Of a stretch of DNA of 64,000 bases, positions 1 through 64,000 are shown piece after piece (within the stretch, counting starts at the first letter, position 1; each line of letters opens with the position of its first letter). Where the stretch lies: the NCBI RefSeq assembly GCF_001528665.1, contig NZ_BBYJ01000007.1, forward strand, positions 207,953 through 271,952. Direction: 5' to 3'. A program made the position numbers and the translations under genes. The notes beneath the pieces were generated by a model. The model saw only the letters and a list, made by a program, of their open reading frames with translations, searched no databases and was not told the origin of the DNA. Source of the stretch: Microtetraspora malaysiensis (GTDB taxonomy: Bacteria; Actinomycetota; Actinomycetes; Streptosporangiales; Streptosporangiaceae).

Positions 1-1
1 C

Positions 2-1096
2 CCCGAATCCGCACGCACCATCGAGGAGAACTCAGCCCACTGGAACAGCTGGGAGATGCACGTCCACGACGGCGCCACGGTGGCGACGGTGGCAGGGGAA
101 GACTGGGGCGAAGGCTTCGGCATCGGCCGGCATCAACTGCTCGACATCCTCACCGAACGCGCCCGCTCCCTCGGCGTGCACATCGAGTTCGAACACGAGA
201 TCACCAACCAGGACGAACTCGCCGACGCCGACCTCGTCGTCGCCGGCGACGGCGTCAACAGCCTGCTGCGCGAACGCCACACCGACCGCTTCGGCTCCGA
301 GATCACGGTCGGACGCAACGTCTACGCCTGGCTCGGCACCACCAAGGTCTTCCACTCCTTCACCTTCACCTTCGTGGAGACCGCGCACGGCTGGATCTGG
401 TGCTACGGCTACGGATTCAGCAAGGACCACAGCACCTGCGTCATCGAATGCTCCCCCACCACCTGGAAAGGACTCGGACTCGACCAGGCGAACAAAGCCG
501 ACAGCCTGGCCCTCCTGGAGAAACTCTTCGCCGACACCCTGGGCGGACACCCACTGATCGCCCAGGCGAACACCGAAGACGGCACATACTGGCTGAACTT
601 CCGCACCCTGACCAACCGGACGTGGTACCACGACAACCTCGTCCTGCTCGGAGACGCCGCGCACACCACCCATTACTCCATCGGCGCCGGCACCGCCCTC
701 GCACTGGAAGACGCCGCCTTCCTGGCCAACGCACTACACGGGGAGACGCAACTCCAGACCGCCCTCGCCCGCTACGACCGGGAACGCCAAGCCGCAATCC
801 GCCCCTCCCTGAGAGCGGCCCGCTATAGCGCCCGATGGTACGAGGACCTCCCGCGCTACGTCGGCCTTCCACCGGAGCAACTGTTCGAACTGCTCGGCCA
901 GCGGCGCTCCCCGCTCCTCCCACACGTCCCACCACGGCTGTACTACCGGCTCGGCCAGGCGGCCGATCAGTTTTACTACCGGCTCGACCAGGTGACCGAG
1001 CAGTTCAGGTCGCTACGCAACCGCGGACGCCGGCCGGACCCCGGACCACACGAACCAAACACACCGGGACACCCGGACGAGATGATCCCGCGCTGA
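2..1096 (+). CDS. FAD-dependent monooxygenase, 5'-truncated by window edge
   Basis: The reading frame is open from base 2, so the N-terminus (including the Rossmann GxGxxG) lies outside the window; about 364 residues are visible. It has the mid-domain DLVVAGDGVNS motif near 230-260 and the FAD-contacting LLGDAAHTTHYSIGAGTALA segment near 645-705. That second segment, with Ser-Ile-Gly-x-Gly after GDAAH, is typical of the anthraniloyl-CoA/salicylyl-CoA hydroxylase branch of flavin monooxygenases rather than phenol hydroxylases. Such enzymes hydroxylate an aromatic ring using FAD, NAD(P)H and O2. The substrate cannot be told from what is visible. The C-terminal 90 residues are Arg/Pro-rich and probably disordered. 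The gene is followed by recombination scars, so its native neighbours may lie upstream. Confidence 0.8.
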   Translation, partial: PESARTIEENSAHWNSWEMHVHDGATVATVAGEDWGEGFGIGRHQLLDILTERARSLGVHIEFEHEITNQDELADADLVVAGDGVNSLLRERHTDRFGSEITVGRNVYAWLGTTKVFHSFTFTFVETAHGWIWCYGYGFSKDHSTCVIECSPTTWKGLGLDQANKADSLALLEKLFADTLGGHPLIAQANTEDGTYWLNFRTLTNRTWYHDNLVLLGDAAHTTHYSIGAGTALALEDAAFLANALHGETQLQTALARYDRERQAAIRPSLRAARYSARWYEDLPRYVGLPPEQLFELLGQRRSPLLPHVPPRLYYRLGQAADQFYYRLDQVTEQFRSLRNRGRRPDPGPHEPNTPGHPDEMIPR

Positions 1097-1119
1097 CCCG
1101 CCCCGGGACGAAACCGCGA

Positions 1120-1188
1120 CCACACCCTGATCTCTTCCGCCTGATCCCGATCGTCGCGGCGTCCTGCGGACTCCGCCAGGGCGAACTG
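1120..1188 (+). pseudogene. Tyrosine integrase fragment (remnant)
   Basis: The frame reads PHPDLFRLIPIVAASCGLRQ followed by GEL. This resembles the stretch of phage/ICE tyrosine integrases that contains the first catalytic Arg (consensus around G-[LM]-R-x-G-E). Homology is lost right after GEL and the frame soon runs into the displaced dehydrogenase fragment. It is a scrap of about 23 codons. The call rests on one short motif, so confidence is low. Confidence 0.35.
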
Positions 1189-1226
1189 GACACCCGCGCC
1201 CGGAAGCGGCTGGCCGGAGCCACGGA

Positions 1227-1348
1227 CACAGGAAACCCCGCCTCCCGAATACGGGAAGCGGGGTTTCCGCACGTCAAGGACCACTTGAGGGGCTGGCGGG
1301 CCATGACCAGGCGCTGGATCTGGTTGGTGCCCTCGTAGACCTGGGTGT
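1227..1348 (-). pseudogene. Displaced copy of the acyl-CoA dehydrogenase 3' end plus terminator
   Basis: About 120 bp here match 3183-3302 with only around ten differences by eye. The segment comprises the terminator hairpin (GGAAACCCCGC stem) and the last 20 or so codons of the acyl-CoA dehydrogenase gene, including a MARQ-x-LK ending. In this copy the stop codon has mutated (CTA to CCA on the + strand), so Trp replaces the stop, and similarity ends abruptly at about 1348. It is a non-functional partial duplication, probably left by recombination. Confidence 0.8.
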
Positions 1349-1486
1349 TCTCCGATGCACTCCTGGACCACCTGCGATAGCCGCTGGATCTTACCGCTGA
1401 CCTGGGGGTACGCTTTCCGGGACCTTTTATCGGTTGCCGTAGATTTCGGCTCTCCCACGGAACAGACCAAGATCAAGAGGTGTCCG

Positions 1487-1822
1487 GTGACGCTCCCCAA
1501 GAAGGGCTCTCGGCCCATCACTGTGAGTGATGTGGCGTACCGCTGGCGCGTCCGCAACAAGCCCACCTACTGCCAAGGAAACGGCTGGACCCGCATGACC
1601 TTCGCCGTCGAACTCGCGGAGAAGCCGGGCAGCGTCCTCCTCGTCACACTCCCCCATGCCAGGCCCGACAACTGGATCCTCGAACAATCGGCGAGCGTTC
1701 GCCCCGCCCTCGTCGCGCAGTGCATCCGTAGAGCAACCAACGAGGGATGGGCACCGCACCACTTCGGCTCCGCTCACCGGGTGGAACTCACCCGTGAAGA
1801 GGTCTCACCTCAGCAGCCGTAG
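1487..1822 (+). CDS. Hypothetical protein of about 111 aa
   Basis: The GTG start at 1487 is chosen because AAGAGG lies six bases upstream and the sequence before it is degenerate scar. The product begins VTLPKKGSRPITV and continues with a YRWRVRNKPTY stretch and an LPHARPDNW stretch. It looks like a small soluble alpha/beta protein with several conserved-looking Trp residues. The style matches short conserved hypothetical proteins scattered in actinomycete genomes, but I cannot assign a function. A clear terminator hairpin follows 14 bp after the stop, supporting a real transcription unit. The gene sits between a recombination scar and an IS remnant, so it may have been acquired with them. 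Confidence 0.6.
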   Translation: MTLPKKGSRPITVSDVAYRWRVRNKPTYCQGNGWTRMTFAVELAEKPGSVLLVTLPHARPDNWILEQSASVRPALVAQCIRRATNEGWAPHHFGSAHRVELTREEVSPQQP

Positions 1823-1835
1823 CTCAGGCCGGGAG

Positions 1836-1858
1836 TGCAGGGGGCGGAGCCCCCTGCA
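1836..1858 (+). terminator. Hairpin terminator after the 111-aa gene
   Basis: TGCAGGGGGC and GCCCCCTGCA form a perfect 10-bp stem with a GGA loop, 14 bp past the stop codon at 1822. There is no T-run, as is common in actinomycetes. Confidence 0.65.
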
Positions 1859-1878
1859 ATCTTGTCGGCTTAGCCATG

Positions 1879-2585
1879 TCACGAGGTGACCATATCTGGC
1901 GGATGCTGGCGGAATCGGGGTGCGCTTGAGTGCCCGTGCTGGGGTTTCTCAGCCTGGGGGAATGCGGTCGCCTCGTCGTAGGTCTGGCCAGTGGTCAGGC
2001 AGTGGTGGACGATGCCGAGCATGCGGTTGGACAGGTTGCGTTGCGCCGCGGCGTGGCGGTCACCGTGTTCTCGTCGGCGCCGGTAATGGGTGAGCGCGCC
2101 TGGTCAGGTGGTCAGGAGGCAGAACGCCCATTGGTAGCCGAGTGAGGCCAGGCGCTGGTTCCTGGCTCGCCGGTTGAAGACGGCGTTGCTCTTGCCTGAA
2201 GCGCGGGTCACGGGGGCGCTGCCGGCGTAGCACTTCAGAGCGCGGGCATCGGGAAACCGGGCACGGTCATCGCCGAGTTCGCCCAGCAGGCGGGCACCGA
2301 GCATGGCGCCCAGCCCGGGGAAGCTTGCGATGATCTTCGCGTCCGGGTGCTGCTCGAATGCCTCGGCTGTCGCGGCGGCCAACTCATCGCAGCTGGCGAT
2401 GGCGGCGTTGAAGTGATGCAGTAGGGCCAGCGCTTGACGGCCGAGCCTGGACCTGTTCGGAGTCGGCGGGAAGCTGCCGGTGCGCGGCCGCGTCGGACTT
2501 CTTGCGAGCCATCGAGTAGCGGTCGCGGTAGCGGGCCACCGCGAGCGGGTTGCGCCCCACGAACGTTGTCGTCTGACGTGGGAGC
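1879..2585 (-). pseudogene. IS110-family transposase remnant (frameshifted, internally deleted)
   Basis: The minus strand holds pieces of a DEDD-type IS110 transposase in three frames. Near 2575-2490 is the N-terminal part (GRNPLAVARYRDRY, then ARKKSDAA). From about 2450 to 2104 comes the C-terminal Transposase_20 part (FPGLGAMLGARLLGELGDD, then CYAGSAPVTRASGKS), ending at a premature TGA. In another frame the usual C-terminus continues from about 2100 to 1879 (ALTHYRRRREHGD, LSNRMLGIVHHCL, TYDEATAF). Much of the middle, between the KSD motif and the C-terminal domain, is missing, so the copy is dead. I found no clear ends or target duplications. Confidence 0.8.
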
Positions 2586-2593
2586 ATGACTTC

Positions 2594-3034
2594 ATGGCGA
2601 CATCGAAGCAGCCGGTGACGGTCCCGACGGACGCCAGCGTCGACGACTTCCTGGCCGCAGTCCCCGACGAACGCCGGCGGGCCGACGCGGAGCGCCTCTG
2701 CACGATTCTGCGCGAGGTGACCGGCGAGCCCGCGGTGATGTGGGGCCCGAGCATCGTCGGCTTCGGCAGCTACCGCTACACCTACGAGAGCGGGCGCACG
2801 GGCGACTGGCCTCTGGCTGCCTTCTCGCCGCGCAAGCAGCAGCTCGTCGTCTACCTGGTGGGCGGGTTCGAGGAGCGGCACGCATCGGTGCTCGCCCGGC
2901 TCGGTCCACACAAAACCGGAAAGGGATGCCTCTACCTGAAACGGCTCGACGAGGTCGACGAGAGCGTGCTGCGCGAGCTCATCGACCGCACGGTGCGGGT
3001 GCATAAGGGCGTCGACCGGGCCAGCCAACGCTGA
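2594..3034 (+). CDS. DUF1801 (YdhG-like) family protein
   Basis: This encodes a 146-aa soluble protein. The ATG at 2594 is preferred because GGGAG lies nine bases upstream and everything before it is IS110 remnant. The features are an N-terminal TDASVDDFLAAVPDERRRAD helix, a central MWGPSIVGFGSYRYTYESG segment and an LGPHKTGKGCLYLKRLDEVD strand-helix end. That pattern matches the DUF1801/YdhG fold (about 110-140 aa), whose biochemical role is not established. The gene abuts the broken transposase immediately upstream, so its original promoter region may have been replaced by the insertion. Confidence 0.8.
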   Translation: MATSKQPVTVPTDASVDDFLAAVPDERRRADAERLCTILREVTGEPAVMWGPSIVGFGSYRYTYESGRTGDWPLAAFSPRKQQLVVYLVGGFEERHASVLARLGPHKTGKGCLYLKRLDEVDESVLRELIDRTVRVHKGVDRASQR

Positions 3035-3181
3035 CGATAACGGGGAGCCCATAAAACGTTGCGCCCCCACATGATGTCCGGCTCCCACGACCGCGCCCGC
3101 AAGGCCATCGACGACCGGCTGTTCCGGCCGCGTGCGGTCTCTGACGGAACGGGGACGGAACAGTGATCGTTTAGAGGCCCT
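3035..3181. other. Intergenic stretch with no clear gene
   Basis: A short frame beginning MMSGSHDRARKAIDDRLF can be read from 3072 to the TGA at about 3166. It has no recognisable family and no convincing ribosome site. It could be another remnant of the rearranged region. Confidence 0.3.
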
Positions 3182-3228
3182 GTACAGGAAACCCCGCCTC
3201 CCGAGAATGGGAAGCGGGGTTTCCGTAC
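3182..3228 (-). terminator. Terminator of the acyl-CoA dehydrogenase gene
   Basis: GGAAACCCCGC (3187-3197) pairs with GCGGGGTTTCC (3214-3224), extended inward by TCCC/GGGA and outward by GTAC/GTAC. It lies just past the stop codon at 3237. The same hairpin recurs at 1231-1268 in the displaced fragment. Confidence 0.8.
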
Positions 3229-3236
3229 GTCAAGGG

Positions 3237-4400
3237 CTACTTGAGGAGCTGGCGGGCCATGACCAGGCGCTGGATCTGGTTGGTTCCCTCGTAGATCTGG
3301 GTGATCTTCGCGTCGCGCATCATGCGCTCGACCGGGTACTCCCGCGTGTAGCCGTACCCGCCGAGAAGCTGGACGGCGTCGGTGGTGATCTCCATGGCGG
3401 CGTCGGAGGCGGCGCACTTGGCCGCGCTGGAGAAGAACGTCAGGTCCTTCACCGTGGCGCCGCGCATGGCGGCCTCGGACTTCGCGGCGGCGGCGTAGGT
3501 GAGCTGCCTGGCGGCCTCCAGCTTCATCGCCATGTCCGCGATCATGAACTGCAGGCCCTGGAACTCGGCGATCGGCTTGCCGAACTGCTTGCGCTCCTTG
3601 ACGTACCCGATGGCGTAGTCGAGGGCGCCCTGCGCGATGCCGAGCGCCTGGGCGGCGATCGTGACGCGGGTGTGGTCGAGGGTGGCCAGCGCGGTCTTGA
3701 AGCCGGTGCCCGGGTCGCCGACCATGCGCCACTCGGGGATGCGCACGTTCTCCAGGATGACCTGCCGGGTGGGCGACCCCTTGATGCCGAGCTTCTTCTC
3801 CTTCGCCCCGAAGGAGACCCCCTCGTCGGACTTCTCCACCACGAACGCGGAGATGCCGCGCGCCCCGGCGGACGGGTCGGTCACCGCCATGACGGTGTAG
3901 TACTCCGACACCCCGGCGTTGGTGATCCACATCTTGGTGCCGTTGAGCACGTAGTGGTCGCCGTCCTTCACGGCCCGGGTCTTCATCGACGCGGCGTCGG
4001 AGCCCGCCTCGGGCTCGCTCAGCGCGTACGAGAACATCGCCTCGCCGCGGGCGACCGGCGGCAGGTAATGCTGCTTGATCTCCTCGGACGCGGACAGCAG
4101 CAGCGGGACGGTGCCCAGCTTGTTGACGGCGGGGATGAGCGAGGACGAGGCGCAGGCGCGGGCCACCTCCTCGATCACGATCACGGCGGCGAGCGCGTCC
4201 GCTCCGGCCCCGCCGTACTCCTCCGGAATGTGTACGGCGTGGAAGTCGGAGGCGACGAGGTCCTTGTAGACCTCCCAGGAGAACTCCTCGTTCTCGTCCG
4301 CCTCCGCGGCGCGCGGCGCGATCTTCTCATCCGAGAGGGCACGGACGGCTTCGCGGAGCATCTGGTGCTCCTCGGACGGCTGGTACGACTCCGCGTCCAC
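3237..4400 (-). CDS. Acyl-CoA dehydrogenase
   Basis: This 387-aa flavoprotein has the normal length for the short/branched-chain family. It would oxidise an acyl-CoA to the trans-2-enoyl-CoA in the cytoplasm, passing electrons to ETF. Visible signatures are the substrate/FAD segment FSYALSEPEAGSDAAS followed by WITNAG, the KLGIKGSPT region, RKQFGKPIAEFQ, and LLGGYGYTREYPVER near the C-terminus. The catalytic base is Glu371 in IYEGTNQIQR, the position used by short- and branched-chain enzymes. The start is GTG with a strong AAAGGAGG 6-7 bases upstream. A TetR regulator is divergently transcribed 47 bp away, so local control by an acyl-CoA-like ligand is likely (inference). Chain-length preference cannot be read from the sequence. 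Confidence 0.93.
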   Translation of the reverse strand: MDAESYQPSEEHQMLREAVRALSDEKIAPRAAEADENEEFSWEVYKDLVASDFHAVHIPEEYGGAGADALAAVIVIEEVARACASSSLIPAVNKLGTVPLLLSASEEIKQHYLPPVARGEAMFSYALSEPEAGSDAASMKTRAVKDGDHYVLNGTKMWITNAGVSEYYTVMAVTDPSAGARGISAFVVEKSDEGVSFGAKEKKLGIKGSPTRQVILENVRIPEWRMVGDPGTGFKTALATLDHTRVTIAAQALGIAQGALDYAIGYVKERKQFGKPIAEFQGLQFMIADMAMKLEAARQLTYAAAAKSEAAMRGATVKDLTFFSSAAKCAASDAAMEITTDAVQLLGGYGYTREYPVERMMRDAKITQIYEGTNQIQRLVMARQLLK

Positions 4401-4447
4401 GGCTTATCCTCCTTTATGGCATTTTGTGCATCACTATAGGACACTGA
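4401..4447. promoter_or_regulatory. Divergent promoter/operator between acyl-CoA dehydrogenase and TetR
   Basis: This AT-rich 47-bp spacer separates the two divergent starts. It contains the imperfect inverted repeat ATGGCA-TTTT-GTGCAT (4415-4430), a plausible TetR operator, and TATAGG near 4435 close to the TetR start. The dehydrogenase ribosome site occupies the left end. The operator assignment is inference. Confidence 0.4.
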
Positions 4448-5176
4448 GTGCCACCCGAGAAGGTGCTCTTACACGAAAGGACGGGATACGTGCCGGCTCG
4501 ACGCGACGTACGGCGGAGCTTGACCGCCGCCGCGCTCGACCTGTTCCTCGCCCAGGGGTTCGACGAGACGACGGTCGACCAGATCGCCGAGGCCGCGGGC
4601 GTGGCCAGGCGCACCTTCTTCCGGCACTTCAAGGTCAAGGAAGACGCGATCTTCCCGGATCACGACGCCATGCTCCGGGAGATCGTCGCCCATCTGGAGG
4701 CGGCGTCGCCGCTGGTCCCGCCGCTGACGGCGGTCACAGAGGCGGCGCTGATGGTCCTGGGCACCTACGCCGCCGATCCCGAGACCTCCGTCAAGCGCTA
4801 TGAGGTGACCCGGCGCGTCCCGTCCCTGCGCGAGCACGAGATCGCCGCGACCAGCCGCTACCAGCGGGCCTTCGCCGCGTTCCTCAACGAGCGCGACGGC
4901 GCGGCCGAACCCCGGCGGCTGCGCCACGAGGTGATCGCGGCGGCCGTCGTGACCACGCACAACCACGTGCTGCGCGCCTGGCTGCGCGGCGGCGGGACCG
5001 ACGACGTGCGGGACCGGCTGTCCGAGGCGCTGTACGGCATCCTGGAGGGGCTGGGGCCCTGGCTGGACGACCGCGACCGGCCCCGGGACGGCGAGGACGA
5101 CGTCCTGGTCGTGGTGGCCCGCCGCGACACCCCGCTGTGGAAGATCGCCCAGGAGATCGAAGCAGCCAGAGGGTGA
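4448..5176 (+). CDS. TetR/AcrR family transcriptional regulator
   Basis: This encodes a 242-aa regulator. The N-terminal helix-turn-helix at about residues 22-66 is canonical: TAAALDLFLAQGFDETTVDQ, then IAEAAGVARRTFFRHFKVKE. The C-terminal two-thirds is the usual divergent helical ligand and dimerisation domain. GTG at 4448 has AGGA seven bases upstream; a second GTG at 4490, closer to the HTH, is possible. It is divergent from the acyl-CoA dehydrogenase and most likely represses it and itself. The ligand is unknown, with acyl-CoA a natural guess from context. Confidence 0.88.
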   Translation: MPPEKVLLHERTGYVPARRDVRRSLTAAALDLFLAQGFDETTVDQIAEAAGVARRTFFRHFKVKEDAIFPDHDAMLREIVAHLEAASPLVPPLTAVTEAALMVLGTYAADPETSVKRYEVTRRVPSLREHEIAATSRYQRAFAAFLNERDGAAEPRRLRHEVIAAAVVTTHNHVLRAWLRGGGTDDVRDRLSEALYGILEGLGPWLDDRDRPRDGEDDVLVVVARRDTPLWKIAQEIEAARG

Positions 5177-5321
5177 ACGACGGATTGCCCTGTGGGGAAG
5201 GGATTTTGCACGTCAAGGGTAGCCGTCCCGGGCCCGCGTCGCTGTTTGCCGAGGTGCTGACTGGGGCAGTTGACTGGCCCGATACCATGCGCACACCCCG
5301 TACAAACAGGTAGATGGGAGC
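5177..5321. promoter_or_regulatory. Upstream region of UDP-glucose dehydrogenase
   Basis: This is a 145-bp spacer. A TTGACT hexamer sits near 5271, but no convincing -10 follows at the expected distance. The stretch around 5193-5220 (GGGAAGGGATTTTGCACGTC) faintly resembles the terminator/3'-end element seen at 1250-1275 and 3209-3235. I do not assign it a function. Confidence 0.25.
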
Positions 5322-6641
5322 ATGCCCGTGCCATACCGCCTCACAGTGCTCGGGACCGGATACCTGGGAGCCACCCATGCGGCGTGCATGGCCGAGCTGG
5401 GCTTCGAAGTGCTCGGTCTCGACGTCGATGCCGGCAAGATCGAGCGCCTGATGCGCGGCGAGCTTCCCATCCACGAGCCCGGCCTGGAGGAACTGCTCCG
5501 GCGCAATCTCGCCAGTGGCCGACTCAGGTTCACCACGTCCTACCAGGAGGCGGCCGAGTTCGGCGACGTCCACTTCGTCTGCGTCGGCACGCCGCAGAAG
5601 AAGGGCGAGTACGCCGCGGACGTCTCCTACCTCGACGCCGTCGTCGATTCCCTCGCCCCCTATCTCGACCGCGAGTGCCTGGTCGTGGGCAAGTCGACCG
5701 TGCCCGTCGGCACCGCCGAGCGGCTCGCCGAGAAGCTGGTACGGCTCGCGCCCGCCGGGTCGCAGGTCGAGCTGGCGTGGAACCCCGAGTTCCTGCGTGA
5801 GGGCTTCGCGGTCCAGGACACCCTCAAGCCCGACCGCATCGTCCTCGGTGTGACCTCGGAGCGCGCCGAGAAGGTGCTGCGTGATGTCTACGCGCCGCTC
5901 GGCGACATCCCGATGGTCGTGACCGACTATCCGACCGCCGAGCTGGTCAAGTCGGCGGCGAACGCCTTCCTGGCCACCAAGATCTCCTTCATCAACGCGA
6001 TGGCCGAGGTGTGCGAGGCCTCCCACGCGGACGTCAAGCAGCTCTCCCTGGCGCTGTCGTTCGACGAACGGATCGGCGGCAAGTTCCTCAACCCCGGCCT
6101 GGGCTTCGGCGGCGGCTGCCTGCCCAAGGACATCCGCGCGTTCATGGCGCGGGCCGGTGAGCTGGGCGCCGACCAGGCGCTGACGTTCCTGCGCGAGGTG
6201 GACGCCATCAACATGCGCAGGCGGGCCCGCATGGTGGACCTGGCGCGCGGCCTGGTCGGGGGTTCCTTCCACGGCTGCACGGTCGGCGTCCTGGGCGCGG
6301 CCTTCAAGCCCAACTCCGACGACATCCGCGACTCGCCCGCCCTCGACGTGGCGGTGACGATCAGCCAGTCGGGCGGCCGGGTGACGGTCTACGACCCGGT
6401 CGCGCTGGACAACGCCCGCCGCGCCCACCCGAGCCTCGGGTACGCGGACAGTGCCACCGGCGCGGTCAGCGGCGCCGACGTGGTGCTGCTGCTGACCGAG
6501 TGGCAGGAGTTCGTGCTCCTCGACCCCGAGGAGTTGGGCCAGGCGGTGCGGACCCGCAACATCGTGGACGGCCGCAACGCCCTCGACGCCGAGACCTGGC
6601 GCGCGGCCGGCTGGAACTACCGCGCCCTCGGCCGCCCGTAG
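5322..6641 (+). CDS. ugd: UDP-glucose 6-dehydrogenase
   Basis: The 439-aa enzyme oxidises UDP-glucose to UDP-glucuronate with two NAD+, supplying uronic acid or pentose precursors for cell-envelope glycans. The N-terminal NAD site is GTGYLGATHAACMAELG, followed by the acidic LGLDVD strand. The KSTVPVGTAE motif, the EFLREG motif and the nucleophile Cys266 in GFGGGCLPKD are all present, and the C-terminal UDP-binding domain is complete (GAAFKPNSDDIRDS). The start could be ATG 5322 or GTG 5328; GGGAG is better spaced from the latter. It appears monocistronic, converging on purE with a long shared terminator. Confidence 0.93.
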   Translation: MPVPYRLTVLGTGYLGATHAACMAELGFEVLGLDVDAGKIERLMRGELPIHEPGLEELLRRNLASGRLRFTTSYQEAAEFGDVHFVCVGTPQKKGEYAADVSYLDAVVDSLAPYLDRECLVVGKSTVPVGTAERLAEKLVRLAPAGSQVELAWNPEFLREGFAVQDTLKPDRIVLGVTSERAEKVLRDVYAPLGDIPMVVTDYPTAELVKSAANAFLATKISFINAMAEVCEASHADVKQLSLALSFDERIGGKFLNPGLGFGGGCLPKDIRAFMARAGELGADQALTFLREVDAINMRRRARMVDLARGLVGGSFHGCTVGVLGAAFKPNSDDIRDSPALDVAVTISQSGGRVTVYDPVALDNARRAHPSLGYADSATGAVSGADVVLLLTEWQEFVLLDPEELGQAVRTRNIVDGRNALDAETWRAAGWNYRALGRP

Positions 6642-6650
6642 CGCGAACCC

Positions 6651-6690
6651 CCGCCTGCGCGGCCGGGAGGGTTCCCGGCCGCGCAGGCGG
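6651..6690. terminator. Bidirectional terminator between ugd and purE
   Basis: This perfect 18-bp stem (CCGCCTGCGCGGCCGGGA at 6651-6668 with its complement at 6673-6690) has a GGGT loop. It fills the gap between the two convergent genes. Confidence 0.85.
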
Positions 6691-6702
6691 GCGGACGGCT
6701 CG

Positions 6703-7224
6703 CTAGGAGAGCGAGCCCAGCGTCCGCGCCTCGGCGCGCAGCCGCTCGCCCTTGGCGTACGCCTGGGACTTGAGGTCGGTCTGGAACGCCTCCATCCGGC
6801 TCCGCAGGGCCGGGTCGGCCGCGGCGAGGATGCGTACGGCGAGCAGGCCCGCGTTGCGCGCCCCGCCGACGGCCACGGTCGCGACCGGCACCCCGGCCGG
6901 CATCTGGACGATCGACAACAGCGAGTCCATGCCGTCGAGGTACTTCAGCGGAACCGGTACGCCGATCACCGGCAGCGGGGTGACCGAGGCCAGCATCCCG
7001 GGCAGGTGGGCCGCGCCGCCCGCGCCCGCGATGATCACCTTCAGCCCGCGGGAGGCGGCGCGGGTGCCGTACTCGATCATCTCGGCGGGCATCCGGTGCG
7101 CGGAGACGACGTCGGCCTCGAAGGGGACGTCGAACTCCCGCAGCGCCTCGGCGGCCTGGCGCATGACGGGCCAGTCCGAGTCGCTGCCCATCACGATCCC
7201 GACGGTGGCTCCGGTCTCAGACAT
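6703..7224 (-). CDS. purE: N5-carboxyaminoimidazole ribonucleotide mutase
   Basis: The 173-aa class I PurE moves the carboxyl group of N5-CAIR to C4, giving CAIR in purine synthesis. The N-terminal [15 protein letters not shown], the catalytic-His region [11 protein letters not shown] and the glycine-rich [12 protein letters not shown] are all present. It overlaps the end of purK by 8 bp on the same strand, so the two are translated from one message and act consecutively. The length is typical of the bacterial enzyme that depends on PurK. Confidence 0.96.
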
Positions 7225-8386
7225 CGTTCGGCCCCCTCAGGCAGTCGGCGGCGTGCCAGGCGCGGGCCCGGACCTCGTCGAGGTCGGTGCCCAGCGCGGT
7301 GACGTGCCCGATCTTCCGACCGGGCCGTACGTCCTTGCCGTAGAAGTGGATCTTCACGCCGGGGTCGTTCGCCATGACGTGCTCGTACCGGGCGAAGACG
7401 TCCGGGTCGGGCCCGCCGAGCAGGTTGACCATGACCACGACCGGGGCGGTGAGCGACGGCGAGCCGAGCGGCAGGTTGAGCACCGCCCGCAGGTGCTGCT
7501 CGAACTGGGACGTCCTGGCGCCCTCGATGGTCCAGTGGCCGCTGTTGTGCGGGCGCATGGCCAGCTCGTTGACGACCAGCCCCGACTTGGTGGCGAACAT
7601 CTCGACGGCCAGCAGGCCGGTCACGCCGAGCTGCTGCGCGATGCGCAGGGCGATCCGCTGCGCCGCCGCCGCGCTCTCCGGGTCCAGGTCGGGCGCGGGC
7701 GCGATCACCTCGACGCAGATGCCGTCCTTCTGCACGGTCTCCACGACCGGATAGCTGACGCCCTGCCCGTGCGGCGACCTGGCGACCAGTACGGCCAGCT
7801 CCCGCTCGAACGGCACGAACGTCTCGGCCAGCAGCGACACACCGGAGTCGACGACCTCCCGGGCCTCGTCCGCCGACGCGCACACCCAGACGCCGCGGCC
7901 GTCGTAGCCGCCGCGCACCGCCTTCAGCACGACCGGCCAGCCGTGCTCCTCGCCGAACGCCTCGACGTCGGCGAGATCCGAGACGCGCCTCCAGGCCGGG
8001 CAGGGAGCGCCGATCTCGGTCAGCCGCTCGCGCATCACCGCCTTGTCCTGCGCGTGGACGAGCGCCTCCGCGCCGGGGTGTACGGCCACGCCGTCGTCGA
8101 GGAGGGCCTGGATGTGCGTGGTGGGCACGTGCTCGTGGTCGAAGGTGACCGCGTCGCAGCCTTTCGCGAAGTCACGCAGGTCGCTCAGGTCGCGGTAGTC
8201 GCCGATGCGGGTGTCCACGATGACACGGGCGGCGCTCTCGTCGCGGGAGTTGGCCAGGACCCGCAGCTCGACGCCGAGGGCGATCGCGGCCTGCTGGGTC
8301 ATCCGGGCGAGTTGTCCCGCTCCCACGACGCCGACCACCGGGCCGACGACCGGTCGGGGGGTAGGGGGCACGTTTGGGCTGTTCAC
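7217..8386 (-). CDS. purK: N5-carboxyaminoimidazole ribonucleotide synthase
   Basis: The 389-aa ATP-grasp enzyme makes N5-CAIR from AIR, bicarbonate and ATP. The N-terminus carries the dinucleotide-like [13 protein letters not shown]. The ATP-grasp core is recognisable ([21 protein letters not shown]-like [16 protein letters not shown]), and the C-terminal part contains [17 protein letters not shown], which carries the substrate-loop residues. It is the upstream partner of purE in a two-gene operon. The rest of the pur pathway is not in the window, which is usual for actinomycetes. Confidence 0.96.
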
Positions 8387-8451
8387 GACATGTCAGCCTA
8401 CCGACCCCCCGGACCGGGAATCCTCGCCGCCGGCCATATGCGCGACGGCGG

Positions 8452-9405
8452 TCAGGACACCGTGACGTCGGCGAGGGCCCGGCGCATGGCGACCGTGTCG
8501 AGCACGCCCTTCGCCGACACCCGGGTGGCGAGGAAGAGCAGCTCGTGCCCGGTGACCGCGCCCCCGCCGGTCGCACCACGTCCCGTGAAGGCCCGTACGG
8601 CGGCCGCCTTGTATGCGGGACGGCCCGCGCCGGGCTTCTGGGTGACGACGATCCGCAGGGTGTGGAACACCAGCGCGCCCCCGCCGGGCAGCGGGAGCGC
8701 GTACGCGGGCCCCTCCAGCCGGGCCTCGGCGGACATCCGGTCGGGCCGGTCGGCGGCGGACCGGTCGGTCAGCTCCCGCAGCAGGTCGCGCATCGGGTCG
8801 CCGGAGCGCACCCGCACCCCGCTCACGCCCGCCGGGTCGGTGAGGAAGGCGAGCAGCCTGGTCGGCGCCAGCCCCGCCCGGACCCGCGCGTCCCGGTCCG
8901 GCTCCGGCGCGACCCGCCCCTCCTCCAGCTCGGGGAGCGCACCGACCACGGGGACGGGCCCGGCGCCGAGCCGCCACCGCCCGTCGGACCGTACGAACAC
9001 GAAGTAGGCGGGCCGCGGCTTGTGGGCCAGGGCCGCGAACCAGGGCAGATCCCCGGGCTCCTCCGGCAGGTAGAACTCGGCGTCGGTGTAGCCGCCGGCG
9101 GCGGCGGGGACCGGGTTTCCCCGCCTGGCCGCCTGGCAGGCCCGGCCGGACAGGACGCTCTCCGTCCATGTCGTGAGGAACTCGATCTTCGCGCAGTCGC
9201 GCCGCTGCCAGGCGTCGGCGAGGTCGGCGAGCGCCGCGAAGGCGGCTGTGGCGTCCTCGCGGGTGGCCGTCACCGGCCGGGGCGTCGCGTCGCGGGACGG
9301 CCGGGCGGCCGCGGCGAGGCCGCGCTCGCCGCATCCGGCCAGCAGGGCGGTCCCGAGCACGGCGGCGAGGACGGCGGAGGGCCCGATCAGGGGACGGCGC
9401 GGCAC
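8452..9405 (-). CDS. Putative lipoprotein
   Basis: This encodes a 317-aa exported lipoprotein. The GTG at 9405 is chosen because AAAGGTGG lies upstream and it places a classic signal peptide at the N-terminus: PRRPL, then a hydrophobic stretch, then the lipobox LLAGC at about residues 20-24. The mature part mixes alpha and beta predictions, with YVFVRSDGRWRLG and VFHTLRIVVTQK segments. That resembles uncharacterised actinomycete lipoproteins that may bind a ligand at the outer face of the membrane. No enzymatic motif is visible. It is separated from purK by 65 bp on the same strand and may be cotranscribed. Confidence 0.75.
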   Translation of the reverse strand: MPRRPLIGPSAVLAAVLGTALLAGCGERGLAAAARPSRDATPRPVTATREDATAAFAALADLADAWQRRDCAKIEFLTTWTESVLSGRACQAARRGNPVPAAAGGYTDAEFYLPEEPGDLPWFAALAHKPRPAYFVFVRSDGRWRLGAGPVPVVGALPELEEGRVAPEPDRDARVRAGLAPTRLLAFLTDPAGVSGVRVRSGDPMRDLLRELTDRSAADRPDRMSAEARLEGPAYALPLPGGGALVFHTLRIVVTQKPGAGRPAYKAAAVRAFTGRGATGGGAVTGHELLFLATRVSAKGVLDTVAMRRALADVTVS

Positions 9406-9728
9406 GGCTGAGCCACCTTTCCAGTCACGCGTCCGGTCGTGGGCGCTCGCGGCGCCCTCCCGTGGGCGCGTGAACCGCCGCACGCCGGCGTACGCGCTCA
9501 CGACCATCAGAACCGGCTCATGATCCCCGAACCAGTCGGGAGAGTAGCCCGTCCCGCCCGCCTTGACCCCACATAGCCCGATATTTCATGAAACTTTCTT
9601 CCGGTTCTGCGAAGATCAGCCCACCTTCCCAGGTGGTGAGATCGGAGCGGGGTGACGGGGACCACTGCGAGCCCGGTTACCGGTAGCCTGGATAGAACGC
9701 AGTGCAGGCCGGGAAGGATCAGCGAGTC

Positions 9729-10214
9729 GTGCAGCTTCTCCGAGGCGTCTACGAGCGGTTCGCCGCCATCCTCCATGAGCTGATCAAGTTCGGTCTGATC
9801 GGCGGGCTCGCGTTCGTGATCGACTTCGGCGGCACGAACCTGCTGCGCTTCGGCGTCGAGCTGGGGCCGCTGACGTCCAAGACCATCGCGACCGTCGTCG
9901 CCGCCACGTTCGCCTACTTCGGCAACCGCTACTGGACGTTCCGGCACCGCGAGCAGAGCGGCCTCGCCCGCGAGTACATCATGTTCTTCCTGCTCAACGG
10001 GGTCGGCCTGGCCATCTCGCTGGCCGTCATCTCGTTCGTCACCTACGTGCTCGGGCTGCACGACGCGGTCAGCTACAACGTCGCGCAGATCATCGGTCTG
10101 GTTCTGGGCACGCTGTTCCGCTTCTGGTCGTACAAGAAGTGGGTGTTCCTGGAAGTCCCCGACACCCCCGCCTCGGTGGTCGAGAATCAGGCCGGACCGC
10201 TCACCACCCGGTAG
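9729..10214 (+). CDS. GtrA-family membrane protein
   Basis: This encodes a 161-aa protein with four predicted membrane helices, matching the GtrA/DPMS family, which is often linked to polyprenyl-phosphate sugar handling or cell-wall polysaccharide modification. The family marks are the first helix IKFGLIGGLAFVIDFGGTNL, the TFAYFGNRYWTFR segment and the C-terminal RFWSYKKWVF. GTG at 9729 is preferred over GTG 9702 because GGAAGGA sits ten bases upstream. No glycosyltransferase gene is adjacent. The 3' end overlaps the end of the convergent histidine kinase gene by 28 bp. Confidence 0.85.
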   Translation: MQLLRGVYERFAAILHELIKFGLIGGLAFVIDFGGTNLLRFGVELGPLTSKTIATVVAATFAYFGNRYWTFRHREQSGLAREYIMFFLLNGVGLAISLAVISFVTYVLGLHDAVSYNVAQIIGLVLGTLFRFWSYKKWVFLEVPDTPASVVENQAGPLTTR

Positions 10215-11455
10215 CGCGCGTCGTCCTCGACGTGCCGTAGGAAGATCGCGAAGGTCGCCGGCCGTCGCTTGATCAGCTCCAGCCGCCCCCCGTCCGCCGC
10301 GACGATCGACCGGGCGAGCGTCAGACCGAGCCCGGTGCCGCCGCCGCCGCTCACGTTGCGTTCGAAGACCCTGCCGCCGAGCTCCTCGGGGATGCCCGGC
10401 CCCTGGTCCGCCACCTCGATGACGATCGACTTCTCCGTGCTCGTGGTGGTCATGGTCACCGTGCCGCCGCCGTGCTGGAGCGAGTTCTCCAGGAGGGTCG
10501 CGACGGCCTGGCTCAGGCCGCCCGTCGTGGCGAGCGCCCGCAGGCCACGGCTGCCCACGAGCTTGATGGAGCGCTGCGCCCGGCGGAAGGCGGGCTCCCA
10601 TTCCGTGACCTGCTGGTCGAGGACCTGATCGACGTCGATCGCCTCGGCCTGGGCATGCCGCTGCCGCCGGGCGGCGGCGAGCAGCTCGTCGATGACCGCC
10701 GTCAGCCGCTCGACCTGCACGATCGCGGCCTCACCCTCCTCGCGGACGATCGCCGGCTCCCCCGCCGCCGCGACGATCTCCTCCAGGCGCATGCTCAGCC
10801 CCGTCAGCGGCGTGCGGAGCTGGTGCGAGGCGTCGGTGGCGAACTCGCGCTCCCGGCCGAGCAGGTCCGCGATGCGGACGGCGCTGCGGTCGAGCACCTG
10901 CGCGACGCGGTCCAGCTCCGGGATGCCGTATCTGTGCCGGCTCGGCCGGGCGTCACCTGAGCCGAGCCGCTCCGCGATCCTGGCGAGGTCCTGGAGCGGC
11001 AACGTCAGGCGGAGCGAGGTCACGATGGCCAGCCCGATTGCCACACCCAGTGCCGCCAGGATGAGCGCGACAATGAGCACCAGCCGCCCCCGGACGTCCT
11101 GCTGGACCTGCGCGGCGTCCTGGCTGACCCGGACGTAGCCGTTCTCCGAACGCGCCTCTTCCGTCATCTGCCGGTGCGCGGGGGGCGCCGTACCCGCCGC
11201 GATCGGCGCGATCCCCTGCACGAACACCTGTATGTAGCGGTCGGGATAGTTCTTCTCCAGCTGCTTGGGGTCGATGGACTGCTCCTGGCTTATGGAGTAT
11301 TCGACCCCGATCAGCAGCCGTGTGGCCTCCGAATGCAACTCTGTCGCGGCCTCGTCGTGGATGAGTCTGACGACGACCACGCCCAGGGGGACCCCGAGCA
11401 GCAGTACCGCGATGACCGCGACGAGCAGCATCGAGGAGAGCAGGCGCCGACGCAC
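10187..11455 (-). CDS. Membrane sensor histidine kinase
   Basis: This 422-aa sensor has two membrane helices (about residues 8-30 and 125-147) flanking a small extracytoplasmic domain of about 90 residues. A HAMP-like linker follows, then the dimerisation domain with phospho-acceptor His211 in DASHQLRTPLTGL, and the ATPase domain with N-box LLENSLQHGG, G1 DQGPGIPEELG and G2 GTGLGLTLA. It autophosphorylates and passes phosphate to the regulator encoded 26 bp upstream. The layout resembles actinomycete envelope-stress kinases, but the signal cannot be read from the sequence. The start is GTG. Confidence 0.93.
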   Translation of the reverse strand: MRRRLLSSMLLVAVIAVLLLGVPLGVVVVRLIHDEAATELHSEATRLLIGVEYSISQEQSIDPKQLEKNYPDRYIQVFVQGIAPIAAGTAPPAHRQMTEEARSENGYVRVSQDAAQVQQDVRGRLVLIVALILAALGVAIGLAIVTSLRLTLPLQDLARIAERLGSGDARPSRHRYGIPELDRVAQVLDRSAVRIADLLGREREFATDASHQLRTPLTGLSMRLEEIVAAAGEPAIVREEGEAAIVQVERLTAVIDELLAAARRQRHAQAEAIDVDQVLDQQVTEWEPAFRRAQRSIKLVGSRGLRALATTGGLSQAVATLLENSLQHGGGTVTMTTTSTEKSIVIEVADQGPGIPEELGGRVFERNVSGGGGTGLGLTLARSIVAADGGRLELIKRRPATFAIFLRHVEDDARYRVVSGPA

Positions 11456-11481
11456 GTGCTAGTCCCTTCGCCCATGCGGGC

Positions 11482-12150
11482 CTATTCGCGCTCGAATCGG
11501 AAGCCCACTCCCCTGACAGTGGTGATGTAACGCGGCTTGGCGGCGTCGTCCCCGAGCTTGCGGCGGAGCCAGGAGATGTGCATGTCGAGGGTCTTGGTCG
11601 ACCCCCACCAGTTGGTGTCCCACACCTCCCGCATGATCTGCTCGCGGGTGACCACCTTGCCGGCGTCGCGGACGAGCACGCGCAGCAGGTCGAACTCCTT
11701 GGTGGTCAGATGAAGCTCCTTGTCCCCCATCCAGGCACGGCGGGAGTCTGCGTCGATCCTGACGCCCTGAACCACAGGTGTTTCGGAGGTGCCCCTCCGA
11801 AGCAGTGCCCGGACGCGGGCGAGCAGCTCGGCCAAGCGGAACGGCTTGGTCACATAGTCGTCGGCCCCGGCATCGAGGCCGACGACGGTGTCGACTTCGT
11901 CGACACGTGCGGTGAGAATCAGCACCGGCGTGCCGTGCCCTTCGGCGCGGATCCGGCGCGCGACCTCAAGGCCGTCCATCTCGGGCAGCCCGAGGTCGAG
12001 AACAATGAGGTCGACACCTCCCGACAAAGCCCTTTCCAGGGCCTGCGGGCCATCAGGGCTCACCTCTACCTGATAGCCCTCCCGACGCAATGCGCGCGCC
12101 AGCGGCTCGGAAATCGAGGTGTCGTCCTCGGCGAGAAGTACGCAGGTCAT
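11482..12150 (-). CDS. OmpR/PhoB-type response regulator
   Basis: This 222-aa regulator has a receiver domain (acidic pair in LLAEDDTS, phospho-acceptor Asp52 in IVLDLGLPEMDG, Lys in YVTKPF) joined to a winged-helix DNA-binding domain (LTTKEFDLLRVLVRDAGKVV, then RGVGFRFE at the end). It is first in a two-gene operon with the histidine kinase. The winged helix contains WDTNWWGSTKTLDMHISWLR, like a CseB/MtrA-type regulator, but the target genes are unknown. Confidence 0.94.
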   Translation of the reverse strand: MTCVLLAEDDTSISEPLARALRREGYQVEVSPDGPQALERALSGGVDLIVLDLGLPEMDGLEVARRIRAEGHGTPVLILTARVDEVDTVVGLDAGADDYVTKPFRLAELLARVRALLRRGTSETPVVQGVRIDADSRRAWMGDKELHLTTKEFDLLRVLVRDAGKVVTREQIMREVWDTNWWGSTKTLDMHISWLRRKLGDDAAKPRYITTVRGVGFRFERE

Positions 12151-12414
12151 GGTGCGATCGTAGGACCTTAAGCGGTTGTTTCCCGGCCACAGCGCGCGGT
12201 TTGACTTGTCGTTGACCCATCAATTGACGTGGGCAAACACTGATAAATGGTCATTAGCCCGCACGCAAGGGTTCCAGCTTTTCCCGGCAGATCCCTGTCC
12301 GCCGTACCCAAAAGACGGATTGCCGACACGCGGCAGCCGGTTCTTAAGCGGAACGGAAAGGGAGGCAAAAAAGAACGCCCGCCGGAATGGGCGGGCGTCA
12401 AATGTCCGGAAATT
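12151..12414. other. Intergenic region: two-component promoter and bfr 3' flank
   Basis: This 264-bp region is relatively AT-rich between 12175 and 12260 and should contain the promoter of the response regulator. The far end holds the bfr terminator. No further gene is seen. Confidence 0.5.
12367..12398 (-). terminator. Rho-independent terminator of bfd-bfr
   Basis: Read on the minus strand, ACGCCCGCC pairs with GGCGGGCGT and is followed by CTTTTTTG, a classic intrinsic terminator just past the bfr stop at 12415. Confidence 0.9.
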
Positions 12415-12900
12415 TCAGGAAGAGGACGAGGGCGGCTCGGCGTACCGCTGGAGGTAGAGCTGCTCCCCGAGGCTCTCGTAGAGGCCCAGCTCGGTCTCCA
12501 GGTAGTCGATGTGCATCTCCTCGTCCTTGAGGATGTCCTCGAAGATGTTGGCGGACGTGATGTCGCCACGCTCGCGCATGAACGCGATGCCCGGCTTCAG
12601 CCGCTTGACCACGCTGTACTCCAGCGCCAGGTCCGCCTGGAGCTGCTCCTTGACGGTCTGCCCGATGTGCAGCGTGTTCAGCTTCTGGTAGTTGGGCAGC
12701 CCGTCCAGGAAGAGGATGCGGTCGGTGAGCCGCTCGGCGTGCCTCATCTCGTCGAACGACTCGTGCCGGGTGTACTCGGCGAGTTTGGTGTAGCCCCAGT
12801 TCCCCTGCATCTTGGCGTGCAGGAAGTACTGGTTGATCGCGGTCAGTTCGCTGGTGAGCTGCTCGTTGAGCAACGCGATGATGTCCTTGTCGCCCTGCAT
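12415..12900 (-). CDS. bfr: Bacterioferritin
   Basis: This 161-aa heme-containing ferritin stores iron as ferric oxide in a 24-mer. ATG at 12900 is preferred to the upstream start at 12939: it has GAGGGGG before it, and with it the numbering matches the family exactly. Ferroxidase ligands are Glu18, Glu51, His54, Glu94, Glu127 and His130, with the interface heme ligand Met52 (FDEMRHAE). The gene follows bfd, whose stop is 16 bp upstream of this ATG on the same strand. Expression is therefore likely set by the iron boxes upstream of bfd. The C-terminus ends in a poly-Ser tail. Confidence 0.97.
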   Translation of the reverse strand: MQGDKDIIALLNEQLTSELTAINQYFLHAKMQGNWGYTKLAEYTRHESFDEMRHAERLTDRILFLDGLPNYQKLNTLHIGQTVKEQLQADLALEYSVVKRLKPGIAFMRERGDITSANIFEDILKDEEMHIDYLETELGLYESLGEQLYLQRYAEPPSSSS

Positions 12901-12916
12901 CCCGGGCCCCCTCGGT

Positions 12917-13096
12917 CTATGCGCTGGTGACGAGGGCATCCGCCCTCTTCAGCATCGCACACACCTTGCGCACGCAGAGGGCACAGTCCCCTCCGGCGCC
13001 GGTCATGTCGCGCACCTGGCGGGCACTCTTCGCGCCGCCGGCGATGCAGTCGTGCACCTCGTCCTCGGTCACGGCTCGGCAGATGCACACGAACAT
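12917..13096 (-). CDS. bfd: Bacterioferritin-associated [2Fe-2S] ferredoxin
   Basis: This 59-aa protein begins MFVCICRAVTEDEVHDC and carries the Bfd Cys pattern: Cys4-x-Cys6, then GDCALC with Cys38-x2-Cys41. It would bind a [2Fe-2S] cluster and pass electrons into bacterioferritin to release stored iron. ATG at 13096 has GAGGA upstream, and the stop is 16 bp before bfr, so the two are cotranscribed. Two DtxR/IdeR-type boxes lie 21-68 bp upstream. A longer frame across 12843-13145 on the same strand is a shadow of this small gene. Confidence 0.93.
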   Translation of the reverse strand: MFVCICRAVTEDEVHDCIAGGAKSARQVRDMTGAGGDCALCVRKVCAMLKRADALVTSA

Positions 13097-13116
13097 GGGT
13101 CCTCGCTAAGGGGAAA

Positions 13117-13135
13117 TCAGGTAAGGCATACCTAA
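13117..13135. promoter_or_regulatory. DtxR/IdeR-type iron box 1 (bfd-proximal)
   Basis: TCAGGTAAGGCATACCTAA closely matches the 19-bp consensus TWAGGTWAGSCTWACCTWA. It starts 21 bp upstream of the bfd ATG, where it would overlap a promoter or early leader. Iron-loaded regulator bound here would be expected to repress bfd-bfr. Confidence 0.85.
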
Positions 13136-13145
13136 GATAACGCAC

Positions 13146-13164
13146 TCAGGTAAGGCTTGCCTAG
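13146..13164. promoter_or_regulatory. DtxR/IdeR-type iron box 2 (bfd-distal)
   Basis: TCAGGTAAGGCTTGCCTAG is a second good match, starting 29 bp from the start of box 1. Tandem boxes at near-helical spacing suggest cooperative binding. Confidence 0.8.
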
Positions 13165-13170
13165 GTGAGA

Positions 13171-13205
13171 CGCCCCACATCGTCGCAGGTGGACGATGTG
13201 GGGCG
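13171..13205 (-). terminator. Terminator of the mscR/MBL operon
   Basis: This perfect 14-bp stem (CGCCCCACATCGTC at 13171-13184 with its complement at 13192-13205) lies just past the stop of the MBL gene. It insulates that operon from the iron-box promoter. Confidence 0.85.
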
Positions 13206-13213
13206 CCTTCCCG

Positions 13214-13819
13214 CTATGCGATGTTCGGCGCCTCGGCACCGATGGTCGTGGAGTCACCGTGACCGGTGTTCACGACGGTGTCCTCTGGCAAGGTGAGCAG
13301 CCGCGTCCTGATCGACTCGACGATGGTCTCCCGCGAGGAGAAGGAGCGGCCGGTCGCCCCGGGGCCGCCCTGGAACAGGGTGTCGCCGGTGAAGACCGTG
13401 CCCAGCTCCGGGGCGTACAGGCAGACCGCGCCCGGGGCGTGGCCGGGCGTGTGCAGCACCCGGAGCTCCGGCCCGCCGGTCTCGATCACCTGACCGTCCT
13501 CCAGCGGCCGGTACGGCACCTTGTCGCCGTACTCCATCTCCCAGAGAACCTGGTCGGCGGGGTGGAGCAGGATCGGCGCGCCGGTGCGCTCGGCCAGCTC
13601 GGCCGCGGCGTTGATGTGATCGTTGTGCGCGTGGGTGCACACGATCGCCCGCAACCTGCGGGAGCCGACGGCGGCGGCGATGGCGGCGGCGTCGTGCGCC
13701 GCGTCGATCACCACGACCTCGTCGGCGGAGCCGACCAGCCAGACGTTGTTGTCGACCTCCCAGGTCCCGCCGTCCAGGGAGAACGTGCCCGACGTGATCA
13801 GGCGGGAGACAGCGCTCAT
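13214..13819 (-). CDS. MBL-fold metallo-hydrolase, probable partner in mycothiol-formaldehyde detoxification
   Basis: This 201-aa protein has a complete metal site: THAHNDH gives His63, His65, Asp67 and His68, followed by HTPGHAPGAVC and FTGDTLF further on. The fold is that of glyoxalase II-like hydrolases. It lies directly downstream of the mycothiol-dependent formaldehyde dehydrogenase. The same pairing occurs in mycobacteria (mscR/Rv2259 with Rv2260), so it may hydrolyse S-formylmycothiol or a related thioester. That assignment is inference from context; the metallo-hydrolase fold is seen directly. Confidence 0.88.
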   Translation of the reverse strand: MSAVSRLITSGTFSLDGGTWEVDNNVWLVGSADEVVVIDAAHDAAAIAAAVGSRRLRAIVCTHAHNDHINAAAELAERTGAPILLHPADQVLWEMEYGDKVPYRPLEDGQVIETGGPELRVLHTPGHAPGAVCLYAPELGTVFTGDTLFQGGPGATGRSFSSRETIVESIRTRLLTLPEDTVVNTGHGDSTTIGAEAPNIA

Positions 13820-13868
13820 CGTTGGTTCTCTTCTCGTGTCGTAGGGTTCGCCGGACGCGGAGGCGCCG

Positions 13869-14954
13869 TCACAGCACCACCACGGAGCGCAGCACCTCGC
13901 CGCGGTGCATCTTGGCGAACGCCTCCTCGACCTGGTCCAGCCCGATCGTCTCGGAGACGAACCCGTCCAGGTTGAGCCGGCCCTGCAGGTAGAGGTCGAT
14001 CAGCATCGGGAAGTCCCGGCTCGGCAGGCAGTCGCCGTACCAGGAGGACTTGAGCGAGCCGCCCCGGCCGAAGACGTCGAGCAGCGGCAGGTCGAGCCGC
14101 ATCTCGGGCGTGGGGACGCCCACCAGCACGACGGTGCCGGCGAGGTCGCGGGCGTAGAACGCCTGCTCGTAGGTCTCGGGCCGGCCGACCGCGTCGATGA
14201 CGACGTCCGCGCCGTGGCCGCCGGTGAGCTCGCGGATCGCCTCGACGGCGTCGGTCTCCCGCGAGTTCACCGTGTGGGTGGCCCCGAAGTCGCGGGCCCA
14301 GGTGAGCTTGCGGTCGTCCACGTCCACCGCGATGACCTTTCCGGCCCCGGCCAGGTGCGCGCCGAGCACCGCCGCGTTGCCCACGCCGCCGCAGCCGATG
14401 ACGGCGACCGAGTCGCCCCTGGTCACGCCGCCCGTGTTGATCGCCGCGCCGAGCCCGGCCATCACGCCGCAGCCGAGCAGCCCGGCGACCGCGGGCTTCG
14501 CCTCCGGGTTCACCTTGGTGCACTGCCCGGCGGCCACGAGGGTCTTCTCCGCGAACGCGCCGATGCCGAGCGCCGGGCTGAGGACCGTTCCATCAGCGAG
14601 CGTCATCTTCTGCGTCGCGTTGTGCGTGTTGAAGCAGTACCACGGACGTCCGCGCAGGCAGGCCCGGCACTGGCCGCACACCGCGCGCCAGTTGAGGATC
14701 ACGTAGTCGCCCGGGGCGACGTCGGTGACGCCGGGGCCGACCGCCTCGACCACTCCCGCCGCCTCGTGCCCGAGCAGGAACGGGAACTCGTCGTTGATCC
14801 CGCCCTCGCGGTAGTGCAGGTCGGTGTGGCAGACACCGCAGGCCTGGACGTTCACCACGGCCTCACCCGGGCCGGGATCGGGCACGTGGACCGTCTCCAG
14901 CGTCACCGCCTCGCCCTTGCCCCGTGCGATCACACCCTGGACCTCATACGGCAT
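13869..14954 (-). CDS. mscR: S-(hydroxymethyl)mycothiol dehydrogenase
   Basis: This 361-aa zinc alcohol dehydrogenase oxidises the mycothiol-formaldehyde adduct (and may reduce S-nitrosomycothiol). Catalytic-zinc residues are in [13 protein letters not shown] and GHEAAGVVE, and the structural-zinc cysteines are in [15 protein letters not shown]. The NAD site is [16 protein letters not shown]. The segment [15 protein letters not shown] followed by [11 protein letters not shown] is typical of the mycothiol-dependent subfamily. ATG at 14954 is preferred over GTG 14963 because GATGAGG is eight bases upstream. The MBL hydrolase follows 49 bp downstream. Mycothiol use confirms an actinobacterial host. 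Confidence 0.9.
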
Positions 14955-14976
14955 TCTTGACACCTCATCTCGAATG

Positions 14977-14995
14977 GGAAACCCCCAGGATTTCC
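14977..14995. terminator. Inverted repeat between the cyclase gene and mscR
   Basis: On the minus strand, GGAAATCC-TGG-GGGTTTCC forms an 8-bp stem with one mismatch, 23 bp past the cyclase stop and about 22 bp before the mscR start. It could terminate the cyclase operon or act as an operator for mscR. There is no T-run to decide. Confidence 0.45.
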
Positions 14996-15017
14996 ACCGT
15001 GCCGGAGTTCGTCAAGC

Positions 15018-16037
15018 TCACCGGCCTGTGGAAGGCGAGGTGCGACGAACGACATACGGTTGAACGAGCCCGAGGCCGCGGGCGGGACGGCGGCGGATCC
15101 GCATCACCTCGACCCCCTCGGCACCCTCCAGCCGGTGCGCCATCTCGGCGTCGGCCAGGATCGCCCCGGGCCGGGCGATGGCGGTCAGCCGGGCCGCCAG
15201 GTTGACCGTCGTGCCGAACACGTCGCCCATCACCGGGAGCACCGGCCCGTAGGAGAGCCCGATGCGCACGTCGGGCCCCTCCTCGCCGCGCCCGTTGGAC
15301 CGCTTGAGCTCGTCGACCAGGTCGAGGGCGATCCGTCCCGCGGTCACCGGATCGGTGGCGGTGAACAGCACCTCGTCGCCGAGCGTCTTGACCAGCCGCC
15401 CGCCGTGCGACGCGATCACGTCGGAGGTGCGCGCCTCGAACCCCTCGACCAGGTCGGCCAGCGCGAACTCGTCCAGCTGCCGCGAGAACGCCGTGAACGA
15501 CACCATGTCGGCGAAGCCCACGGCCAGCGACAGGCGCGACGTGGTGGGCAGCTCCTCGGCCATCTCGGCGATGGCGAGCAGACGGCTCGTGGTGGCGGCG
15601 AGCTGCGCCCGCCAGACGTGGAGCAGCGTCTGTTCGAAGTCCGGCAGGAACCGGGCGGCGATCTCCATCGACCGGGCCAGGTCCTCGTCGCTCGGCCGCG
15701 TCCCGGGCTCGAGGATCGCGCCCATCATGATCTCCGCCTGCCACTCCGCCAACCGCGACGTCGTACGGCCGAGTGCCCGCGCCATCCGGACGATCGCCTG
15801 CTCGTCGAGGAGGCCGGTCTCCAGCATCGCGCGGATCCGGCGCAACGCGTCGACGTCGCCGTCGTTGAACGCGACGGCGTCGTCGGCGAGCGTGGCGAAG
15901 CCGAGCGCGCGCCAGATCCGCCCGGTGAACTCCTGCGGCAGATCGGCGGCGGCGGCCACCTCGCCGCGGGTGTAGCGGGGCGGCGACCCGACGAACAGCC
16001 GCCGGATGTCGTCAGAGGTGGGACGCCGTGTGGCCAC
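15018..16037 (-). CDS. Class III adenylate cyclase with N-terminal regulatory domain
   Basis: This encodes a 339-aa cyclase. GTG at 16037 has a strong AGGAGGGG before it. Residues 1-150 form a helical domain like the autoinhibitory/pH-sensing domain of mycobacterial Rv1264-type cyclases. The catalytic domain starts near residue 160: metal Asp in VGFADMVSFTAF, substrate Lys and second metal Asp in LVKTLGDEVLF, and GDVFGTTVNLAARL with the Asn and Arg of the transition state. All key residues for ATP-specific catalysis appear present, so it should make cAMP. It lies 17 bp downstream of a PH-domain membrane protein gene on the same strand, suggesting a membrane-linked signalling operon. Confidence 0.88.
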   Translation of the reverse strand: MATRRPTSDDIRRLFVGSPPRYTRGEVAAAADLPQEFTGRIWRALGFATLADDAVAFNDGDVDALRRIRAMLETGLLDEQAIVRMARALGRTTSRLAEWQAEIMMGAILEPGTRPSDEDLARSMEIAARFLPDFEQTLLHVWRAQLAATTSRLLAIAEMAEELPTTSRLSLAVGFADMVSFTAFSRQLDEFALADLVEGFEARTSDVIASHGGRLVKTLGDEVLFTATDPVTAGRIALDLVDELKRSNGRGEEGPDVRIGLSYGPVLPVMGDVFGTTVNLAARLTAIARPGAILADAEMAHRLEGAEGVEVMRIRRRPARGLGLVQPYVVRRTSPSTGR

Positions 16038-16054
16038 CTTCCCCTCCTGCCGGG

Positions 16055-16567
16055 CTACTTGCCGTCGATGGTCCCATCGGAGGCATCCTCCACCAGGCGG
16101 AACAGCTCCTGGCGCACGAGCTGGATCTTCGGGATGTCCAGGAGATCGATCTCGCCCTTCTCGGAGGCCGACTCGACCCGGAGCGTCCCGCATCCGAGGA
16201 ACCGCTCAAAGAACCTCTGGTCGGAGCTGACGCTGTTGACCTTCGCCATCGGGATGTCCTCTTCCGACTTGTTCAGGACGCCGGTGCTGATGGCGAAACG
16301 GTGCGACGTCAAGGTGTACGACGTGGTCTTCCACCGCAGGTAGGGGATAAACGTCCACAGCGTCAGGGCGACGAACGCGACCACCCCCACCGCGATCCGG
16401 GCGTACGCGGCGTAGGTGTAGTCGCCGGGGATGAAGTAGATCGCCGCTCCGGCGACGGCCACGACGAGGACGAGGGCGAGGACGGGAAGCACGAGCCGCT
16501 TCCAGTGAGGGTGGAACGAGAGCACGAGGCGCTCGCCCTCGGTCAAATGGTGTTCGGGGAGACCCAT
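16055..16567 (-). CDS. PH-domain membrane protein (bPH2/YdbT-like)
   Basis: This 170-aa protein has an N-terminal LTEGERLVLSFHPHWKRL, two membrane helices (about 25-48 and 58-80), then a bacterial PH domain (SYTLTSHRFAISTGVLNKSE, then FGCGTL-like FLGCGTLRVESASEKG). The family is common in actinobacteria and the function is generally unknown, perhaps membrane scaffolding. It is the upstream gene of the adenylate cyclase operon, which is the best hint to its role. Confidence 0.85.
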   Translation of the reverse strand: MGLPEHHLTEGERLVLSFHPHWKRLVLPVLALVLVVAVAGAAIYFIPGDYTYAAYARIAVGVVAFVALTLWTFIPYLRWKTTSYTLTSHRFAISTGVLNKSEEDIPMAKVNSVSSDQRFFERFLGCGTLRVESASEKGEIDLLDIPKIQLVRQELFRLVEDASDGTIDGK

Positions 16568-16640
16568 GCGGCAAATCGTGGCACGTTCAGGCCCGGCGCG
16601 CGACGGTCCCCGCGGCGCGTCCGCCGATCTCCGCGGTCGT

Positions 16641-17474
16641 TCATGGGCTCGCGGGGCGCACGTGGACCACGTCGCCCGCGCTGAGCGCGTGCTCCTCGCC
16701 GCCCGCGCGTACGAGCAGGCAGCCGGAGCCGTCCACGCCGGTGGCGACGCCGATCAGCGCCCGGTCGCCCGGCAGCTCCACCCGGACCTCCTGCCCGATC
16801 GTCGCGCACGAGGCGAGATAGGCGGCGCGCAGGCCGCAGGCGTCCGGATCGCCGCCGGCCGAGGTCCACTCGCGGTAGTGCGTCTCGATCTCACGGAGAA
16901 TCGCCCGCAGCAGCGGGTCGCGGTCGAGGCAGGCGGCCTTCTCGACGGCCAGCGAGGTCGCCCGCTCGACCGGCAGCTCCTCCGGCCGCATCGAGACGTT
17001 GAGCCCGATCCCGACGACGATGCCGCCTTCCACCCGCTCGGCGAGGATGCCGGCCAGCTTGCGCTCCCCGATCAGCAGGTCGTTGGGCCACTTCAGCCGG
17101 ACGTCCACCTCGGCCAGCCGCCGTACGGCAGCGGCGGCGGCGACGCCGACCAGCAGCGGCAGCCAGCCCAGCCGGGCGGGTCGCGCCGCCGCGGCGCCGG
17201 GCCGGAACAGCATCGAGACGGCCAGTCCGGAGCGCGGCGGCGCCGACCAGACGCGGTCCAGCCGCCCGCGCCCCGCCGTCTGGGCCTCGGCGACGAGCAC
17301 CGCGCCCTCGGGCGCGCCGCCCCGGGCCGCCTCGGCGAGATCGGCGTTCGTGGACCCGGCCCGTTCCACCACGGTGATCTCGGACCAGAGCGATCCGGGA
17401 CGGACGAGGGCCTGACGCAGCGCCCGCTCCGACAGCGGCGGCCGATCAAGGTCGGTGAAGCGCGATTCCGGCAT
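16641..17474 (-). CDS. birA: Biotin--[acetyl-CoA-carboxylase] ligase
   Basis: This 277-aa ligase adenylates biotin and attaches it to the carrier domain of acyl-CoA carboxylases. The biotin loop is AQTAGRGRLDRVW, the catalytic Lys is in LKWPNDLLIGERKLAGIL, and the C-terminal SH3-like domain is present (GVDGSGCLLVRAGGEEHALS). It lacks the N-terminal helix-turn-helix, so it is a class I ligase and not a biotin-operon repressor. It diverges from fdhD across 146 bp. A carboxylase beta-subunit gene lies 7 kb away. Confidence 0.94.
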   Translation of the reverse strand: MPESRFTDLDRPPLSERALRQALVRPGSLWSEITVVERAGSTNADLAEAARGGAPEGAVLVAEAQTAGRGRLDRVWSAPPRSGLAVSMLFRPGAAAARPARLGWLPLLVGVAAAAAVRRLAEVDVRLKWPNDLLIGERKLAGILAERVEGGIVVGIGLNVSMRPEELPVERATSLAVEKAACLDRDPLLRAILREIETHYREWTSAGGDPDACGLRAAYLASCATIGQEVRVELPGDRALIGVATGVDGSGCLLVRAGGEEHALSAGDVVHVRPASP

Positions 17475-17620
17475 TCGCCCAGGCTACCGGCCGCGCCGGA
17501 TTCGCCTTCGATCGGGGACGGGCCCGGCGCCGCCGCGCGCGCCCGGCGGGCGTAGCCTGAACGCACCCGGGCGTCGGGACGCGGGGCGCACCGCCCGATC
17601 ATGGTTCCAGGCCCGCCCCT

Positions 17621-18508
17621 GTGAGCAGCGACGATGGGATCGTGACCGTGCGACCGGCCGACAGCACCGCCCCCCGCCCCGGACCGGTCACCAGGATCCG
17701 GGTCCGGCAGGTGTCGGGCTCCGGCGTACGGGACCGGCGGGACGATCTGGCCACCGAGGAGCCGCTGGAGATCCGGCTCACCGCCGGAGGCGAGAGCCGT
17801 ACGGTCGCGATCACCATGCGGACGCCCGGCGCGGACTTCGAGCTGGCCGCCGGGTTCCTGCACGGCGAGGGCGTCGCCGGCGCCGGGGACATCGCGGCCA
17901 TCGGCTACTGCACGGACGCGGATCTGGAACCGGAGGCCCGCTACAACACCGTGACGGTCCGGCTGGCCGCCCCGCGGCTGCCGGACATCCCGCAGCTTGA
18001 GCGGCATTTCGTGACGTCCAGCGCCTGCGGGGTGTGCGGGACGGCCAGCCTGGACGCGCTGCGCGGCCGCTGTGCGCCCCTCGCCGACACGTCCCGGCTC
18101 ACCGTCTCCCCCGAGGTGCTGTACGGCCTTCCGCACCGGCTCAGGCAGGCGCAGGGGGTGTTCGGGCGGACCGGCGGCCTGCACGCGGCGGGCCTGTTCA
18201 CGGCCGACGGGACCCTGGTGACCGCCCGCGAGGACGTGGGGCGGCACAACGCCGTCGACAAATTGGTCGGCTGGGCGCTGCTGAACGGCCGGCTGCCGCT
18301 CTCCGAGCACGTCCTGCTGGTCAGCGGCCGGTCCAGCTACGAGATCATGCAGAAGGCGCTGGCGGCGGGCGTCCAGCTGGTCTGCGCGGTGTCGGCGCCC
18401 TCGTCCCTCGCTGTGGACCTGGCCCGCGAGTTCGGCCTCACCCTCGTCGGCTTCCTGCGCGACGAGCGGTTCAACATCTACTCCGGGGCCGAGCGGATCA
18501 CCGCCTGA
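17621..18508 (+). CDS. fdhD: Formate dehydrogenase accessory sulfurtransferase
   Basis: This protein of up to 295 aa delivers sulfur from cysteine desulfurase to the molybdenum cofactor of formate dehydrogenase. The essential cysteines are in SSACGVCGTASLD, and the conserved TREDVGRHNAVDKL-like segment is AREDVGRHNAVDKLVGW. The start is uncertain: GTG 17621 lacks a ribosome site, and GTG 17642 would trim seven residues. No formate dehydrogenase gene is in the window. Confidence 0.94.
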   Translation: MSSDDGIVTVRPADSTAPRPGPVTRIRVRQVSGSGVRDRRDDLATEEPLEIRLTAGGESRTVAITMRTPGADFELAAGFLHGEGVAGAGDIAAIGYCTDADLEPEARYNTVTVRLAAPRLPDIPQLERHFVTSSACGVCGTASLDALRGRCAPLADTSRLTVSPEVLYGLPHRLRQAQGVFGRTGGLHAAGLFTADGTLVTAREDVGRHNAVDKLVGWALLNGRLPLSEHVLLVSGRSSYEIMQKALAAGVQLVCAVSAPSSLAVDLAREFGLTLVGFLRDERFNIYSGAERITA

Positions 18509-18533
18509 CCCGGCGCCGGAGCCCGGCGCCGGG
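18509..18533. terminator. Bidirectional terminator between fdhD and ppc
   Basis: An 11-bp palindromic stem (CCCGGCGCCGG with CCGGCGCCGGG) with a 3-nt loop directly follows the fdhD stop and faces the convergent ppc end. Confidence 0.75.
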
Positions 18534-18542
18534 TTCGGAGGC

Positions 18543-21197
18543 TCAGCCGGTGTTCTGCAGGCCCGCGGCGACGCCGTTCACCGAGAGGAGCAGCAGCGTG
18601 GACAGCCGGTCCCGCTCGTTCTCGGACAGGTCGCCGTCGGCCCGCAGCGCCGACAGCGCACGGAGCTGGAGGTGACTCAGCGCGTCCACATAGGGGTCGC
18701 GGAGCTGCACGGCCCGGGACAGGACGCGGCGGTTCTCCAGGAGCCGCGTGTGCCCGGTCGTCTCCAGGACGAGCTTCCTGGTCAGGTCGTACTCGGCGAG
18801 CACCTGCCCGGCGAAGTCGTCTCTGCCGCCGAGCGCGAGATAGCGCGCGGCGATCGACCGGTCGGTCTTGGCCAGCGACATCTCGACGTTGTCCAGCAGC
18901 GACGCGAACAGCGGCCACTCCCGGTAGGCCGACCGCAGCTCCGCCAGCCCGCCGCCCGAGACCACCTCGGCCAGGCCGCTGCCCAGGCCGTACCAGCCGG
19001 GGAGGTTGACCCGGGTCTGCGCCCAGGCGAACACCCACGGGATGGCGCGCAGGTCGTCCAGGGAGCGGGGCGCGCCGAGCCCGCGGCGGGCGGGACGCGA
19101 GCCGAGCCGCAACGAGCCGATCTCCTCAAGGGGGCTGACCAGGGCGAACCACTCGGGGAAGCCCGGCGCCTCGGTCAGCGCCCGGTAGGCGCGCTCCGAC
19201 GCCGACGCCACCCGCTCGGCCAGCGCGCGGAACTTCGCCGCCGCGGCGGCCGTACGCGACTCGACGGTGGGCGTGGACGCGAGCAGCACGGCGTTGGTGA
19301 CCTGCTCGATGTGCCGCCGGGCGATGGCGGAGTGCCCGTAGCGGGCGAAGATGACCTCGCCCTGCTCGGTGACCTTGAACCGGCCGGCGACCGAGCCCGG
19401 GGCCTGGGCGAGCACCGCCCGGTTCGCCGGGCCGCCGCCCCGGCCGAGGGCGCCGCCCCGGCCGTGGAAGAGGGTGAGCTTGACGTCGTTGTCCTTCGCC
19501 CAGGCGGTCAGCGCGGCCTGCGCGTCGTACAGGCGCAGCGTCGCGGCGGCGGGGCCGAGCTCCTTGGCCGAGTCGGAGTAGCCGAGCATGACCTCGAGGC
19601 GGCGGCCGCCCGCGGCGAGCCTGCGGCGTACCGGCTCCAGCTCCAGCATGCCGGTCAGCACGTCGGCGGAGTTGTCCAGGTCGGCGCCGGACTCGAACAG
19701 CGGCACGACGTCGAGGACCGGGGCCCGGTCGCCGAGCGCGTGCCGGGCCAGCTCGTACACGGCCGCGATGTCGTCGGCCGAACGGGTGAAGGACACGACG
19801 TACCGGGAGCAGGCGGTCACGCCGAACCGCTCCTGGATCCAGGCGATCGTCCGGATCGTGGCGAGGACCTCCTCGCCGCGCTCGGAGAGCGACCCGGCGG
19901 CGATCTCCTCCAGGGTGGCCGCGTGGACCTGGGAGTGCTGGCGCACCTCCAGCTCGGCCAGGTGGAACCCGAACGTCTCCACCTGCCAGATCAGGTGCTG
20001 CAGCTCACCGTACGCCTGGCGGACGGCTCCGGCGCCGCGCAGGGACTCCTGAGCGATCCTGAGGTCGTCGAGCAGCTCGGACGGCGAGCGGTAGGCGAGG
20101 TCGAGGTCGCGGCTGCGGGTGGCCGCGATGCGGGTGGCGACGTAGAACAGCCACTGCCGGTGCGGCTCCTGCGGCGAGCGGGTGGCCATCTCCGACACCA
20201 GGTCGGGGAAGTCACCGGTGGCGCGGCCCAGCGCCTCGCGCAGCTTCGCCGACGGGGGCGTGTCCGTGGCGCCCGCGGTCATCGTGCGCCCGATCCGGGT
20301 GGCGGCGTTCTCCAGCGCGGTGAGCACGTGATCGGCCTGGATCAGGATGGCCTCGCGGGTGACCTTGGACGTCACGTTCGGGTTGCCGTCGCGGTCGCCG
20401 CCGATCCAGCTTCCGTACCGGATGAACGCCTTGGCGAGCGGCTCGCGCGTCCCCGTGCCGGGTTCGAGCGCCGCGTCCATCGCCCGGTAGATCATCGGCA
20501 CGGTGCGGAAGAGCGTCTCGTCGAAGGCCGCCATGGCGGTGCGCACCTCGTCGAGCGGGTCGAGCTTGGTCGAGCGGAGCTGGGCGGTCCGCCAGAGCAG
20601 GTCGATCTCCTCCAGCAGCCGCCGGTGGGCCTCCTCCCGCTCGCCGGCCCCTCTGCCGGGCGCGTTGTACGCGTCGAGCTGCCCGCTGATCCGCTGGATG
20701 GCGGTGACGACGGCGCGGCGCCGCGCCTCGGTCGGGTGGGCGGTGAGCACCGGACGGTATTCGAGCCCCTCGACGAGGTCGGCGGGCCGCTGGTCGCCGC
20801 CCAGCCGCTCGTCACCGCGCAGCTCCTGCACGGCCTCCGCGAGCGACTCCCTGAGCGGGACGTCGTCGCGGTCCCGCTGCCCCAGGATCCGGATGCGGTA
20901 GTGCTCCTCGGCGAGGTTGGCCAGATGGAAGTAGCAGGTGAACGCGCGCGCGATCTGGACCGCGCGGTCGAGGGGCCACTCGGCGACGAGGGCGGCGACC
21001 TCGTCGGCCGTCGTGTCGCCGCGCCGGGCGCCGATCACCGCTTTGCGCAGGCGCTCGACGTCGGCGAGGAGGTCGGGACCGCCGTGTTCGGCGATCACCT
21101 GGCCCAGGAGTCCACCCAGGAGTCGGACGTCGGCACGGAGCTCATCAGGCATCTCCGTGACGGCACTCTGTCGTTCGGCAGGAGCGATGGCGGCCAT
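18543..21197 (-). CDS. ppc: Phosphoenolpyruvate carboxylase
   Basis: This enzyme of about 884 aa carboxylates PEP to oxaloacetate, replenishing the TCA cycle. The catalytic His is in [13 protein letters not shown]. The glycine/arginine loop [14 protein letters not shown] and the aspartate-effector/C-terminal QNTG ending are present, so the chain is full length. The start is uncertain: TTG 21248, GTG 21222 and ATG 21197 are in frame, none with a good ribosome site. I chose ATG 21197 because the residues before it look non-coding and a DasR-like operator lies 51-66 bp upstream. It converges on fdhD. Confidence 0.95.
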
Positions 21198-21247
21198 GTT
21201 TTGAAGACTAGCGAGTTCGGTCACAACGTCGGATATCGGTCTCACCA

Positions 21248-21263
21248 ATTGGACTAGACCACT
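21248..21263. promoter_or_regulatory. DasR-like (dre) operator upstream of ppc
   Basis: ATTGGACTAGACCACT matches the GntR-family DasR consensus A(C/G)TGGTCTAGACCA(C/G)T at all but two positions; the palindromic 12-bp core TGGACTAGACCA differs at one. It sits about 50 bp upstream of the chosen ppc start. DasR controls GlcNAc/chitin and PTS genes in streptomycetes. Binding here is inference. Confidence 0.5.
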
Positions 21264-21302
21264 GCGCCATCGCCTCCGGCCAGCGGAAACGCCGCGCCGG
21301 CG

Positions 21303-22862
21303 TCAGGTCGGGCGGGACACCGCCGCGACGATCTCCGGAAGCCGGTTGTTCCCGATCATGCCGCCGAGCCTGCGGCCTCCCCACGCGGCCAGCAGCCCGT
21401 ACGGCACGGCGAGCACGCTCACCCAGGTGAGGCCGAACAAGGCCGGCAGCACGACGGGAAGCGCGACCATGCCGACGCCGAGCATCCCCAGCAGGGAGCC
21501 GAGGAACGCCTCGCCGCCCTGCCCGGGGGCCGCGCCACTGAAGGCGTTGAGCCGCTCGGGAAGGGTGTAGGGCACGAGGACGCTGGTCACCGCCCCAACA
21601 CCGAGGCCGACCCCGAGCACGCCCCACGCGGTGAACATCGCGGGGACGGACCAGAGCGGCTCGCCCGCGACAAGGGACGCGCCGACGGAGAGCACCAGCA
21701 GCAGCGGCACCGCGATGATCGCGGCGGCGAGCTGCCGCCCGGCGAAGTCGGCGCGTACGTCACGCTCGGTGGAGAAGGCGACCGCGTTCATCCAGAGGGA
21801 GCGACCGTCGATGCCGAAGGAGTTGGACGCCTGGACTCCGATGATCATCGCGGCCATGCAGACGGGACCGATCACGAACAGGGGGCCGTGCCAGGCCTCC
21901 GGTCCGCGCAACGAGAACATGACGATGCCGGACACCACGAGCGCCATGAACCAGGCGATCCGGCCGCGCGGCTCCCGCCGGGCGTACTTGAGCTCCTTGG
22001 CCGCGACCGCGCCGACCATGCCCTGCGGCAGGAGGCCGCCCAGGCGCGACCGGCGTACGGCGCCGCCGCTCCGGTTGGAGGAGTCGGGCGTGACCAGGGC
22101 GCGGCGCAGCGCCGCGATCCACAGCCAGGCGAGCACCGCGACCGCCACCACGAGGACCGCGAGCTCGCCGAGCCCGGCGAGGCCGCCGCCCGCGATCGCG
22201 TGGGCGGCTATGCCGGGCGGCGTCCAGCGCAGCACGGAGGCCGCCGCGTCGAGCATCGCGGCCGGGTCGGTGGACAGGCCGCCGTTGACGAGCATCCCGG
22301 GGAGCTGGAAGACCAGGAGGAGCAGCACGGCGCCGACCGCGAGCGCGTCACGCCCGCGACGGCTGCGCAGCGAGGCCGACAGCGCGGTGGTGACGGCGCG
22401 CGAGGCGACCAGGCACAGCGCGAACTGCAGCAGCACGGCCGGGATGCCGATCAGCACGCCGACCGGCCCGGACGCGAGGCCGACCACCGCGCCCGAGAGC
22501 GCGACCAGCGAGGCCAGCGGCCACGGCCCGGTCGCGGAGGCGGCCAGCAGCCCGGCCGTCATCTGCCGGGTGGTGAGCGGGAAGAGCGCCAGCCGGGACG
22601 GGTCGAGCGTCTCGTCCAGGCCGAATGCGAGCAGCGGGACGAAGATCCACCCCAGTGTGAACAGGGTGAACGCCACGATCCCGATGTTCAGCGCGATGCC
22701 GGGGTCGGCGGCCAGCCGCAGCAGGGAGAACAGGGTGAACCCCCCGGCGGCGCAGGCCAGCGCGAGCAGAGAGGTGAAGGCGAAGCCGAGCTGCTTGGCC
22801 ACGTCGCCGCGCAGGTTGCCGCGGATCAGCCGCAGCTTCAGACGGACGAAGAGCCCAACCAC
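21303..22862 (-). CDS. ABC-2 type transporter permease
   Basis: This 519-aa membrane protein has roughly 12 hydrophobic segments and little else. It begins with a short cytoplasmic stretch (LFVRLKLRLIRGNLRGDVAK) before the first helix. It overlaps the end of the ATPase gene by 25 bp, so the two are coupled and form one exporter. The family includes permeases of drug, lipid or peptide exporters; the substrate cannot be inferred. A soluble middle loop near residue 290 (AAKELKYARREPRG) is typical of this permease group. Confidence 0.88.
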   Translation of the reverse strand: MVGLFVRLKLRLIRGNLRGDVAKQLGFAFTSLLALACAAGGFTLFSLLRLAADPGIALNIGIVAFTLFTLGWIFVPLLAFGLDETLDPSRLALFPLTTRQMTAGLLAASATGPWPLASLVALSGAVVGLASGPVGVLIGIPAVLLQFALCLVASRAVTTALSASLRSRRGRDALAVGAVLLLLVFQLPGMLVNGGLSTDPAAMLDAAASVLRWTPPGIAAHAIAGGGLAGLGELAVLVVAVAVLAWLWIAALRRALVTPDSSNRSGGAVRRSRLGGLLPQGMVGAVAAKELKYARREPRGRIAWFMALVVSGIVMFSLRGPEAWHGPLFVIGPVCMAAMIIGVQASNSFGIDGRSLWMNAVAFSTERDVRADFAGRQLAAAIIAVPLLLVLSVGASLVAGEPLWSVPAMFTAWGVLGVGLGVGAVTSVLVPYTLPERLNAFSGAAPGQGGEAFLGSLLGMLGVGMVALPVVLPALFGLTWVSVLAVPYGLLAAWGGRRLGGMIGNNRLPEIVAAVSRPT

Positions 22863-23614
22863 GACAGCCCCTCCTCTCCGGTTCCGCGCGCGCCGACCAG
22901 GTCGAGGAACGCCTCGTTGAGCGTGCGGCCGTTCCGGATGACGTCGAGCGGCCCCTGGGCCACGACGCTGCCCCGGCTCATCACGGACACCCAGTCGCAG
23001 AGCCGCTCGACGAGGTCCATGACGTGGCTGGAGAAGATGACCGTGGACCCGGACGAGGTGTACCGCCGAAGGACGTCGACCAGCGTGTTCGCCGAGACCG
23101 GATCGACACCCTCGAACGGCTCGTCGAGGAAGAGCACGTCGGGGTTGTGCAGCAGCGCGGCGGCCAGGCCGATCTTCTTGCGCATGCCCGTGGAGTAGTC
23201 CACGACCAGCTTGTCCTGGGAGTCGACGAGGTCCATGACGCGCAGCAGCTCGGTGGCCCGCTGCTCGACCTCGGCGCGCGGGATGCCCCTGAGCTCGCCG
23301 TTGTACATCAGGAGCTCACGGCCGGAGAGCCGCTCGAACAGGCGCAGCCCCTCGGGGAGGACGCCGATGCGCGACTTGACCTTGACCGGGTCTCTCCACA
23401 CGTTGTGCCCGTTGATCTCGACCAGGCCGGCGTCCGGCCGCAGCAGCCCGGTGATCATGCTGAGGGTGGTGGTCTTGCCCGCGCCGTTGGGGCCGACCAG
23501 TCCGGCGAAGCTGCCCCTGGGCACCACGAGGTCCACGCCCGCGACGGCGACCTGCGCGCCGAATCGTTTGACGAGTCCTTGGGTGCGTACTGCCTCGGGC
23601 TTTGCTTCAACCAT
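22838..23614 (-). CDS. ABC transporter ATP-binding protein
   Basis: This 258-aa ATPase has Walker A GPNGAGKTTTLSMITGLL, signature region DYSTGMRKKIGLAAALLHNP (a YSTGM variant of LSGGQ, common in ABC-2 exporters), Walker B VLFLDEPFEGVDP, and the switch His in VIFSSHVMD. It is the upstream gene of a two-gene exporter operon with the permease. No substrate is suggested by neighbours. Confidence 0.93.
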   Translation of the reverse strand: MVEAKPEAVRTQGLVKRFGAQVAVAGVDLVVPRGSFAGLVGPNGAGKTTTLSMITGLLRPDAGLVEINGHNVWRDPVKVKSRIGVLPEGLRLFERLSGRELLMYNGELRGIPRAEVEQRATELLRVMDLVDSQDKLVVDYSTGMRKKIGLAAALLHNPDVLFLDEPFEGVDPVSANTLVDVLRRYTSSGSTVIFSSHVMDLVERLCDWVSVMSRGSVVAQGPLDVIRNGRTLNEAFLDLVGARGTGEEGLSWLGSSSV

Positions 23615-23697
23615 GCCCTCAACTCTGCCAGATCACCGGTGGCGGACGCGTGGATGCCGGCTGCGAGCTTAATCACGCTGACAAGGAGCATTTACTG

Positions 23698-23715
23698 TTA
23701 GGAAACTTTCCTTTA
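23698..23715. promoter_or_regulatory. Palindrome upstream of the LPMO gene
   Basis: TTAGGAAACTTTCCTTTA contains the perfect inverted repeat AGGAAA-C-TTTCCT, 41-53 bp upstream of the LPMO start and next to AT-rich promoter-like sequence. From memory, similar TTAGGAAA-TTTCCTAA motifs precede many secreted glycoside hydrolase genes in actinomycetes. The cognate regulator is not known to me. Confidence 0.5.
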
Positions 23716-23753
23716 GATTTGCCGTAATCACCCCCCAGCGAAGGAAGCACGAC

Positions 23754-24509
23754 ATGCGAAGAATGATCGCGTTCTTGGCAGGGCTGGCCGTCGCCCTCGC
23801 GACCGTGGTGGTCGTCGCCTCGCCGGCGTCGGCACACGGGTACATCTCCGACCCGCCGAGCCGCCAGGCGAACTGCGCCGAGCGCCGCGTGCCCAACTGC
23901 GGACAGATCATCTGGGAGCCGCAGAGCGTGGAAGGCCCCAAGGGCCTGCGGAACTGCAGCGGCGGCGACGCGCGGTGGGCGCCGCTCGACGACGAGACCA
24001 AGCCGTGGCCGGCCGCCAGCGTCGGCGACACGGTCACGTTCAACTGGCTGATCGAGGCCCGGCACGCCACCAGCACCTGGGAGTACTACGTCGGGGGCAC
24101 CCGGATCGCAGTGTTCGACGACCACGGCAGGGAACCGGGATCGACCGTCGCGCACACGGTGAGCCTCGGCGGCAGGACCGGCCGCATCAAGGTGCTGGCC
24201 ATCTGGAACATCGCCGACACCGAGAACGCCTTCTACAACTGCGTCGACCTCCAGGTCGGCCCCGGCGGCGGCGACCCGAGCCCGTCGCCCAGCCCGAGCC
24301 CGAGCCCGACCACGCGGCCCACGCCCAGCCCGTCGCCGACGTCGAGCCCGACCTCGGGTCCGGCCGGCGACTGGACCGCCGGCACCGCGTACCAGGGCGG
24401 TGACGTGGTGATCTACAACGGCGTCGCCTACCGCTGCCTCCAGGCGCACACCGCGCTGGCCGGCTGGGAGCCGCCGAACGTCCCCGCGCTCTGGCAGCGC
24501 GTGGCTTGA
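23754..24509 (+). CDS. Lytic polysaccharide monooxygenase (AA10) with chitin-binding module
   Basis: This 251-aa secreted copper enzyme oxidatively cleaves crystalline chitin (or cellulose). The signal peptide ends at ASA-27, leaving His28 (HGYISDPPSRQ) as the N-terminal copper ligand. The second ligand is His104 in EARHATSTWEYY, and Phe160 (NAFYNCVD) is the likely axial residue. A Pro/Ser/Thr linker (about 173-204) leads to a C-terminal CBM5/12-type module (DWTAGTAYQGGDVVIYNG, then YRCLQAHTA and WEPPNVPALWQ), which favours chitin. It is monocistronic, with a palindromic site upstream. AA10 specificity is not fully readable from sequence. Confidence 0.95.
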   Translation: MRRMIAFLAGLAVALATVVVVASPASAHGYISDPPSRQANCAERRVPNCGQIIWEPQSVEGPKGLRNCSGGDARWAPLDDETKPWPAASVGDTVTFNWLIEARHATSTWEYYVGGTRIAVFDDHGREPGSTVAHTVSLGGRTGRIKVLAIWNIADTENAFYNCVDLQVGPGGGDPSPSPSPSPSPTTRPTPSPSPTSSPTSGPAGDWTAGTAYQGGDVVIYNGVAYRCLQAHTALAGWEPPNVPALWQRVA

Positions 24510-24569
24510 CGCACTCCCCGGCGGGGGTCGCCCCGTGCCGGAGCGGCCCCCGCTGGTTACCCTGCGAAC

Positions 24570-26159
24570 ATGACCGCGGAACGGGCATCTGAGATCGACG
24601 TCCACACGACCGCAGGAAAGCTCGCCGACCTGGAGCGCCGCCGGGACGAGGCGGCCCACGCCGGTTCGGCGAGAGCGGTGGAGCGACAGCACGCCAAGGG
24701 CAAGATGACCGCCAGGGAGCGGGTGCGCGCCCTGCTGGACGAGGACTCGTTCGTCGAGTTCGACGCCATGGCCAGGCACCGGTCCACGAGCTTCGGCCTC
24801 GACCGGGAGCGCCCGTACGGCGACGGCGTGGTCACCGGCCACGGCACCGTGGACGGCCGCCCGGTCGCCGTGTTCGCGCAGGACTTCACGGTCTTCGGCG
24901 GCTCGCTCGGCGAGGTCTTCGGCGAGAAGATCGTCAAGGTCATGGACCACGCGCTCAAGACCGGCTGCCCGGTGGTCGGCATCAACGACTCCGGCGGCGC
25001 GCGGATCCAGGAGGGGGTCGTCTCCCTCGGCCTGTACGCCGAGATCTTCAAGCGGAACGTGCACGCGTCGGGCGTGATCCCGCAGATCTCGCTGGTCATG
25101 GGCCCGTGCGCGGGCGGCGCGGTCTACTCCCCCGCCCTGACGGACTTCGTGCTGATGGTCCGGGAGAAGTCCCACATGTTCATCACCGGCCCGGACGTCA
25201 TCAGGACCGTGACCGGCGAGGAGGTGACGTTCGAGGAGCTCGGCGGCGCGCACGCGCACGGCTCCAGGTCGGGCGTGGCGCACTACGAGGCGGCGGACGA
25301 GGAGGACTGCCTGGAGTACGCGCGGGCGCTGCTGTCCTACCTGCCGTCCAACAACCTGGACGACGCCCCCGTCTACACCGCCGACACGCCGATGGAGGTC
25401 ACCGGCGAGGATCTCGAACTCGACGCAGTCATCCCCGACTCGGCGAACAAGCCGTACGACATGCGCTCCGTGGTCGAGCGTGTCCTGGACGACGGCGAGT
25501 TCCTGGAGGTGCACGCGGGCTTCGCGCCGAACCTCGTGGTCGGCTTCGGCCGGGTCGACGGGCGCTCGGTCGGTGTGGTCGCGAACCAGCCGTTGAGTTT
25601 CGCCGGAACGCTCGACATCGCCGCCTCCGAGAAAGCCGCGCGTTTTGTACGGACTTGTGATGCTTTTAATATTCCGGTCTTGACATTTGTTGATGTTCCG
25701 GGATTCCTGCCAGGTACTGACCAGGAATGGAACGGAATCATCCGCCGCGGCGCGAAACTCCTCTACGCGTACGCCGAGGCGACCGTCCCCCTGGTCACGG
25801 TCATCACCCGCAAGGCGTACGGCGGGGCGTACGACGTCATGGGATCCAAACACCTCGGCGCGGACGTCAACCTCGCCTGGCCGACCGCGCAGATCGCGGT
25901 CATGGGCGCGCAGGGCGCGGTCAACATCCTCTACCGTCGCGAGCTGGCCGCGGCCGAGGACCCCGAGGCGGCCCGCGCCGGGTTCGTCCGGGAGTACGAG
26001 GACACGCTGGCCAACCCCTATCTGGCGGCCGAGCGCGGCTACGTGGACGCCGTGATCAGGCCGTCGGAGACCAGGGTCCAGATCGTCAGGGCGCTGCGCT
26101 CCCTCCGCAACAAGCGGGCGGCGCTCCCACCCAAGAAGCACGGGAACATCCCGCTCTGA
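24570..26159 (+). CDS. pccB: Acyl-CoA carboxylase carboxyltransferase (beta) subunit
   Basis: This 529-aa protein is the biotin-dependent carboxyltransferase that moves CO2 from carboxybiotin to propionyl- or acetyl-CoA. Crotonase-fold halves are visible: the N-terminal acyl-CoA side ([36 protein letters not shown]) and the C-terminal biotin side ([39 protein letters not shown]). The ending KKHGNIPL is typical of actinobacterial PccB/AccD5-type subunits. The biotin carboxylase subunit and small epsilon subunit are not adjacent. Codons around 25636-25745 are unusually A/T-ending (see separate entry). Confidence 0.94.
25636..25745 (+). other. Patch of A/T-ending codons inside pccB
   Basis: Codons for about residues 357-392 include CGT TTT GTA, ACT TGT GAT GCT TTT AAT ATT and ACA TTT GTT GAT GTT. 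The rest of the gene ends almost every codon in G or C. The protein sequence here is the conserved carboxyltransferase core, so only synonymous sites have shifted. It contains a TTGACA hexamer (25680-25685) but no convincing -10. Confidence 0.75.
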
Positions 26160-26450
26160 CCGGCCCGGAGGCGATATGCACCGGAATCGCGCGCGACGCC
26201 CCGACTCGGGAGGAACTCTCCGCACCCGTCCCGGGCGGCACTCCTGCCCCGATGTCGGGCGCAAAGAATGGGCAAACCCCGCACATGGGATGCCGAAGGG
26301 ACTGCTGCGCGCTCATGGGGCTCGGCGTTCGGCCATGCTTCGGCATTAGATCAGCGGAACAGGGTGTCAACGGCCTCAAGAGTTGGGAGTATCTAGAAAA
26401 GGGGGAGATATAGTCAGCCGATCATCTAGTGACGAGTCCTGGAGGACAAC
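26160..26450. other. Intergenic region before the NYN gene
   Basis: These 291 bp have no supported gene. The last 90 bp are AT-rich (around 26385-26430) and should hold the promoter of the NYN-domain gene, which has a good GGAGG ribosome site at 26441-26445. Confidence 0.4.
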
Positions 26451-27392
26451 ATGGCCATCCCGGACCTCACCGCACACAGCATGGCTGCCAAGTACGCGGT
26501 CCTCGTAGACGTCGGTTACCTGTACGCGGCGGCCGGCGAAGTCCTACTGGGGGCGAAAGAGCGCAAAGAGTACCGAGTCGCCGCGGACGAGCTGATCCAG
26601 TCGCTGCAGAAGCACGCGCTGGAGCGCATTCCCGGCGAGCTGCTGCGCGTCTACTGGTACGACGCCGCGCGGGACCGGGTCCCGACCGTGGACCAGCGCG
26701 TGATCGCCCAGCTTCCCTGGGTGAAGGTACGGCTTGGCAACCTGAACGCGCGTGGCCAGCAGAAAGGCGTGGACGCCCAGATCCGCAGCGACCTGGAAGC
26801 CCTCGCCCGGCACCACGCCGTCAGCGACACCGTGCTGATCGCGGGCGATGAGGACATGGTTCCCGCGGTCGAGGCCGCGCAGGCATACGGCGTACGTGTT
26901 CATCTTTGGGGGGTTGAGCCGCCGTTCGGCACCAACCAGGCCGAGCGGCTGGTGTGGGAGTCCGACACCGTCGAGATATTGAGCGCCGATTTTCTCCGTC
27001 CCTACTTCAACCGCGCGCCCGTCCCCGTCCCCGTGCCCGTCACGCCCGCGCCGTCACCGGCGCAGGTGTTCGCCGGCCGTACGGTCAAGCCGGTGCCGAA
27101 GGCGCCGGTCGGGCAGATCACCAAGCTGGGGCCCGGGCGGCCGCACGTGGAGGAGGTCGGCGAGCACGTCGCGCAGAAATGGATCCTCACTCGGGGCCGC
27201 GACAACATCCGGGACCTGCTTCCCGGGCCCATCCTGCCGACCGTGATCGACACCGAGCTGCTGATCGAGGCGGAGAAGGAGCTGGGCCACTCGCTGCGCC
27301 CGTACCCGGAGGCGCGGGTGTGGCTGCGGGACGGCTTCTGGGCCAGGGTCTACCGCGAGTTCGACCTCGGGGTCGGCGTCTCAAGCAAGTGA
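26451..27392 (+). CDS. NYN-domain (PIN-like) putative ribonuclease
   Basis: This 313-aa protein's first 180 residues form a NYN/LabA-like PIN domain. The acidic metal-site residues are Asp20 (VLVDVGYLY), Asp108 (KGVDAQIRSDLEAL) and Asp133/Asp135 (IAGDEDMVPAVEAAQAYG). Such domains cleave RNA or act in RNA processing. A Pro/Val-rich linker (VPVPVPVTPAPSP, about 190-205) joins it to a C-terminal helical domain with no recognisable family (about 235-313). The ribosome site CTGGAGGACAAC supports the ATG start. No toxin-antitoxin partner is adjacent, so a toxin role is not suggested. Confidence 0.85.
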   Translation: MAIPDLTAHSMAAKYAVLVDVGYLYAAAGEVLLGAKERKEYRVAADELIQSLQKHALERIPGELLRVYWYDAARDRVPTVDQRVIAQLPWVKVRLGNLNARGQQKGVDAQIRSDLEALARHHAVSDTVLIAGDEDMVPAVEAAQAYGVRVHLWGVEPPFGTNQAERLVWESDTVEILSADFLRPYFNRAPVPVPVPVTPAPSPAQVFAGRTVKPVPKAPVGQITKLGPGRPHVEEVGEHVAQKWILTRGRDNIRDLLPGPILPTVIDTELLIEAEKELGHSLRPYPEARVWLRDGFWARVYREFDLGVGVSSK

Positions 27393-27568
27393 CCGCCCGG
27401 CCGCGGCAGGAGAACGCGGCCGGGAGGTGTGCGACGACCGCGGGCGGCGGGTTCCGGCGCGCCCGCGCCGGGGACGGCGGAGCGGCCGGCGCCGGGCGTG
27501 ACCGGCCTCGACGGTGCGGTCCGATTTCCGCCGGTGCGTAGGGGCGGACAGGGCATAACGTCGAATAC

Positions 27569-29071
27569 GTGAGCACCCGAGAACTTGACTTCGACTCGTG
27601 CTACGCGGCGGCCTCCGCCCGCGATTCCCGCTTCGACGGGCGTTTCTACACGGCGGTCACCTCCACGGGCATCTACTGCCGACCGATCTGCCCGGCCAGG
27701 ACTCCGGCGCGGAAGAACGTCCGGTTCTACCATCACGCCGCCGGCGCCGAGGCCGCGGGCTTCCGTCCCTGCCGCCGGTGCCGCCCCGAGCTGAGTCCGG
27801 GCGCGCCCGGCTGGAACGTACGGGCCGATCTCGTCGGACGGGCGCTCCGCCTGATCAGCGACGGCGACGCCGACGACCACGGCGTCGCCGGGCTCGCGCG
27901 GCGGCTCAACGTCACCGAACGCCACCTCCACCGGCTGTTCGTCGCCGAGTTGGGCACCGGGCCGCTCGCCGTCGCCAGGACCAGGCGGCTGCTGCTGGCC
28001 AAGCAACTGCTCACCGAGACACACCTGCCGATGACCGACGTCGCGTTCGCGGCGGGCTTCGGCAGCGTCCGCCAGTTCAACGCCGCCATGAAGGAGTCGT
28101 ACGGCTTCGCCCCCGGCGACCTCAGGAAGGCGAACGGGCCGATGGGCGGCGCGCCGGGATCGCGCCTGCTCCCCCACGGGCTCACGCTGCGGCTGCACTA
28201 CCGTCCTCCCTACGACGCGGCGGCGCTGTTCCGCTATCTGGCCGCCCGCGCCATTCCGGGCACGGAGGCGGTCACCCAGCCGGACGAGCAGAGCGAGGGG
28301 AGCTACCTGCGGGCCGTCCCCGGCGGCTGGATCGCGCTGGCCCCCATGGCCGACCACATCCGGCTCACCGTATGTACCGGCGACACGCGGCAGCTCGCCC
28401 GGATCGTGGCCCGCTGCCGCCGCCTGCTCGACCTGGACGCCGACCCCGAGGCGATCGCCGCGGTGCTCGGCACGACGTCCGTCGGCCCGCTGGTCGAACG
28501 GCGTCCAGGGCTGCGCGTGCCGGGCGCGTTCGACGGCTTCGAGCTGGCCGTACGCGCCGTGGTGGGGCAGCAGATCTCCGTCGCCGGGGCGCGGACGCTG
28601 CTCGGCCGCATCGCGGCCCGGGCGGGCACCACCACCACCGCGCCCGGCCAGGACGGGGCGGACGGTGAACCCGCCTCGCCGGTGACGACGCTCTTCCCGA
28701 CGGCCGAGCGCCTCGCCGAGGCCGACCTCGACGGCATCGGGCTCACCCGGCGCCGGGTCGCCACGCTGCGGGCGCTCGCCGAGGCGGTCGCCGAGGGCCG
28801 GATCGACCTCGACGGCGCCGAGGACGTCCCGGAGACGACGGCCAAGCTGCTCACGATCCCGGGCATCGGCCCGTGGACCGCGAGCTACGTCGCGCTGCGC
28901 GCGCTCGGCGACCCGGACGCCTGGCCGGGCGGCGACCTTGTGCTGAAGAAGACCATGCAGTGCCTCGGCATCCCGGCCGATCACGCGGAGCGGTGGCGGC
29001 CCTGGCGGGCGTACGCGGCGCTCCATCTGTGGAGCTCGACCTCCGACCCGGCCGCCGTCTGCGCCATCTGA
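27569..29071 (+). CDS. alkA: Ada-type regulator fused to 3-methyladenine DNA glycosylase
   Basis: This 500-aa repair protein has four parts: an Ada N-terminal zinc/methyl-acceptor domain (Cys37, Cys41, Cys68, Cys71; Cys37 is the likely methyl acceptor), an AraC helix-turn-helix (LARRLNVTERHLHRLF and AGFGSVRQFNAAMKESYG), an AlkA N-terminal domain, and an HhH-GPD glycosylase (LTIPGIGPWTASYVALRA, catalytic Asp456 in GGDLVLKK). It would sense methylphosphotriesters, activate repair genes and excise alkylated bases. A methylguanine methyltransferase gene follows 65 bp downstream, so the pair forms an adaptive-response unit. Confidence 0.95.
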   Translation: MSTRELDFDSCYAAASARDSRFDGRFYTAVTSTGIYCRPICPARTPARKNVRFYHHAAGAEAAGFRPCRRCRPELSPGAPGWNVRADLVGRALRLISDGDADDHGVAGLARRLNVTERHLHRLFVAELGTGPLAVARTRRLLLAKQLLTETHLPMTDVAFAAGFGSVRQFNAAMKESYGFAPGDLRKANGPMGGAPGSRLLPHGLTLRLHYRPPYDAAALFRYLAARAIPGTEAVTQPDEQSEGSYLRAVPGGWIALAPMADHIRLTVCTGDTRQLARIVARCRRLLDLDADPEAIAAVLGTTSVGPLVERRPGLRVPGAFDGFELAVRAVVGQQISVAGARTLLGRIAARAGTTTTAPGQDGADGEPASPVTTLFPTAERLAEADLDGIGLTRRRVATLRALAEAVAEGRIDLDGAEDVPETTAKLLTIPGIGPWTASYVALRALGDPDAWPGGDLVLKKTMQCLGIPADHAERWRPWRAYAALHLWSSTSDPAAVCAI

Positions 29072-29107
29072 AGAACATCGGACAAGAACGCCAGACAGGA
29101 GGGAGCG

Positions 29108-29126
29108 GCGGGCCGGTCCGGCCCGC
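29108..29126. other. GC-rich inverted repeat between alkA and ogt
   Basis: GCGGGCCG-GT-CCGGCCCGC is nearly perfect and lies just upstream of the ogt start. It may fold over the leader and weaken translation, or attenuate read-through. No T-run is present. Confidence 0.4.
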
Positions 29127-29136
29127 CGCTATCGAA

Positions 29137-29640
29137 ATGATCGTTGCTCAAGTGCTGTCCACCCCCGTGGGTCCGATGAGCGTGCTCGCGCGGAACGGCG
29201 TCGTCGTCGCGGCCGGGTTCTGTCCGGACCCCCGCGACCAGTTCGTCCGCCTGCCGGCCGCGCTCCAGGAGCTGCCGCTGGTCGAGGGCGACCTCGGCGA
29301 CGTCGCGCAGGCCGTCCGCGCCTATCTGGACGGCGAGCTCGACGCCCTGGACCGGGTCCCGACGACACAGCCGGGAACTTCGACGCGGCAGCGTCTCTAC
29401 ACGGCGCTGCGCAGCGTGCCCGCCGGCACCACCGTGTCGTACGGCACGCTGGCCGAGATGGCGGGGCTGCCGAAGACGGCGGCCCGGGCCGCGGGGTCGG
29501 CGTGCGCGCAGAATTTGATCGCGCCGTTCGTCCCGTGCCACCGCGTCCTGCCCACGACGGGCGGGTTCGGCGGCTACTACTACGGCGTGCCGGTGAAGGA
29601 GTGGCTGCTCGCCCACGAAAGCCGCCGGCCCGCCTCCTGA
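29137..29640 (+). CDS. ogt: Methylated-DNA--protein-cysteine methyltransferase
   Basis: This 167-aa suicide enzyme removes methyl groups from O6-methylguanine. The acceptor is Cys134 in FVPCHRVLP, and the DNA-binding segment TTVSYGTLAEMAGLPKTAARA precedes it. The glycine-rich TGGFGGYYYGVPVKEWLL is also present. ATG at 29137 is the only sensible start, although it lacks a clear Shine-Dalgarno. It follows the Ada-AlkA gene on the same strand and converges on the exported-protein gene at the end of the Tad operon. Confidence 0.93.
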   Translation: MIVAQVLSTPVGPMSVLARNGVVVAAGFCPDPRDQFVRLPAALQELPLVEGDLGDVAQAVRAYLDGELDALDRVPTTQPGTSTRQRLYTALRSVPAGTTVSYGTLAEMAGLPKTAARAAGSACAQNLIAPFVPCHRVLPTTGGFGGYYYGVPVKEWLLAHESRRPAS

Positions 29641-29650
29641 CGACAGGGCC

Positions 29651-29687
29651 GCCGGCCGGGGCGCGGCTACGGGCCCCCGGCCGTCAG
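29651..29687. terminator. Possible terminator between ogt and the Tad operon end
   Basis: GGCCGGGGC and GCCCCCGGCC form a GC-rich stem with a loop of about 15 nt in the gap between the convergent genes. The stem runs into the last codons of the minus-strand gene. Confidence 0.45.
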
Positions 29688-30691
29688 CCGGTGACGACGG
29701 ACTGGACCTCACCGACGGGGACGTCCCTGGTGACCGTGGCCCGCAGCGGCGTGTACGCGATGGGCGCACCGCCCTGGCCGACCGCGCCGGTCACCGGCCA
29801 CACGGCGGTGACGGTCATGGTGTACACCTGGCGCGGCAGGTCGATCGAGGCCCTCAGGTAGCGGACGCCGCAGGTGAAGTCGCCGCCCTTGGCGTACGGG
29901 TGCCCGGTGGCGCCGCAGCTCTGGCGCACCTCGGCGCGGTCGGACGTGGTGCCCGCGTCGATCTCGATGTTCTTCAGCGTGGCGGTCACCGTCGCGCTCA
30001 TCACGCCGGGCAGGGTGGCGGTCACCGAGCGGGTCACCGGTCCCGCGCCGTCCAGCCAGACCCAGGTCGGCAGGTTGACGAAGCTCCGGGCGTCCGGGCT
30101 GAGCTTGAGCTTCGGCTCGGGGACGGTCAGCGCGGCCCGCGCGATCTGCAGCAGTTCCTCCGGGGTGATGCCCGCGGGAGGGGTCTGGCCGTTCTGCACC
30201 CACACGGCCGGGGTGAGCGCGCCGGCGCAGGCCAACCCGTTCGGGTCGGCGTCGTTGTACGCGGGGCGCCACCAGCGCCCCTCCTGCCCCAGCTTGTCGC
30301 GGTAGCGCTGGAGGAGGCCGTTCGTGTCCCCGCCGGAGCCGGCGAGGTCGGGGTCGGCCCCCAGCGCGTGGCGCAGCGCCTCGTCCTGCTCGCGCACCAT
30401 CTCATCGGCGTTCTTGTACGGCTCATACCAGCAGGGGCGCGGGATCCGATAGCCGTCGCCCTTCGCGCCTCCGCCGCCGAGGCCGTTGCCGGACAGCACG
30501 ATGGAGGAGTTCCTCAGCCGGATCCCGGCGGTGCGGCCCTCCTGGAACCCCTCGGCGGTCGGACGGCCCGGCCCCGGAGTCGGAGCCGCCGACACGGCGG
30601 CGCGCGCGGCCGGAGACAGGGACAGGACCAGGGCGAGGGGCAGGGCCAGAACCGCGGCCAGGGGCCGGGACCGGGCGGCGGACGATCTCAT
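29684..30691 (-). CDS. Exported protein encoded at the end of the Tad operon
   Basis: This encodes a 335-aa secreted protein of unknown function. ATG at 30691 overlaps the stop of the upstream lipoprotein by four bases (ATGA) and has GAAGAGGTG before it. A signal peptide (RPLAAVLALPLALVLSLSPA) ends near ARA-33. The mature chain has Cys-containing segments (PRPCWYEP, GLACAGALTP, RQSCGATG, FTCGVRYL) that may form two disulfides, and its second half looks beta-rich (SVTATLPGVMSATVTATLKN). No known catalytic motif is visible. Its position suggests a role at the cell surface with the pilus, which is inference. Confidence 0.8.
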   Translation of the reverse strand: MRSSAARSRPLAAVLALPLALVLSLSPAARAAVSAAPTPGPGRPTAEGFQEGRTAGIRLRNSSIVLSGNGLGGGGAKGDGYRIPRPCWYEPYKNADEMVREQDEALRHALGADPDLAGSGGDTNGLLQRYRDKLGQEGRWWRPAYNDADPNGLACAGALTPAVWVQNGQTPPAGITPEELLQIARAALTVPEPKLKLSPDARSFVNLPTWVWLDGAGPVTRSVTATLPGVMSATVTATLKNIEIDAGTTSDRAEVRQSCGATGHPYAKGGDFTCGVRYLRASIDLPRQVYTMTVTAVWPVTGAVGQGGAPIAYTPLRATVTRDVPVGEVQSVVTG

Positions 30692-31461
30692 CGGACGCAC
30701 CTCTTCGCGGACGCGGCGGGATAGGTGGCGAGGCGGAACAGCCTGACCCGCCAGACGCCGTGCTCGTCCCGGCCGATCGACCCGGCCCACAGGTAGGTCG
30801 AAAGCGGCGGCCGGGTCCAGCCCGGCTGGTCCGCGATCGGCTGCCCGGCCAGGTCGGTCATCCGGATCCCCGACTCGTCCACGCAGCCGAGCACCAGCAC
30901 GCCCATCCGGTCGCCGATCGTGACCTCGGAGTCGATCCGCAGCGCGTAGAGCCGGGCCACGCCGCGCGCGGAGCGTCCGCGATCGCGGAACGCGTTCAGG
31001 CGGGTCGCGATGTCGCCGACGGCGCTCTCCTCCACCTTCTGGAGGTAGGAGCGGTCCCGTCCGCCGCTGGTGACGGCCCGCCACATGGCGGTGTAGCTCT
31101 CGGCGTACGTGCGGAGCGCTCCGGCCACGTGGGGGTCGGTCCCCGCGGGCCACTCGATCTCGACGCGTACTCCGTCGCCGGCCGCGACCCGCTCGGTGCC
31201 CGGGCCGATCGGCGACTCCGTGGGACGGCCGGGGCCGGCGCCGGGCGACGTCCCGCCCACGGCGGTCGCGAGGGCTCCGGCCGGCTCGAACCGCGGCTCC
31301 GGGTGAGACGGGGCGCAGGCTGCGGCGATGAGACCGCCGGCCAGCACGGCGGCGGCGAACCGGACGTCACGTCGCACCGGCGGCCTCCTCACCGCGGAAC
31401 GCGGGTACGGCCGGCCCGCGCCCCCGCCGATCCGCCGCCGGGGCCGTCCGGAGCTCGTCAC
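30688..31461 (-). CDS. Putative lipoprotein in the Tad operon
   Basis: This encodes a 257-aa protein. GTG at 31461 overlaps the preceding stop by four bases (GTGA). A hydrophobic stretch FAAAVLAGGLIAAAC ends in a lipobox-like IAAAC at about residue 48, giving a lipid anchor. The long Arg-rich N-terminus before it is unusual, and a later GTG nearer RRDVRFAAAV is possible. The mature part has helical segments and a C-terminal strand region (GVWRVRLFRLATYPAA). No family is recognised. It is cotranscribed with the pilus genes. Confidence 0.75.
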   Translation of the reverse strand: MTSSGRPRRRIGGGAGRPYPRSAVRRPPVRRDVRFAAAVLAGGLIAAACAPSHPEPRFEPAGALATAVGGTSPGAGPGRPTESPIGPGTERVAAGDGVRVEIEWPAGTDPHVAGALRTYAESYTAMWRAVTSGGRDRSYLQKVEESAVGDIATRLNAFRDRGRSARGVARLYALRIDSEVTIGDRMGVLVLGCVDESGIRMTDLAGQPIADQPGWTRPPLSTYLWAGSIGRDEHGVWRVRLFRLATYPAASAKRCVR

Positions 31462-34400
31462 GCGAGCCGCGGGGCGCCGAGGTCCGACGCGAGGTCGCGG
31501 CGCCAGTCGGGGAGCAGCTCATCGATCAGCGCCTCCGTTTCGGGAGCCATGCCGCCTCCGTACGGATGGGAGGCGGCCCTTCGGTGCAGGCCGTCGACCA
31601 CGGCGCGCAACCGCGTGGGGTCGCCCGTGGCGTGCGCGGCCCGCAGCAGGTCGCGCCACAGGCCCTCGTCGTCGGCGGCGAGGAGCAGCCCGGCCCGGGC
31701 CGCCGCGACCGCCGACTCGGCCTCGCCGCGGGCCAGCCGCAGCTCGCCGAGGCGGTGCGCGGCGTCGGCCACGGCCGCGGTGACGTCGTACTCCAGGGAG
31801 TCGGCGGCGAGCCAGGCGTACCGGCCCGCCGGACGGCCGGCCAGCAGCGGCCCGCGCACCAGCCCCACCGCCTTCTCCAGGAGGAGGACCTCCGCCTCGG
31901 GATGCTGGTCGCGGGATCGGCGGACCAGCTCCTGGAACAGGTGCCAGTCGCTCCTGATCTCGGGGCCGAGCCGCAGCCGTCCCGAGTCGTCCCGCTCGAC
32001 GTGGGGGCGGCCCTCGTCGTCGGCGCCGAGCCAGTCGACGACGCGGGCGATGGCGGCGTCGCGGACCGCCGCCTGCGCGCCGCGCGGCCACAGGACGCCG
32101 CCGAGCACGACGGGGTGGACCCCCGCCGGGTGCGCGGCCAGGTAGACGACCATCTCGTGGGCGAGCGCCGCCCTGCCCTCCTCCAGGGACGGCGCCGGGC
32201 CGATCTCGATCGGGCCGAGGATGCGGACCTCGATCGACGGGGGCGCGTCGGGCACCCGCACCTCGGGCTCGGGCAGCGGCTCGCCGTCCATCCGCTGGGC
32301 CGTACGGAACAGGTCGACGACGGCGGCGTAATGGCGGCGCGGGAGGAGCTGGGCGTCGACCTCGAAGCCGAGCGCGTCGATCCTGGCCCGGTCGTCGCCG
32401 GTGATCTCCCAGGTCCAGGTCGCGTGCGCCGTGCCGCCCGCCACGACGTAGCCGGTGGCCGTACGGGTGGCCTTGCCGAGCATGGCGAGGCGGCGCGCCT
32501 CGTCCTCGTCCGGGCGGATCGCGGAGAGCAGGTAGTGGGGCGTCCAGGCCGGGTCGGCGACCCGGGAGCGGACCCGCCCGGTGAGGACGTCTCCGCTCTC
32601 CCGCGCGGCGCGTTCCTCCAACTCGGGCAGGACCTCGGCGAGGCTGCCCGCGACGCGGATGCGGTCGGGGGCGATCAGGGTGAGCTCCTCGCCGAAGCCG
32701 ACGAGGGTGAGCCGCATGTGATCCGACCAGCGGTTGGTGGCCAGCTCGACGGCGAGCGCGGACATGGCGGCCACGGTCTGCGGACCCTCCATCGCGACGA
32801 CGCCCTGCGCGGCCTCCAGGTCCACGAGGACCCGGCCGCCGTCGGCGGCGCCCAGCGAGACGAGCCCCGGGTACGGAGCGGGCGCCCCGGCGACCTCCCC
32901 CTCGTCGATCCGGCGTCCCTCCTGGGCGGGGAGCCGCCAGACCTGCCCGCCGTCGCACGCCTCCCAGGGCGCGGGCGCGTCCAGGTCGGCGGGGTGGATC
33001 CACAGGTCCAGCCCCCTGCTGGACAGGTGGACCGCGTAGATCGTCGGCGGACGCCGGTCCTGCTCGGCGAGCAGCCGGCCCAGCAGACGCAGGCCGAGGT
33101 CGAGCATGCGGCTGCCCGGCGCGTCGGCCCCGAGGCGGATCGCCACCTCGGCCCGCGCGGCGTCCCCTCGCGGCGGGACCACCCGGCGGCCGAACGCCCG
33201 CCGCCAGAGCTGCTCCCTGCGCCGCCGTCCGAGCAGGGCCAGCAGCCCGGCCGCCACCAGCGACGCCGCCGCGAGGTAGTCGGCCAGGTCGAGCCCGGCG
33301 TCGTCCTCCTGGGCGTGGCGTCCGGACAGGGAAGGCTCGCCGTCCGTCCGCCTCTCCTGCGACGGGTGCAGCGAGCCGTCCGACGAGCGGGACGGCGGAT
33401 GGCCGGCGGTCTCCTCGCCGCGCCACTCGGGCAGGGCGGGCGGCGGCAACCGGACCTCGTCCTTTCCCGCCCTCGCGTCGCCCTTCGCGTCCATGTCGTG
33501 GCCCAGGCCGTCGCTCAGGTCACCGTGCGTGTCGGACGGCATCCGGGGGTGGTGGTCCAGCGTGACCGGCCGGTCCTCATCTATCGGGACGATCAGGACG
33601 TTCCGCGCGTCGTCCGGCATGTCGAGGACCCATCCGGGCCGGATCAGGTCGGCCATCCGCAACCGGCTGCCGTCGGGCTGCTGCTTGTGCTGGTTGAGCC
33701 GGAAGATCTCCGGATAGCGGCGGCCCTCGCCGAGACACTTCTCGGCGATCTCCCAGAGGCTCTCGTGGTGCCGCCCGTGCGGGGGTTGCACGACGTAGAC
33801 CTTCTTCACCTCGCGCGCCTGCAGCGGCGGCCGGTCCTCGGCCGTGACGACCGGCGCCGACAGCGTGGCGGCCTGCGGGCGGATCGCCGGCGGCTGGCCT
33901 CCTCCCGTCACGGGCCCGATCACCGGGCCGGCCACCGCCGCCGCGGCGAAGAGCAGCAGCACGGCTGAGACGAGCCGGTTGGCGAGCGCCTGGGTGCCGC
34001 CGGACAGGGGCACCCGCGCGGGCATGCCCACCCGGCGGATGCCCGCGTACACCTCCGCGATCACGCAGACGAACAGCTGCAGCCAGGCCAACCACACCAG
34101 CAGGACGAGGATCGCGGTGACCGTCTCGGGGCCGACGTCGCTCGTGAGCAGGTCGAGGTCGCGCAGCTCGGGCCGCAGCGGCGGCCCGGCCAGCCGGATC
34201 AGCGCGTACGGCACGCCGCCCACCAGGGCGACCAGGGCCAGCAGCGCGGTGATCCCGGCGAGGACGTCGCGGGCCGTACGGCGCGGCGGGATTCGGGCCG
34301 GGCGGCGGAGCGCGGACCGGCGGCCGGGCTGCCGGTTCGGGTGGCGGCCGGGGTGTTGGGGCGCGCCGAAGGCGGGCCGGTCGCCTTCTCGCGTGGCGGA

Positions 34401-34673
34401 CCGGCCGGGCCGCTCGGGCCCGTCGCCGTACGGCATGGAGGAGCGCGGCCGCTCCCGGGTGGAGCGCTCCGATTCGCCGCCGTACGACCGGGTGGAGCGT
34501 CCGTCCGGCGGCGCGGGGTCGCGGGACGGCGGGAACGCGGGCGGCAGCGGCGCGCGCTGCCCGGGAGGGCGGCCGCCTCCGGGAGGGCGCCCCCCGCCCG
34601 GCGGGCGTCCCGCTCCCCTGGGCCGGCGCGGCGAGTCCGAGCCGCGCGACCACGAGTTCCCGTCATCGGTCAT
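31458..34673 (-). CDS. LysM-BTAD membrane protein associated with Tad pilus
   Basis: This 1071-aa protein has an unusual order. It starts with a Gly/Pro/Arg-rich cytoplasmic head (1-130), then about three membrane helices (135-260). A LysM-like domain follows (about 288-350; HESLWEIAEKCLGEGRRYPE), then a spacer, another membrane helix (about 458-480), and a long region with a bacterial transcriptional activator (BTAD-type TPR) domain near 811-1065 (SIEVRILGPIEIGP). BTAD is normally found in SARP regulators, but no DNA-binding winged helix was recognised. ATG 34673 overlaps the previous stop by four bases. Similar genes often accompany actinobacterial Tad loci. It may couple cell-wall binding to regulation or assembly of the pilus (inference). 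Confidence 0.85.
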   Translation of the reverse strand: MTDDGNSWSRGSDSPRRPRGAGRPPGGGRPPGGGRPPGQRAPLPPAFPPSRDPAPPDGRSTRSYGGESERSTRERPRSSMPYGDGPERPGRSATREGDRPAFGAPQHPGRHPNRQPGRRSALRRPARIPPRRTARDVLAGITALLALVALVGGVPYALIRLAGPPLRPELRDLDLLTSDVGPETVTAILVLLVWLAWLQLFVCVIAEVYAGIRRVGMPARVPLSGGTQALANRLVSAVLLLFAAAAVAGPVIGPVTGGGQPPAIRPQAATLSAPVVTAEDRPPLQAREVKKVYVVQPPHGRHHESLWEIAEKCLGEGRRYPEIFRLNQHKQQPDGSRLRMADLIRPGWVLDMPDDARNVLIVPIDEDRPVTLDHHPRMPSDTHGDLSDGLGHDMDAKGDARAGKDEVRLPPPALPEWRGEETAGHPPSRSSDGSLHPSQERRTDGEPSLSGRHAQEDDAGLDLADYLAAASLVAAGLLALLGRRRREQLWRRAFGRRVVPPRGDAARAEVAIRLGADAPGSRMLDLGLRLLGRLLAEQDRRPPTIYAVHLSSRGLDLWIHPADLDAPAPWEACDGGQVWRLPAQEGRRIDEGEVAGAPAPYPGLVSLGAADGGRVLVDLEAAQGVVAMEGPQTVAAMSALAVELATNRWSDHMRLTLVGFGEELTLIAPDRIRVAGSLAEVLPELEERAARESGDVLTGRVRSRVADPAWTPHYLLSAIRPDEDEARRLAMLGKATRTATGYVVAGGTAHATWTWEITGDDRARIDALGFEVDAQLLPRRHYAAVVDLFRTAQRMDGEPLPEPEVRVPDAPPSIEVRILGPIEIGPAPSLEEGRAALAHEMVVYLAAHPAGVHPVVLGGVLWPRGAQAAVRDAAIARVVDWLGADDEGRPHVERDDSGRLRLGPEIRSDWHLFQELVRRSRDQHPEAEVLLLEKAVGLVRGPLLAGRPAGRYAWLAADSLEYDVTAAVADAAHRLGELRLARGEAESAVAAARAGLLLAADDEGLWRDLLRAAHATGDPTRLRAVVDGLHRRAASHPYGGGMAPETEALIDELLPDWRRDLASDLGAPRLA

Positions 34674-35197
34674 ACGTCCCCCGCGTCCCCCGCGTCCGGC
34701 CCGGCGGTGGCGGTCGCCGCCGCCTCCGAGCCGCCGAATCCGAGCATCGACAGGAAGATGGCGTCCCATCGCACGCCGACCTCGACCGTCACCTCCGCCT
34801 GGCCCCCGCCGATCTCGCACCGCCTCATCTGTACGTTCGGGTCGTCGTGGGCCGCCGCGATCTCGCGCGCCCGGCCGCACACCGTGCCCTCGTCGGCGAG
34901 CAGCCGGACCCGGCCGTCGGCCCGCAGCGCCTCGACGTCGATCTGGTCCGCCGCCGCGCGCGCGGCCTGCTCGGCGACATCGGCCGCCCTGAGCCGGGCG
35001 TTGATGGCCGCGCCGCCGTCCACGAGCAGCCCCGCGAGCAGGAACACGGCCACGGAGAAGACGACCACGAAGACCGACATCGACCCCCGCTCTCCTCCAG
35101 GGGTGGTGGGGTGTCCGCTCGCTCGCCCCCGGTGAACGTGTAGGGACAGCGCCCTGGACGACGGGACGCGGCCGAGCCGGTCGGGTGTCGTGGTCAC
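34670..35197 (-). CDS. TadG/TadE-like pilus assembly protein
   Basis: This encodes a 175-aa protein. GTG at 35197 overlaps the preceding stop by four bases. After about 40 hydrophilic residues comes the Tad pseudopilin-type N-terminal helix GSMSVFVVVFSVAVFLLAGL followed by DGGAAINARLRAADVAEQAA. It belongs to the TadG-like group that anchors minor pilins at the membrane and carries a short extracytoplasmic domain with one Cys pair (GTVCGRAR, MRRCEIGG). It is third in a series of three pseudopilin genes. Confidence 0.82.
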   Translation of the reverse strand: MTTTPDRLGRVPSSRALSLHVHRGRASGHPTTPGGERGSMSVFVVVFSVAVFLLAGLLVDGGAAINARLRAADVAEQAARAAADQIDVEALRADGRVRLLADEGTVCGRAREIAAAHDDPNVQMRRCEIGGGQAEVTVEVGVRWDAIFLSMLGFGGSEAAATATAGPDAGDAGDV

Positions 35198-35631
35198 TCC
35201 ACCCTCCGGAACTGCTCCAGCGGCGCGACGGACGTCCCCTTCATCCGCCGGGCCGCGCCGAAGCCGAGGAAGTCGAGGTTCAGCTCGCACGTCACCGCGA
35301 CGTGGACGACGCCGCCTTCCTTCCACTCGGTGCCGGACAGGCCGACCTGGGGGTCGCACTCGCCGGAGAGCGCCGCCTTGGCCGTCTCGGCGGCGGCCGA
35401 CTCCGCCTCGGCCCGGGTCCGCTGGACGGACGCGGCGCGGGCCGCGTCCCTGGCCGCGCCGTTGACCTCTCCCTGCGCCTCGACGACCCGCCCCGCGCCC
35501 ACGAGGAACATGAGGAAGAGCAGGAGGACGGGCGCGAGCATGACCGTCTCGACCGTCATCGACCCGGCGTCCGGGGGGCGGCGGCGGGCGGTGGCGGCGC
35601 GGGCGGGCGGGCGCCGTACGGACCGGGTCAC
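35194..35631 (-). CDS. TadE-like minor pseudopilin
   Basis: This 145-aa protein begins at GTG 35631, overlapping the upstream stop (GTGA). The helix begins GSMTVETVMLAPVLLLFLMF, with the Glu at the fifth position expected of TadE, followed by GRVVEAQGEVNGAARDAARA. It is likely processed and inserted in the membrane as a minor pilus component. It has two extracytoplasmic cysteines (SGECDPQ and VTCELN). Confidence 0.85.
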   Translation of the reverse strand: MTRSVRRPPARAATARRRPPDAGSMTVETVMLAPVLLLFLMFLVGAGRVVEAQGEVNGAARDAARAASVQRTRAEAESAAAETAKAALSGECDPQVGLSGTEWKEGGVVHVAVTCELNLDFLGFGAARRMKGTSVAPLEQFRRVE

Positions 35632-36059
35632 CGGCAGCCGTCCGAACCGTCGTCGGGGCGGAAGCACTCGATGGGTCCGCCGAAGTCGGACGTGACGGTG
35701 AAGGTCAGGTCGGGCAGCAGCGGCACCACTTGTACGGCGCTGCCGGTGACCTCGACGCCGCGCTGGTCGCCGCGTTCCCAGGCGCGCGCCGTCGCGTCGC
35801 GCAGGATCTTGGGCCCGATGGCGCGGACGATCTGCTCGGCCTTCGCCTCGGCGGCGGCCTGCCAGTCACCGGACGTCCCGGCGGCGCGGGCGATCCTGGC
35901 GCCTTCCCTGGCCGCGGCGTCGGCCACCTGGCGTCCGTGGAACCAGAGCGCGAGCTGTACGACGAGCAGCACCACGGCCAGCACGATCGGCATGATCATG
36001 GCCAGCTCGATGACGGTCGCCCCGCGCTCGCCGCGGCGCCCGCTCGCGGGGCGTGTCAC
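35628..36059 (-). CDS. TadE-like minor pseudopilin
   Basis: This 143-aa protein has the N-terminal segment RGATVIELAMIMPIVLAVVL, with Glu five residues from the Gly-Ala processing-like site, as in TadE proteins. After the helix comes WFHGRQVADAAAREGARIAR, a conserved TadE continuation. GTG start at 36059 overlaps the flp stop by four bases. Two cysteines near the C-terminus (IECFRP, DGCR) may form a disulfide. It is the first of three pseudopilins. Confidence 0.87.
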   Translation of the reverse strand: MTRPASGRRGERGATVIELAMIMPIVLAVVLLVVQLALWFHGRQVADAAAREGARIARAAGTSGDWQAAAEAKAEQIVRAIGPKILRDATARAWERGDQRGVEVTGSAVQVVPLLPDLTFTVTSDFGGPIECFRPDDGSDGCR

Positions 36060-36298
36060 TGATCGCCTCCGGTGAAGACGCCTCCCCCGTCACCGCCACC
36101 GCCGCCACCGCCGAAGTTGGAGGTGATGTCGGCCTCCCTCTGGGAGACGAGGTTCTTGATGAGGGTGGCCAGGCCCAGGGCGACCCCGGCGATGATCGCC
36201 GTGATGATCACCCATTCGACGGCCGAGGCCCCCTTGCTCGGCGCGTTACGGGCGCGCTCGATCCGCACGTGCAGCATCGCGATCAAATAGGTGAGCAT
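36056..36298 (-). CDS. flp: Flp-type pilin
   Basis: This 80-aa major pilin candidate has a cytoplasmic leader ending SKG, then ASAVEWVIITAIIAGVALGL: a Gly/Ala prepilin cleavage site with Glu at position 5 of the mature protein. The short mature chain ends in a Gly-rich tail (NFGGGGGGGDGG). ATG directly abuts the tadC stop with no gap. It needs a TadV-type prepilin peptidase, which is not encoded in the window. Confidence 0.85.
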   Translation of the reverse strand: MLTYLIAMLHVRIERARNAPSKGASAVEWVIITAIIAGVALGLATLIKNLVSQREADITSNFGGGGGGGDGGGVFTGGDQ

Positions 36299-37237
36299 CT
36301 ACGCCCCCAACATCTTCATGGCCGCCGGGAAACTGAGAAAAATCACGAAACCGGCGCACAGCAGGAGCTGGGCCACCAGCATCGACTGGGATCGCTCCCC
36401 CGCCTTGCCCTCGACCTCCGCGAGCTCGCGCCTCCGCAGGGTGGCGGCACGCGCGCTCAGCGAGGAGCGGACCTTGGCGCCGTCGTCGGCGACCAGGCCG
36501 AGCGCGGCCGACAGGTCGCGCAGCTCGTCCACATTGATCTCGTCGCCGAGCCGTCCGAGCGCCTGCCACGGCGTGATGCCGACGATGCGGGCGTTCCCGA
36601 GCGCCTCGCGGATGCGCTCCATCGCCCAGTTGGCGCCCGCGCCGGGGGTCCCGTCCGGGCTGCCGACGGCGACCGCCATCATCAGCGCCTCCGGTACGCC
36701 GCGCCCGCCCGCGAGGTTCATCGCGACGAGGTCGAGGAACGCGCCGACCGCGTGCCGGAAGTCGCGGCGGCGTACCGCGGCGTCCCGGCGGATCTGCAGG
36801 TCGGGCAGCAGGAAGAAGGCCGTGGAGACCGCCAGCGCGGACCAGAGCGGGATGCTCAGCGACAGTCCCCACCCCATCAGTGCGAGCCAGCCCACGAGCA
36901 GCGGGAACACCAGGAGCCCGGCCGCCGCGAGCAGGACCTTCGTCGCCAGGAAGCCTTCGAAGGACTTGCCGAGCAGCGCCAGGTCGGCCCGGACGGAGCG
37001 CGCCTCCCACCCCCTGGCGGCGTAGAGGCGGGCGAGGCGCAGGCCGAGGTCGCGGCGGAACGCGCTGACGTGCTCGTCCGGCGCGATGAGCGGCGCCTTG
37101 GGCAGCTCCGCGCCCGCCTGCGCCGCGTCCAGGGCCGTCAGCCGGGCGAACAGCCCGGGCCGGGGTGGGAAGAGCGCGCGGAAGAGCAGGAAGAGCCCCA
37201 GGCCGAGTACGGCTCCCGCCAGCGCGGGCTCGGTCAT
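36299..37237 (-). CDS. tadC: Tad inner-membrane platform protein TadC
   Basis: This 312-aa GspF-type protein has three to four membrane helices and a central T2SSF domain (FRHAVGAFLDLVAMNLAGGR, then GVPEALMMAVAVGS). With TadB it forms the platform on which TadA drives pilin polymerisation. ATG at 37237 overlaps the tadB stop by four bases. The C-terminal helix (LLLCAGFVIFLSFPAAMKML) is typical of TadC. Confidence 0.92.
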   Translation of the reverse strand: MTEPALAGAVLGLGLFLLFRALFPPRPGLFARLTALDAAQAGAELPKAPLIAPDEHVSAFRRDLGLRLARLYAARGWEARSVRADLALLGKSFEGFLATKVLLAAAGLLVFPLLVGWLALMGWGLSLSIPLWSALAVSTAFFLLPDLQIRRDAAVRRRDFRHAVGAFLDLVAMNLAGGRGVPEALMMAVAVGSPDGTPGAGANWAMERIREALGNARIVGITPWQALGRLGDEINVDELRDLSAALGLVADDGAKVRSSLSARAATLRRRELAEVEGKAGERSQSMLVAQLLLCAGFVIFLSFPAAMKMLGA

Positions 37238-38196
37238 CGCACACCTCCCGTCCGGAGCGGACGGCCGCCCCTTCCGTCCCCCGGGTCCTCCGCGTCGCGT
37301 CCGGCGTCGCGCGGCTCGCCGCCCGGCCCCGACGTGTACGGCGCGAGGATCCGGGCGGGCTTGTCGAAGCGGGCCAACCGGCGCATCCACGCGAACCCGG
37401 CGCCGAACAGCCCCGCCACCACGACGAGGACGGCCTGGCCGAGCAGGCTGCCGTACTCCGCGACGTACGAGCGGTTGAAGACCACCAGCGCGGCGGCGAA
37501 GGCGAGCGCCGTACCGACCACGATCTGCACGCTCTTGCGGGTGGAGCGGCGCTCGGCCTCGACCCGCCGCCGCATGTCGAGCTCCTCGCGGGCGGACACG
37601 GCGAGCGCGGACAGCACGTCGCGCAGGCCGGGGCCGCGCAGCCGCGAGTTGAGGATCAGCGCCGCCACGACGAGGTCGGCGGAGGGGTCGTCGAGCTCGT
37701 CGGCGAACATCCGCAGCGCGTCCCCCAGCGGCATACGCGAGTGCAGCCGGTCGACGAGGGCGAGCAGGTGCGGCCGGAGCATGGGCGCGGCCGCCCGGAT
37801 GGAGGAGGGGATGGCCTGTTCGAGCCCGGCCGCGCCGGCGATGGTGTCGCGCAGCGACTCGGTCCACGCGGCCAGCCCTTCGAGGCGCCGCATGGCGGCC
37901 CGCTCCTCGGCCGCGCCGCCGGCCAGGCCGCGCCAGGCGAGCACGAGCAGCACGGCGCCCACACCCATGACCGGCCACCCCGTCACCAGCAGGACGACGA
38001 CTCCGGTGATCACGCCGACCGCGGTGCGGGTGGAGAGGGTCCTGAGCAGCTCGCGGCGGGCCGCCTTCCGGTCCGGCGCGGCGGGCCGGGGGCGCATGCC
38101 GTACAGGGCGAGGACGAGGAGGAACAGGCCGCCGCCGGTCAGCGCACCGGCCAGCAGCACCAGCGGATCGAGCAGCCCGGCGGGCATCAGCGCCAC
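37234..38196 (-). CDS. tadB: Tad inner-membrane platform protein TadB
   Basis: This 320-aa GspF-type protein has an N-terminal helix pair (about 10-35, 60-90), a cytoplasmic T2SSF domain (WTESLRDTIAGAAGLEQAIP, then LHSRMPLGDALRMFADEL) and C-terminal helices (about 245-285). It pairs with TadC in the pilus platform. It overlaps tadA by 10 bp and tadC by 4 bp. The last 30 residues are hydrophilic and Arg/Gly-rich, probably cytoplasmic. Confidence 0.93.
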   Translation of the reverse strand: MALMPAGLLDPLVLLAGALTGGGLFLLVLALYGMRPRPAAPDRKAARRELLRTLSTRTAVGVITGVVVLLVTGWPVMGVGAVLLVLAWRGLAGGAAEERAAMRRLEGLAAWTESLRDTIAGAAGLEQAIPSSIRAAAPMLRPHLLALVDRLHSRMPLGDALRMFADELDDPSADLVVAALILNSRLRGPGLRDVLSALAVSAREELDMRRRVEAERRSTRKSVQIVVGTALAFAAALVVFNRSYVAEYGSLLGQAVLVVVAGLFGAGFAWMRRLARFDKPARILAPYTSGPGGEPRDAGRDAEDPGDGRGGRPLRTGGVR

Positions 38197-39506
38197 ACCT
38201 CCCGCGTGGGGTCGTAGCCGTGCGCCGCCAGCTCGTCGAGGCAGGAGATCGGGGCATGGGGGACGACGCGGTCGCCAGCGGCGGTGAAGACCTCCGAGGA
38301 CAGCACCCGCCCGTCGCAGCCGGTGACCTCTCGGACGCTGGAGACGAAGCGCCGCAGCGTTCCGCCGCGGTGGTAGTCGTTGCGCTTCTCGATGAAGACG
38401 ACGAAGTCGATCGCGCCCGCGATGAGCATGTGGGTCGCCTCGATGGGGAGCCGCTCCTCCGCCTGGAGCGCGTACGTCGCGATGCGGTTGAAGACCTCCA
38501 TCGAGGAGTTGGCGTGGATCGTGGAGAGCGAGCCGTCGTTGCCCTGGGTCATCGCGTTGAGCATGGTGACGATCTCGTCGCCGAGGACCTCGCCGACGAT
38601 GACGCGCGAGGGGTTCATGCGCAGGGACCGCCGTACCAGCTCGGCCATGGTGATCTCGCCCTGGCCCTCGGAGTTGGGCAGGCGCTGCTCGAACGCGACC
38701 ACGTTGGGGTGGAGTTCGGGGAACTGGTCGAGGCCGAGTTCGAGCGCGCGCTCGACGGTGATGAGCCGCTCGCTCGACGGGATCTCGTTGGCGAGCGCCC
38801 GCAGCAGGGTCGTCTTCCCCGCGTTCGTCGACCCGGCGAGCATGATGTTCTTGCGCGCGGCGACGGCGGCGGCGAGGAACCGGCCCAGCTCGGGGGCGAG
38901 CGTGCCGTTGCCCACCAGGTCGCTGAGGAACACCTTGCCGAGCCGGGCGCGGCGGATCGACACGGCGGGCCGCACGGTGACGTCCATGACGGCCGACAGG
39001 CGGGACCCGTCCGGCAGCCGCAGGTCGAGCTGCGGGTTCGCGGTGTCGAACGGCCGGGACGACAGGCCGGAGTACGCCGCGAGGATCTGGATGAGCTCGA
39101 TCAGCTCCTCGTCGGAGTCGGCGACGGGCTCGTGCGCGACCTCCTGGCCGTCGGCGTAGCTCACGAACACCCGGTCGCAGCCGTTGATGTCGATGTTCTC
39201 GACCTCGGTGTCGTCGAGGAACGGCTGGAGGCGGCCGACGCCGAACAGCGCGGCGTGGATGCCCGCGGCGAGGGCCTCCTCCTCTTCCGCGGTGGGCGGG
39301 GTGCGGCCGACGCCGATCTCGCCCCTGGCGTACTCCTCCAGGACCTGGGCGATCAGGGCGCGGGCGAACTGCCGCTCGTCCTCACCGGTCATCGGGGGGA
39401 TGCCGCTCGCCTGGTCCAGCCGCCGCTGGTGGGCGAGCCGGTCGCCGACCTCCTGGCGGAAGCGCTTCACCAGCGTGTGGTCGACGCCGCCTCCCTGCCC
39501 GCTCAT
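38187..39506 (-). CDS. tadA: Tad secretion ATPase TadA (CpaF family)
   Basis: This 439-aa hexameric ATPase powers pilus assembly (and possibly retraction). The N-terminal domain precedes the catalytic core: Walker A LAGSTNAGKTTLLRALANEI, Walker B region NPSRVIVGEVLGDE, Asp box ITVERALELGLDQ and His box STIHANSSMEVF. All motifs are intact. It overlaps tadZ by four bases upstream and tadB by ten downstream. Confidence 0.95.
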   Translation of the reverse strand: MSGQGGGVDHTLVKRFRQEVGDRLAHQRRLDQASGIPPMTGEDERQFARALIAQVLEEYARGEIGVGRTPPTAEEEEALAAGIHAALFGVGRLQPFLDDTEVENIDINGCDRVFVSYADGQEVAHEPVADSDEELIELIQILAAYSGLSSRPFDTANPQLDLRLPDGSRLSAVMDVTVRPAVSIRRARLGKVFLSDLVGNGTLAPELGRFLAAAVAARKNIMLAGSTNAGKTTLLRALANEIPSSERLITVERALELGLDQFPELHPNVVAFEQRLPNSEGQGEITMAELVRRSLRMNPSRVIVGEVLGDEIVTMLNAMTQGNDGSLSTIHANSSMEVFNRIATYALQAEERLPIEATHMLIAGAIDFVVFIEKRNDYHRGGTLRRFVSSVREVTGCDGRVLSSEVFTAAGDRVVPHAPISCLDELAAHGYDPTREVWR

Positions 39507-40288
39507 CGGCCCGCTCCGCCGCGCCCCGCCCCGCTGTGGTCCGGCCGCCCGGCCGGCTCACGCGGGGACAGCAGCGCGGCCAGCCGTCCGGCCAGCTCAC
39601 GCGCGGTGCGGATCAGCAGGCTGCGGTCGAGCCGCCCGCCCCACTGACCGCGCAGCAGTTCGGCGCCCTTGGGGTCGTACGCGAGGCCGGCCACGAAGGC
39701 GACGTCCCAGGGCGCGACGATGCGCCGGACCTCCTCGATCGAGGCGCGGTACGACCGGGGGTCGGCGATCACGACCACGACGGGCCGCCCGTCCAGCAGG
39801 GCGAGCCGTTCGCGCAGGTGGGCGACGTGGTCGAGGCTCGGCCGGGTGAAGAGCACGACCTGGGTGGCCTCGGCGACGAAGTCGCCCATCTCGGCGTGCC
39901 CGCCGAGGCGCCCGCAGTCGGCCAGGACGTCGGCGCGCGGCAGCACGGCCAGGGACCGGCCGAGCGGCCCCCACAGCCAGGTGAGGCCGCCGGCCTGCTC
40001 GCCGTGGGTCAGGCCGGTGAGGACGTCCAGACCGCCGACGAGCTTCTGCGTGTGCTCGTAGATCTGCTCGGCGTGCAGGCCGTGCCGGGCCACCGCTCCG
40101 AGGCTGAGCAGGCCGCGTGCCGGGTTCAGCACGCCGCCGTCCTCGGCGGGCAGCCGGTAGGCGAGGTCGCCGCCGGACGGGTCGCATTCGGCCAGCAGCA
40201 CCGGGCGCGGCCAGACCGCGCCGAGGGCGGTCGCCGCGGTCGTCACACCGGGCGCCCCCTTGTCGGCGGCGAGGACGATGAGGGCCAC
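39503..40288 (-). CDS. tadZ: TadZ/CpaE-like MinD/ParA-family localisation protein
   Basis: This 261-aa SIMIBI-type protein would place the pilus machine at a cell site. Its P-loop reads ADKGAPGVTTAATALGAV: the signature Lys is present but the second Lys of the KGGxGKT motif is replaced by Val, so ATP hydrolysis is doubtful. Other conserved parts remain, such as LAECDPSGGDLAYRL. CpaE/TadZ proteins are often atypical in this way. It sits between the cpaB-like gene and tadA with near-overlapping junctions. Confidence 0.85.
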   Translation of the reverse strand: MALIVLAADKGAPGVTTAATALGAVWPRPVLLAECDPSGGDLAYRLPAEDGGVLNPARGLLSLGAVARHGLHAEQIYEHTQKLVGGLDVLTGLTHGEQAGGLTWLWGPLGRSLAVLPRADVLADCGRLGGHAEMGDFVAEATQVVLFTRPSLDHVAHLRERLALLDGRPVVVVIADPRSYRASIEEVRRIVAPWDVAFVAGLAYDPKGAELLRGQWGGRLDRSLLIRTARELAGRLAALLSPREPAGRPDHSGAGRGGAGR

Positions 40289-40289
40289 G

Positions 40290-40976
40290 TCACCCGGCTC
40301 CCGGCAGCACGGCCAGCGCGATCTCCCCGCTGGAGGCGTACACGGCGACGGCGGGCGAGATGGACGCGTCGACCACGATCGAGACGAGCCCGCCGCCCGA
40401 CCTTCCGGGCGCGCCGATGCCGTGGACGCGGGCGGCGGGCGCGAGCACCCGCTGCTCGGCCGACCCCTTGCCGCTCGCCGGGACGTAGATGACCTGGACG
40501 ACGTCGCCCTTGCCCATGCCGACCGGCGCCTGGCCGGCCTTGAGCGACAGGCCCACGATGGCCTTGCCCGGGCCGAGTTCCTCGCTCGACCGGGTGACCA
40601 TGGCGTTGGTCAGCAGCGTGCCGGGGAGCAGGGTGACGGCGGCGTAGGTCTTCTCGACCTCGCCGCGGAAGCGCCAGGGGACGTAGTCGACGCCGGTGTC
40701 GGCGATCTCGACCTCCTTCATGGCGGAGGCCGGGATGAGCTGCCCCGCGCCGACCCGCTGCACAATGCCCACGGCGGAGACGCGGTCGCCGCTGCGCAGC
40801 ACGAGCAGCGTGGTGGCCAGTGCCCCGCCGAGGATGAGGAGGACGGCGAGCGCGGCCAGCGCGGGCTTGCGCTCGCGCGGCGGCACGGGGAGCCCCCGCG
40901 AGGCCGGTCCGGACAGCCCGGGACGCTCGTTCGCCGGTACGCGTCCGTCGGAGGCGGGCTTCTCGCTGATCCTCAT
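40290..40976 (-). CDS. SAF-domain protein (CpaB/RcpC-like), first gene of the Tad operon
   Basis: This 228-aa protein has a cytoplasmic N-terminus (about 40 residues), one membrane helix (ALAALAVLLILGGALATTLL) and an extracytoplasmic SAF domain (QLIPASAMKEVEIADTG, then LLPGTLLTNAMVTRSSE). In Tad systems such proteins link the pilus to the cell wall or outer layers. ATG has GGGAG upstream within CCTTGGGAGTC, and an almost identical leader precedes the divergent EccC-like gene. Its position suggests the operon promoter lies in 40977-41389. Confidence 0.85.
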   Translation of the reverse strand: MRISEKPASDGRVPANERPGLSGPASRGLPVPPRERKPALAALAVLLILGGALATTLLVLRSGDRVSAVGIVQRVGAGQLIPASAMKEVEIADTGVDYVPWRFRGEVEKTYAAVTLLPGTLLTNAMVTRSSEELGPGKAIVGLSLKAGQAPVGMGKGDVVQVIYVPASGKGSAEQRVLAPAARVHGIGAPGRSGGGLVSIVVDASISPAVAVYASSGEIALAVLPGAG

Positions 40977-41389
40977 GGGTGGGGGACTCCCAAGGACGAT
41001 CGCTTCCGCTACTGAAATGAGGGCCGGATTAACGGTCGCGCCTTCATCCGCAGTATTGGTCAGTTCGAATTACAGAATTGACACCATTATGGACACTCAC
41101 GCGCTTCCGTGTGGCCGGAAACCGGCCTTCCATGCTTATCCGTTAGGAATACCGGTGTCAATGCCGGCCTGATCAATGCCTGTTTACCACTATCCCTTTC
41201 CAGTGGTTGAATTTCGTGATAAGAAGCACTCTGTCCGCATTGATCACATTGGTTCCGCCGGCCCGTACGCCCCCGGCCGTACGGCGGGGAAGGCCGCCCG
41301 GCGTTTCCCGGGAACCGGGAGATATCCGGGGGCGGCCCCGCTAGCTTGTCCTCGGCCGGGCCAGAGGGCGGCCCCTTGGGAGTCTGAGT
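40977..41389. promoter_or_regulatory. Divergent promoter region between the Tad operon and the type VII locus
   Basis: This is a 413-bp spacer with no gene. 41010-41110 and 41190-41250 are AT-rich for this DNA and are the likely promoter cores. A perfect GGCCGG-AAA-CCGGCC palindrome lies near 41112-41127. Both flanking genes have the leader CTTGGGAGTC just before their starts. TTGACACC near 41077 is -35-like, but no firm -10 could be set. Confidence 0.5.
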
Positions 41390-44300
41390 ATGCGGATCAC
41401 GCTCACCGTGGTGGCCGAGCACGGCCACCGCGACGTGCTGGTCGAGGGCGACGAGTCCACCACGGTCGGCGCGCTGGCCGGCGCGCTCGCCGGCCCGGCC
41501 CGCCCGTCCAACGTCGTACGGCTGCCGCCCGCCAGAGCGCCGTACGACCTGGACCGGGGGCGGCGCCGCCGGGCCGAGGGCCCGAAGCTGTGGGTGGACG
41601 GGCGGCCCCTCGACCCCGGCGCCCGGGTCTTCGGGCTGATCCGCGACGGCGACCTCGTCGCGCTCGACGGCGTCGCGGCCGCGGCGACGATGGCGGAGGA
41701 GCCGGACGGCGTGATCGAGCTCCGGGTGGCCGGCGGCCCCGGAGCGGGTTCCGTCCACCGGCTCGGCCCCGGCCTGCACACCCTGGGATCCGACCCCGGG
41801 TGCGCGGTCGCCGTACCGGATCCCGCGCTGCCGCCGCACGCCGCGACGATCCGGGTCGCGCCGGACGGGGTCTCCGTCGAGCCGGCGCACCCCGCCGCCC
41901 GGCTGGAGCTGGACGGCCGGCCGGTACGCGAAGCGACCCCATGGGCCGCCCGCCGTACGCCGCCGAGCCCCGCCGAGGCGTCCGGCGGGAGCGTCCGGCG
42001 CGCCGCACGACGCCACGCCAGGAAGGCCCGCCGAGCGGGCAAGGCAGGCCGGGGAATCGATGCGGCGGGGCGCGCCGGCCGCGACGAGGCGGCGGGCCGG
42101 GGAGCCGCCCGGGACGTGCGCCGGGTCCTGCTGTCCTGCGGCGTCTCGGTGTTCTCCGTCGGCCCGGTGGAGCCGCCGGACGCCCACCTGGACGCGCTCC
42201 CCGACGGCGGGCTGGCCTACAACCGGCCCCCGCGGCTGCGCGCCCCGGACCGGCGCCCGCGCCTGGAGGTGCCCACCGAGCCCAAGCGGGCCGAGGGCGC
42301 CCGGCTCCACCTGCTCGCCGCGCTGCTGCCCGCGGTGTTCGGCGTGGGCATGGCCGTGGCGTTCCACAACGTGTACTTCCTGCTGATCGCGCTGATGAGC
42401 CCGTTGATCATGTTCGGCCAGTGGGCGAGCGACCGCAGGCACGGCAGGAAGAAGTACCGCCAGGCCGTCAAGGCGTACCGCGGGCGGCTCGCGGCGTTCG
42501 AGGCCGAGGTGGCGGAGGCGCGCGAGGAGGACGAGGCGGCCCGCGGGGAGGCCGCGCCGGACCCGGCCGAGATCCTGCTGACCGCGACCGGGCCGCGCCG
42601 CCGCCTCTGGGAGCGGCGGCTGCACGACCCGGACAGCCTGCGGCTCCGCGTCGGGCTGGCCGACCTGCCCGCGGACATCGCGTACGCGCCCGAGCGCGGA
42701 GCATCCGCCGACACCGAGCTGCCGGAGCCGCCGCTCGCGCGGCACGTGCCGGTCGCCCTGGCGATGCGCAGGCTCGGCGTGGCGGGCGTGACCGGTCCGC
42801 GGGAGGCGGCGATCGGCTCCGCCCGCTGGCTGGTCGGGCAGGCGGCGGCCCTGCACAGCCCCAGGGACCTGGCCGTCGTCGTCCTCTCCGCGCACGCGGA
42901 CGCCGCCGACCAGTGGGGCTGGGTCCGCTGGCTCCCGCACTGCGCCGCGGAGGGGGGAGCCACCGGGGCCGCCTCCCTCGTGTCCGGCTCGGTCGCCCTC
43001 GTCGGCGCGGACCCGGAGGCCGCCGCCCGCCGGGTCGCCGATCTCGCCGCGCTCATCGGCGAGCGGCTCGACCCGGCCGAGACCGCCCCGTCCGGCGCCG
43101 CCTCGGGCCCGTTCGGCGGGCCGCTGTCCGGGGGCCCGGCGGGCTGGGGGGACCTCGGCCGGGCCGGGAGCTCCCGGCCCGAGGAGGCGGCCGAGCCGGC
43201 GTTCGCGGCGTACGACGAGCGGCCCTGCGACGTGCTGGTCGTCCTCGACGGCGCCCAGGTGCTGCGCGGCCTGCCGGGGATGCCGCAGGTGCTCAGGCAG
43301 GGCCCGCGCGCCGGGGTGTACACCGTCGCGATCGACGACGACGAACGGCTGCTCCCGGAGGAGTGCGCCACGGTCGTGTCCTGCGACCCGGACGGGTCGG
43401 TACGGCTCCGCGGCGGCGGGCTGGACGCGATCGGGCCGATCCGGGCCGACCAGGTGTCGGCGTCGTGGGCGGAGCGGCTGGGCCGGGCGCTGGCCCCTCT
43501 GCGCGACGTGAGCAGGGACGACCAGGCGTCGGCGCTCCCCGAGTCGGTGCGGCTCCTCGACCTGGTCGCCGCCGAGGGCATCGCGCGGCGGTGGGGGCGC
43601 TCCACCCGCGCCGTCATCGGCGTCGGCCCGGACGGGCCGTTCGAGATCGACATCAGCCGGGACGGCCCGCACGCCCTGATCGCCGGGACCACGGGCGCGG
43701 GCAAGTCCGAGCTGCTGCAGACGCTGATCTGCTCGCTGGCCGCCGCGAACCGGCCCGACGAGATGACATTCGTGCTCATCGACTACAAGGGCGGCGCCGC
43801 GTTCAAGGAGTGCGTACGGCTGCCGCACACGGTCGGGATGGTGACCGACCTGGACGGCCACCTCACCCAGCGGGCCCTGGCGTCGCTGGCGGCCGAGATC
43901 CGGCGCCGGGAGCGGCTGCTCCTCGCCGCCGGAGCCAAGGACATCGAGGACTACCAGGCGGCGCGGTTGTCCCACCGGGCGGGGAAGGCCGTGCGCGAGC
44001 TGCCGCCGCTGCCCCGGCTGGTGCTGGTCATCGACGAGTTCGCCGCGATGGTGTCCGAGCTGCCCGACTTCATGGACGGCCTGGTCGACATCGCGCGGCG
44101 CGGCCGTTCGCTCGGCATCCACCTGGTCCTCGCCACCCAGCGGCCCGGCGGCGTGGTCACCGCCGACATCCAGGCGAACACGTCGCTGCGCATCGCGCTG
44201 CGGGTGACCGACGCCAGAGAGTCCGACGACGTGATCGACACCCCCGACGCGGCCCGCATCTCCAAGGCGACCCCCGGGCGCTGCTATGTGCGTTCCGGCT

Positions 44301-46225
44301 CCGGCCAGCCCGTCGCCGTACAGGCGGCGCGGATCGGGGGGCGCACGCCGGACGGCGGCGACGGGGACGGAAACGGGAGCGGCGGCCCGCGGGTGATCGA
44401 CCTGCCGTGGCGGGCGCTGGGACATCCGCTGCCCGCCGCGGCGCAGGCCGCGCCGACGTCCGGCACGGACCTGGCTCTATTCGTGGACGCGATCGACGCG
44501 GCGGCCAGGGGCGTCGCGCGGTGTCCGAGCCCGTGGCTGCCGCCGCTCCCGGAGACGGTGACGCTGACGCCCGAGCGCGGCGTGGACGGGCGGCCGCCGG
44601 AGCCGGGCGGCGCGCCGTCGCTGCCCTTCGGGCTGACCGACCTGCCGTGGCTCCAGGCCAGGGGCCCGCTCGGCCTCGACCTGGAGCGCGGCGGCCATCT
44701 GCTGATCGCCGGGTCGGCCCGGAGCGGGCGTTCCACGGCCCTGCGCACGATCGCGGGGTCCGTCGCCGCGTGGGCCTCCCCCGAGGACGTCCACCTGCAC
44801 GTGATCGACTGCGGGTCCGGCGCGCTGCGCCCGCTGGTCGGCCTGCCCCACTGCGGGGCGGTCGTCACCCGGGACCAGCTCGACCGGGTCGAGCGGCTGC
44901 TGTCCCGGCTGCGCGAGGAGGTGGGCCGCCGCCAGCAGCTCCTCGCCGAGGCCGGGTACGCGTCGCTGGCCGAGGCCAGGGCCGCGTGCGCGCCCGGCGC
45001 GGCCCGGCTCTCCGGGCCGTCCGGGGAGCCGCCGGTCGGGCGGCTGCCGTGGCTGGTGCTGCTGCTCGACCGGTGGGAGGGCTACGTCGCCGCGTTCGAG
45101 AACTACGACTACGGGCGGCTCCTCGACGCGCTGCTGCAACTGCTGCGCGAGGGCCCCGCGGTGGGGCTGCGCGCGATCGTCACCTCCGACCGGTCGGGGC
45201 TGCTCGGCCAGATCTCGACCGTGTTCGAGGACCGCCTCGTGCTGCGCCTGGCCGACCCGGCCGACTACGGGCTGGCGGGGCTGCCGGTGAAGGACCTGCC
45301 GTCCTCCCTGCCGCCGGGGCGCGCCCTGTCCCTCGGCGAGAACGGACTGGTGGAGAGTCAGATCGCGCTGCTCGCCGACGACCCGTCCGGCCCCGCCCAG
45401 GTGGCCGCCCTGCAGGCCCTCGCCCGTACGGCCGCCGCCCGGTTCGGCGGGGACCCGGAGCGGAAGGGAGCGTGGGCGTGGCGGTCCGCGCCGCCGCTGC
45501 GCGTGGACGCGCTGCCGGTCCGCGTCACCGCCGAGACGGCGATGGAGCTGGCTCCGGCGTTCGAGCCGCCCTCGCCTCTGTGGGCGCTGCTCGGCGTGGG
45601 CGGGGACGCGCTCGAACCGCTGGGGCTGGACCTTCTCGCCCAGGGGCCGGCGGCGGTGGTCGGCGGCCCGGCCCGCTCCGGCCGGTCGTCGTGCCTGGTG
45701 ACGGCGGCGCGGTCACTGGCCGGGCGGGGGACGCCGGTCCTCGTGGTCACGCCCCGCCGGAGCCCGCTGCGGGCGCTGGCGGGGGCTCCCGGCGTGCTCG
45801 CCGTACTGGACGGCGAGGCCAGGAAGGTGGCGGGAGCCGAGCCGGACGGGCCGTCGGACGCGCAGGACCCGCGCACGATCCTGGACGGCAGGCGGGAGTA
45901 CGTGGTGATCGTCGACGACGCCGAGCTGATCTCTCCGGACTCGCCGCTCGGGCTGGCCCTGGAGGAGATCCTGCGCTCCGCCCGGGACGGTGAGCACGGT
46001 CTGCTGATCGCGGGGGCGACGGGCGACCTGGCGACGGCCTACCGGGGGTTCGCGGCGGAGGCGCGCAAGTCGAGGACCGGCCTGCTGCTGTCGGTGCAGA
46101 GCCCGGCCGACGGCGACCTCTTCGGCGTACGGCTGCCGCGCGGCGCGGTCGGCGGCCCGCCGGGACGGGGACTGCTGATCACCTCGGGGACCGCGACCCC
46201 GATCCAGGCCGCGCTCCCCGGATGA
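41390..46225 (+). CDS. Type VII secretion FtsK/SpoIIIE ATPase with FHA-like N-terminus (EccC/EssC-like)
   Basis: This 1611-aa motor fills the EccC/EssC role. Residues 1-95 look ubiquitin-like; 105-190 look like an FHA domain (LHTLGSDPGCAVAVPDPALP) but lack the Arg and Ser-x-x-His of phosphothreonine binders. Two membrane helices follow (about 305-345). The first FtsK domain is intact: Walker A Lys772 in GTTGAGKSELLQTL, Walker B LVLVIDEFAAM. The second (Arg1114, GSARSGRST) and third (Arg1432, GPARSGRSS) have Arg where the P-loop Lys should be, so they probably bind substrate rather than hydrolyse ATP. The FHA plus single-chain layout resembles firmicute EssC more than mycobacterial EccC. It converges on a WXG100 gene. 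Confidence 0.92.
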   Translation: MRITLTVVAEHGHRDVLVEGDESTTVGALAGALAGPARPSNVVRLPPARAPYDLDRGRRRRAEGPKLWVDGRPLDPGARVFGLIRDGDLVALDGVAAAATMAEEPDGVIELRVAGGPGAGSVHRLGPGLHTLGSDPGCAVAVPDPALPPHAATIRVAPDGVSVEPAHPAARLELDGRPVREATPWAARRTPPSPAEASGGSVRRAARRHARKARRAGKAGRGIDAAGRAGRDEAAGRGAARDVRRVLLSCGVSVFSVGPVEPPDAHLDALPDGGLAYNRPPRLRAPDRRPRLEVPTEPKRAEGARLHLLAALLPAVFGVGMAVAFHNVYFLLIALMSPLIMFGQWASDRRHGRKKYRQAVKAYRGRLAAFEAEVAEAREEDEAARGEAAPDPAEILLTATGPRRRLWERRLHDPDSLRLRVGLADLPADIAYAPERGASADTELPEPPLARHVPVALAMRRLGVAGVTGPREAAIGSARWLVGQAAALHSPRDLAVVVLSAHADAADQWGWVRWLPHCAAEGGATGAASLVSGSVALVGADPEAAARRVADLAALIGERLDPAETAPSGAASGPFGGPLSGGPAGWGDLGRAGSSRPEEAAEPAFAAYDERPCDVLVVLDGAQVLRGLPGMPQVLRQGPRAGVYTVAIDDDERLLPEECATVVSCDPDGSVRLRGGGLDAIGPIRADQVSASWAERLGRALAPLRDVSRDDQASALPESVRLLDLVAAEGIARRWGRSTRAVIGVGPDGPFEIDISRDGPHALIAGTTGAGKSELLQTLICSLAAANRPDEMTFVLIDYKGGAAFKECVRLPHTVGMVTDLDGHLTQRALASLAAEIRRRERLLLAAGAKDIEDYQAARLSHRAGKAVRELPPLPRLVLVIDEFAAMVSELPDFMDGLVDIARRGRSLGIHLVLATQRPGGVVTADIQANTSLRIALRVTDARESDDVIDTPDAARISKATPGRCYVRSGSGQPVAVQAARIGGRTPDGGDGDGNGSGGPRVIDLPWRALGHPLPAAAQAAPTSGTDLALFVDAIDAAARGVARCPSPWLPPLPETVTLTPERGVDGRPPEPGGAPSLPFGLTDLPWLQARGPLGLDLERGGHLLIAGSARSGRSTALRTIAGSVAAWASPEDVHLHVIDCGSGALRPLVGLPHCGAVVTRDQLDRVERLLSRLREEVGRRQQLLAEAGYASLAEARAACAPGAARLSGPSGEPPVGRLPWLVLLLDRWEGYVAAFENYDYGRLLDALLQLLREGPAVGLRAIVTSDRSGLLGQISTVFEDRLVLRLADPADYGLAGLPVKDLPSSLPPGRALSLGENGLVESQIALLADDPSGPAQVAALQALARTAAARFGGDPERKGAWAWRSAPPLRVDALPVRVTAETAMELAPAFEPPSPLWALLGVGGDALEPLGLDLLAQGPAAVVGGPARSGRSSCLVTAARSLAGRGTPVLVVTPRRSPLRALAGAPGVLAVLDGEARKVAGAEPDGPSDAQDPRTILDGRREYVVIVDDAELISPDSPLGLALEEILRSARDGEHGLLIAGATGDLATAYRGFAAEARKSRTGLLLSVQSPADGDLFGVRLPRGAVGGPPGRGLLITSGTATPIQAALPG

Positions 46226-46322
46226 CGGGGGCGCGGCCCGGACCGGAGCCGGGAAGCGACGGCGAGACGGCATCCGTCCCGGGCACGCCGGACGACGTGC
46301 GGCGCCGGGGGCCTGGGCCGGG
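46226..46322. other. Gap between convergent eccC-like and WXG100 genes
   Basis: These 97 bp are very GC-rich with several short complementary stretches, such as GCCCGGACC/GGGCCTGGGCCGGGC. It probably terminates both genes, but no single clean stem stands out. Confidence 0.35.
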
Positions 46323-46595
46323 CTACCGGGTGGCGGACTCGATGTTGCCGCGGTAGGTGTTGATCACGCGGGCCGCCTCGCTGAGCTCTTCGGACATGCG
46401 CTGGAAAGCCGACCGATAGCTCTGCCACGCCTCGTTGAAACGCTGCGCGCCGGGTCCCGTCCATGCGGTGCCGACCTTGGCCGCCTCACGGTCGAGACTC
46501 GCCATCGTGGCGCGAACCTGGTCGGCCTGCTGAGTGAACTGGGCCGCCATGCTCTGCATCTCCGCGGGGTCGCCGCCGAGCAGGCTGTTACTCAT
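46323..46595 (-). CDS. WXG100-family protein (Esx-like)
   Basis: This 90-aa helical hairpin has the turn motif AWTGPGAQRFNEAW (Trp-x-Gly) near residue 46, with flanking helices DPAEMQSMAAQFTQQADQVR and MSEELSEAARVINTYRGNIE. It is a likely substrate or chaperone of the type VII system. The C-terminus has Tyr-Arg-Gly-Asn-Ile, which lacks the acidic residue of the YxxxD/E export motif. The ribosome site GAAGGAGCC is strong. It is solitary here, unlike the paired genes at 59.1-59.8 kb. Confidence 0.9.
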   Translation of the reverse strand: MSNSLLGGDPAEMQSMAAQFTQQADQVRATMASLDREAAKVGTAWTGPGAQRFNEAWQSYRSAFQRMSEELSEAARVINTYRGNIESATR

Positions 46596-46715
46596 TCAGT
46601 GGCTCCTTCGTCGACAGTTCGGGCGCCCTCACCGTAGATCACATACCGTCTCTGTAAAGGTATTATGCCGACTGGTTATAAAGACGGGTAAAACCCTCAT
46701 AAAAGCGAGTAGACC
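46596..46715. promoter_or_regulatory. Divergent promoter region of the WXG100 and SDR genes
   Basis: This 120-bp spacer is AT-rich from 46640 to 46705. It contains GGGT-AAA-ACCC (46686-46696) flanked by TTATAAAG and ATAAAAG, which could be an operator for the SDR gene. No regulator is adjacent. Confidence 0.4.
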
Positions 46716-47444
46716 ATGCGAAATGTGGTGATCACCGGCGGGGCGACCGGCATCGGTTATGCGATTGCGCGCCATTTCGCCGAGGCCGGGGAACGCGTGA
46801 CCATCACCGGCAGGCGTGAACACGTGTTGAAAGACGCCGCCGCGCGACTCGGCGTCGCGTACGCCGCTTTCGACGCGACCGATCCGGACGCGGTGAGCGA
46901 GGCCGTCGAGCGGCTTCCCGCGACAATCCATGTCCTGGTGAACAACGCGGGCGGCAATACGGACCGGGCACGTCCCGCGCCCCGGGGCCTGCGGGCCGTG
47001 GCCCAGGCGTGGCGGGCCAACCTCGACCTGAACCTCATGTCCGCCGTGCTCGTGACCACCGCGCTGCTTCCCCGGCTGGGAGAGGGCGCGCGCGTGGTGA
47101 ACATCGGCTCGATCGCCGCGCGCGGCACCGGCTCCGGCTCGTACGGCGCGGCGAAGGCGGCGCTCGAATCCTGGACCGCCGACCTGGCGGCGGAGCTGGG
47201 CGGCTCCGGCGGATCCGGCGGCACGGCCAACCTCGTCGCGCCCGGTCTGGTCCTGGAAACCGAGTTCTTCGGGGACGGCCTGGACGAGGAGGGCATCCGG
47301 CGGCGGGTGGCGAGCACCCGGAACGGCCGGCCCGGCACGCCGCACGACGTCGCCACGACGGTCGGTTTCCTCGCCTCGCCCGACGCCGGGCACATCACCG
47401 GCCAGGTGATCCACGTCAACGGCGGCGCGTACCTGGGCCGGTGA
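46716..47444 (+). CDS. Short-chain dehydrogenase/reductase
   Basis: This 242-aa classical SDR has cofactor site VVITGGATGIGYAIARHFAE, the NNAG motif (VNNAGGN), catalytic Ser in NIGSIAARG, and Tyr/Lys in YGAAKAAL. The C-terminal VIHVNGGAYLGR is also typical. The substrate is not predictable; an Arg after the first strand (GRREHV) hints at NADPH use. It lies within the secretion island but has no obvious role in secretion. It has its own upstream region and terminator, so it looks like cargo. Confidence 0.92.
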   Translation: MRNVVITGGATGIGYAIARHFAEAGERVTITGRREHVLKDAAARLGVAYAAFDATDPDAVSEAVERLPATIHVLVNNAGGNTDRARPAPRGLRAVAQAWRANLDLNLMSAVLVTTALLPRLGEGARVVNIGSIAARGTGSGSYGAAKAALESWTADLAAELGGSGGSGGTANLVAPGLVLETEFFGDGLDEEGIRRRVASTRNGRPGTPHDVATTVGFLASPDAGHITGQVIHVNGGAYLGR

Positions 47445-47475
47445 ACCCGCGGGCTTGACCAGGCCCCCCTGTCTC

Positions 47476-47508
47476 GGCCCGGAACCGGCGGCCCCGGTTT
47501 CCGGGCCC
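47476..47508 (+). terminator. Terminator after the SDR gene
   Basis: GGCCCGGAACCGG and CCGGTTTCCGGGCC form a stem with one unpaired base in the gap between the SDR and mycosin genes. Confidence 0.6.
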
Positions 47509-47622
47509 GCGGTCCGGACGGAGCGGGGCCACGACCGCCCGGCCGCCGGATATGTCGGTCTTGAGACGGCGGGAGGACGTCAATAGGCTGTCCCGCTGGA
47601 TCTACTGCCGTGGGGGTCGGTC

Positions 47623-48810
47623 ATGCGAGGTCTGGTCGGGGTCATGCTCGCTGCGGCGACGGCACTGCCGATCGCGCTCGCGGCGCCGCCCGCGTACGCG
47701 CGCGCCGAGAAAGCCGCGTACACCGGGAAATCCGCGTACGCGGGGAAGAGCGACACCTGTGCGCTACCCAGGCCGGGCAGCCTCACTCTGAGCGAGCCGT
47801 GGGCGCAGCGGAGGCTCGACTTCACCTCCGTGTGGCCCCTCACCCGGGGGCGCGGTGTGACGGTCGCGATCGTGGACAGCGGGGTGGACGCCCGCCACCC
47901 GCAGATCAGGGTGGCCAAGGCGGTCGACCTGACCGGGACCGGCACCCGGGACTGCATGGGTCACGGCACGACCGTGGCCGGGATCATCGCCGGTATCGCC
48001 CGCAAGGGAAGTCCCTTCGTCGGCGTCGCCCCGGACGCCCGGCTGATCTCGATCAAGCAGACCAACGCGGAGCGCGGCGATCCGGCGCTACTCGCCCGGG
48101 CGATCGCGAAGGCGGCCGACCTCGGCGCCCAGGTGATCAACGTCTCGGTCAAGGCCACCGACCGCATGGACCTGAGGAAGGCGGTGGGGTACGCGCTGTC
48201 GAAGGACGCCGTGATCGTGGCCGCCGCCGGGAACGTGACCAAGGAGGACGGCACGCCCACGCCCGCGTACCCGGCGGCCTACCCGGGCGTCCTCGCGGTG
48301 GGATCGTCCACCCCGGACGACGAGCTGGCCGAGTTCTCCAACGTCAGCACGCCGGTCGCGGTCCTCGCCCCCGGCCAGGACCTGACCAGCACCTGGCCCG
48401 GAGGCACGTACCAGACGGATCTGAAGGGCACGAGCCAGGCGACCGCGTACGTCTCGGGGGTGGTCGCCCTGGTCCGCGCCCGCTATCCGCAGCTGGACAG
48501 CGTACGGGTGCGACGGCGCGTGGTGCTGACCGCCGACGGTACGAAGGGCACCGGGACCGGCGCGGGCATCGTCAACCCCCGGCTGGCCGTGACGATGCTC
48601 CTCCCCTCGGAGGTCGTCGCGGTCGCGCCCCAGCAGCCGGCGCCGCTGACGGAGGCGGCGGTCGCCAAGGCCCCTCCGCCGGACGAGCGCACCATCGGTA
48701 TGGCGGCCATCGTGGCGGGCGGCTCGCTCGGCGCGGCGGCTCTCGTCATCGCGGCCGCCGTCCTCACCCCGCTGGGCCGCCGCCGGAGATGGCAGCCCGG
48801 CCAAAGCTGA
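47623..48810 (+). CDS. mycP: Mycosin-type subtilisin protease of the type VII system
   Basis: This 395-aa membrane-anchored S8 protease has a signal peptide (1-25), a catalytic domain with Asp86 (VAIVDSGVD), His114 (MGHGTTVAG) and Ser271 (GTSQATAYVSG), and a C-terminal helix (about 355-380; MAAIVAGGSLGAAALVIAAA) followed by RRRR. Mycosins stabilise the ESX membrane complex and may clip secreted substrates. A repeated KAAYTGKSAYAGKS stretch precedes the protease core. It is followed by the pseudokinase gene and eccB. Confidence 0.93.
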   Translation: MRGLVGVMLAAATALPIALAAPPAYARAEKAAYTGKSAYAGKSDTCALPRPGSLTLSEPWAQRRLDFTSVWPLTRGRGVTVAIVDSGVDARHPQIRVAKAVDLTGTGTRDCMGHGTTVAGIIAGIARKGSPFVGVAPDARLISIKQTNAERGDPALLARAIAKAADLGAQVINVSVKATDRMDLRKAVGYALSKDAVIVAAAGNVTKEDGTPTPAYPAAYPGVLAVGSSTPDDELAEFSNVSTPVAVLAPGQDLTSTWPGGTYQTDLKGTSQATAYVSGVVALVRARYPQLDSVRVRRRVVLTADGTKGTGTGAGIVNPRLAVTMLLPSEVVAVAPQQPAPLTEAAVAKAPPPDERTIGMAAIVAGGSLGAAALVIAAAVLTPLGRRRRWQPGQS

Positions 48811-49027
48811 CCGGAAGCCCAACGCAAGGCAAGCGGGGGCGGAACGGGAGCCGAACGCGAGATGACATCCGGCTGCATCGTGGGCGAAATACGGACGACG
48901 TCCCACCTCAGCGGGGCGTTTCCCAAATAGACACCGAAAACCGGTGATATGGAAGGGGCACCTTTGGTTGAATGTGATCTGATCATGAATGCCCTTATTG
49001 AACTGATACAGCCCGGAAGGAAGTTCG
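48811..49027. promoter_or_regulatory. Upstream region of the pseudokinase gene
   Basis: This 217-bp spacer is AT-rich from about 48930 to 49010. It contains GATCTGATC and a strong ribosome site (GGAAGGAAG) before the ATG at 49028. No firm promoter hexamers. Confidence 0.4.
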
Positions 49028-51604
49028 ATGGGCGAGATGCTCCCCTTATTGCCTGACGATCCAGAGCAGGTAGGCGGCTACGTCCTCTGCGGGCGGCTCG
49101 GTGAAGGGCCCCGAGGAGTCGCTTACCTGGGACGCCCCTCTCCGGAGGCTGAGGCGTCCGTCGTCAAGCTGCTCCACCCCCGGCCGTCCGCTGACGCGGA
49201 GGCCCGGGACCGGCTCCTCCAGGAGCTGACCGAGGCCAAGGGCCTCTCCGGATCGCACGCCGTGCCGCCCGTGGAGGCAGGCTGGCTGGGCGACCGGCCG
49301 TACGTGGTGCGCGGATACGTCAAGGGCGCCTCCCTCCAGGAGACCGTACGCGCCGACGGGCCGCTGGAGGCCGACGCGCTGGAGCGCCTCGCCCTCGGCA
49401 CCCTCACCGCTCTCACCGCGGTCCACGCGGCCGGCCTGGTCCACCGCGGGATCACCCCCGGCAACATCCTGATCGGCGCGGACGGCCCCCGTGTGTCCGA
49501 CATCGGCATGGGCGGGTCGGACGACGCCTACCGCGCCCCCGAGCAGGTGCGCGGCGAGCCCGGCGACGCACGCTCGGACCTCTTCTCCTGGGCGGCGTCC
49601 ATCGCCTACGCGGCGACGGGGACGGTCCCCGGCGGCTCCGCGCGCAAGGACGCCCCCAGCGGCCCGGACGCCACCGAGAAGCCCGGCGCCTCCCCGGCCG
49701 AGGGCGGCCCGTCGGCCGATGCCACGGTGAACCTCCGCGAGGCCATCGCCGCCGCCAAGGCGGCCGCCGCGAAGGAGTCCGCCGCGAAGGAGTCCGCCGC
49801 CGAGAAGCCGAGCCCTGCCACGCCCGCTGGGCCCGACGCCCCCGTCTCCTCCGAGAAGCCGGCGTCTGACGGCTCCGCGGGGGAGGACGGTCCGTCGGCC
49901 GAAGCGACGGTGAACCTCCGCGAGGCCATCGCCGCCGCCAAGGCGGCCGGCGCGGCCGGCGTTCCCGGCCCCGCCGCGGGCTCCGGAGGCGCGCCCGCCC
50001 TGGACGCGGTCCCGCAGCCGCTGCGGCGGATCCTCCTCGCCTGCCTCTCCCCCGACCCCGTCGCCCGCCCCACCGCCAGGAACGCGATGCTGCGGCTGCT
50101 CGGGGAGGACGACGCGGCCCCGGCCCCGTCCACGGACGTCATGGTGGCGGGCGCGCCGATGCCCGGGGGCCCCATGGCCGGCGTCGTCCTGCCCGCCCAG
50201 CAGCCCTTCTCCGGACCGAACGGCGGGCAGCGCTGGGGAGCGCCTTCGATGCCCGGCACCGTGCCGCCCGCGCACGGCCCGCACCAGAACGGTCCCCACC
50301 CCAACGGCCCGTACCAGAACGGCCCGCATGGGAACCCGATGGCCGGTCCCGGCCAGGTCTGGCAGGGTTTGCCCCCACAGCGCCCCGCCGCACCGGCGTG
50401 GGGAGCGCCTCCGATGCCCCACCAGGCGCCGCCCGGCTCGCCGGCCGGTGGGCCGACGCTGCAGAACCAGGGCATGCCACAGCGCAAGGGGCCCTCTCTC
50501 GCGCTGGCCGCGTCGCTGGCCGCCGTTCTCGCGCTGTCCGTCGGCGGAGTGTGGGCGGCCGGGCACTACACCGGCACGGCGTCGTTCGACAATGCGGCTG
50601 CCGAGGGGACGGCGAAGGCCACCGACGCGGCGGCGGCTCCGGCCGATGCCATCCCCTCCGCCGAAACCACCGGCAAGAGGCGGCAGCAGCCCCAGACCCA
50701 GGTGACCGTCCCGTGGGCGAGTACCCCGGATCCGGATTCCACGGGCGTGTTCCCGCTGACCCTGCCCACCGACTGGGTGGACGAGACCCCCGCGCCCACC
50801 GTCACCGCGACGTTGCCGAACATCCCGATCACGCCGCCGGCCGTACCGACCTGGCAGCCTCAGTCGACCTGGCAGCCGCAGGCGACCTCGGCGCCGACCG
50901 CGGCCGAGACACCGACCGCGACCGCGGCCGAGACGCCGGCCGCGCGGCCGTCGCGCACCCGCCGGCCGAGGCCGAGCCCGTCTCCCACCACGGAGCCGCC
51001 GGCGCCCGCCGAGACGCCCACCGAGACGCGGGCGCCGGAGCCGGAGCCCACCACCCAGGCACCCGAGCCGACCCGGACCAGGCGACCCGAGCCGACCCGG
51101 ACCGGGCGACCCGAGCACATCTGGCCCAGGCGACCCCAGCCGACCCCGACCCCGACCAGCCAGCCGGAGCCGACGAGGGAGATCATTGCGCCTCCCACCA
51201 GGAAGGCCGAGCCGGAGCCGGAGAAGACCCAGGCCCCGCCGCCTCCGGCCAAGGCCGAGGAGCCCCGCAACCCGTACTCGCCGCAGCAGGTCTGCAACTC
51301 CGGCGGTCACGGGTCCGGCTTCTACGTCCAGCGGTCGGCGAGCTTCGACGGGGGGACGGTGTACCAGCTCTACAGCGACGCCTCCGGATACAACTGCGTG
51401 GTCGCCATGAAGACGGCGAACGTCGGCAAGGCCAGCTCGATCTGGGCCAAGCTCGAAGTGCAGGGCGGCGGCAGCTCGGGCGACAGTGGGTCGTTCGAGT
51501 ACTACGCCGGTCCGGTGATGCTGTCCGGGAAGGGCCACTGCGTGCGTTACTCCGGCGGCAGCGGCTCCGGCAGCGGCGGAGGTGACTGGGCGAACTGCGG
51601 GTGA
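49028..51604 (+). CDS. Membrane-anchored Ser/Thr pseudokinase in the type VII locus
   Basis: This 858-aa protein starts with a Hanks-type kinase fold (about 15-205 plus 320-360). The glycine loop GEGPRGVAYLG, Lys47 (SVVKLL) and APE box YRAPEQVRG are kept. The catalytic loop reads VHRGITPGNIL: Asp becomes Gly141 and the following Lys becomes Thr, so phosphotransfer should fail. DFG is replaced by DIG (Asp158). An insert at about 205-320 carries two direct repeats. A Pro-rich linker, one helix (about 490-512) and a Pro/Thr/Glu-rich extracellular region follow, ending in a Cys-containing domain (about 755-858; GFYVQRSASFDGGTVYQLYS). It may scaffold or regulate the secretion machine (inference). 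Confidence 0.85.
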   Translation: MGEMLPLLPDDPEQVGGYVLCGRLGEGPRGVAYLGRPSPEAEASVVKLLHPRPSADAEARDRLLQELTEAKGLSGSHAVPPVEAGWLGDRPYVVRGYVKGASLQETVRADGPLEADALERLALGTLTALTAVHAAGLVHRGITPGNILIGADGPRVSDIGMGGSDDAYRAPEQVRGEPGDARSDLFSWAASIAYAATGTVPGGSARKDAPSGPDATEKPGASPAEGGPSADATVNLREAIAAAKAAAAKESAAKESAAEKPSPATPAGPDAPVSSEKPASDGSAGEDGPSAEATVNLREAIAAAKAAGAAGVPGPAAGSGGAPALDAVPQPLRRILLACLSPDPVARPTARNAMLRLLGEDDAAPAPSTDVMVAGAPMPGGPMAGVVLPAQQPFSGPNGGQRWGAPSMPGTVPPAHGPHQNGPHPNGPYQNGPHGNPMAGPGQVWQGLPPQRPAAPAWGAPPMPHQAPPGSPAGGPTLQNQGMPQRKGPSLALAASLAAVLALSVGGVWAAGHYTGTASFDNAAAEGTAKATDAAAAPADAIPSAETTGKRRQQPQTQVTVPWASTPDPDSTGVFPLTLPTDWVDETPAPTVTATLPNIPITPPAVPTWQPQSTWQPQATSAPTAAETPTATAAETPAARPSRTRRPRPSPSPTTEPPAPAETPTETRAPEPEPTTQAPEPTRTRRPEPTRTGRPEHIWPRRPQPTPTPTSQPEPTREIIAPPTRKAEPEPEKTQAPPPPAKAEEPRNPYSPQQVCNSGGHGSGFYVQRSASFDGGTVYQLYSDASGYNCVVAMKTANVGKASSIWAKLEVQGGGSSGDSGSFEYYAGPVMLSGKGHCVRYSGGSGSGSGGGDWANCG
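49719..49949 (+). repeat. Direct repeat inside the pseudokinase insert
   Basis: Two nearly identical 48-50-bp units at about 49719-49769 and 49902-49949 encode ATVNLREAIAAAKAA in the contexts GPSAD-ATVNL and GPSAE-ATVNL. They lie in the low-complexity Ala/Lys/Pro insert between the APE region and the end of the C-lobe. Confidence 0.85.
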
Positions 51605-51630
51605 CCCCGGCCGGGAACGAGCCCGGGGTT

Positions 51631-51668
51631 CCCGACGGCGGATCCCTTCGCGGTGATCCGCCGTCGGG
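51631..51668 (+). terminator. First of two strong hairpins after the pseudokinase gene
   Basis: CCCGACGGCGGATC (51631-51644) pairs perfectly with GATCCGCCGTCGGG (51655-51668), a 14-bp stem with a 10-nt loop, 27 bp past the stop codon. Confidence 0.85.
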
Positions 51669-51705
51669 GACGCCCCTCGGAGCCCGTCCGGCGGATGCCG
51701 TCAGA

Positions 51706-51740
51706 GGCGCGGCGGCCACGACGATCGTGGCCGCCGCGCC
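51706..51740 (+). terminator. Second hairpin upstream of eccB
   Basis: GGCGCGGCGGCCACGA (51706-51721) pairs perfectly with 51725-51740, a 16-bp stem with a CGA loop. With the preceding hairpin it should isolate eccB from pseudokinase transcription. Confidence 0.85.
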
Positions 51741-51886
51741 TTCGGCCGTCCTGACCGGGTTCCCCTCCCGGGCCCACCGCCCACGGCCCGCCCGCGGTCC
51801 CGAGGGGACCGTGTTCCGCCGCGCGCCGACCTGTACGCCCGCCACCGCTCCGCACTGATCACCCCGTACCGGGAGAACGGACTGGA

Positions 51887-53299
51887 ATGCAGACCCGAAA
51901 GGATCTCTACCAGGCGCATCGGCTGATGACGCAGCGCCTGGGCACGGCCCTGCTGCAGGCGGAGCCGGACCTGCCGGAGGCCCCGATGCGCCGGCACACC
52001 GTCGCGTCGTTCGGCGGCGTCATGCTCGCGGTCCTCGTCATGGCCGTCTTCGGGATCTGGGGACTGCTCAAGCCCGGCGGCGCGACGAGCCTGACCGATC
52101 CCGGCCAGTTGCTCGTCGAGGAGGAGAGCGGCGCCGTCTACATCTACAGCGAGGCCGGCAAGACGCTGCTCCCCGTCGCCAACTACGCGTCGGCGCGCCT
52201 GCTGCTCGGAACCCCCGACGTGACCGTGCGCAACGTGTCGGCCAGGTCGCTCGCGGAGTTCGACCGCGGCCCGCTCGTGGGCATCCCCGGCGCGCCGGCC
52301 TCGCTCCCCGCGCCGGAGAAGCTGGTCCGCGGCCCCTGGTCCGCCTGCGTGACGGAGGTGGCGGACGCCGCCGGGTCGCGCACGTCGTACGTGACCTTGG
52401 TGGGCGGCAGGGACGTCGGCGGCCGCCAGATCGGCGAGGACGCCATGGCGGTCGAGGACGGGCGGCAGGAGTGGCTGATCTGGGGCGACCAGCGGATGCG
52501 CGTCGTCGGCGACGCCGCACGCTCGCTGGTCGGGGCGAATCCCAAGAAGGTGCCCGCCGCCTGGCTGAACTCCCTCCCGGAAGGCCCCGGCTTCCGCAGT
52601 CCGGACGTCCCCGGCCGAGGCCGCAGGCTGCGCGGTCCGGACGGCACGAGCGCCGTCGTGGGCCAGGTGTTCACCGTCCCGGCGATGGCCGGAACCCCCG
52701 CCCGCTGGTACGTTTTGATGGGCGACGGGCTCGCCCCGATCTCCATCACCCAGGCGAGCCTCCTGCTGGAGGACCCCGAGAGCAAGAAGAAGGCGTACGG
52801 CAGGCGGCCGGTCATGCCCATCCCGATCGACGCGGCCACCGCGAACAGCGCGCCCGTGTCGAAGACCGACATGACGGTCCCCGGGATGCCCACCGAGATG
52901 CCGAAGATCATCGTCCCGGACCTGTCCGCGCCACTGTGCGCCGTCTACGCCGACAGCGAGTCCGGCTCGGCCCGGGCCCGGCTGACCATCGGGAGCCGGA
53001 TCGAGATCCCGGTGCCTCCGGCGAGCGGCGACCAGGAGCATTTCGACCAGGTACTGCTCCCGCCGGGGGCGGCGGCGGTGGCCGGGGTGCTGCCCGGCGA
53101 CGGCGCGGCGGTCCACACGTACTTCCTGGTCACCGACCAGGGGCGCCGGTTCGCGGTCGCGTCCGCCGACCTGCTCGCCGATCTCGGCTACCAGGTCTCG
53201 GACGCCGCGCCGGTGCCGACGCAGATCCTCCACCTGATCCCCGAAGGCCCGGCGCTCGACCCCGCCGCCGCCAGGAAGCCCCTGCAGTACGGCCAGTGA
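51887..53299 (+). CDS. eccB: Type VII secretion core protein EccB
   Basis: This 470-aa protein matches EccB: N-terminal TRKDLYQAHRLMTQRL, one membrane helix (about 41-61), then the long periplasm-side domain with the family landmarks WLIWGDQRMRV and YVLMGDGLAPISITQASLLL. EccB is part of the membrane core complex with EccC, EccD and EccE. ATG has GGGAG upstream. It follows two strong hairpins, so it probably has its own promoter in 51741-51886. It converges on the 238-aa WXG/TM gene. Confidence 0.95.
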   Translation: MQTRKDLYQAHRLMTQRLGTALLQAEPDLPEAPMRRHTVASFGGVMLAVLVMAVFGIWGLLKPGGATSLTDPGQLLVEEESGAVYIYSEAGKTLLPVANYASARLLLGTPDVTVRNVSARSLAEFDRGPLVGIPGAPASLPAPEKLVRGPWSACVTEVADAAGSRTSYVTLVGGRDVGGRQIGEDAMAVEDGRQEWLIWGDQRMRVVGDAARSLVGANPKKVPAAWLNSLPEGPGFRSPDVPGRGRRLRGPDGTSAVVGQVFTVPAMAGTPARWYVLMGDGLAPISITQASLLLEDPESKKKAYGRRPVMPIPIDAATANSAPVSKTDMTVPGMPTEMPKIIVPDLSAPLCAVYADSESGSARARLTIGSRIEIPVPPASGDQEHFDQVLLPPGAAAVAGVLPGDGAAVHTYFLVTDQGRRFAVASADLLADLGYQVSDAAPVPTQILHLIPEGPALDPAAARKPLQYGQ

Positions 53300-53341
53300 C
53301 CGGCGCTCCGGCGGGACTTCCCGGCCCGGCTTCCGGCTTCC

Positions 53342-54058
53342 CTAGGCCCCCGCCATCCCCGGGATCTGCGGGACCTTCAGGTCCTGCTGGAGCCCGGCCT
53401 CGTCGTTGTACTTCAGGTACGCGCCGGAGTAGTCGGCCGGCTGCTGCGGGAGCGCCGTCGTGTTGGGGAACAGGGCGCCCGTACTCGAGCTCTGCCAGTT
53501 CACCAGGCCGATGACTCCGGCGATCATGAAAACGGCCCTGGCCTGCTTCTGCAGGAGCTTCCTCATCGCCCCCGCGAGGGTGGTCAGCGCGGAACCCGTC
53601 GCGGCCCGGACCGCGACCTTGGCAGGGGGGTAGGCGATGCATATGTACTGCAGCACGGCAAAGGCGGCCAGTAGGCCGGCCACACTGAGGCAGACGATGA
53701 CGGCGACGTGGTACATCCTCGCGGTCTGGTCGAGGGAGTCACCCGCCCCTTCGTGGTTGCGCTTGAGCTGATCGACTCCTTCCACGAAGGTGTCCGCGAC
53801 GGCGCTGAAGGTCGAGAACGCCGGCCCCTTCCACTTGTCCTTGAACGAGTCCCTCATCTGGACGATGTGGTCCTTGAGGGAGTCGAGGTCGACGCGCCAG
53901 TCGGCCGCGGCCGCGGCCATGGCCTCCGGATCGGAGACGAACGACGACATCATGAGAACGATGGTCCTCGCGACCGGGTACTCCCACAGAAGCATCGCGG
54001 AACCGCCGGCCGCCGCCACCGCGTTCATGATCAACATCTTGTCGCTCTCGTAAGCCAC
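53342..54058 (-). CDS. WXG100-like protein with membrane helices
   Basis: This encodes a 238-aa protein. Residues 40-110 form a WXG100-like hairpin (RDSFKDKWKGPAFSTFSAVA, Trp-x-Gly). A membrane helix pair follows (about 115-145 and a weaker one near 170-190; AVIVCLSVAGLLAAFAVLQY). The C-terminal 45 residues are polar (GALFPNTTALPQQPADYSG). It ends the minus-strand operon that begins with the WXG100 pair at 59.8 kb. It may be a membrane-bound substrate or a toxin-like effector; no toxin domain is recognised. Confidence 0.75.
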   Translation of the reverse strand: MAYESDKMLIMNAVAAAGGSAMLLWEYPVARTIVLMMSSFVSDPEAMAAAAADWRVDLDSLKDHIVQMRDSFKDKWKGPAFSTFSAVADTFVEGVDQLKRNHEGAGDSLDQTARMYHVAVIVCLSVAGLLAAFAVLQYICIAYPPAKVAVRAATGSALTTLAGAMRKLLQKQARAVFMIAGVIGLVNWQSSSTGALFPNTTALPQQPADYSGAYLKYNDEAGLQQDLKVPQIPGMAGA

Positions 54059-54099
54059 GAGCCGCTTCCTCTATTCCTTCTGGTGTCGCCGGACGGCGC

Positions 54100-55167
54100 T
54101 CAGTCGATCTGACCGATCACCGCAGGGGCCACGTCGTCGTCCGCGCCCCAGTCACCCTCGTCACCGGTGAGGAAGGCCGACTTCTCCCTCTCGCGCTCCT
54201 GCGCCCCACCGCCGCCGCCCCCACCCATCGGGGGCATGTACGGCATCCCCGTGCCGCCCGCTCCCGCCGCGCGCGCGGCGTCGGCGGCCGTCCGGCCCAG
54301 CCCCGCCCCCGGCGCCGTTCCGGAGTAGCCGGGTCCGCCGGTGGTCGTACCGCCCGGCCCGGATCCCGGCCACCCGGAGCCCCCGGGGTACTGCCCCCCG
54401 GGGTTCTGCCCCCCGGGAATCGTGACCCTGTTCGGGTCGAGTCCCGCGAGGTTGGTGCTCGGATCGCCGATCGAGGGGGTGGTGATCCCGGTCGTGTCGT
54501 GGGACGGGAGATCGGTTCCCGGCCCCTTGCCCAGGTCGTCCGGGTTCGGAACATTGGGCCCCTTGCCCAGGTCGTCCGGGTTCGGAGCCTTGGGCCCCTT
54601 GCCCAGGTCATCCGGATTCGGAGCCTTGGGCCCCTTGCCCAGGTCATCCGGATTCGGAACGTCGGGCCCCTTGCCCAGGTCATCCGGATTCGGAACCTTG
54701 GGCCCCTTGCCCAGGTCATCCGGATTCGGAACGTCGGGCATCTTCGGATCCGGCGTGCCGGGGATCTTCGGCGTGCCGGGGACCTTCGGATCCGGCGTGT
54801 CCGAGCCCTTTTTCTTGTCGTCGGGGTTGGTGCGGTCGTAGTTATCGTCCATGTCCTTGAGCGCCTTCTCCCAGGACGCCAGCGCCTTCTGGGCTTCCTC
54901 GAGGGCGCTCGCCGCGGCCTTGCGCGCGGAGTCGTGCGCGCTGGCCAGGCCGATGCCGACGGCGCCGAACCCGGGGAACCCGATCTCGATCGAACCGGTC
55001 GCCTGCGAGATCTTCCCGAGGGCGGGGGCGCGTTCCGCGAGTTTGCTGCCGAGACTCGCCACCTCCCCCTTCTCCGGGAACTGGAGCTCTTGGTGGCCCA
55101 TCAGCGACGAGCCGCCCATCAGGTCGGCGGCGCTCGGGATGCCCGAACCGGACGAGGAGTCAGTCAT
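54100..55167 (-). CDS. Type VII-associated protein with PNPDDLGKG repeats and shared C-terminal tail
   Basis: This encodes a 355-aa protein. Residues about 30-110 are helical (Ala/Lys-rich; AAASALEEAQKALASWEKAL) and may form a hairpin without a clear WxG. A linker with six 12-residue repeats (PNPDDLGKGP plus two variable residues) follows, then a Gly/Pro-rich region (GTGMPYMPPMGGGG) and a C-terminal tail SAFLTGDEGDWGADDD ending APAVIGQID. The tail is shared with two neighbours (55191-56468 and 57027-58589). It is probably secreted or a surface-linked partner. Function unknown. Confidence 0.8.
   Translation of the reverse strand: MTDSSSGSGIPSAADLMGGSSLMGHQELQFPEKGEVASLGSKLAERAPALGKISQATGSIEIGFPGFGAVGIGLASAHDSARKAAASALEEAQKALASWEKALKDMDDNYDRTNPDDKKKGSDTPDPKVPGTPKIPGTPDPKMPDVPNPDDLGKGPKVPNPDDLGKGPDVPNPDDLGKGPKAPNPDDLGKGPKAPNPDDLGKGPNVPNPDDLGKGPGTDLPSHDTTGITTPSIGDPSTNLAGLDPNRVTIPGGQNPGGQYPGGSGWPGSGPGGTTTGGPGYSGTAPGAGLGRTAADAARAAGAGGTGMPYMPPMGGGGGGGAQEREREKSAFLTGDEGDWGADDDVAPAVIGQID
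54521..54740 (-). repeat. Six tandem 36-bp repeats in a coding sequence
   Basis: Each unit encodes PNPDDLGKGP plus two variable residues (KV, DV, KA, KA, NV, GT-like). The units divide into two sequence types, one with gtcgtccgggttc and one with gtcatccggattc, suggesting expansion by local duplication. Copy number is likely variable between strains. Confidence 0.9.
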
Positions 55168-55190
55168 GTGTACGCGCCTTCCGCTGTCCG

Positions 55191-56468
55191 CTACCCGAGC
55201 ACCGGGGGAATGCTGCTGCCGCCCTCGCCCCAGACCTCGTCGTCTTCCATGAGCCAGGTGGAGTTCTCCCGGTCCGCCTGCCCCTCACGGCCCTGTCCGC
55301 CGCCGTGCGCGCCGGCCCCCATCATGCCGTTCGCGCCCGCCGCTCCCGCGCCGCGAAGACCCGTACCGCGAGACGCCGCCCCGCCTCCGGACGAGCCGCC
55401 GGCCACGCCGCCGAGCCCCGGCACGATCCCGGCGGAGCCCCCTCCGAAGGCGCCGGAGCCGGACGAGCCGCCGGAGGAGGGACCGCTGAGCGTGGTCGCC
55501 GACGGGGTGAGCGTCCCCGGGCCGCTGTACCCGGCCAGATCGGCGGTGCCGGAGCCCGATCCCGTGCTCGATCCCGGGCCGGTTCCCCCTCCGGAGGGGC
55601 CGCCGGGTGTCACCCCGGTCCCGTCTCCTCCCCCGAGACCGCCGGTGGACGGGCCGAGGACGGACGGCGTGACCCCATCGGCGCCGGGACCGGTGATCCC
55701 GAGGTCGCCCGGGATCGAGCCGGGCCCTCCGAGACCGTCGACGTCCGGAACCGATCCATTGACGTCCGGAACCGAACCGCTGACGTTCGGAGCCCCGTCG
55801 AAGCCGGGCAGGGGGCCGCCCGGGCCCGAGGGCAGCCTCAGGTTGACCTTCTCCGGGTCGTACTGGACCTTCGAGAGGTCCGGCAGCTCGATGTCGTGGG
55901 GGTCGGGCAGCGCCTGCTGGACTTCGGACGGCAGCGTCGCGTAATTCTCGACGATCCGCTCGTTGACCCGCTTCAGATGGTCGGCGGCGCGCTTTTCCGT
56001 ACGAGACCGGCCCCACCACACGTCGGCCCAGTCGATGTCGTGATCGGAACGCGAGTCCTCGCCGACCTTCTCGACCACGTTCTGCTGCGCGTACACGAGA
56101 GTGTCGGCGTAGTCCTGGAGCGACCGTCCGGTCTTCCCCAGCTTCCCGGCGAGCTCGCGCACGCTCGCGTGCAGACTCCGGAGCTGCTTCTGCACCTCGA
56201 CCGCCTCCGGGCCCTTGTAGTGCTCGGCCAGCCCGGTGGCGGCGCTTTTCACGTCCGTGGCGAAGCTGTCGAGCAGCCCCTGGGCGGCGGAGTAGTACTG
56301 CCCGGCCCGGCGCACCGAGTTCGGGTCGCTGTTGTCCACCCAATCCTTGATCGTGTCGATGTTGGAGTGGAACAGGGTCGCCCAGAAGCCGGTGGCGAGA
56401 TCGACGTCCTTGGTGGGAGCGATCGTGAACTTCTTCAGTTCGATGTTTACGATCTTCGGGTCCGTCAT
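55191..56468 (-). CDS. Large type VII-associated PPE-like protein with shared tail
   Basis: This 425-aa protein has an N-terminal helical domain of about 200 residues with a WXG100/PPE-like core (HYKGPEAVEVQKQLRSLHAS) and a Trp-rich stretch (FWATLFHSN, WADVWWGRSR). Residues 215-385 are a Gly/Pro/Ser-rich linker including repeated GSVPDVNG/GSVPDVDG. The tail STWLMEDDEVWGEGGSS ends IPPVLG and matches two neighbours. It lies 11 bp downstream of a small helical gene (56480-57001), so the two probably form a heterodimer pair like PE/PPE. It is likely a secreted substrate. Confidence 0.8.
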   Translation of the reverse strand: MTDPKIVNIELKKFTIAPTKDVDLATGFWATLFHSNIDTIKDWVDNSDPNSVRRAGQYYSAAQGLLDSFATDVKSAATGLAEHYKGPEAVEVQKQLRSLHASVRELAGKLGKTGRSLQDYADTLVYAQQNVVEKVGEDSRSDHDIDWADVWWGRSRTEKRAADHLKRVNERIVENYATLPSEVQQALPDPHDIELPDLSKVQYDPEKVNLRLPSGPGGPLPGFDGAPNVSGSVPDVNGSVPDVDGLGGPGSIPGDLGITGPGADGVTPSVLGPSTGGLGGGDGTGVTPGGPSGGGTGPGSSTGSGSGTADLAGYSGPGTLTPSATTLSGPSSGGSSGSGAFGGGSAGIVPGLGGVAGGSSGGGAASRGTGLRGAGAAGANGMMGAGAHGGGQGREGQADRENSTWLMEDDEVWGEGGSSIPPVLG

Positions 56469-56479
56469 CGTGCGCTCCG

Positions 56480-57001
56480 TCAGACTTCGCGCGAAGCGTC
56501 GGCCCCGTTGGCCTGCTCCGCTCGGTCATAGCTGTCCACCATCGTCAGCAACGCCTGGGCGGCGGCGTCGGCCCGCGTGACCAGGTCCGCGTACGCGCCG
56601 GTCCCCGCCTGCAGGTGCTCGCCTCCGGGGGAACGGCTGTCCCCGTCGTGTTTGATGGCGCCCTCGCCGACAAGCTGGTTGAACGCGACATTCGCCGCTG
56701 TGTAGAAGGACTGCGCCGCCCGCCACGAGCCGTAGCGCTCCGCGGCGAGCCCGCACTCCCGTCGCAGGTCCGGCAGCGATCCCGCGCCGGCCGGGGGCCC
56801 CGGCAGCGGCGAGTTGTCCCCGGGGGCGTGCGCCACGAACCGGGCCGGCGCCTGGGTCTCCGTGATCAGGGCGTCCAGGGCCGTGCGCAGGTTGCCGGCG
56901 ATCCGCTTGATCTCCGGACGGTTGAGTTCCGGGCTACCCGACCCGCTCGCGTCGTTCTTGTCCGTCAGACCGGGCCAGTCCGGGTCATACTCGAGCGCCA
57001 T
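56480..57001 (-). CDS. Small helical partner of the 425-aa protein
   Basis: This encodes a 173-aa protein. ATG 57001 is favoured over 57010 by AGGA upstream. It begins LEYDPDWPGL, as does the other small partner (LPLDPKWPGL, 58603-59022). Helices follow (IAGNLRTALDALITETQAPA, ERYGSWRAAQSFYTAANVAF). The C-terminus has YDRAE, matching the YxxxD/E export motif. The stop is 11 bp before the large partner. Function inferred from pairing. Confidence 0.75.
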   Translation of the reverse strand: MALEYDPDWPGLTDKNDASGSGSPELNRPEIKRIAGNLRTALDALITETQAPARFVAHAPGDNSPLPGPPAGAGSLPDLRRECGLAAERYGSWRAAQSFYTAANVAFNQLVGEGAIKHDGDSRSPGGEHLQAGTGAYADLVTRADAAAQALLTMVDSYDRAEQANGADASREV

Positions 57002-57026
57002 GCGCACCATCCTGCTCTGGTAGGGA

Positions 57027-58589
57027 TCAGCCGATCACCGGCGGAATGACGCGATGGCTGGAGTCCCAGGCGTCGCGATCCTCGTTCAGCCAGGTGGTCC
57101 TCTCCTGACTTTCCCGGTCACCGGCGGCGCCGGCTCCGGCTCCGCTCATCGGCATGAACGGCATCGACGACCCCGCCGGGCCCCTGGGCGCCACGAGCCC
57201 CGGCCCACCGGCGACCGGTGTACCCGATCCCGGCCCGCCCAGGATCGACGGGGTGCCCGGAGCCACCGTTCCCGGTTGGGTCACCACGCCGCCGGTCACC
57301 CGCGGATCGACCGAGATGAGCCGGCCGTTCGTGTCGCCGATGACCGGATTCGTGATCGGCATGTCCCGGACACCGGCCGTCTCGGTGCTCTGACTGTCGC
57401 TTCCCGCCAGGTCGTTCTGCCCGATGACGGAGGGGGCGGTGCCGTCGCCCGTGTTCGTCGCGGGGCCCGCACCGGTGTCCGTCCCGGGAGCCGATCCGGG
57501 GTCGGAGCCGGTCCCGGGGGCGCCGGGATCACCCGCGCCACCTGACGGGTCGGTCGTGCCACCGCCCGCTTCCGGGGATCCCGGGTTTCCCGAGCCGCCG
57601 GAACCGCCGGAACCGCCGGTGTGACCGCCTCCCGTGCCGGAGCCGTCCGTCCCGTGGGATCCCCCGCCGCCCGAGCCGGAGCCCGCCCGCGGCGACGAGC
57701 CCCCCGAACCGCCCGAGCCACCGCTGTGGTCCGCACCGCCGGTGCCGCCGGAACGGACTCTCGACGTGCCGCCCCCGTCCGAGCCCGACGACCCGTCTCC
57801 GTAGGTGACCTGGCGCCGTGGTGGGGAACCCCCGTCCGGAGGCGACACCTTCGGCAGCTCGTACGTCACATCAGCGGGTATGTGAGCCGCGTAGACATCG
57901 ACGATCTTCGTGTTCAGCTCGTTGAGCACTCCCCTGGCGCGGTTGTCCGCGAAGGCCTTGGCCGCCAGGTAGGTGCCCTCGGTCTTGATGCCGTTGTAAT
58001 TGGAACGCAGGAGGCTGGGGGGAAGGCCCCCCTGATCGCCGATGACTCCGTTCGAGTACAGCCCCGGCTGGGTCGGGCCCTGGAGTCCCGTGGCGCCCGT
58101 CAGCGACGGGCTCGTGTTCTGCTGGAACGAAGTGGCCCCCGAAGGCGGCGGCCCGACCAGAGAAGAGTTCTGCTGGGGGTAGCACCCGGGCAGTTCCTTC
58201 TGCAGATTTCCCTGGATCTGCTCGATCTCGGTCTTCGCCTTGGGCAGATGGACCTCGCCGTACAGCCTGAGCGCCTGGCTCATCCCCCGCATCTTCGTGG
58301 CGAGTTCCTCGCCCACCGCGGTGAGGAGCCGCAGCGCCTTCTGAACGTCGGCGGCGGCCGGCCCCTTCCACGCCTCGGCGAGCCGCTGCGCGCGCGCCTG
58401 GATCGCGTCCGTCATCAGTTCGATGTTCGAGGCGGCGTGTGTGTAGGCGAATCCGGCGTCGCTCACCAGCGTCGGCGAGCTTTTCCGCAACCACGCCGCG
58501 ATCTGGTCCGTGTCGGTGGGAGCGGTCACCGGGGCGGCCGTCGGGGGCTGCCCCGTTTTGATGCTGAGAGTCTTTCGATCGGTGTCCAC
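57027..58589 (-). CDS. Large type VII-associated PPE-like protein with long Gly-rich linker and shared tail
   Basis: This 520-aa protein has a helical N-terminal 240 residues with a WXG100-like turn (LAEAWKGPAAADVQKALRLL). A very long Gly/Ser/Pro/Thr linker (about 250-480) follows, with scattered PSVIG, NPVIG and PSILG motifs, then SMPFMPMSGAGAGA and the tail TTWLNEDRDAWDSSHRV ending IPPVIG. The tail aligns without gaps to the proteins of 55191-56468 and 54100-55167. It lies 13 bp downstream of a small helical gene. GTG 58589 has AGGGGGG upstream. It is probably a secreted substrate. Confidence 0.8.
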   Translation of the reverse strand: MDTDRKTLSIKTGQPPTAAPVTAPTDTDQIAAWLRKSSPTLVSDAGFAYTHAASNIELMTDAIQARAQRLAEAWKGPAAADVQKALRLLTAVGEELATKMRGMSQALRLYGEVHLPKAKTEIEQIQGNLQKELPGCYPQQNSSLVGPPPSGATSFQQNTSPSLTGATGLQGPTQPGLYSNGVIGDQGGLPPSLLRSNYNGIKTEGTYLAAKAFADNRARGVLNELNTKIVDVYAAHIPADVTYELPKVSPPDGGSPPRRQVTYGDGSSGSDGGGTSRVRSGGTGGADHSGGSGGSGGSSPRAGSGSGGGGSHGTDGSGTGGGHTGGSGGSGGSGNPGSPEAGGGTTDPSGGAGDPGAPGTGSDPGSAPGTDTGAGPATNTGDGTAPSVIGQNDLAGSDSQSTETAGVRDMPITNPVIGDTNGRLISVDPRVTGGVVTQPGTVAPGTPSILGGPGSGTPVAGGPGLVAPRGPAGSSMPFMPMSGAGAGAAGDRESQERTTWLNEDRDAWDSSHRVIPPVIG

Positions 58590-58602
58590 GGCGGCCCCCC
58601 TG

Positions 58603-59022
58603 TCAGGCGCTCCCGTTGCCCTCGTTCGCGCGGTTCGTCTTGGCGTACTCGTCGGCCTGGGCTTCCATCACGAGCATCACGGTCTTGTAGACCTCGGCCC
58701 ACCGCTGGTAGGCCTCCAGCAATGCCCTGCCGCCCTTGGCCGCCGTGTCGGCGAGCACCTTCGCGTCCGCCCACTCACCGAGCTGTCCGGCCCCGATCTT
58801 CTCCAGGCCGCTCTGCTCGACACTCTTCACCGAGCCGGTCGTATAGCCCTCGTCGAAGGCCGCTGCGTCGACGCCGGCCAGGTACTCCTTCAGCTCTCCG
58901 GCGATCGTCCTGATCGTGGCGACGTTGTATTGCACCGGAACGTCACCGTCCAGGCCCGGCCATTTCGGGTCGAGCGGGAGCGTGTCGCCGCCGTCGCCGC
59001 CCATGGCGTCCTTCTGCGTCAT
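58603..59022 (-). CDS. Small helical partner of the 520-aa protein
   Basis: This encodes a 139-aa protein from ATG 59022 (GTG 59037 is an alternative with a weaker ribosome site). It starts with LPLDPKWPGL and has helices TIRTIAGELKEYLAGVDAAA and ALLEAYQRWAEVYKTVMLVM, ending YAKTNRANEGNG. It resembles the small partner at 56480-57001 and occupies the same place relative to its large partner. This is a PE/PPE-like arrangement by analogy. Confidence 0.75.
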   Translation of the reverse strand: MTQKDAMGGDGGDTLPLDPKWPGLDGDVPVQYNVATIRTIAGELKEYLAGVDAAAFDEGYTTGSVKSVEQSGLEKIGAGQLGEWADAKVLADTAAKGGRALLEAYQRWAEVYKTVMLVMEAQADEYAKTNRANEGNGSA

Positions 59023-59142
59023 GTCACCCCAACTCACGACCTGCGAGGCCCGTCACCGAGCCATCCGCGGAATCGGGCACGGAAGGGCCGTCCCGGCCGT
59101 CGAGAACGGCGACGGCCCGGGAAGACCCGTACGAGCGCTGGG

Positions 59143-59457
59143 TCAGCCGTTCACCCACATGCTCTTGTTCCTGATCTCCGCCGCCTTGTAGTTCTCGTTG
59201 GCGATCTGGATGGCCCGCTGCATCTCGTCCAGCTGGCTCCTCATCTTGGTGGCGGCGGCGTCCCACTTCCGCTGGTGCTCGCGGAAGAACGCCTCCGCGC
59301 CGTCGTCGCCCTCCCAGTGACCGGAGAGGTCCTGCTGGAGCTTGGCGAGCAGGTCGGACGTGGCCCGCTCGAAGTCACCCAGGATCTTGACGAAGTCCTC
59401 CTGGGCCAGATCCATGTGGCCGAAGTTGACCTTGGTAAAGTCGAGTTCAGCGGACAC
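59143..59457 (-). CDS. WXG100-family protein (Esx pair, second gene)
   Basis: This 104-aa protein has the hairpin turn GHWEGDDGAEAF (Trp-x-Gly) and a C-terminal YKAAE, a match to the YxxxD/E export signal, in NENYKAAEIRNKSMW. GTG start with GGAGAG upstream. It lies 33 bp downstream of another WXG100 gene, the classic paired layout of heterodimeric substrates. It is likely secreted through the EccC-like motor. Confidence 0.92.
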   Translation of the reverse strand: MSAELDFTKVNFGHMDLAQEDFVKILGDFERATSDLLAKLQQDLSGHWEGDDGAEAFFREHQRKWDAAATKMRSQLDEMQRAIQIANENYKAAEIRNKSMWVNG

Positions 59458-59490
59458 TGCGCTCTCCGTTCCTGCCTGACTGGCTTTCGG

Positions 59491-59817
59491 TCACTTGATG
59501 TCGACGTTGATCAGCGACTCGACACGGCCCACGCCGGCCTGGACGTCCTGGTCCGCGGCGTCGTAGACGATGGCGTTGACGCCCATCTTGTCCGCGATCG
59601 ACTCGAGGTCCTCTCGGACCGTCCTCATGCTGTCGTTCCAGGTGATCATCGCCCGCTTGAAGACGGCGGCCGCCGGGCCCATCCATCCCGTGGCCAGCAG
59701 GCCGTTCGCCGTCGTCTCGACACCCGAGCGAAGGCCCTCGATGTACTGGGCCGTGTCGACGACATGGCCGGACGCTTTCGTGATCTGTGCGGGGCTCGCC
59801 CCAAAGAACTGCGACAT
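59491..59817 (-). CDS. WXG100-family protein (Esx pair, first gene)
   Basis: This 108-aa protein starts MSQFFGASPAQI with ACGGAGGTGA upstream; a longer frame from 59877 is less likely. The turn motif is GWMGPAAAVFKRA (Trp-x-Gly), and the C-terminus carries YDAAD (YxxxD) in AIVYDAADQDVQ. It is first in a minus-strand operon of up to eight genes ending at 53342. Confidence 0.92.
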   Translation of the reverse strand: MSQFFGASPAQITKASGHVVDTAQYIEGLRSGVETTANGLLATGWMGPAAAVFKRAMITWNDSMRTVREDLESIADKMGVNAIVYDAADQDVQAGVGRVESLINVDIK

Positions 59818-59980
59818 TCCGTCACCTCCGTGACATGTGGCCGGTCTGGCCCCAGACGTTCCCGGCGTCAAGGACACGTCGTACGGATATCACCAGACCG
59901 CATCGTATGCCTCAAGATCTACCTAGCTAACATGCATGTATATTACGGATAAGTAAACTTTGATCAACCTATCCGTGTCA
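59818..59980 (-). promoter_or_regulatory. Promoter region of the WXG100/substrate operon
   Basis: On the minus strand, TTGATC (59962-59967) and TAATAT (59940-59945) are separated by 16 bp, a good sigma-70-like promoter. A perfect palindrome ACATGCATGT (59930-59939) follows right after the -10, in a candidate operator or leader position. The untranslated leader would be about 115 nt. Confidence 0.6.
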
Positions 59981-60427
59981 CTACGCGCCTTCGAGCCGCT
60001 TCTGGATATGGCCGAGCTCGGCCATCACGTCGTCGAAGGTCCGGTTGTAGAGCCCCTCGGCCTCCCTGACCCTGTCCATCGCCGCGTCGGGGTCCTTGAG
60101 GAGCTTCATGGGGTCGTTCTCCTTGCCGAAGACCTCCTCGGACGCCTCCTCCACCAGCCGCTGCATGTCCTCGGCCGCCGCCCGGATCGTCTCCTTGATC
60201 TTCTCGGCGAGCTCGCCCGAGCTGAGCCGCATCGCCTTGGGGTGCAGCTCCAGCTCGCGCAGACCGGCCCCGGCGTATTCCACGGTGACCAGGCGGTCCT
60301 CGTCCTGCGCCCGACCGACCAGGTCCGACAGGACGCGCTCGAACTGCTGCATCTGCTCGATCTGCTGATCGCCGCGTCGCATGAGCTGCTCGATGTCGAT
60401 GTTCGCGAAGTCGCCGAAGTCCGTCAT
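59981..60427 (-). CDS. YbaB/EbfC-family protein
   Basis: This 148-aa protein from ATG 60427 (longer frames upstream are unlikely) has an acidic N-terminal helix (IDIEQLMRRGDQQIEQMQQF), a YbaB-like core (VTVEYAGAGLRELELHPKAM) and a C-terminal helix. YbaB/EbfC proteins dimerise and bind DNA; ESX-linked members (like mycobacterial EspL) stabilise substrates or regulate genes. It sits directly upstream of the esx operon on the same strand. Confidence 0.85.
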   Translation of the reverse strand: MTDFGDFANIDIEQLMRRGDQQIEQMQQFERVLSDLVGRAQDEDRLVTVEYAGAGLRELELHPKAMRLSSGELAEKIKETIRAAAEDMQRLVEEASEEVFGKENDPMKLLKDPDAAMDRVREAEGLYNRTFDDVMAELGHIQKRLEGA

Positions 60428-60609
60428 CCGTCGCCCCCATCTCCGGTGCCGGCAGCCGTCCACGTGCCAGAAATCACATATGGACACATTTAGAGGGCAA
60501 CGTACCTCATCGACCCTCGCTTTCACCGGCCTTTCCGGTCATGTGATATCCGCTGAAATAGGCGAAACCACCACTGACCAGGCCGAACCCGCTCCTCCCG
60601 CTGACGGGG
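60428..60609. promoter_or_regulatory. Spacer between the two YbaB-like genes
   Basis: These 182 bp have an AT-rich segment near 60470-60500 (CATATGGACACATTTAGAGG) that may hold the promoter of the 148-aa gene. No gene is seen. Confidence 0.4.
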
Positions 60610-61125
60610 TCAGCCGGAGCCGTTCCGGAACCGCTCCAGGCGGGCCATCCGGCCCTCCATCGAGTCGAGGAAGGAGTCCTGGATCGCCTCCAGCCTCCGC
60701 CGCGCACGGTCGATGTCCAGCGCCCGGTCGGCCGGGCGGCCGGGCTCCCTCCCGTCGCCGGAAGACTCCGCGCGCCCGCCGGACGCGTCCGGAAAGGCTC
60801 CGCCCAGAGGGTCCTCCAGCGCCGAGCCGAGCACCTCGGCGGTCCTGCGCTGGGCGTCCTCCTGCGCCGCCCGTACGGCGCTGACCACCGCCTCGGCCAG
60901 ACCCTCGCTGCCCTGCCGCATCACCCGGGGATCGAACCGCACGTCCCTGATCCGGCCCTCGCCGTCCACGATGGCACGGATCATGCCGCCGGCGGCCTCG
61001 CCCTCCCCGGTCACCTCGCCCAGCCGTCCCAGGGCCTCGGTCAGATCGCGGAGGGTGCGTTCCGCCTCCCGGGAGATCCGGTCGATCTCCTCCGTACGCA
61101 CCGTCGCGGGATCGAAGTCGAACAT
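60610..61125 (-). CDS. YbaB/EbfC-family protein, longer paralogue
   Basis: This 171-aa protein has a YbaB-type core (MIRAIVDGEGRIRDVRFDPR, EGLAEAVVSAVRAAQEDAQR) between an N-terminal coiled-coil helix (EEIDRISREAERTLRDLTEA) and a charged C-terminal helix (RARRRLEAIQDSFLDSMEGR). It is oriented like the neighbouring 148-aa paralogue and diverges from the 104-aa gene. The ribosome site is GAGGGGGCAGGG. Confidence 0.82.
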   Translation of the reverse strand: MFDFDPATVRTEEIDRISREAERTLRDLTEALGRLGEVTGEGEAAGGMIRAIVDGEGRIRDVRFDPRVMRQGSEGLAEAVVSAVRAAQEDAQRRTAEVLGSALEDPLGGAFPDASGGRAESSGDGREPGRPADRALDIDRARRRLEAIQDSFLDSMEGRMARLERFRNGSG

Positions 61126-61291
61126 CCCTGCCCCCTCATGATCGCGTCATCCAACTTGATCATCGGACGGTGAACCGACCCCCAGCGCGCGGTGTCCGCG
61201 CCCCCAACCCGACATGAACAAACACCTCCCACCTGCACGAACGCCCCCGGCGCCGTGGCCGCCGGAACGATCATGGTGATATGGAGATCAC
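61126..61291. promoter_or_regulatory. Divergent spacer upstream of the 104-aa gene
   Basis: This 166-bp spacer lies between divergent genes. ATATGGAGATCAC just before 61292 supplies the ribosome site. No clear promoter pair is seen. Confidence 0.35.
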
Positions 61292-61606
61292 ATGTCTCCG
61301 AACCCCAACCAGGACCGGTACGTCACCTCGAACGGCATCAACAAGCTCCGGAACCGGCTCGCCGACGACGTCATCCCCCAGTTCGAAAAGCGCAGGAGCC
61401 AGGTGGACGAGACCGTCCTCGGCCCCTGGGACCTCGGCATCTCGGGCAGCGCGATCATCCTGTCCACCTACGAGACCGCGATCGTCAGGGCGCGCGGCCA
61501 TCTGAGCGACGCCATCGACACGGCCCAGCAGTGGAGGGAACAGCTCGGCATCGCCGCCGCCAACTGGCGCGACGCCGAGGACGCGAGCACCGTCAAGTAC
61601 GTCTGA
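61292..61606 (+). CDS. Type VII secretion target-like small protein
   Basis: This 104-aa helical protein's C-terminal stretch, with ANWRDAEDAST, resembles the W-x-x-A-E-x-A-S end of DUF2580/EspC-like type VII targets. Helices are INKLRNRLADDVIPQFEKRR and AIVRARGHLSDAIDTAQQWR. No YxxxD/E export motif is present. ATG follows GGAGATCAC. It is probably paired with the following gene, 110 bp downstream. Confidence 0.75.
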   Translation: MSPNPNQDRYVTSNGINKLRNRLADDVIPQFEKRRSQVDETVLGPWDLGISGSAIILSTYETAIVRARGHLSDAIDTAQQWREQLGIAAANWRDAEDASTVKYV

Positions 61607-61715
61607 CGGTCCGCACACCGGCCCGTGCCGCCAGGGACGCGAGCCGGCGAAACCTCACACCGCCGAGCCGGGGCCTTCCCGGCTCGGCGGCATCATCGGG
61701 AAAGGCGAAACGAAC

Positions 61716-62462
61716 ATGGGCAAGCACGCGGGCGCTCCCGCGGTCGAGGCGCTCTCGAACCTGAGACGGGCGCAGCTCCTCGCGGGGGGAGGCCTGCTCG
61801 CGCTGACGTTCGTGGAGAGCCTCCTGGTCGACGACGAGGCGATCATCCACGCGGCCAACAACTGGCTGGCGCTCGCTCGCGAGCTGGACGGGGGCCCCAA
61901 ACGGCTCATCGCGCTCATGCTGGCCGAGTCGAAGGAGGACTGGATCGCCGAGGACCACCTCGCGTTCGAGGACGCCGCCGTGACCTTCCAGTCGGAGCTG
62001 GAGGTGCTGCGGGGCACGCTCACCGACACCGCCGGCCTGATCGACGAGGTCGGGGCCACCTTCCGCAACTTCGGATGGGCGGTGTTCGCGTTCTCGGTCA
62101 CACTTCTCGCCACGGCGATCTCCGCGGCGGTGCTGACCCTCACCCCGGCCGGAGCCCAGGCCCGGCTCTTCATCCGCGCGCTCATGCAGGCGGCGGACAA
62201 GATCCTCGCCGCCTGGGGCAAGGCCCTGACGGGCTACCTCGGCGGTGTGGCGGTCCTCATGGGCTACCTGTGGCGCAAGGAGATCCAGTTGAAGCACGTG
62301 GAGCCCACCGGCAACGTCGCCATCGACTTCAAGCAGGCGACGATCGACGTGAACCGCGCCCCCACCTTCACGAAGCCCGGGCCCCCGGGGACGCCGTCGC
62401 CCACCGCCGGCTTCGACTGGCTCGCCCCCAAGCGCGACGTGCCCCTGCCGTACGGCCAGTAG
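61716..62462 (+). CDS. Type VII-associated protein with membrane helices
   Basis: This encodes a 248-aa protein. Residues 1-120 are helical with a WXG100-length hairpin but no clear WxG (DDEAIIHAANNWLALARELD, EDWIAEDHLAFEDAAVTFQS). One or two membrane helices follow (about 120-145, 175-195; FGWAVFAFSVTLLATAISAA). The Pro-rich C-terminus ends in WLAPKRDVPLPYGQ. It follows the 104-aa target-like gene on the same strand and converges on eccD. No effector domain is recognised. Confidence 0.7.
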   Translation: MGKHAGAPAVEALSNLRRAQLLAGGGLLALTFVESLLVDDEAIIHAANNWLALARELDGGPKRLIALMLAESKEDWIAEDHLAFEDAAVTFQSELEVLRGTLTDTAGLIDEVGATFRNFGWAVFAFSVTLLATAISAAVLTLTPAGAQARLFIRALMQAADKILAAWGKALTGYLGGVAVLMGYLWRKEIQLKHVEPTGNVAIDFKQATIDVNRAPTFTKPGPPGTPSPTAGFDWLAPKRDVPLPYGQ

Positions 62463-62510
62463 GAGCCGTACGGCCGATGAAGCCGGGCGGTGGGACCGGC
62501 CCGGACGAGA

Positions 62511-63947
62511 TCAGCCGGACAGGCCGCGGATCCAGGCGTAGACCTCCAGCACGCCCAGCGCGAGCGGGAACAGGCCGGCGGTCAGCATGACGTCGACGAT
62601 GTCCCCGGCCCGTCCCCAGAACGGGGACGGGCGCCCGGTCGGCAGCCACAGGCCGAGACCGGCCGGGATCGCCGCCGCCCACATGAGCCCGATCACGAGC
62701 GCGACGGACCAGACGCCGCCCACCCGCGTGCTCAGCGTGAGCGTGAGCAGGACGAGCCCGGCCAGCGCGGGCACCGTCAGCCAGAGCCGCTGCGCGACGC
62801 CGTGGAAGACCCGCGTGCGGAGAACCATGGACAGCGACAGCGCCAGCGACATGACCGGCGCGATCCACCCCTCGTCGAGCACGAGCAGCGGCTGGGCGGC
62901 GAGCACGGCCAGCCCGATCCCCGCGACGATCCCGGTGGCGTAGCGCTGCGCCTGGCCGGTCCGCTCAAGGATGGACGCGCTGTCCACCCGCTCGTTGTCC
63001 GCGCGCAGCTCCTCGGCCGTGGTGGGCATCGAGGGCAGCGGCATCCGGGCCAGCCGGAACGCCAGCGACGGGACGATCGGGCTGCACGCCAGCAGGAGCG
63101 ACGCGGCCACCGCGGCGACCCCCGGCGCGGGCGCGTCGAACACCATCACGATCGCGGCGCACACCGTCCCGGTCACCGAGGCGATCGCGGTGCCGAGGAA
63201 CCCGGGCACGCCGTCGGCCACCGCGGCCCCGCCGACCGCGGCCACGAACGCGACGCAGGCGAACCCGGCGAGCAGGTGCGGCGCGCCCAGACCCGCGAGC
63301 CCGGCCGGTCCCGCCGGGGCGAGCAGCCCGGCCAGGAACCCGTACGGCAGGGCCGCGTAGCCGAGCGCCGCGCCCGCGCCCGAGTGGCCGAGCGCCCGGG
63401 ACAGGGAGGCGGCGGCGAGAAGCAGGAGGAGGGCGAGCACGCCCGCGACCACGGCCACCACGCCCAGTGCCGTGCCGGACAGCACGAGCGCGGGAACCCC
63501 GGCGACGAGAAGGGCGCAGGAGGCGCCCGTCCCGAGCAGCCGGGTGTGCCGGCCGCTCCAGGCGTTCCTGCCCTCCTTGACGCCGGTGGCGACCACATCG
63601 GCGACGTCGTCGAACATCGCCGGGGGCAGCACGAACTCGCGCGGGCGGAGGTAGAGCACCTCACCGTCGAGGACGCCGAGCACGCCGAGGCTCTGCCCGA
63701 GGTCGAAGGGGGTGCCGCCGAGCCGCTGCAGGATCCATCCGGGCGCGGCGGCGTGCTCTCCGTCCATCTCGCCGAGCGCGCGCAGCAGGCCGGGCATGAC
63801 GTGCGGCAGCGGGATGTCCGACGGCAGCGCGAGGTCGGCTCTCTTGTGCGGGCCGACGATCGTGACGTGGCAAAGCGCCGGCAGCCGGGCGCCCGCCGCG
63901 GCGAGAGCCCCCTGCGACATCGGCTCATGGGCGGCCAAGGACGTCAC
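62511..63947 (-). CDS. eccD: Type VII secretion integral membrane protein EccD
   Basis: This 478-aa protein has a ubiquitin-like N-terminal domain (CHVTIVGPHKRADLALPSDI, then PLPHVMPGLL) followed by about 11 membrane helices from residue 135 on. This is the EccD architecture and length. EccD dimers form the translocation membrane vestibule with EccB, EccC and EccE. GTG start has GGGAG upstream. EccE is not in the window and may lie just beyond base 64000. Confidence 0.93.
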   Translation of the reverse strand: MTSLAAHEPMSQGALAAAGARLPALCHVTIVGPHKRADLALPSDIPLPHVMPGLLRALGEMDGEHAAAPGWILQRLGGTPFDLGQSLGVLGVLDGEVLYLRPREFVLPPAMFDDVADVVATGVKEGRNAWSGRHTRLLGTGASCALLVAGVPALVLSGTALGVVAVVAGVLALLLLLAAASLSRALGHSGAGAALGYAALPYGFLAGLLAPAGPAGLAGLGAPHLLAGFACVAFVAAVGGAAVADGVPGFLGTAIASVTGTVCAAIVMVFDAPAPGVAAVAASLLLACSPIVPSLAFRLARMPLPSMPTTAEELRADNERVDSASILERTGQAQRYATGIVAGIGLAVLAAQPLLVLDEGWIAPVMSLALSLSMVLRTRVFHGVAQRLWLTVPALAGLVLLTLTLSTRVGGVWSVALVIGLMWAAAIPAGLGLWLPTGRPSPFWGRAGDIVDVMLTAGLFPLALGVLEVYAWIRGLSG

Positions 63948-64000
63948 TGCCGTACTCCCTCCGCGTGCGGAACAGCGAACAACGCGAACATAGCGCGCCT

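What the first reader, a model, noticed from the sequence alone, without database searches (positions are those of the whole stretch)
54100..58589. Gap-free shared C-terminal tail in three type VII-linked proteins
The proteins of 57027-58589, 55191-56468 and 54100-55167 differ in their bodies but align over about 27 C-terminal positions: an E/R-rich lead, [ST]-[TA]-[WF]-L, an acidic cluster, a fixed Trp seven positions later, and P-[PA]-V-[IL]-G. Just before it all three have a Met/Gly-rich segment (GMPYMPPMGGG, GANGMMGAG, SMPFMPMSGAG). Internal copies of the VIG/ILG motif occur in the linkers. Seen directly: the pattern. Inferred: a sorting, docking or partner-binding tail distinct from YxxxD/E.
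Basis: partly seen in the sequence, partly recalled or inferred. Interest (0 to 1): 0.7.

Follow-up and report, generated by a model that had tools for sequence, protein, structure and literature searches.

The report
EspB-like export tail in actinomycetes
Three neighbouring proteins of a soil bacterium's type VII secretion locus end in the same short tail, which recurs across actinomycetes and in the mycobacterial protein EspB, so a so far unnoticed part of a protein-export system may now be testable.

Summary
Three proteins end in the same 25 residues, aligned without gaps and beyond chance; these are the genome's only copies found, all in one type VII secretion (T7SS) locus. The tail is widespread: 70 of 394 genomes of the class match, and 69 of these have EccD. 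In named loci, 45 of 64 tail genes are followed at once by a mycosin gene. The profile, built without mycobacterial sequence, also finds EspB in four mycobacterial genomes, and a second-step profile finds the tail in 18 of 18 strong EspB genes of 13 genomes. Tail genes often sit beside a mycosin or an EspL-type YbaB gene, as espB does. The largest protein has a predicted PPE/EspB-like N-domain; linker and tail model at low confidence. Best reading: an EspB-type docking tail of T7SS substrates, separate from YxxxD/E. Its partner and its job are inferred; many loci lack a nearby mycosin, so mycosin cannot be the only partner. No Pfam or NCBIfam model, and no paper I saw, describes the shared tail.

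The parts
57030..57104 (-). 25-residue tail of protein 1 (with the Met/Gly-rich segment: 57030-57167)
57027..58589 (-). Tail protein 1 (520 aa): WXG100_2/PPE-like helical N-domain, low-confidence (probably disordered) linker, tail
   Evidence: Pfam PF25547 28.1 bits, cut-off 27; model m49e82fdd1124 with helices 27-132 and 204-236 and pLDDT under 50 from 246 to 520; best Foldseek hits EspB and PPE41, none at E<=0.001
58603..59037 (-). Small predicted PE/EspC-like partner of tail protein 1
   Evidence: position directly upstream; weak BLAST similarity to 56480-57010; no Pfam hit; pairing is inference
55194..55331 (-). Tail of protein 2 with its Met/Gly-rich segment
55191..56468 (-). Tail protein 2 (425 aa), WXG100_2-like N-domain with YKG in place of WxG
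   Evidence: PF25547 25.9 bits, just under the cut-off of 27
56480..57010 (-). Small predicted partner of tail protein 2, with YDRAE (YxxxE) near its end
   Evidence: orthologues in L074, L107 and L059 keep YxxxE
54112..54249 (-). Tail of protein 3 with its Met/Gly-rich segment; QID follows
54100..55167 (-). Tail protein 3 (355 aa): predicted helical-hairpin N-part, NPDDLGKGP repeats, tail
   Evidence: no Pfam hit; low-confidence model with helices 33-59 and 70-113; two orthologues carry YHEAE and YKAAE at the PE/EspC position
53342..54058 (-). WXG100 protein with hydrophobic stretches, predicted partner of tail protein 3
   Evidence: PF06013 29.1 bits; pairing is inference
59143..59877 (-). 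Core Esx-type pair (two WXG100 proteins) without tails
   Evidence: PF06013 in both, PF10824 in 59491-59877
59981..61125 (-). Two YbaB/EbfC-like genes
   Evidence: PF02575 25.1 bits (just under the cut-off of 25.5) and 53.3 bits
47623..48810 (+). Mycosin (MycP) of the same locus
   Evidence: TIGR03921 279.1 bits, cut-off 278.75
41390..46225 (+). EccC/EssC-type ATPase
   Evidence: TIGR03928, TIGR03924 and TIGR03925, all below their cut-offs
51887..53299 (+). EccB
   Evidence: TIGR03919 299.4 bits, cut-off 154
62511..63947 (-). EccD
   Evidence: TIGR03920 226.5 bits, cut-off 94.95

Best explanation
The tail is a conserved short linear motif at the end of the long linker of EspB/PPE-like type VII substrates, the same module as the C-terminal segment of mycobacterial EspB. 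Shown here: the sequence, its conservation, the class-wide T7SS association, the EspB similarity, and a gene context with mycosin and/or an EspL-like YbaB gene. Inferred: the helical N-domain pairs with a small PE/EspC-like partner and is exported as a folded dimer on the usual YxxxD/E-type signal. The tail is a second, independent contact that engages the secretion machine during export, most likely in or below the EccB-mycosin chamber. [quoted passage not shown]
For: A profile of 20 non-mycobacterial tails (A4) hits EspB in four mycobacterial genomes at E 5e-4 to 3e-3; all four proteins carry EspB_PE and EspB_PPE. Of all hits at E<=10 in 25 genomes of that genus, the only five spanning nearly the whole profile (1-46 or 3-46) lie in EspB frames. 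A second-step profile from the four EspB tails finds the tail in the same frame as 18 of 18 strong EspB_PPE matches (67.8 bits or more) in 13 genomes, E 5e-4 or better. Profile-profile comparison: probability 93.9, score 36.8, best-ranked of 200 column shuffles 19.5. 69 of 70 tail-positive genomes have EccD, 93 of 324 tail-negative. In 45 of 64 named tail genes a mycosin gene follows on the same strand after 14-113 bp. In all 20 class-sample loci with a mycosin, apart from the four EspB loci and the window, the mycosin gene is adjacent or overlapping on the same strand, and nine of these 20 have no EccB/C/D in the stretch. In 20 of 79 loci a YbaB gene follows directly; espL follows espB with overlapping codons on one RNA with mycP1 and eccE1 (PMC6319747, passages), and the gene after espB is YbaB by Pfam in two of two tested. 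Protein 1: predicted PPE/EspB-like N-domain, low-confidence linker and tail. MycP1 removes C-terminal parts of EspB (PMC10140165 and PMC9811218, passages).
Against: Nothing here shows secretion, binding or cutting. The direct step from A4 to EspB is weak: it reaches 5 of the 13 genomes with a strong EspB_PPE match at E<=10 (4 at E<=0.01), and these are one genus, not independent; the rest rests on the second-step profile. Without the Met/Gly segment the EspB comparison is only just above shuffles (20.9; best of 300, 19.9). All ten fetched f19 loci, ten of eleven fetched g60 loci of the window's family and nine f20 loci have EccB/C/D and the tail but no mycosin in the fetched stretch, about 8 kb each side and less at contig ends. 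The MycP1 cleavage motif [ALV]x[ALR]P is not notably enriched upstream of tails (43 found, 33.2 expected, 88 proteins). Fold Z-scores of about 12 lie within what unrelated helical bundles give. Twelve of 79 tail loci, eight of them in family f48, show no EccB/C/D, mycosin or YbaB gene.
Confidence: 0.5

Rival explanations
1. The tail is a cytosolic handle for an EspL-like YbaB chaperone that delivers the substrate to the ATPase, and mycosin adjacency only reflects operon history.
For: YbaB/EbfC genes lie in the fetched stretch of 49 of 79 tail loci and directly downstream in 20 (eleven of the genes found were seeds of that search); two lie in the window's gene cluster; EspL is proposed as a chaperone in ESX-1 (PMC6319747, passages).
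Against: Sixteen f20 tail loci have a mycosin but no YbaB gene in the stretch. In the paper EspL stabilised EspE, EspF and EspH; the passages I saw do not report it binding EspB.
Confidence: 0.2
2. The tail docks on the EccC ATPase, as C-terminal signals of some WXG100 proteins do, and switches the motor on; it is an export signal proper.
For: EccC/EssC is a component common to described T7SS, and C-terminal signals binding its ATPase pockets are described (PMC11217815, abstract start and passages). Tails persist without a nearby mycosin.
Against: The tail lies at the far end of a long linker, away from the helical domain, and the C-terminal region of EspB is cut off by a protease of the outer side. 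No sequence likeness to Esx C-termini was tested.
Confidence: 0.2
3. The tail recruits or paces other cargo, like the acidic C-terminus of PPE68 in Mycobacterium marinum, and is not needed for the protein's own export.
For: Removing 10 C-terminal residues of PPE68 blocked EspE but not EsxA secretion (PMC9765416, section 7 and passages). Each of the three predicted pairs in the window carries exactly one tail and the core Esx pair none (inference).
Against: PPE68-like C-termini of six mycobacterial genomes do not match the tail profile better than shuffles (17.5; best of 200 shuffles 19.7).
Confidence: 0.15
4. The tail acts outside the cell, for example as an adhesion or self-assembly patch of a surface protein, and T7SS linkage only reflects that these are T7SS substrates.
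For: Low-complexity linkers and a conserved end would suit surface assembly; nothing here excludes it.
Against: Conservation on unlike N-parts and operon-like coupling with mycosin or YbaB suggest a partner in the cell or envelope.
Confidence: 0.1

Closest known systems
EspB of mycobacterial ESX-1 (Pfam PF18625 + PF21856)
   Same: PPE-like helical domain, long linker, Met/Gly-rich segment, C-terminal tail; gene near a mycosin and directly before a YbaB/EspL-type gene
   Different: EspB fuses PE and PPE halves in one chain, here two genes per predicted pair; the three window proteins do not hit the EspB Pfam models; processing unknown
PPE proteins, especially PPE68 with its acidic C-terminus
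   Same: Similar predicted N-domain fold; acidic, Trp-containing C-terminus
   Different: No profile match of the C-termini; the three tail proteins have no Pfam PPE hit at E<=1
YxxxD/E general T7SS signal
   Same: Short motif linked to T7SS
   Different: Other sequence and place; in two orthologues of tail protein 3 both occur on one chain

Membership tests
EspB family | EspB_PE and EspB_PPE Pfam domains | tested here: not met
   No hit at E<=1 in the three window proteins
EspB family | Fold of the N-domain | tested here: inconclusive
   Foldseek ranks EspB and PPE first but none at E<=0.001; VIA Z 9.3-12.2 for EspB and PPE chains, with unrelated helical bundles close by
EspB family | Conserved C-terminal segment | tested here: met
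   hhalign 93.9, score 36.8, shuffle best 19.5; two-step profile search covers 18 of 18 strong EspB genes; direct step 5 of 13 genomes; core alone borderline
EspB family | Gene next to mycosin and EspL/YbaB | tested here: met
   As a class trend; in the window both are in the locus, but mycosin is 5.3 kb away on the other strand
EspB family | Processing by mycosin | not testable with these tools
   Only a weak proxy: the cleavage motif is not notably enriched
EspB family | Heptameric ring | not testable with these tools
   No multimer prediction on hand
WXG100/WXG100_2 superfamily (N-domain) | Pfam score over cut-off | tested here: inconclusive
   Protein 1 passes (28.1, cut-off 27); protein 2 falls short (25.9); protein 3 has no hit
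PPE family PF00823 | Pfam hit | tested here: not met
   None of the three window proteins at E<=1; some tail proteins of other families do hit
T7SS substrate pair with YxxxD/E signal | YxxxD/E after the helical hairpin of one partner | tested here: inconclusive
   Partner 56480-57010 has YDRAE; 58603-59037 and tail protein 3 have YAKTN and YDRTN; two orthologues of protein 3 have YxxxE

The most novel reading that the evidence does not exclude
The tail is a second, general address of actinomycete type VII secretion, older than the mycobacteria. One copy is carried by each substrate pair, it is read by the envelope part of the machine, and in EspB it survives in the C-terminal region that mycosin cuts off. 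Export, capture and release would then be steered by a C-terminal code separate from YxxxD/E.
Probability: 0.3. Interest if true: 0.8.

Novelty: new variant of a known kind. Interest (0 to 1): 0.6.

Why it matters
The C-terminal part of EspB is described as unstructured and flexible (PMC10140165, passages), and a 2011 analysis found EspB orthologues only in M. bovis and M. marinum among the mycobacteria it compared (PMC3227618, passages). If the end of EspB is an ancient module found across many harmless soil actinomycetes, its role can be studied by simple tail removals in such strains, and substrates of little-studied T7SS loci can be spotted by sequence. The tail gives a searchable profile that no Pfam model covered in the tail proteins scanned and no NCBIfam model in proteins 1 and 2.

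Tried and rejected
Chance or low complexity: rejected by shuffles and orthologues. Copies elsewhere in the genome: none beyond the three at E<=0.01. Spread outside the class: 5 of 296 phylum genomes matched at E<=0.001, all of the same class. PPE68-like C-termini as relatives: no better than shuffles. MycP1 cleavage motif as a conserved mark upstream: not convincing. Mycosin as universal partner: weakened by loci without one. The genome-wide mycosin count was too loose, since other subtilases match (it also rings in Bacillus subtilis); I did not use it as a presence test. FHA binding of a phosphorylated Thr in the tail: considered and dropped because the Thr position varies; not tested. Structure of tail protein 3: too low in confidence to search. 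Solved structures by sequence: no hit for protein 1. In one search three of 70 stretches come from records labelled Bacteroidetes, Flavobacteriales and Ferruginibacter and have no in-frame tail ORF; I take them as chance and left them out. Seven more stretches lack an in-frame ORF, all with the match within 350 bases of the locus edge. Two of 80 fetched regions (L213, L215) held no tail ORF and were dropped. Two of the 70 tail-positive class genomes (G183, G486) have hits only over the Met/Gly part of the profile and may be false. Nine tail loci were not fetched (G320, G360, G384, G008, G472:C49, G015, G134, G005:C8, G112). A paper on EspB export that I looked for by DOI is not held, so its results are not used.
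Full report
What is there. The window lies in an 8.8 Mb genome; the closest named loci are Microtetraspora fusca and M. glauca. Its right third is a T7SS locus: EccC, mycosin, EccB and EccD, several WXG100 proteins, two YbaB-like proteins and the three tail proteins. Profile search finds exactly three tails in the genome at E<=0.01, all here.

The tail. The three C-termini align gap-free over 25 positions and score beyond shuffles. Other genera keep it: E/R-rich lead, mostly [ST]-T-W-L-x-E-D-[ED]-x-x-W-G, an acidic stretch, A-P-x-V-I-G. In the named loci, which were found by a DNA pattern for this motif without a stop codon, 59 of 64 in-frame tail ORFs end exactly with the motif. Other groups add about 1-75 residues.

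Spread. In the window's family 71 of 150 genomes match, in 33 of 68 genera; in the class 70 of 394 genomes, in 22 of 138 genera, over eight families, f6 and f28 by weak hits only. Some genomes gave sequences to the profiles and match by construction, and two of the 70 match only over the Met/Gly part. The DNA pattern over GTDB genomes gave 70 stretches, mostly Actinomadura, with others from Planomonospora, Microtetraspora, Thermomonospora, Catenulispora, Actinorhabdospora, Actinopolymorpha and more. In the phylum sample 5 of 296 matched, none outside the class.

Link to T7SS. EccD is in 162 of 394 class genomes; 69 of the 70 tail genomes have it, and the exception (G360) is in about 1310 contigs. 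Fisher P is 2e-30, not corrected for kinship. Within the window's family in that sample, 26 of 31 EccD genomes have the tail and 0 of the 10 listed without EccD do (my count). Of 106 listed tail hits, 57 lie within 20 kb of an EccD hit that I entered from a capped list, so this is a lower bound. In 62 of 67 named loci an Ecc, mycosin or WXG100 gene is in the held stretch; most of these are one genus, so they are not independent.

Mycosin and YbaB. In named loci 45 of 64 tail genes have mycosin directly downstream, 14-113 bp away. Of 79 class-sample loci (78 of 80 fetched, plus the window), 25 have a mycosin, 49 a YbaB gene, 66 at least one, 48 EccB/C/D and 67 any of these. Nine f20 loci have tail and adjacent mycosin but no EccB/C/D in the stretch. 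In f20 mycosin and YbaB exclude each other (16 loci with mycosin, 11 with YbaB, none with both), whereas ESX-1 has both. Seven YbaB genes next to tails, two of the window and two after espB were checked by Pfam. They were also seeds of the profile behind the counts. Background density in random regions was not measured.

EspB. Profile A4 contains no mycobacterial sequence, yet in four mycobacterial genomes its hit at E 5e-4 to 3e-3 falls in a protein with EspB_PE and EspB_PPE. A control over 25 EccD-positive genomes of that genus: 13 have a strong EspB_PPE match; A4 reaches EspB in 5 of these 13 (four at E<=0.01, one at 0.21) and in no other frame does it give a hit over nearly the whole profile. 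So the direct signal is real but weak. A profile from the four EspB tails then finds the tail, in the same frame, in 18 of 18 strong EspB_PPE genes of the 13 genomes at E 5e-4 or better; one full-length hit, E 0.03, lies elsewhere. The profile comparison is well above shuffles with the Met/Gly segment and marginal without it. In the four fetched EspB loci mycosin lies 0.7-1.4 kb upstream, and in two a YbaB gene overlaps the end of espB. Published work says MycP1 cuts EspB at Pro332 and Ala392 of 460 residues, and that the processed but not the full-length form binds phosphatidic acid or phosphatidylserine (PMC10140165, passages; PMC9811218, passages). In the EspB gene best matching the Pfam model the tail starts 129 codons after the EspB_PPE match; if that spacing holds in the studied protein, the tail lies beyond both sites. 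I did not read that sequence, so this is inference.

Architecture. Tail protein 1 has a well-modelled helical N-domain; linker and tail are at pLDDT under 50, as expected of disorder. The best structural neighbours are EspB and PPE proteins, but unrelated helical bundles score almost as well. Proteins 1 and 2 follow small genes that look like PE/EspC partners; protein 3 itself looks PE/EspC-like and precedes a WXG100 protein. So each of three predicted pairs carries one tail, on either partner, and the core Esx pair none. The pairing is inference.

Mechanism. In the published ESX-5 structure mycosin caps a chamber formed by EccB, with its proteolytic sites facing the cavity (PMC8131196, passages). 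I propose that the tail is held in or below this chamber while the folded part passes, and that cutting or dissociation frees the cargo. Recognition and all later steps are inference; loci without a nearby mycosin show that cutting by mycosin cannot be the whole story.

Novelty. No Pfam model covered the tail in the tail proteins scanned, and no NCBIfam model in proteins 1 and 2 (protein 3 was not given to it). Ten full-text searches listed no paper whose title or abstract start describes such a shared tail. Of seven papers I saw passages, of one of these also a whole section; the others I saw as listings. Subscription papers are largely missing from the library.

Noticed in passing
window 55191-56468: Tail protein 2 has YKG where tail protein 1 has the WKG of the WxG motif.
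   Followed up: no
window 53342-54058: A WXG100 domain followed by two hydrophobic stretches that look by eye like membrane helices; unusual for a small T7SS partner.
   Followed up: no
window 49028-51604: A Ser/Thr kinase-like protein with a long Pro/Thr-rich region lies between mycosin and EccB; EccC also has a stretch matching the SctD/YscD model, which I read as FHA-like.
   Followed up: no
window 54100-55167: Protein 3 carries six NPDDLGKGP repeats; the two aligned orthologues have other repeats there.
   Followed up: no
L176-L179, L181, L189, L234, L243: In these f20 loci the tail gene sits between two mycosin genes.
   Followed up: partly
L183-L185, L193, L245-L250: In family f48 tail genes stand alone: none of these ten loci has EccB/C/D or mycosin in the stretch and only two have a YbaB gene.
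   Followed up: partly
L200-L205, L207, L209-L212, L251-L253: A group of tail proteins continues about 70 residues beyond the tail, with a basic stretch such as KRKPGIGNRRGR near the end in the related ones printed.
   Followed up: no
L262-L267: PPE68-like proteins of six mycobacterial genomes end in an acidic stretch closing with DDW, resembling the tail by eye only; the profile test was negative.
   Followed up: yes
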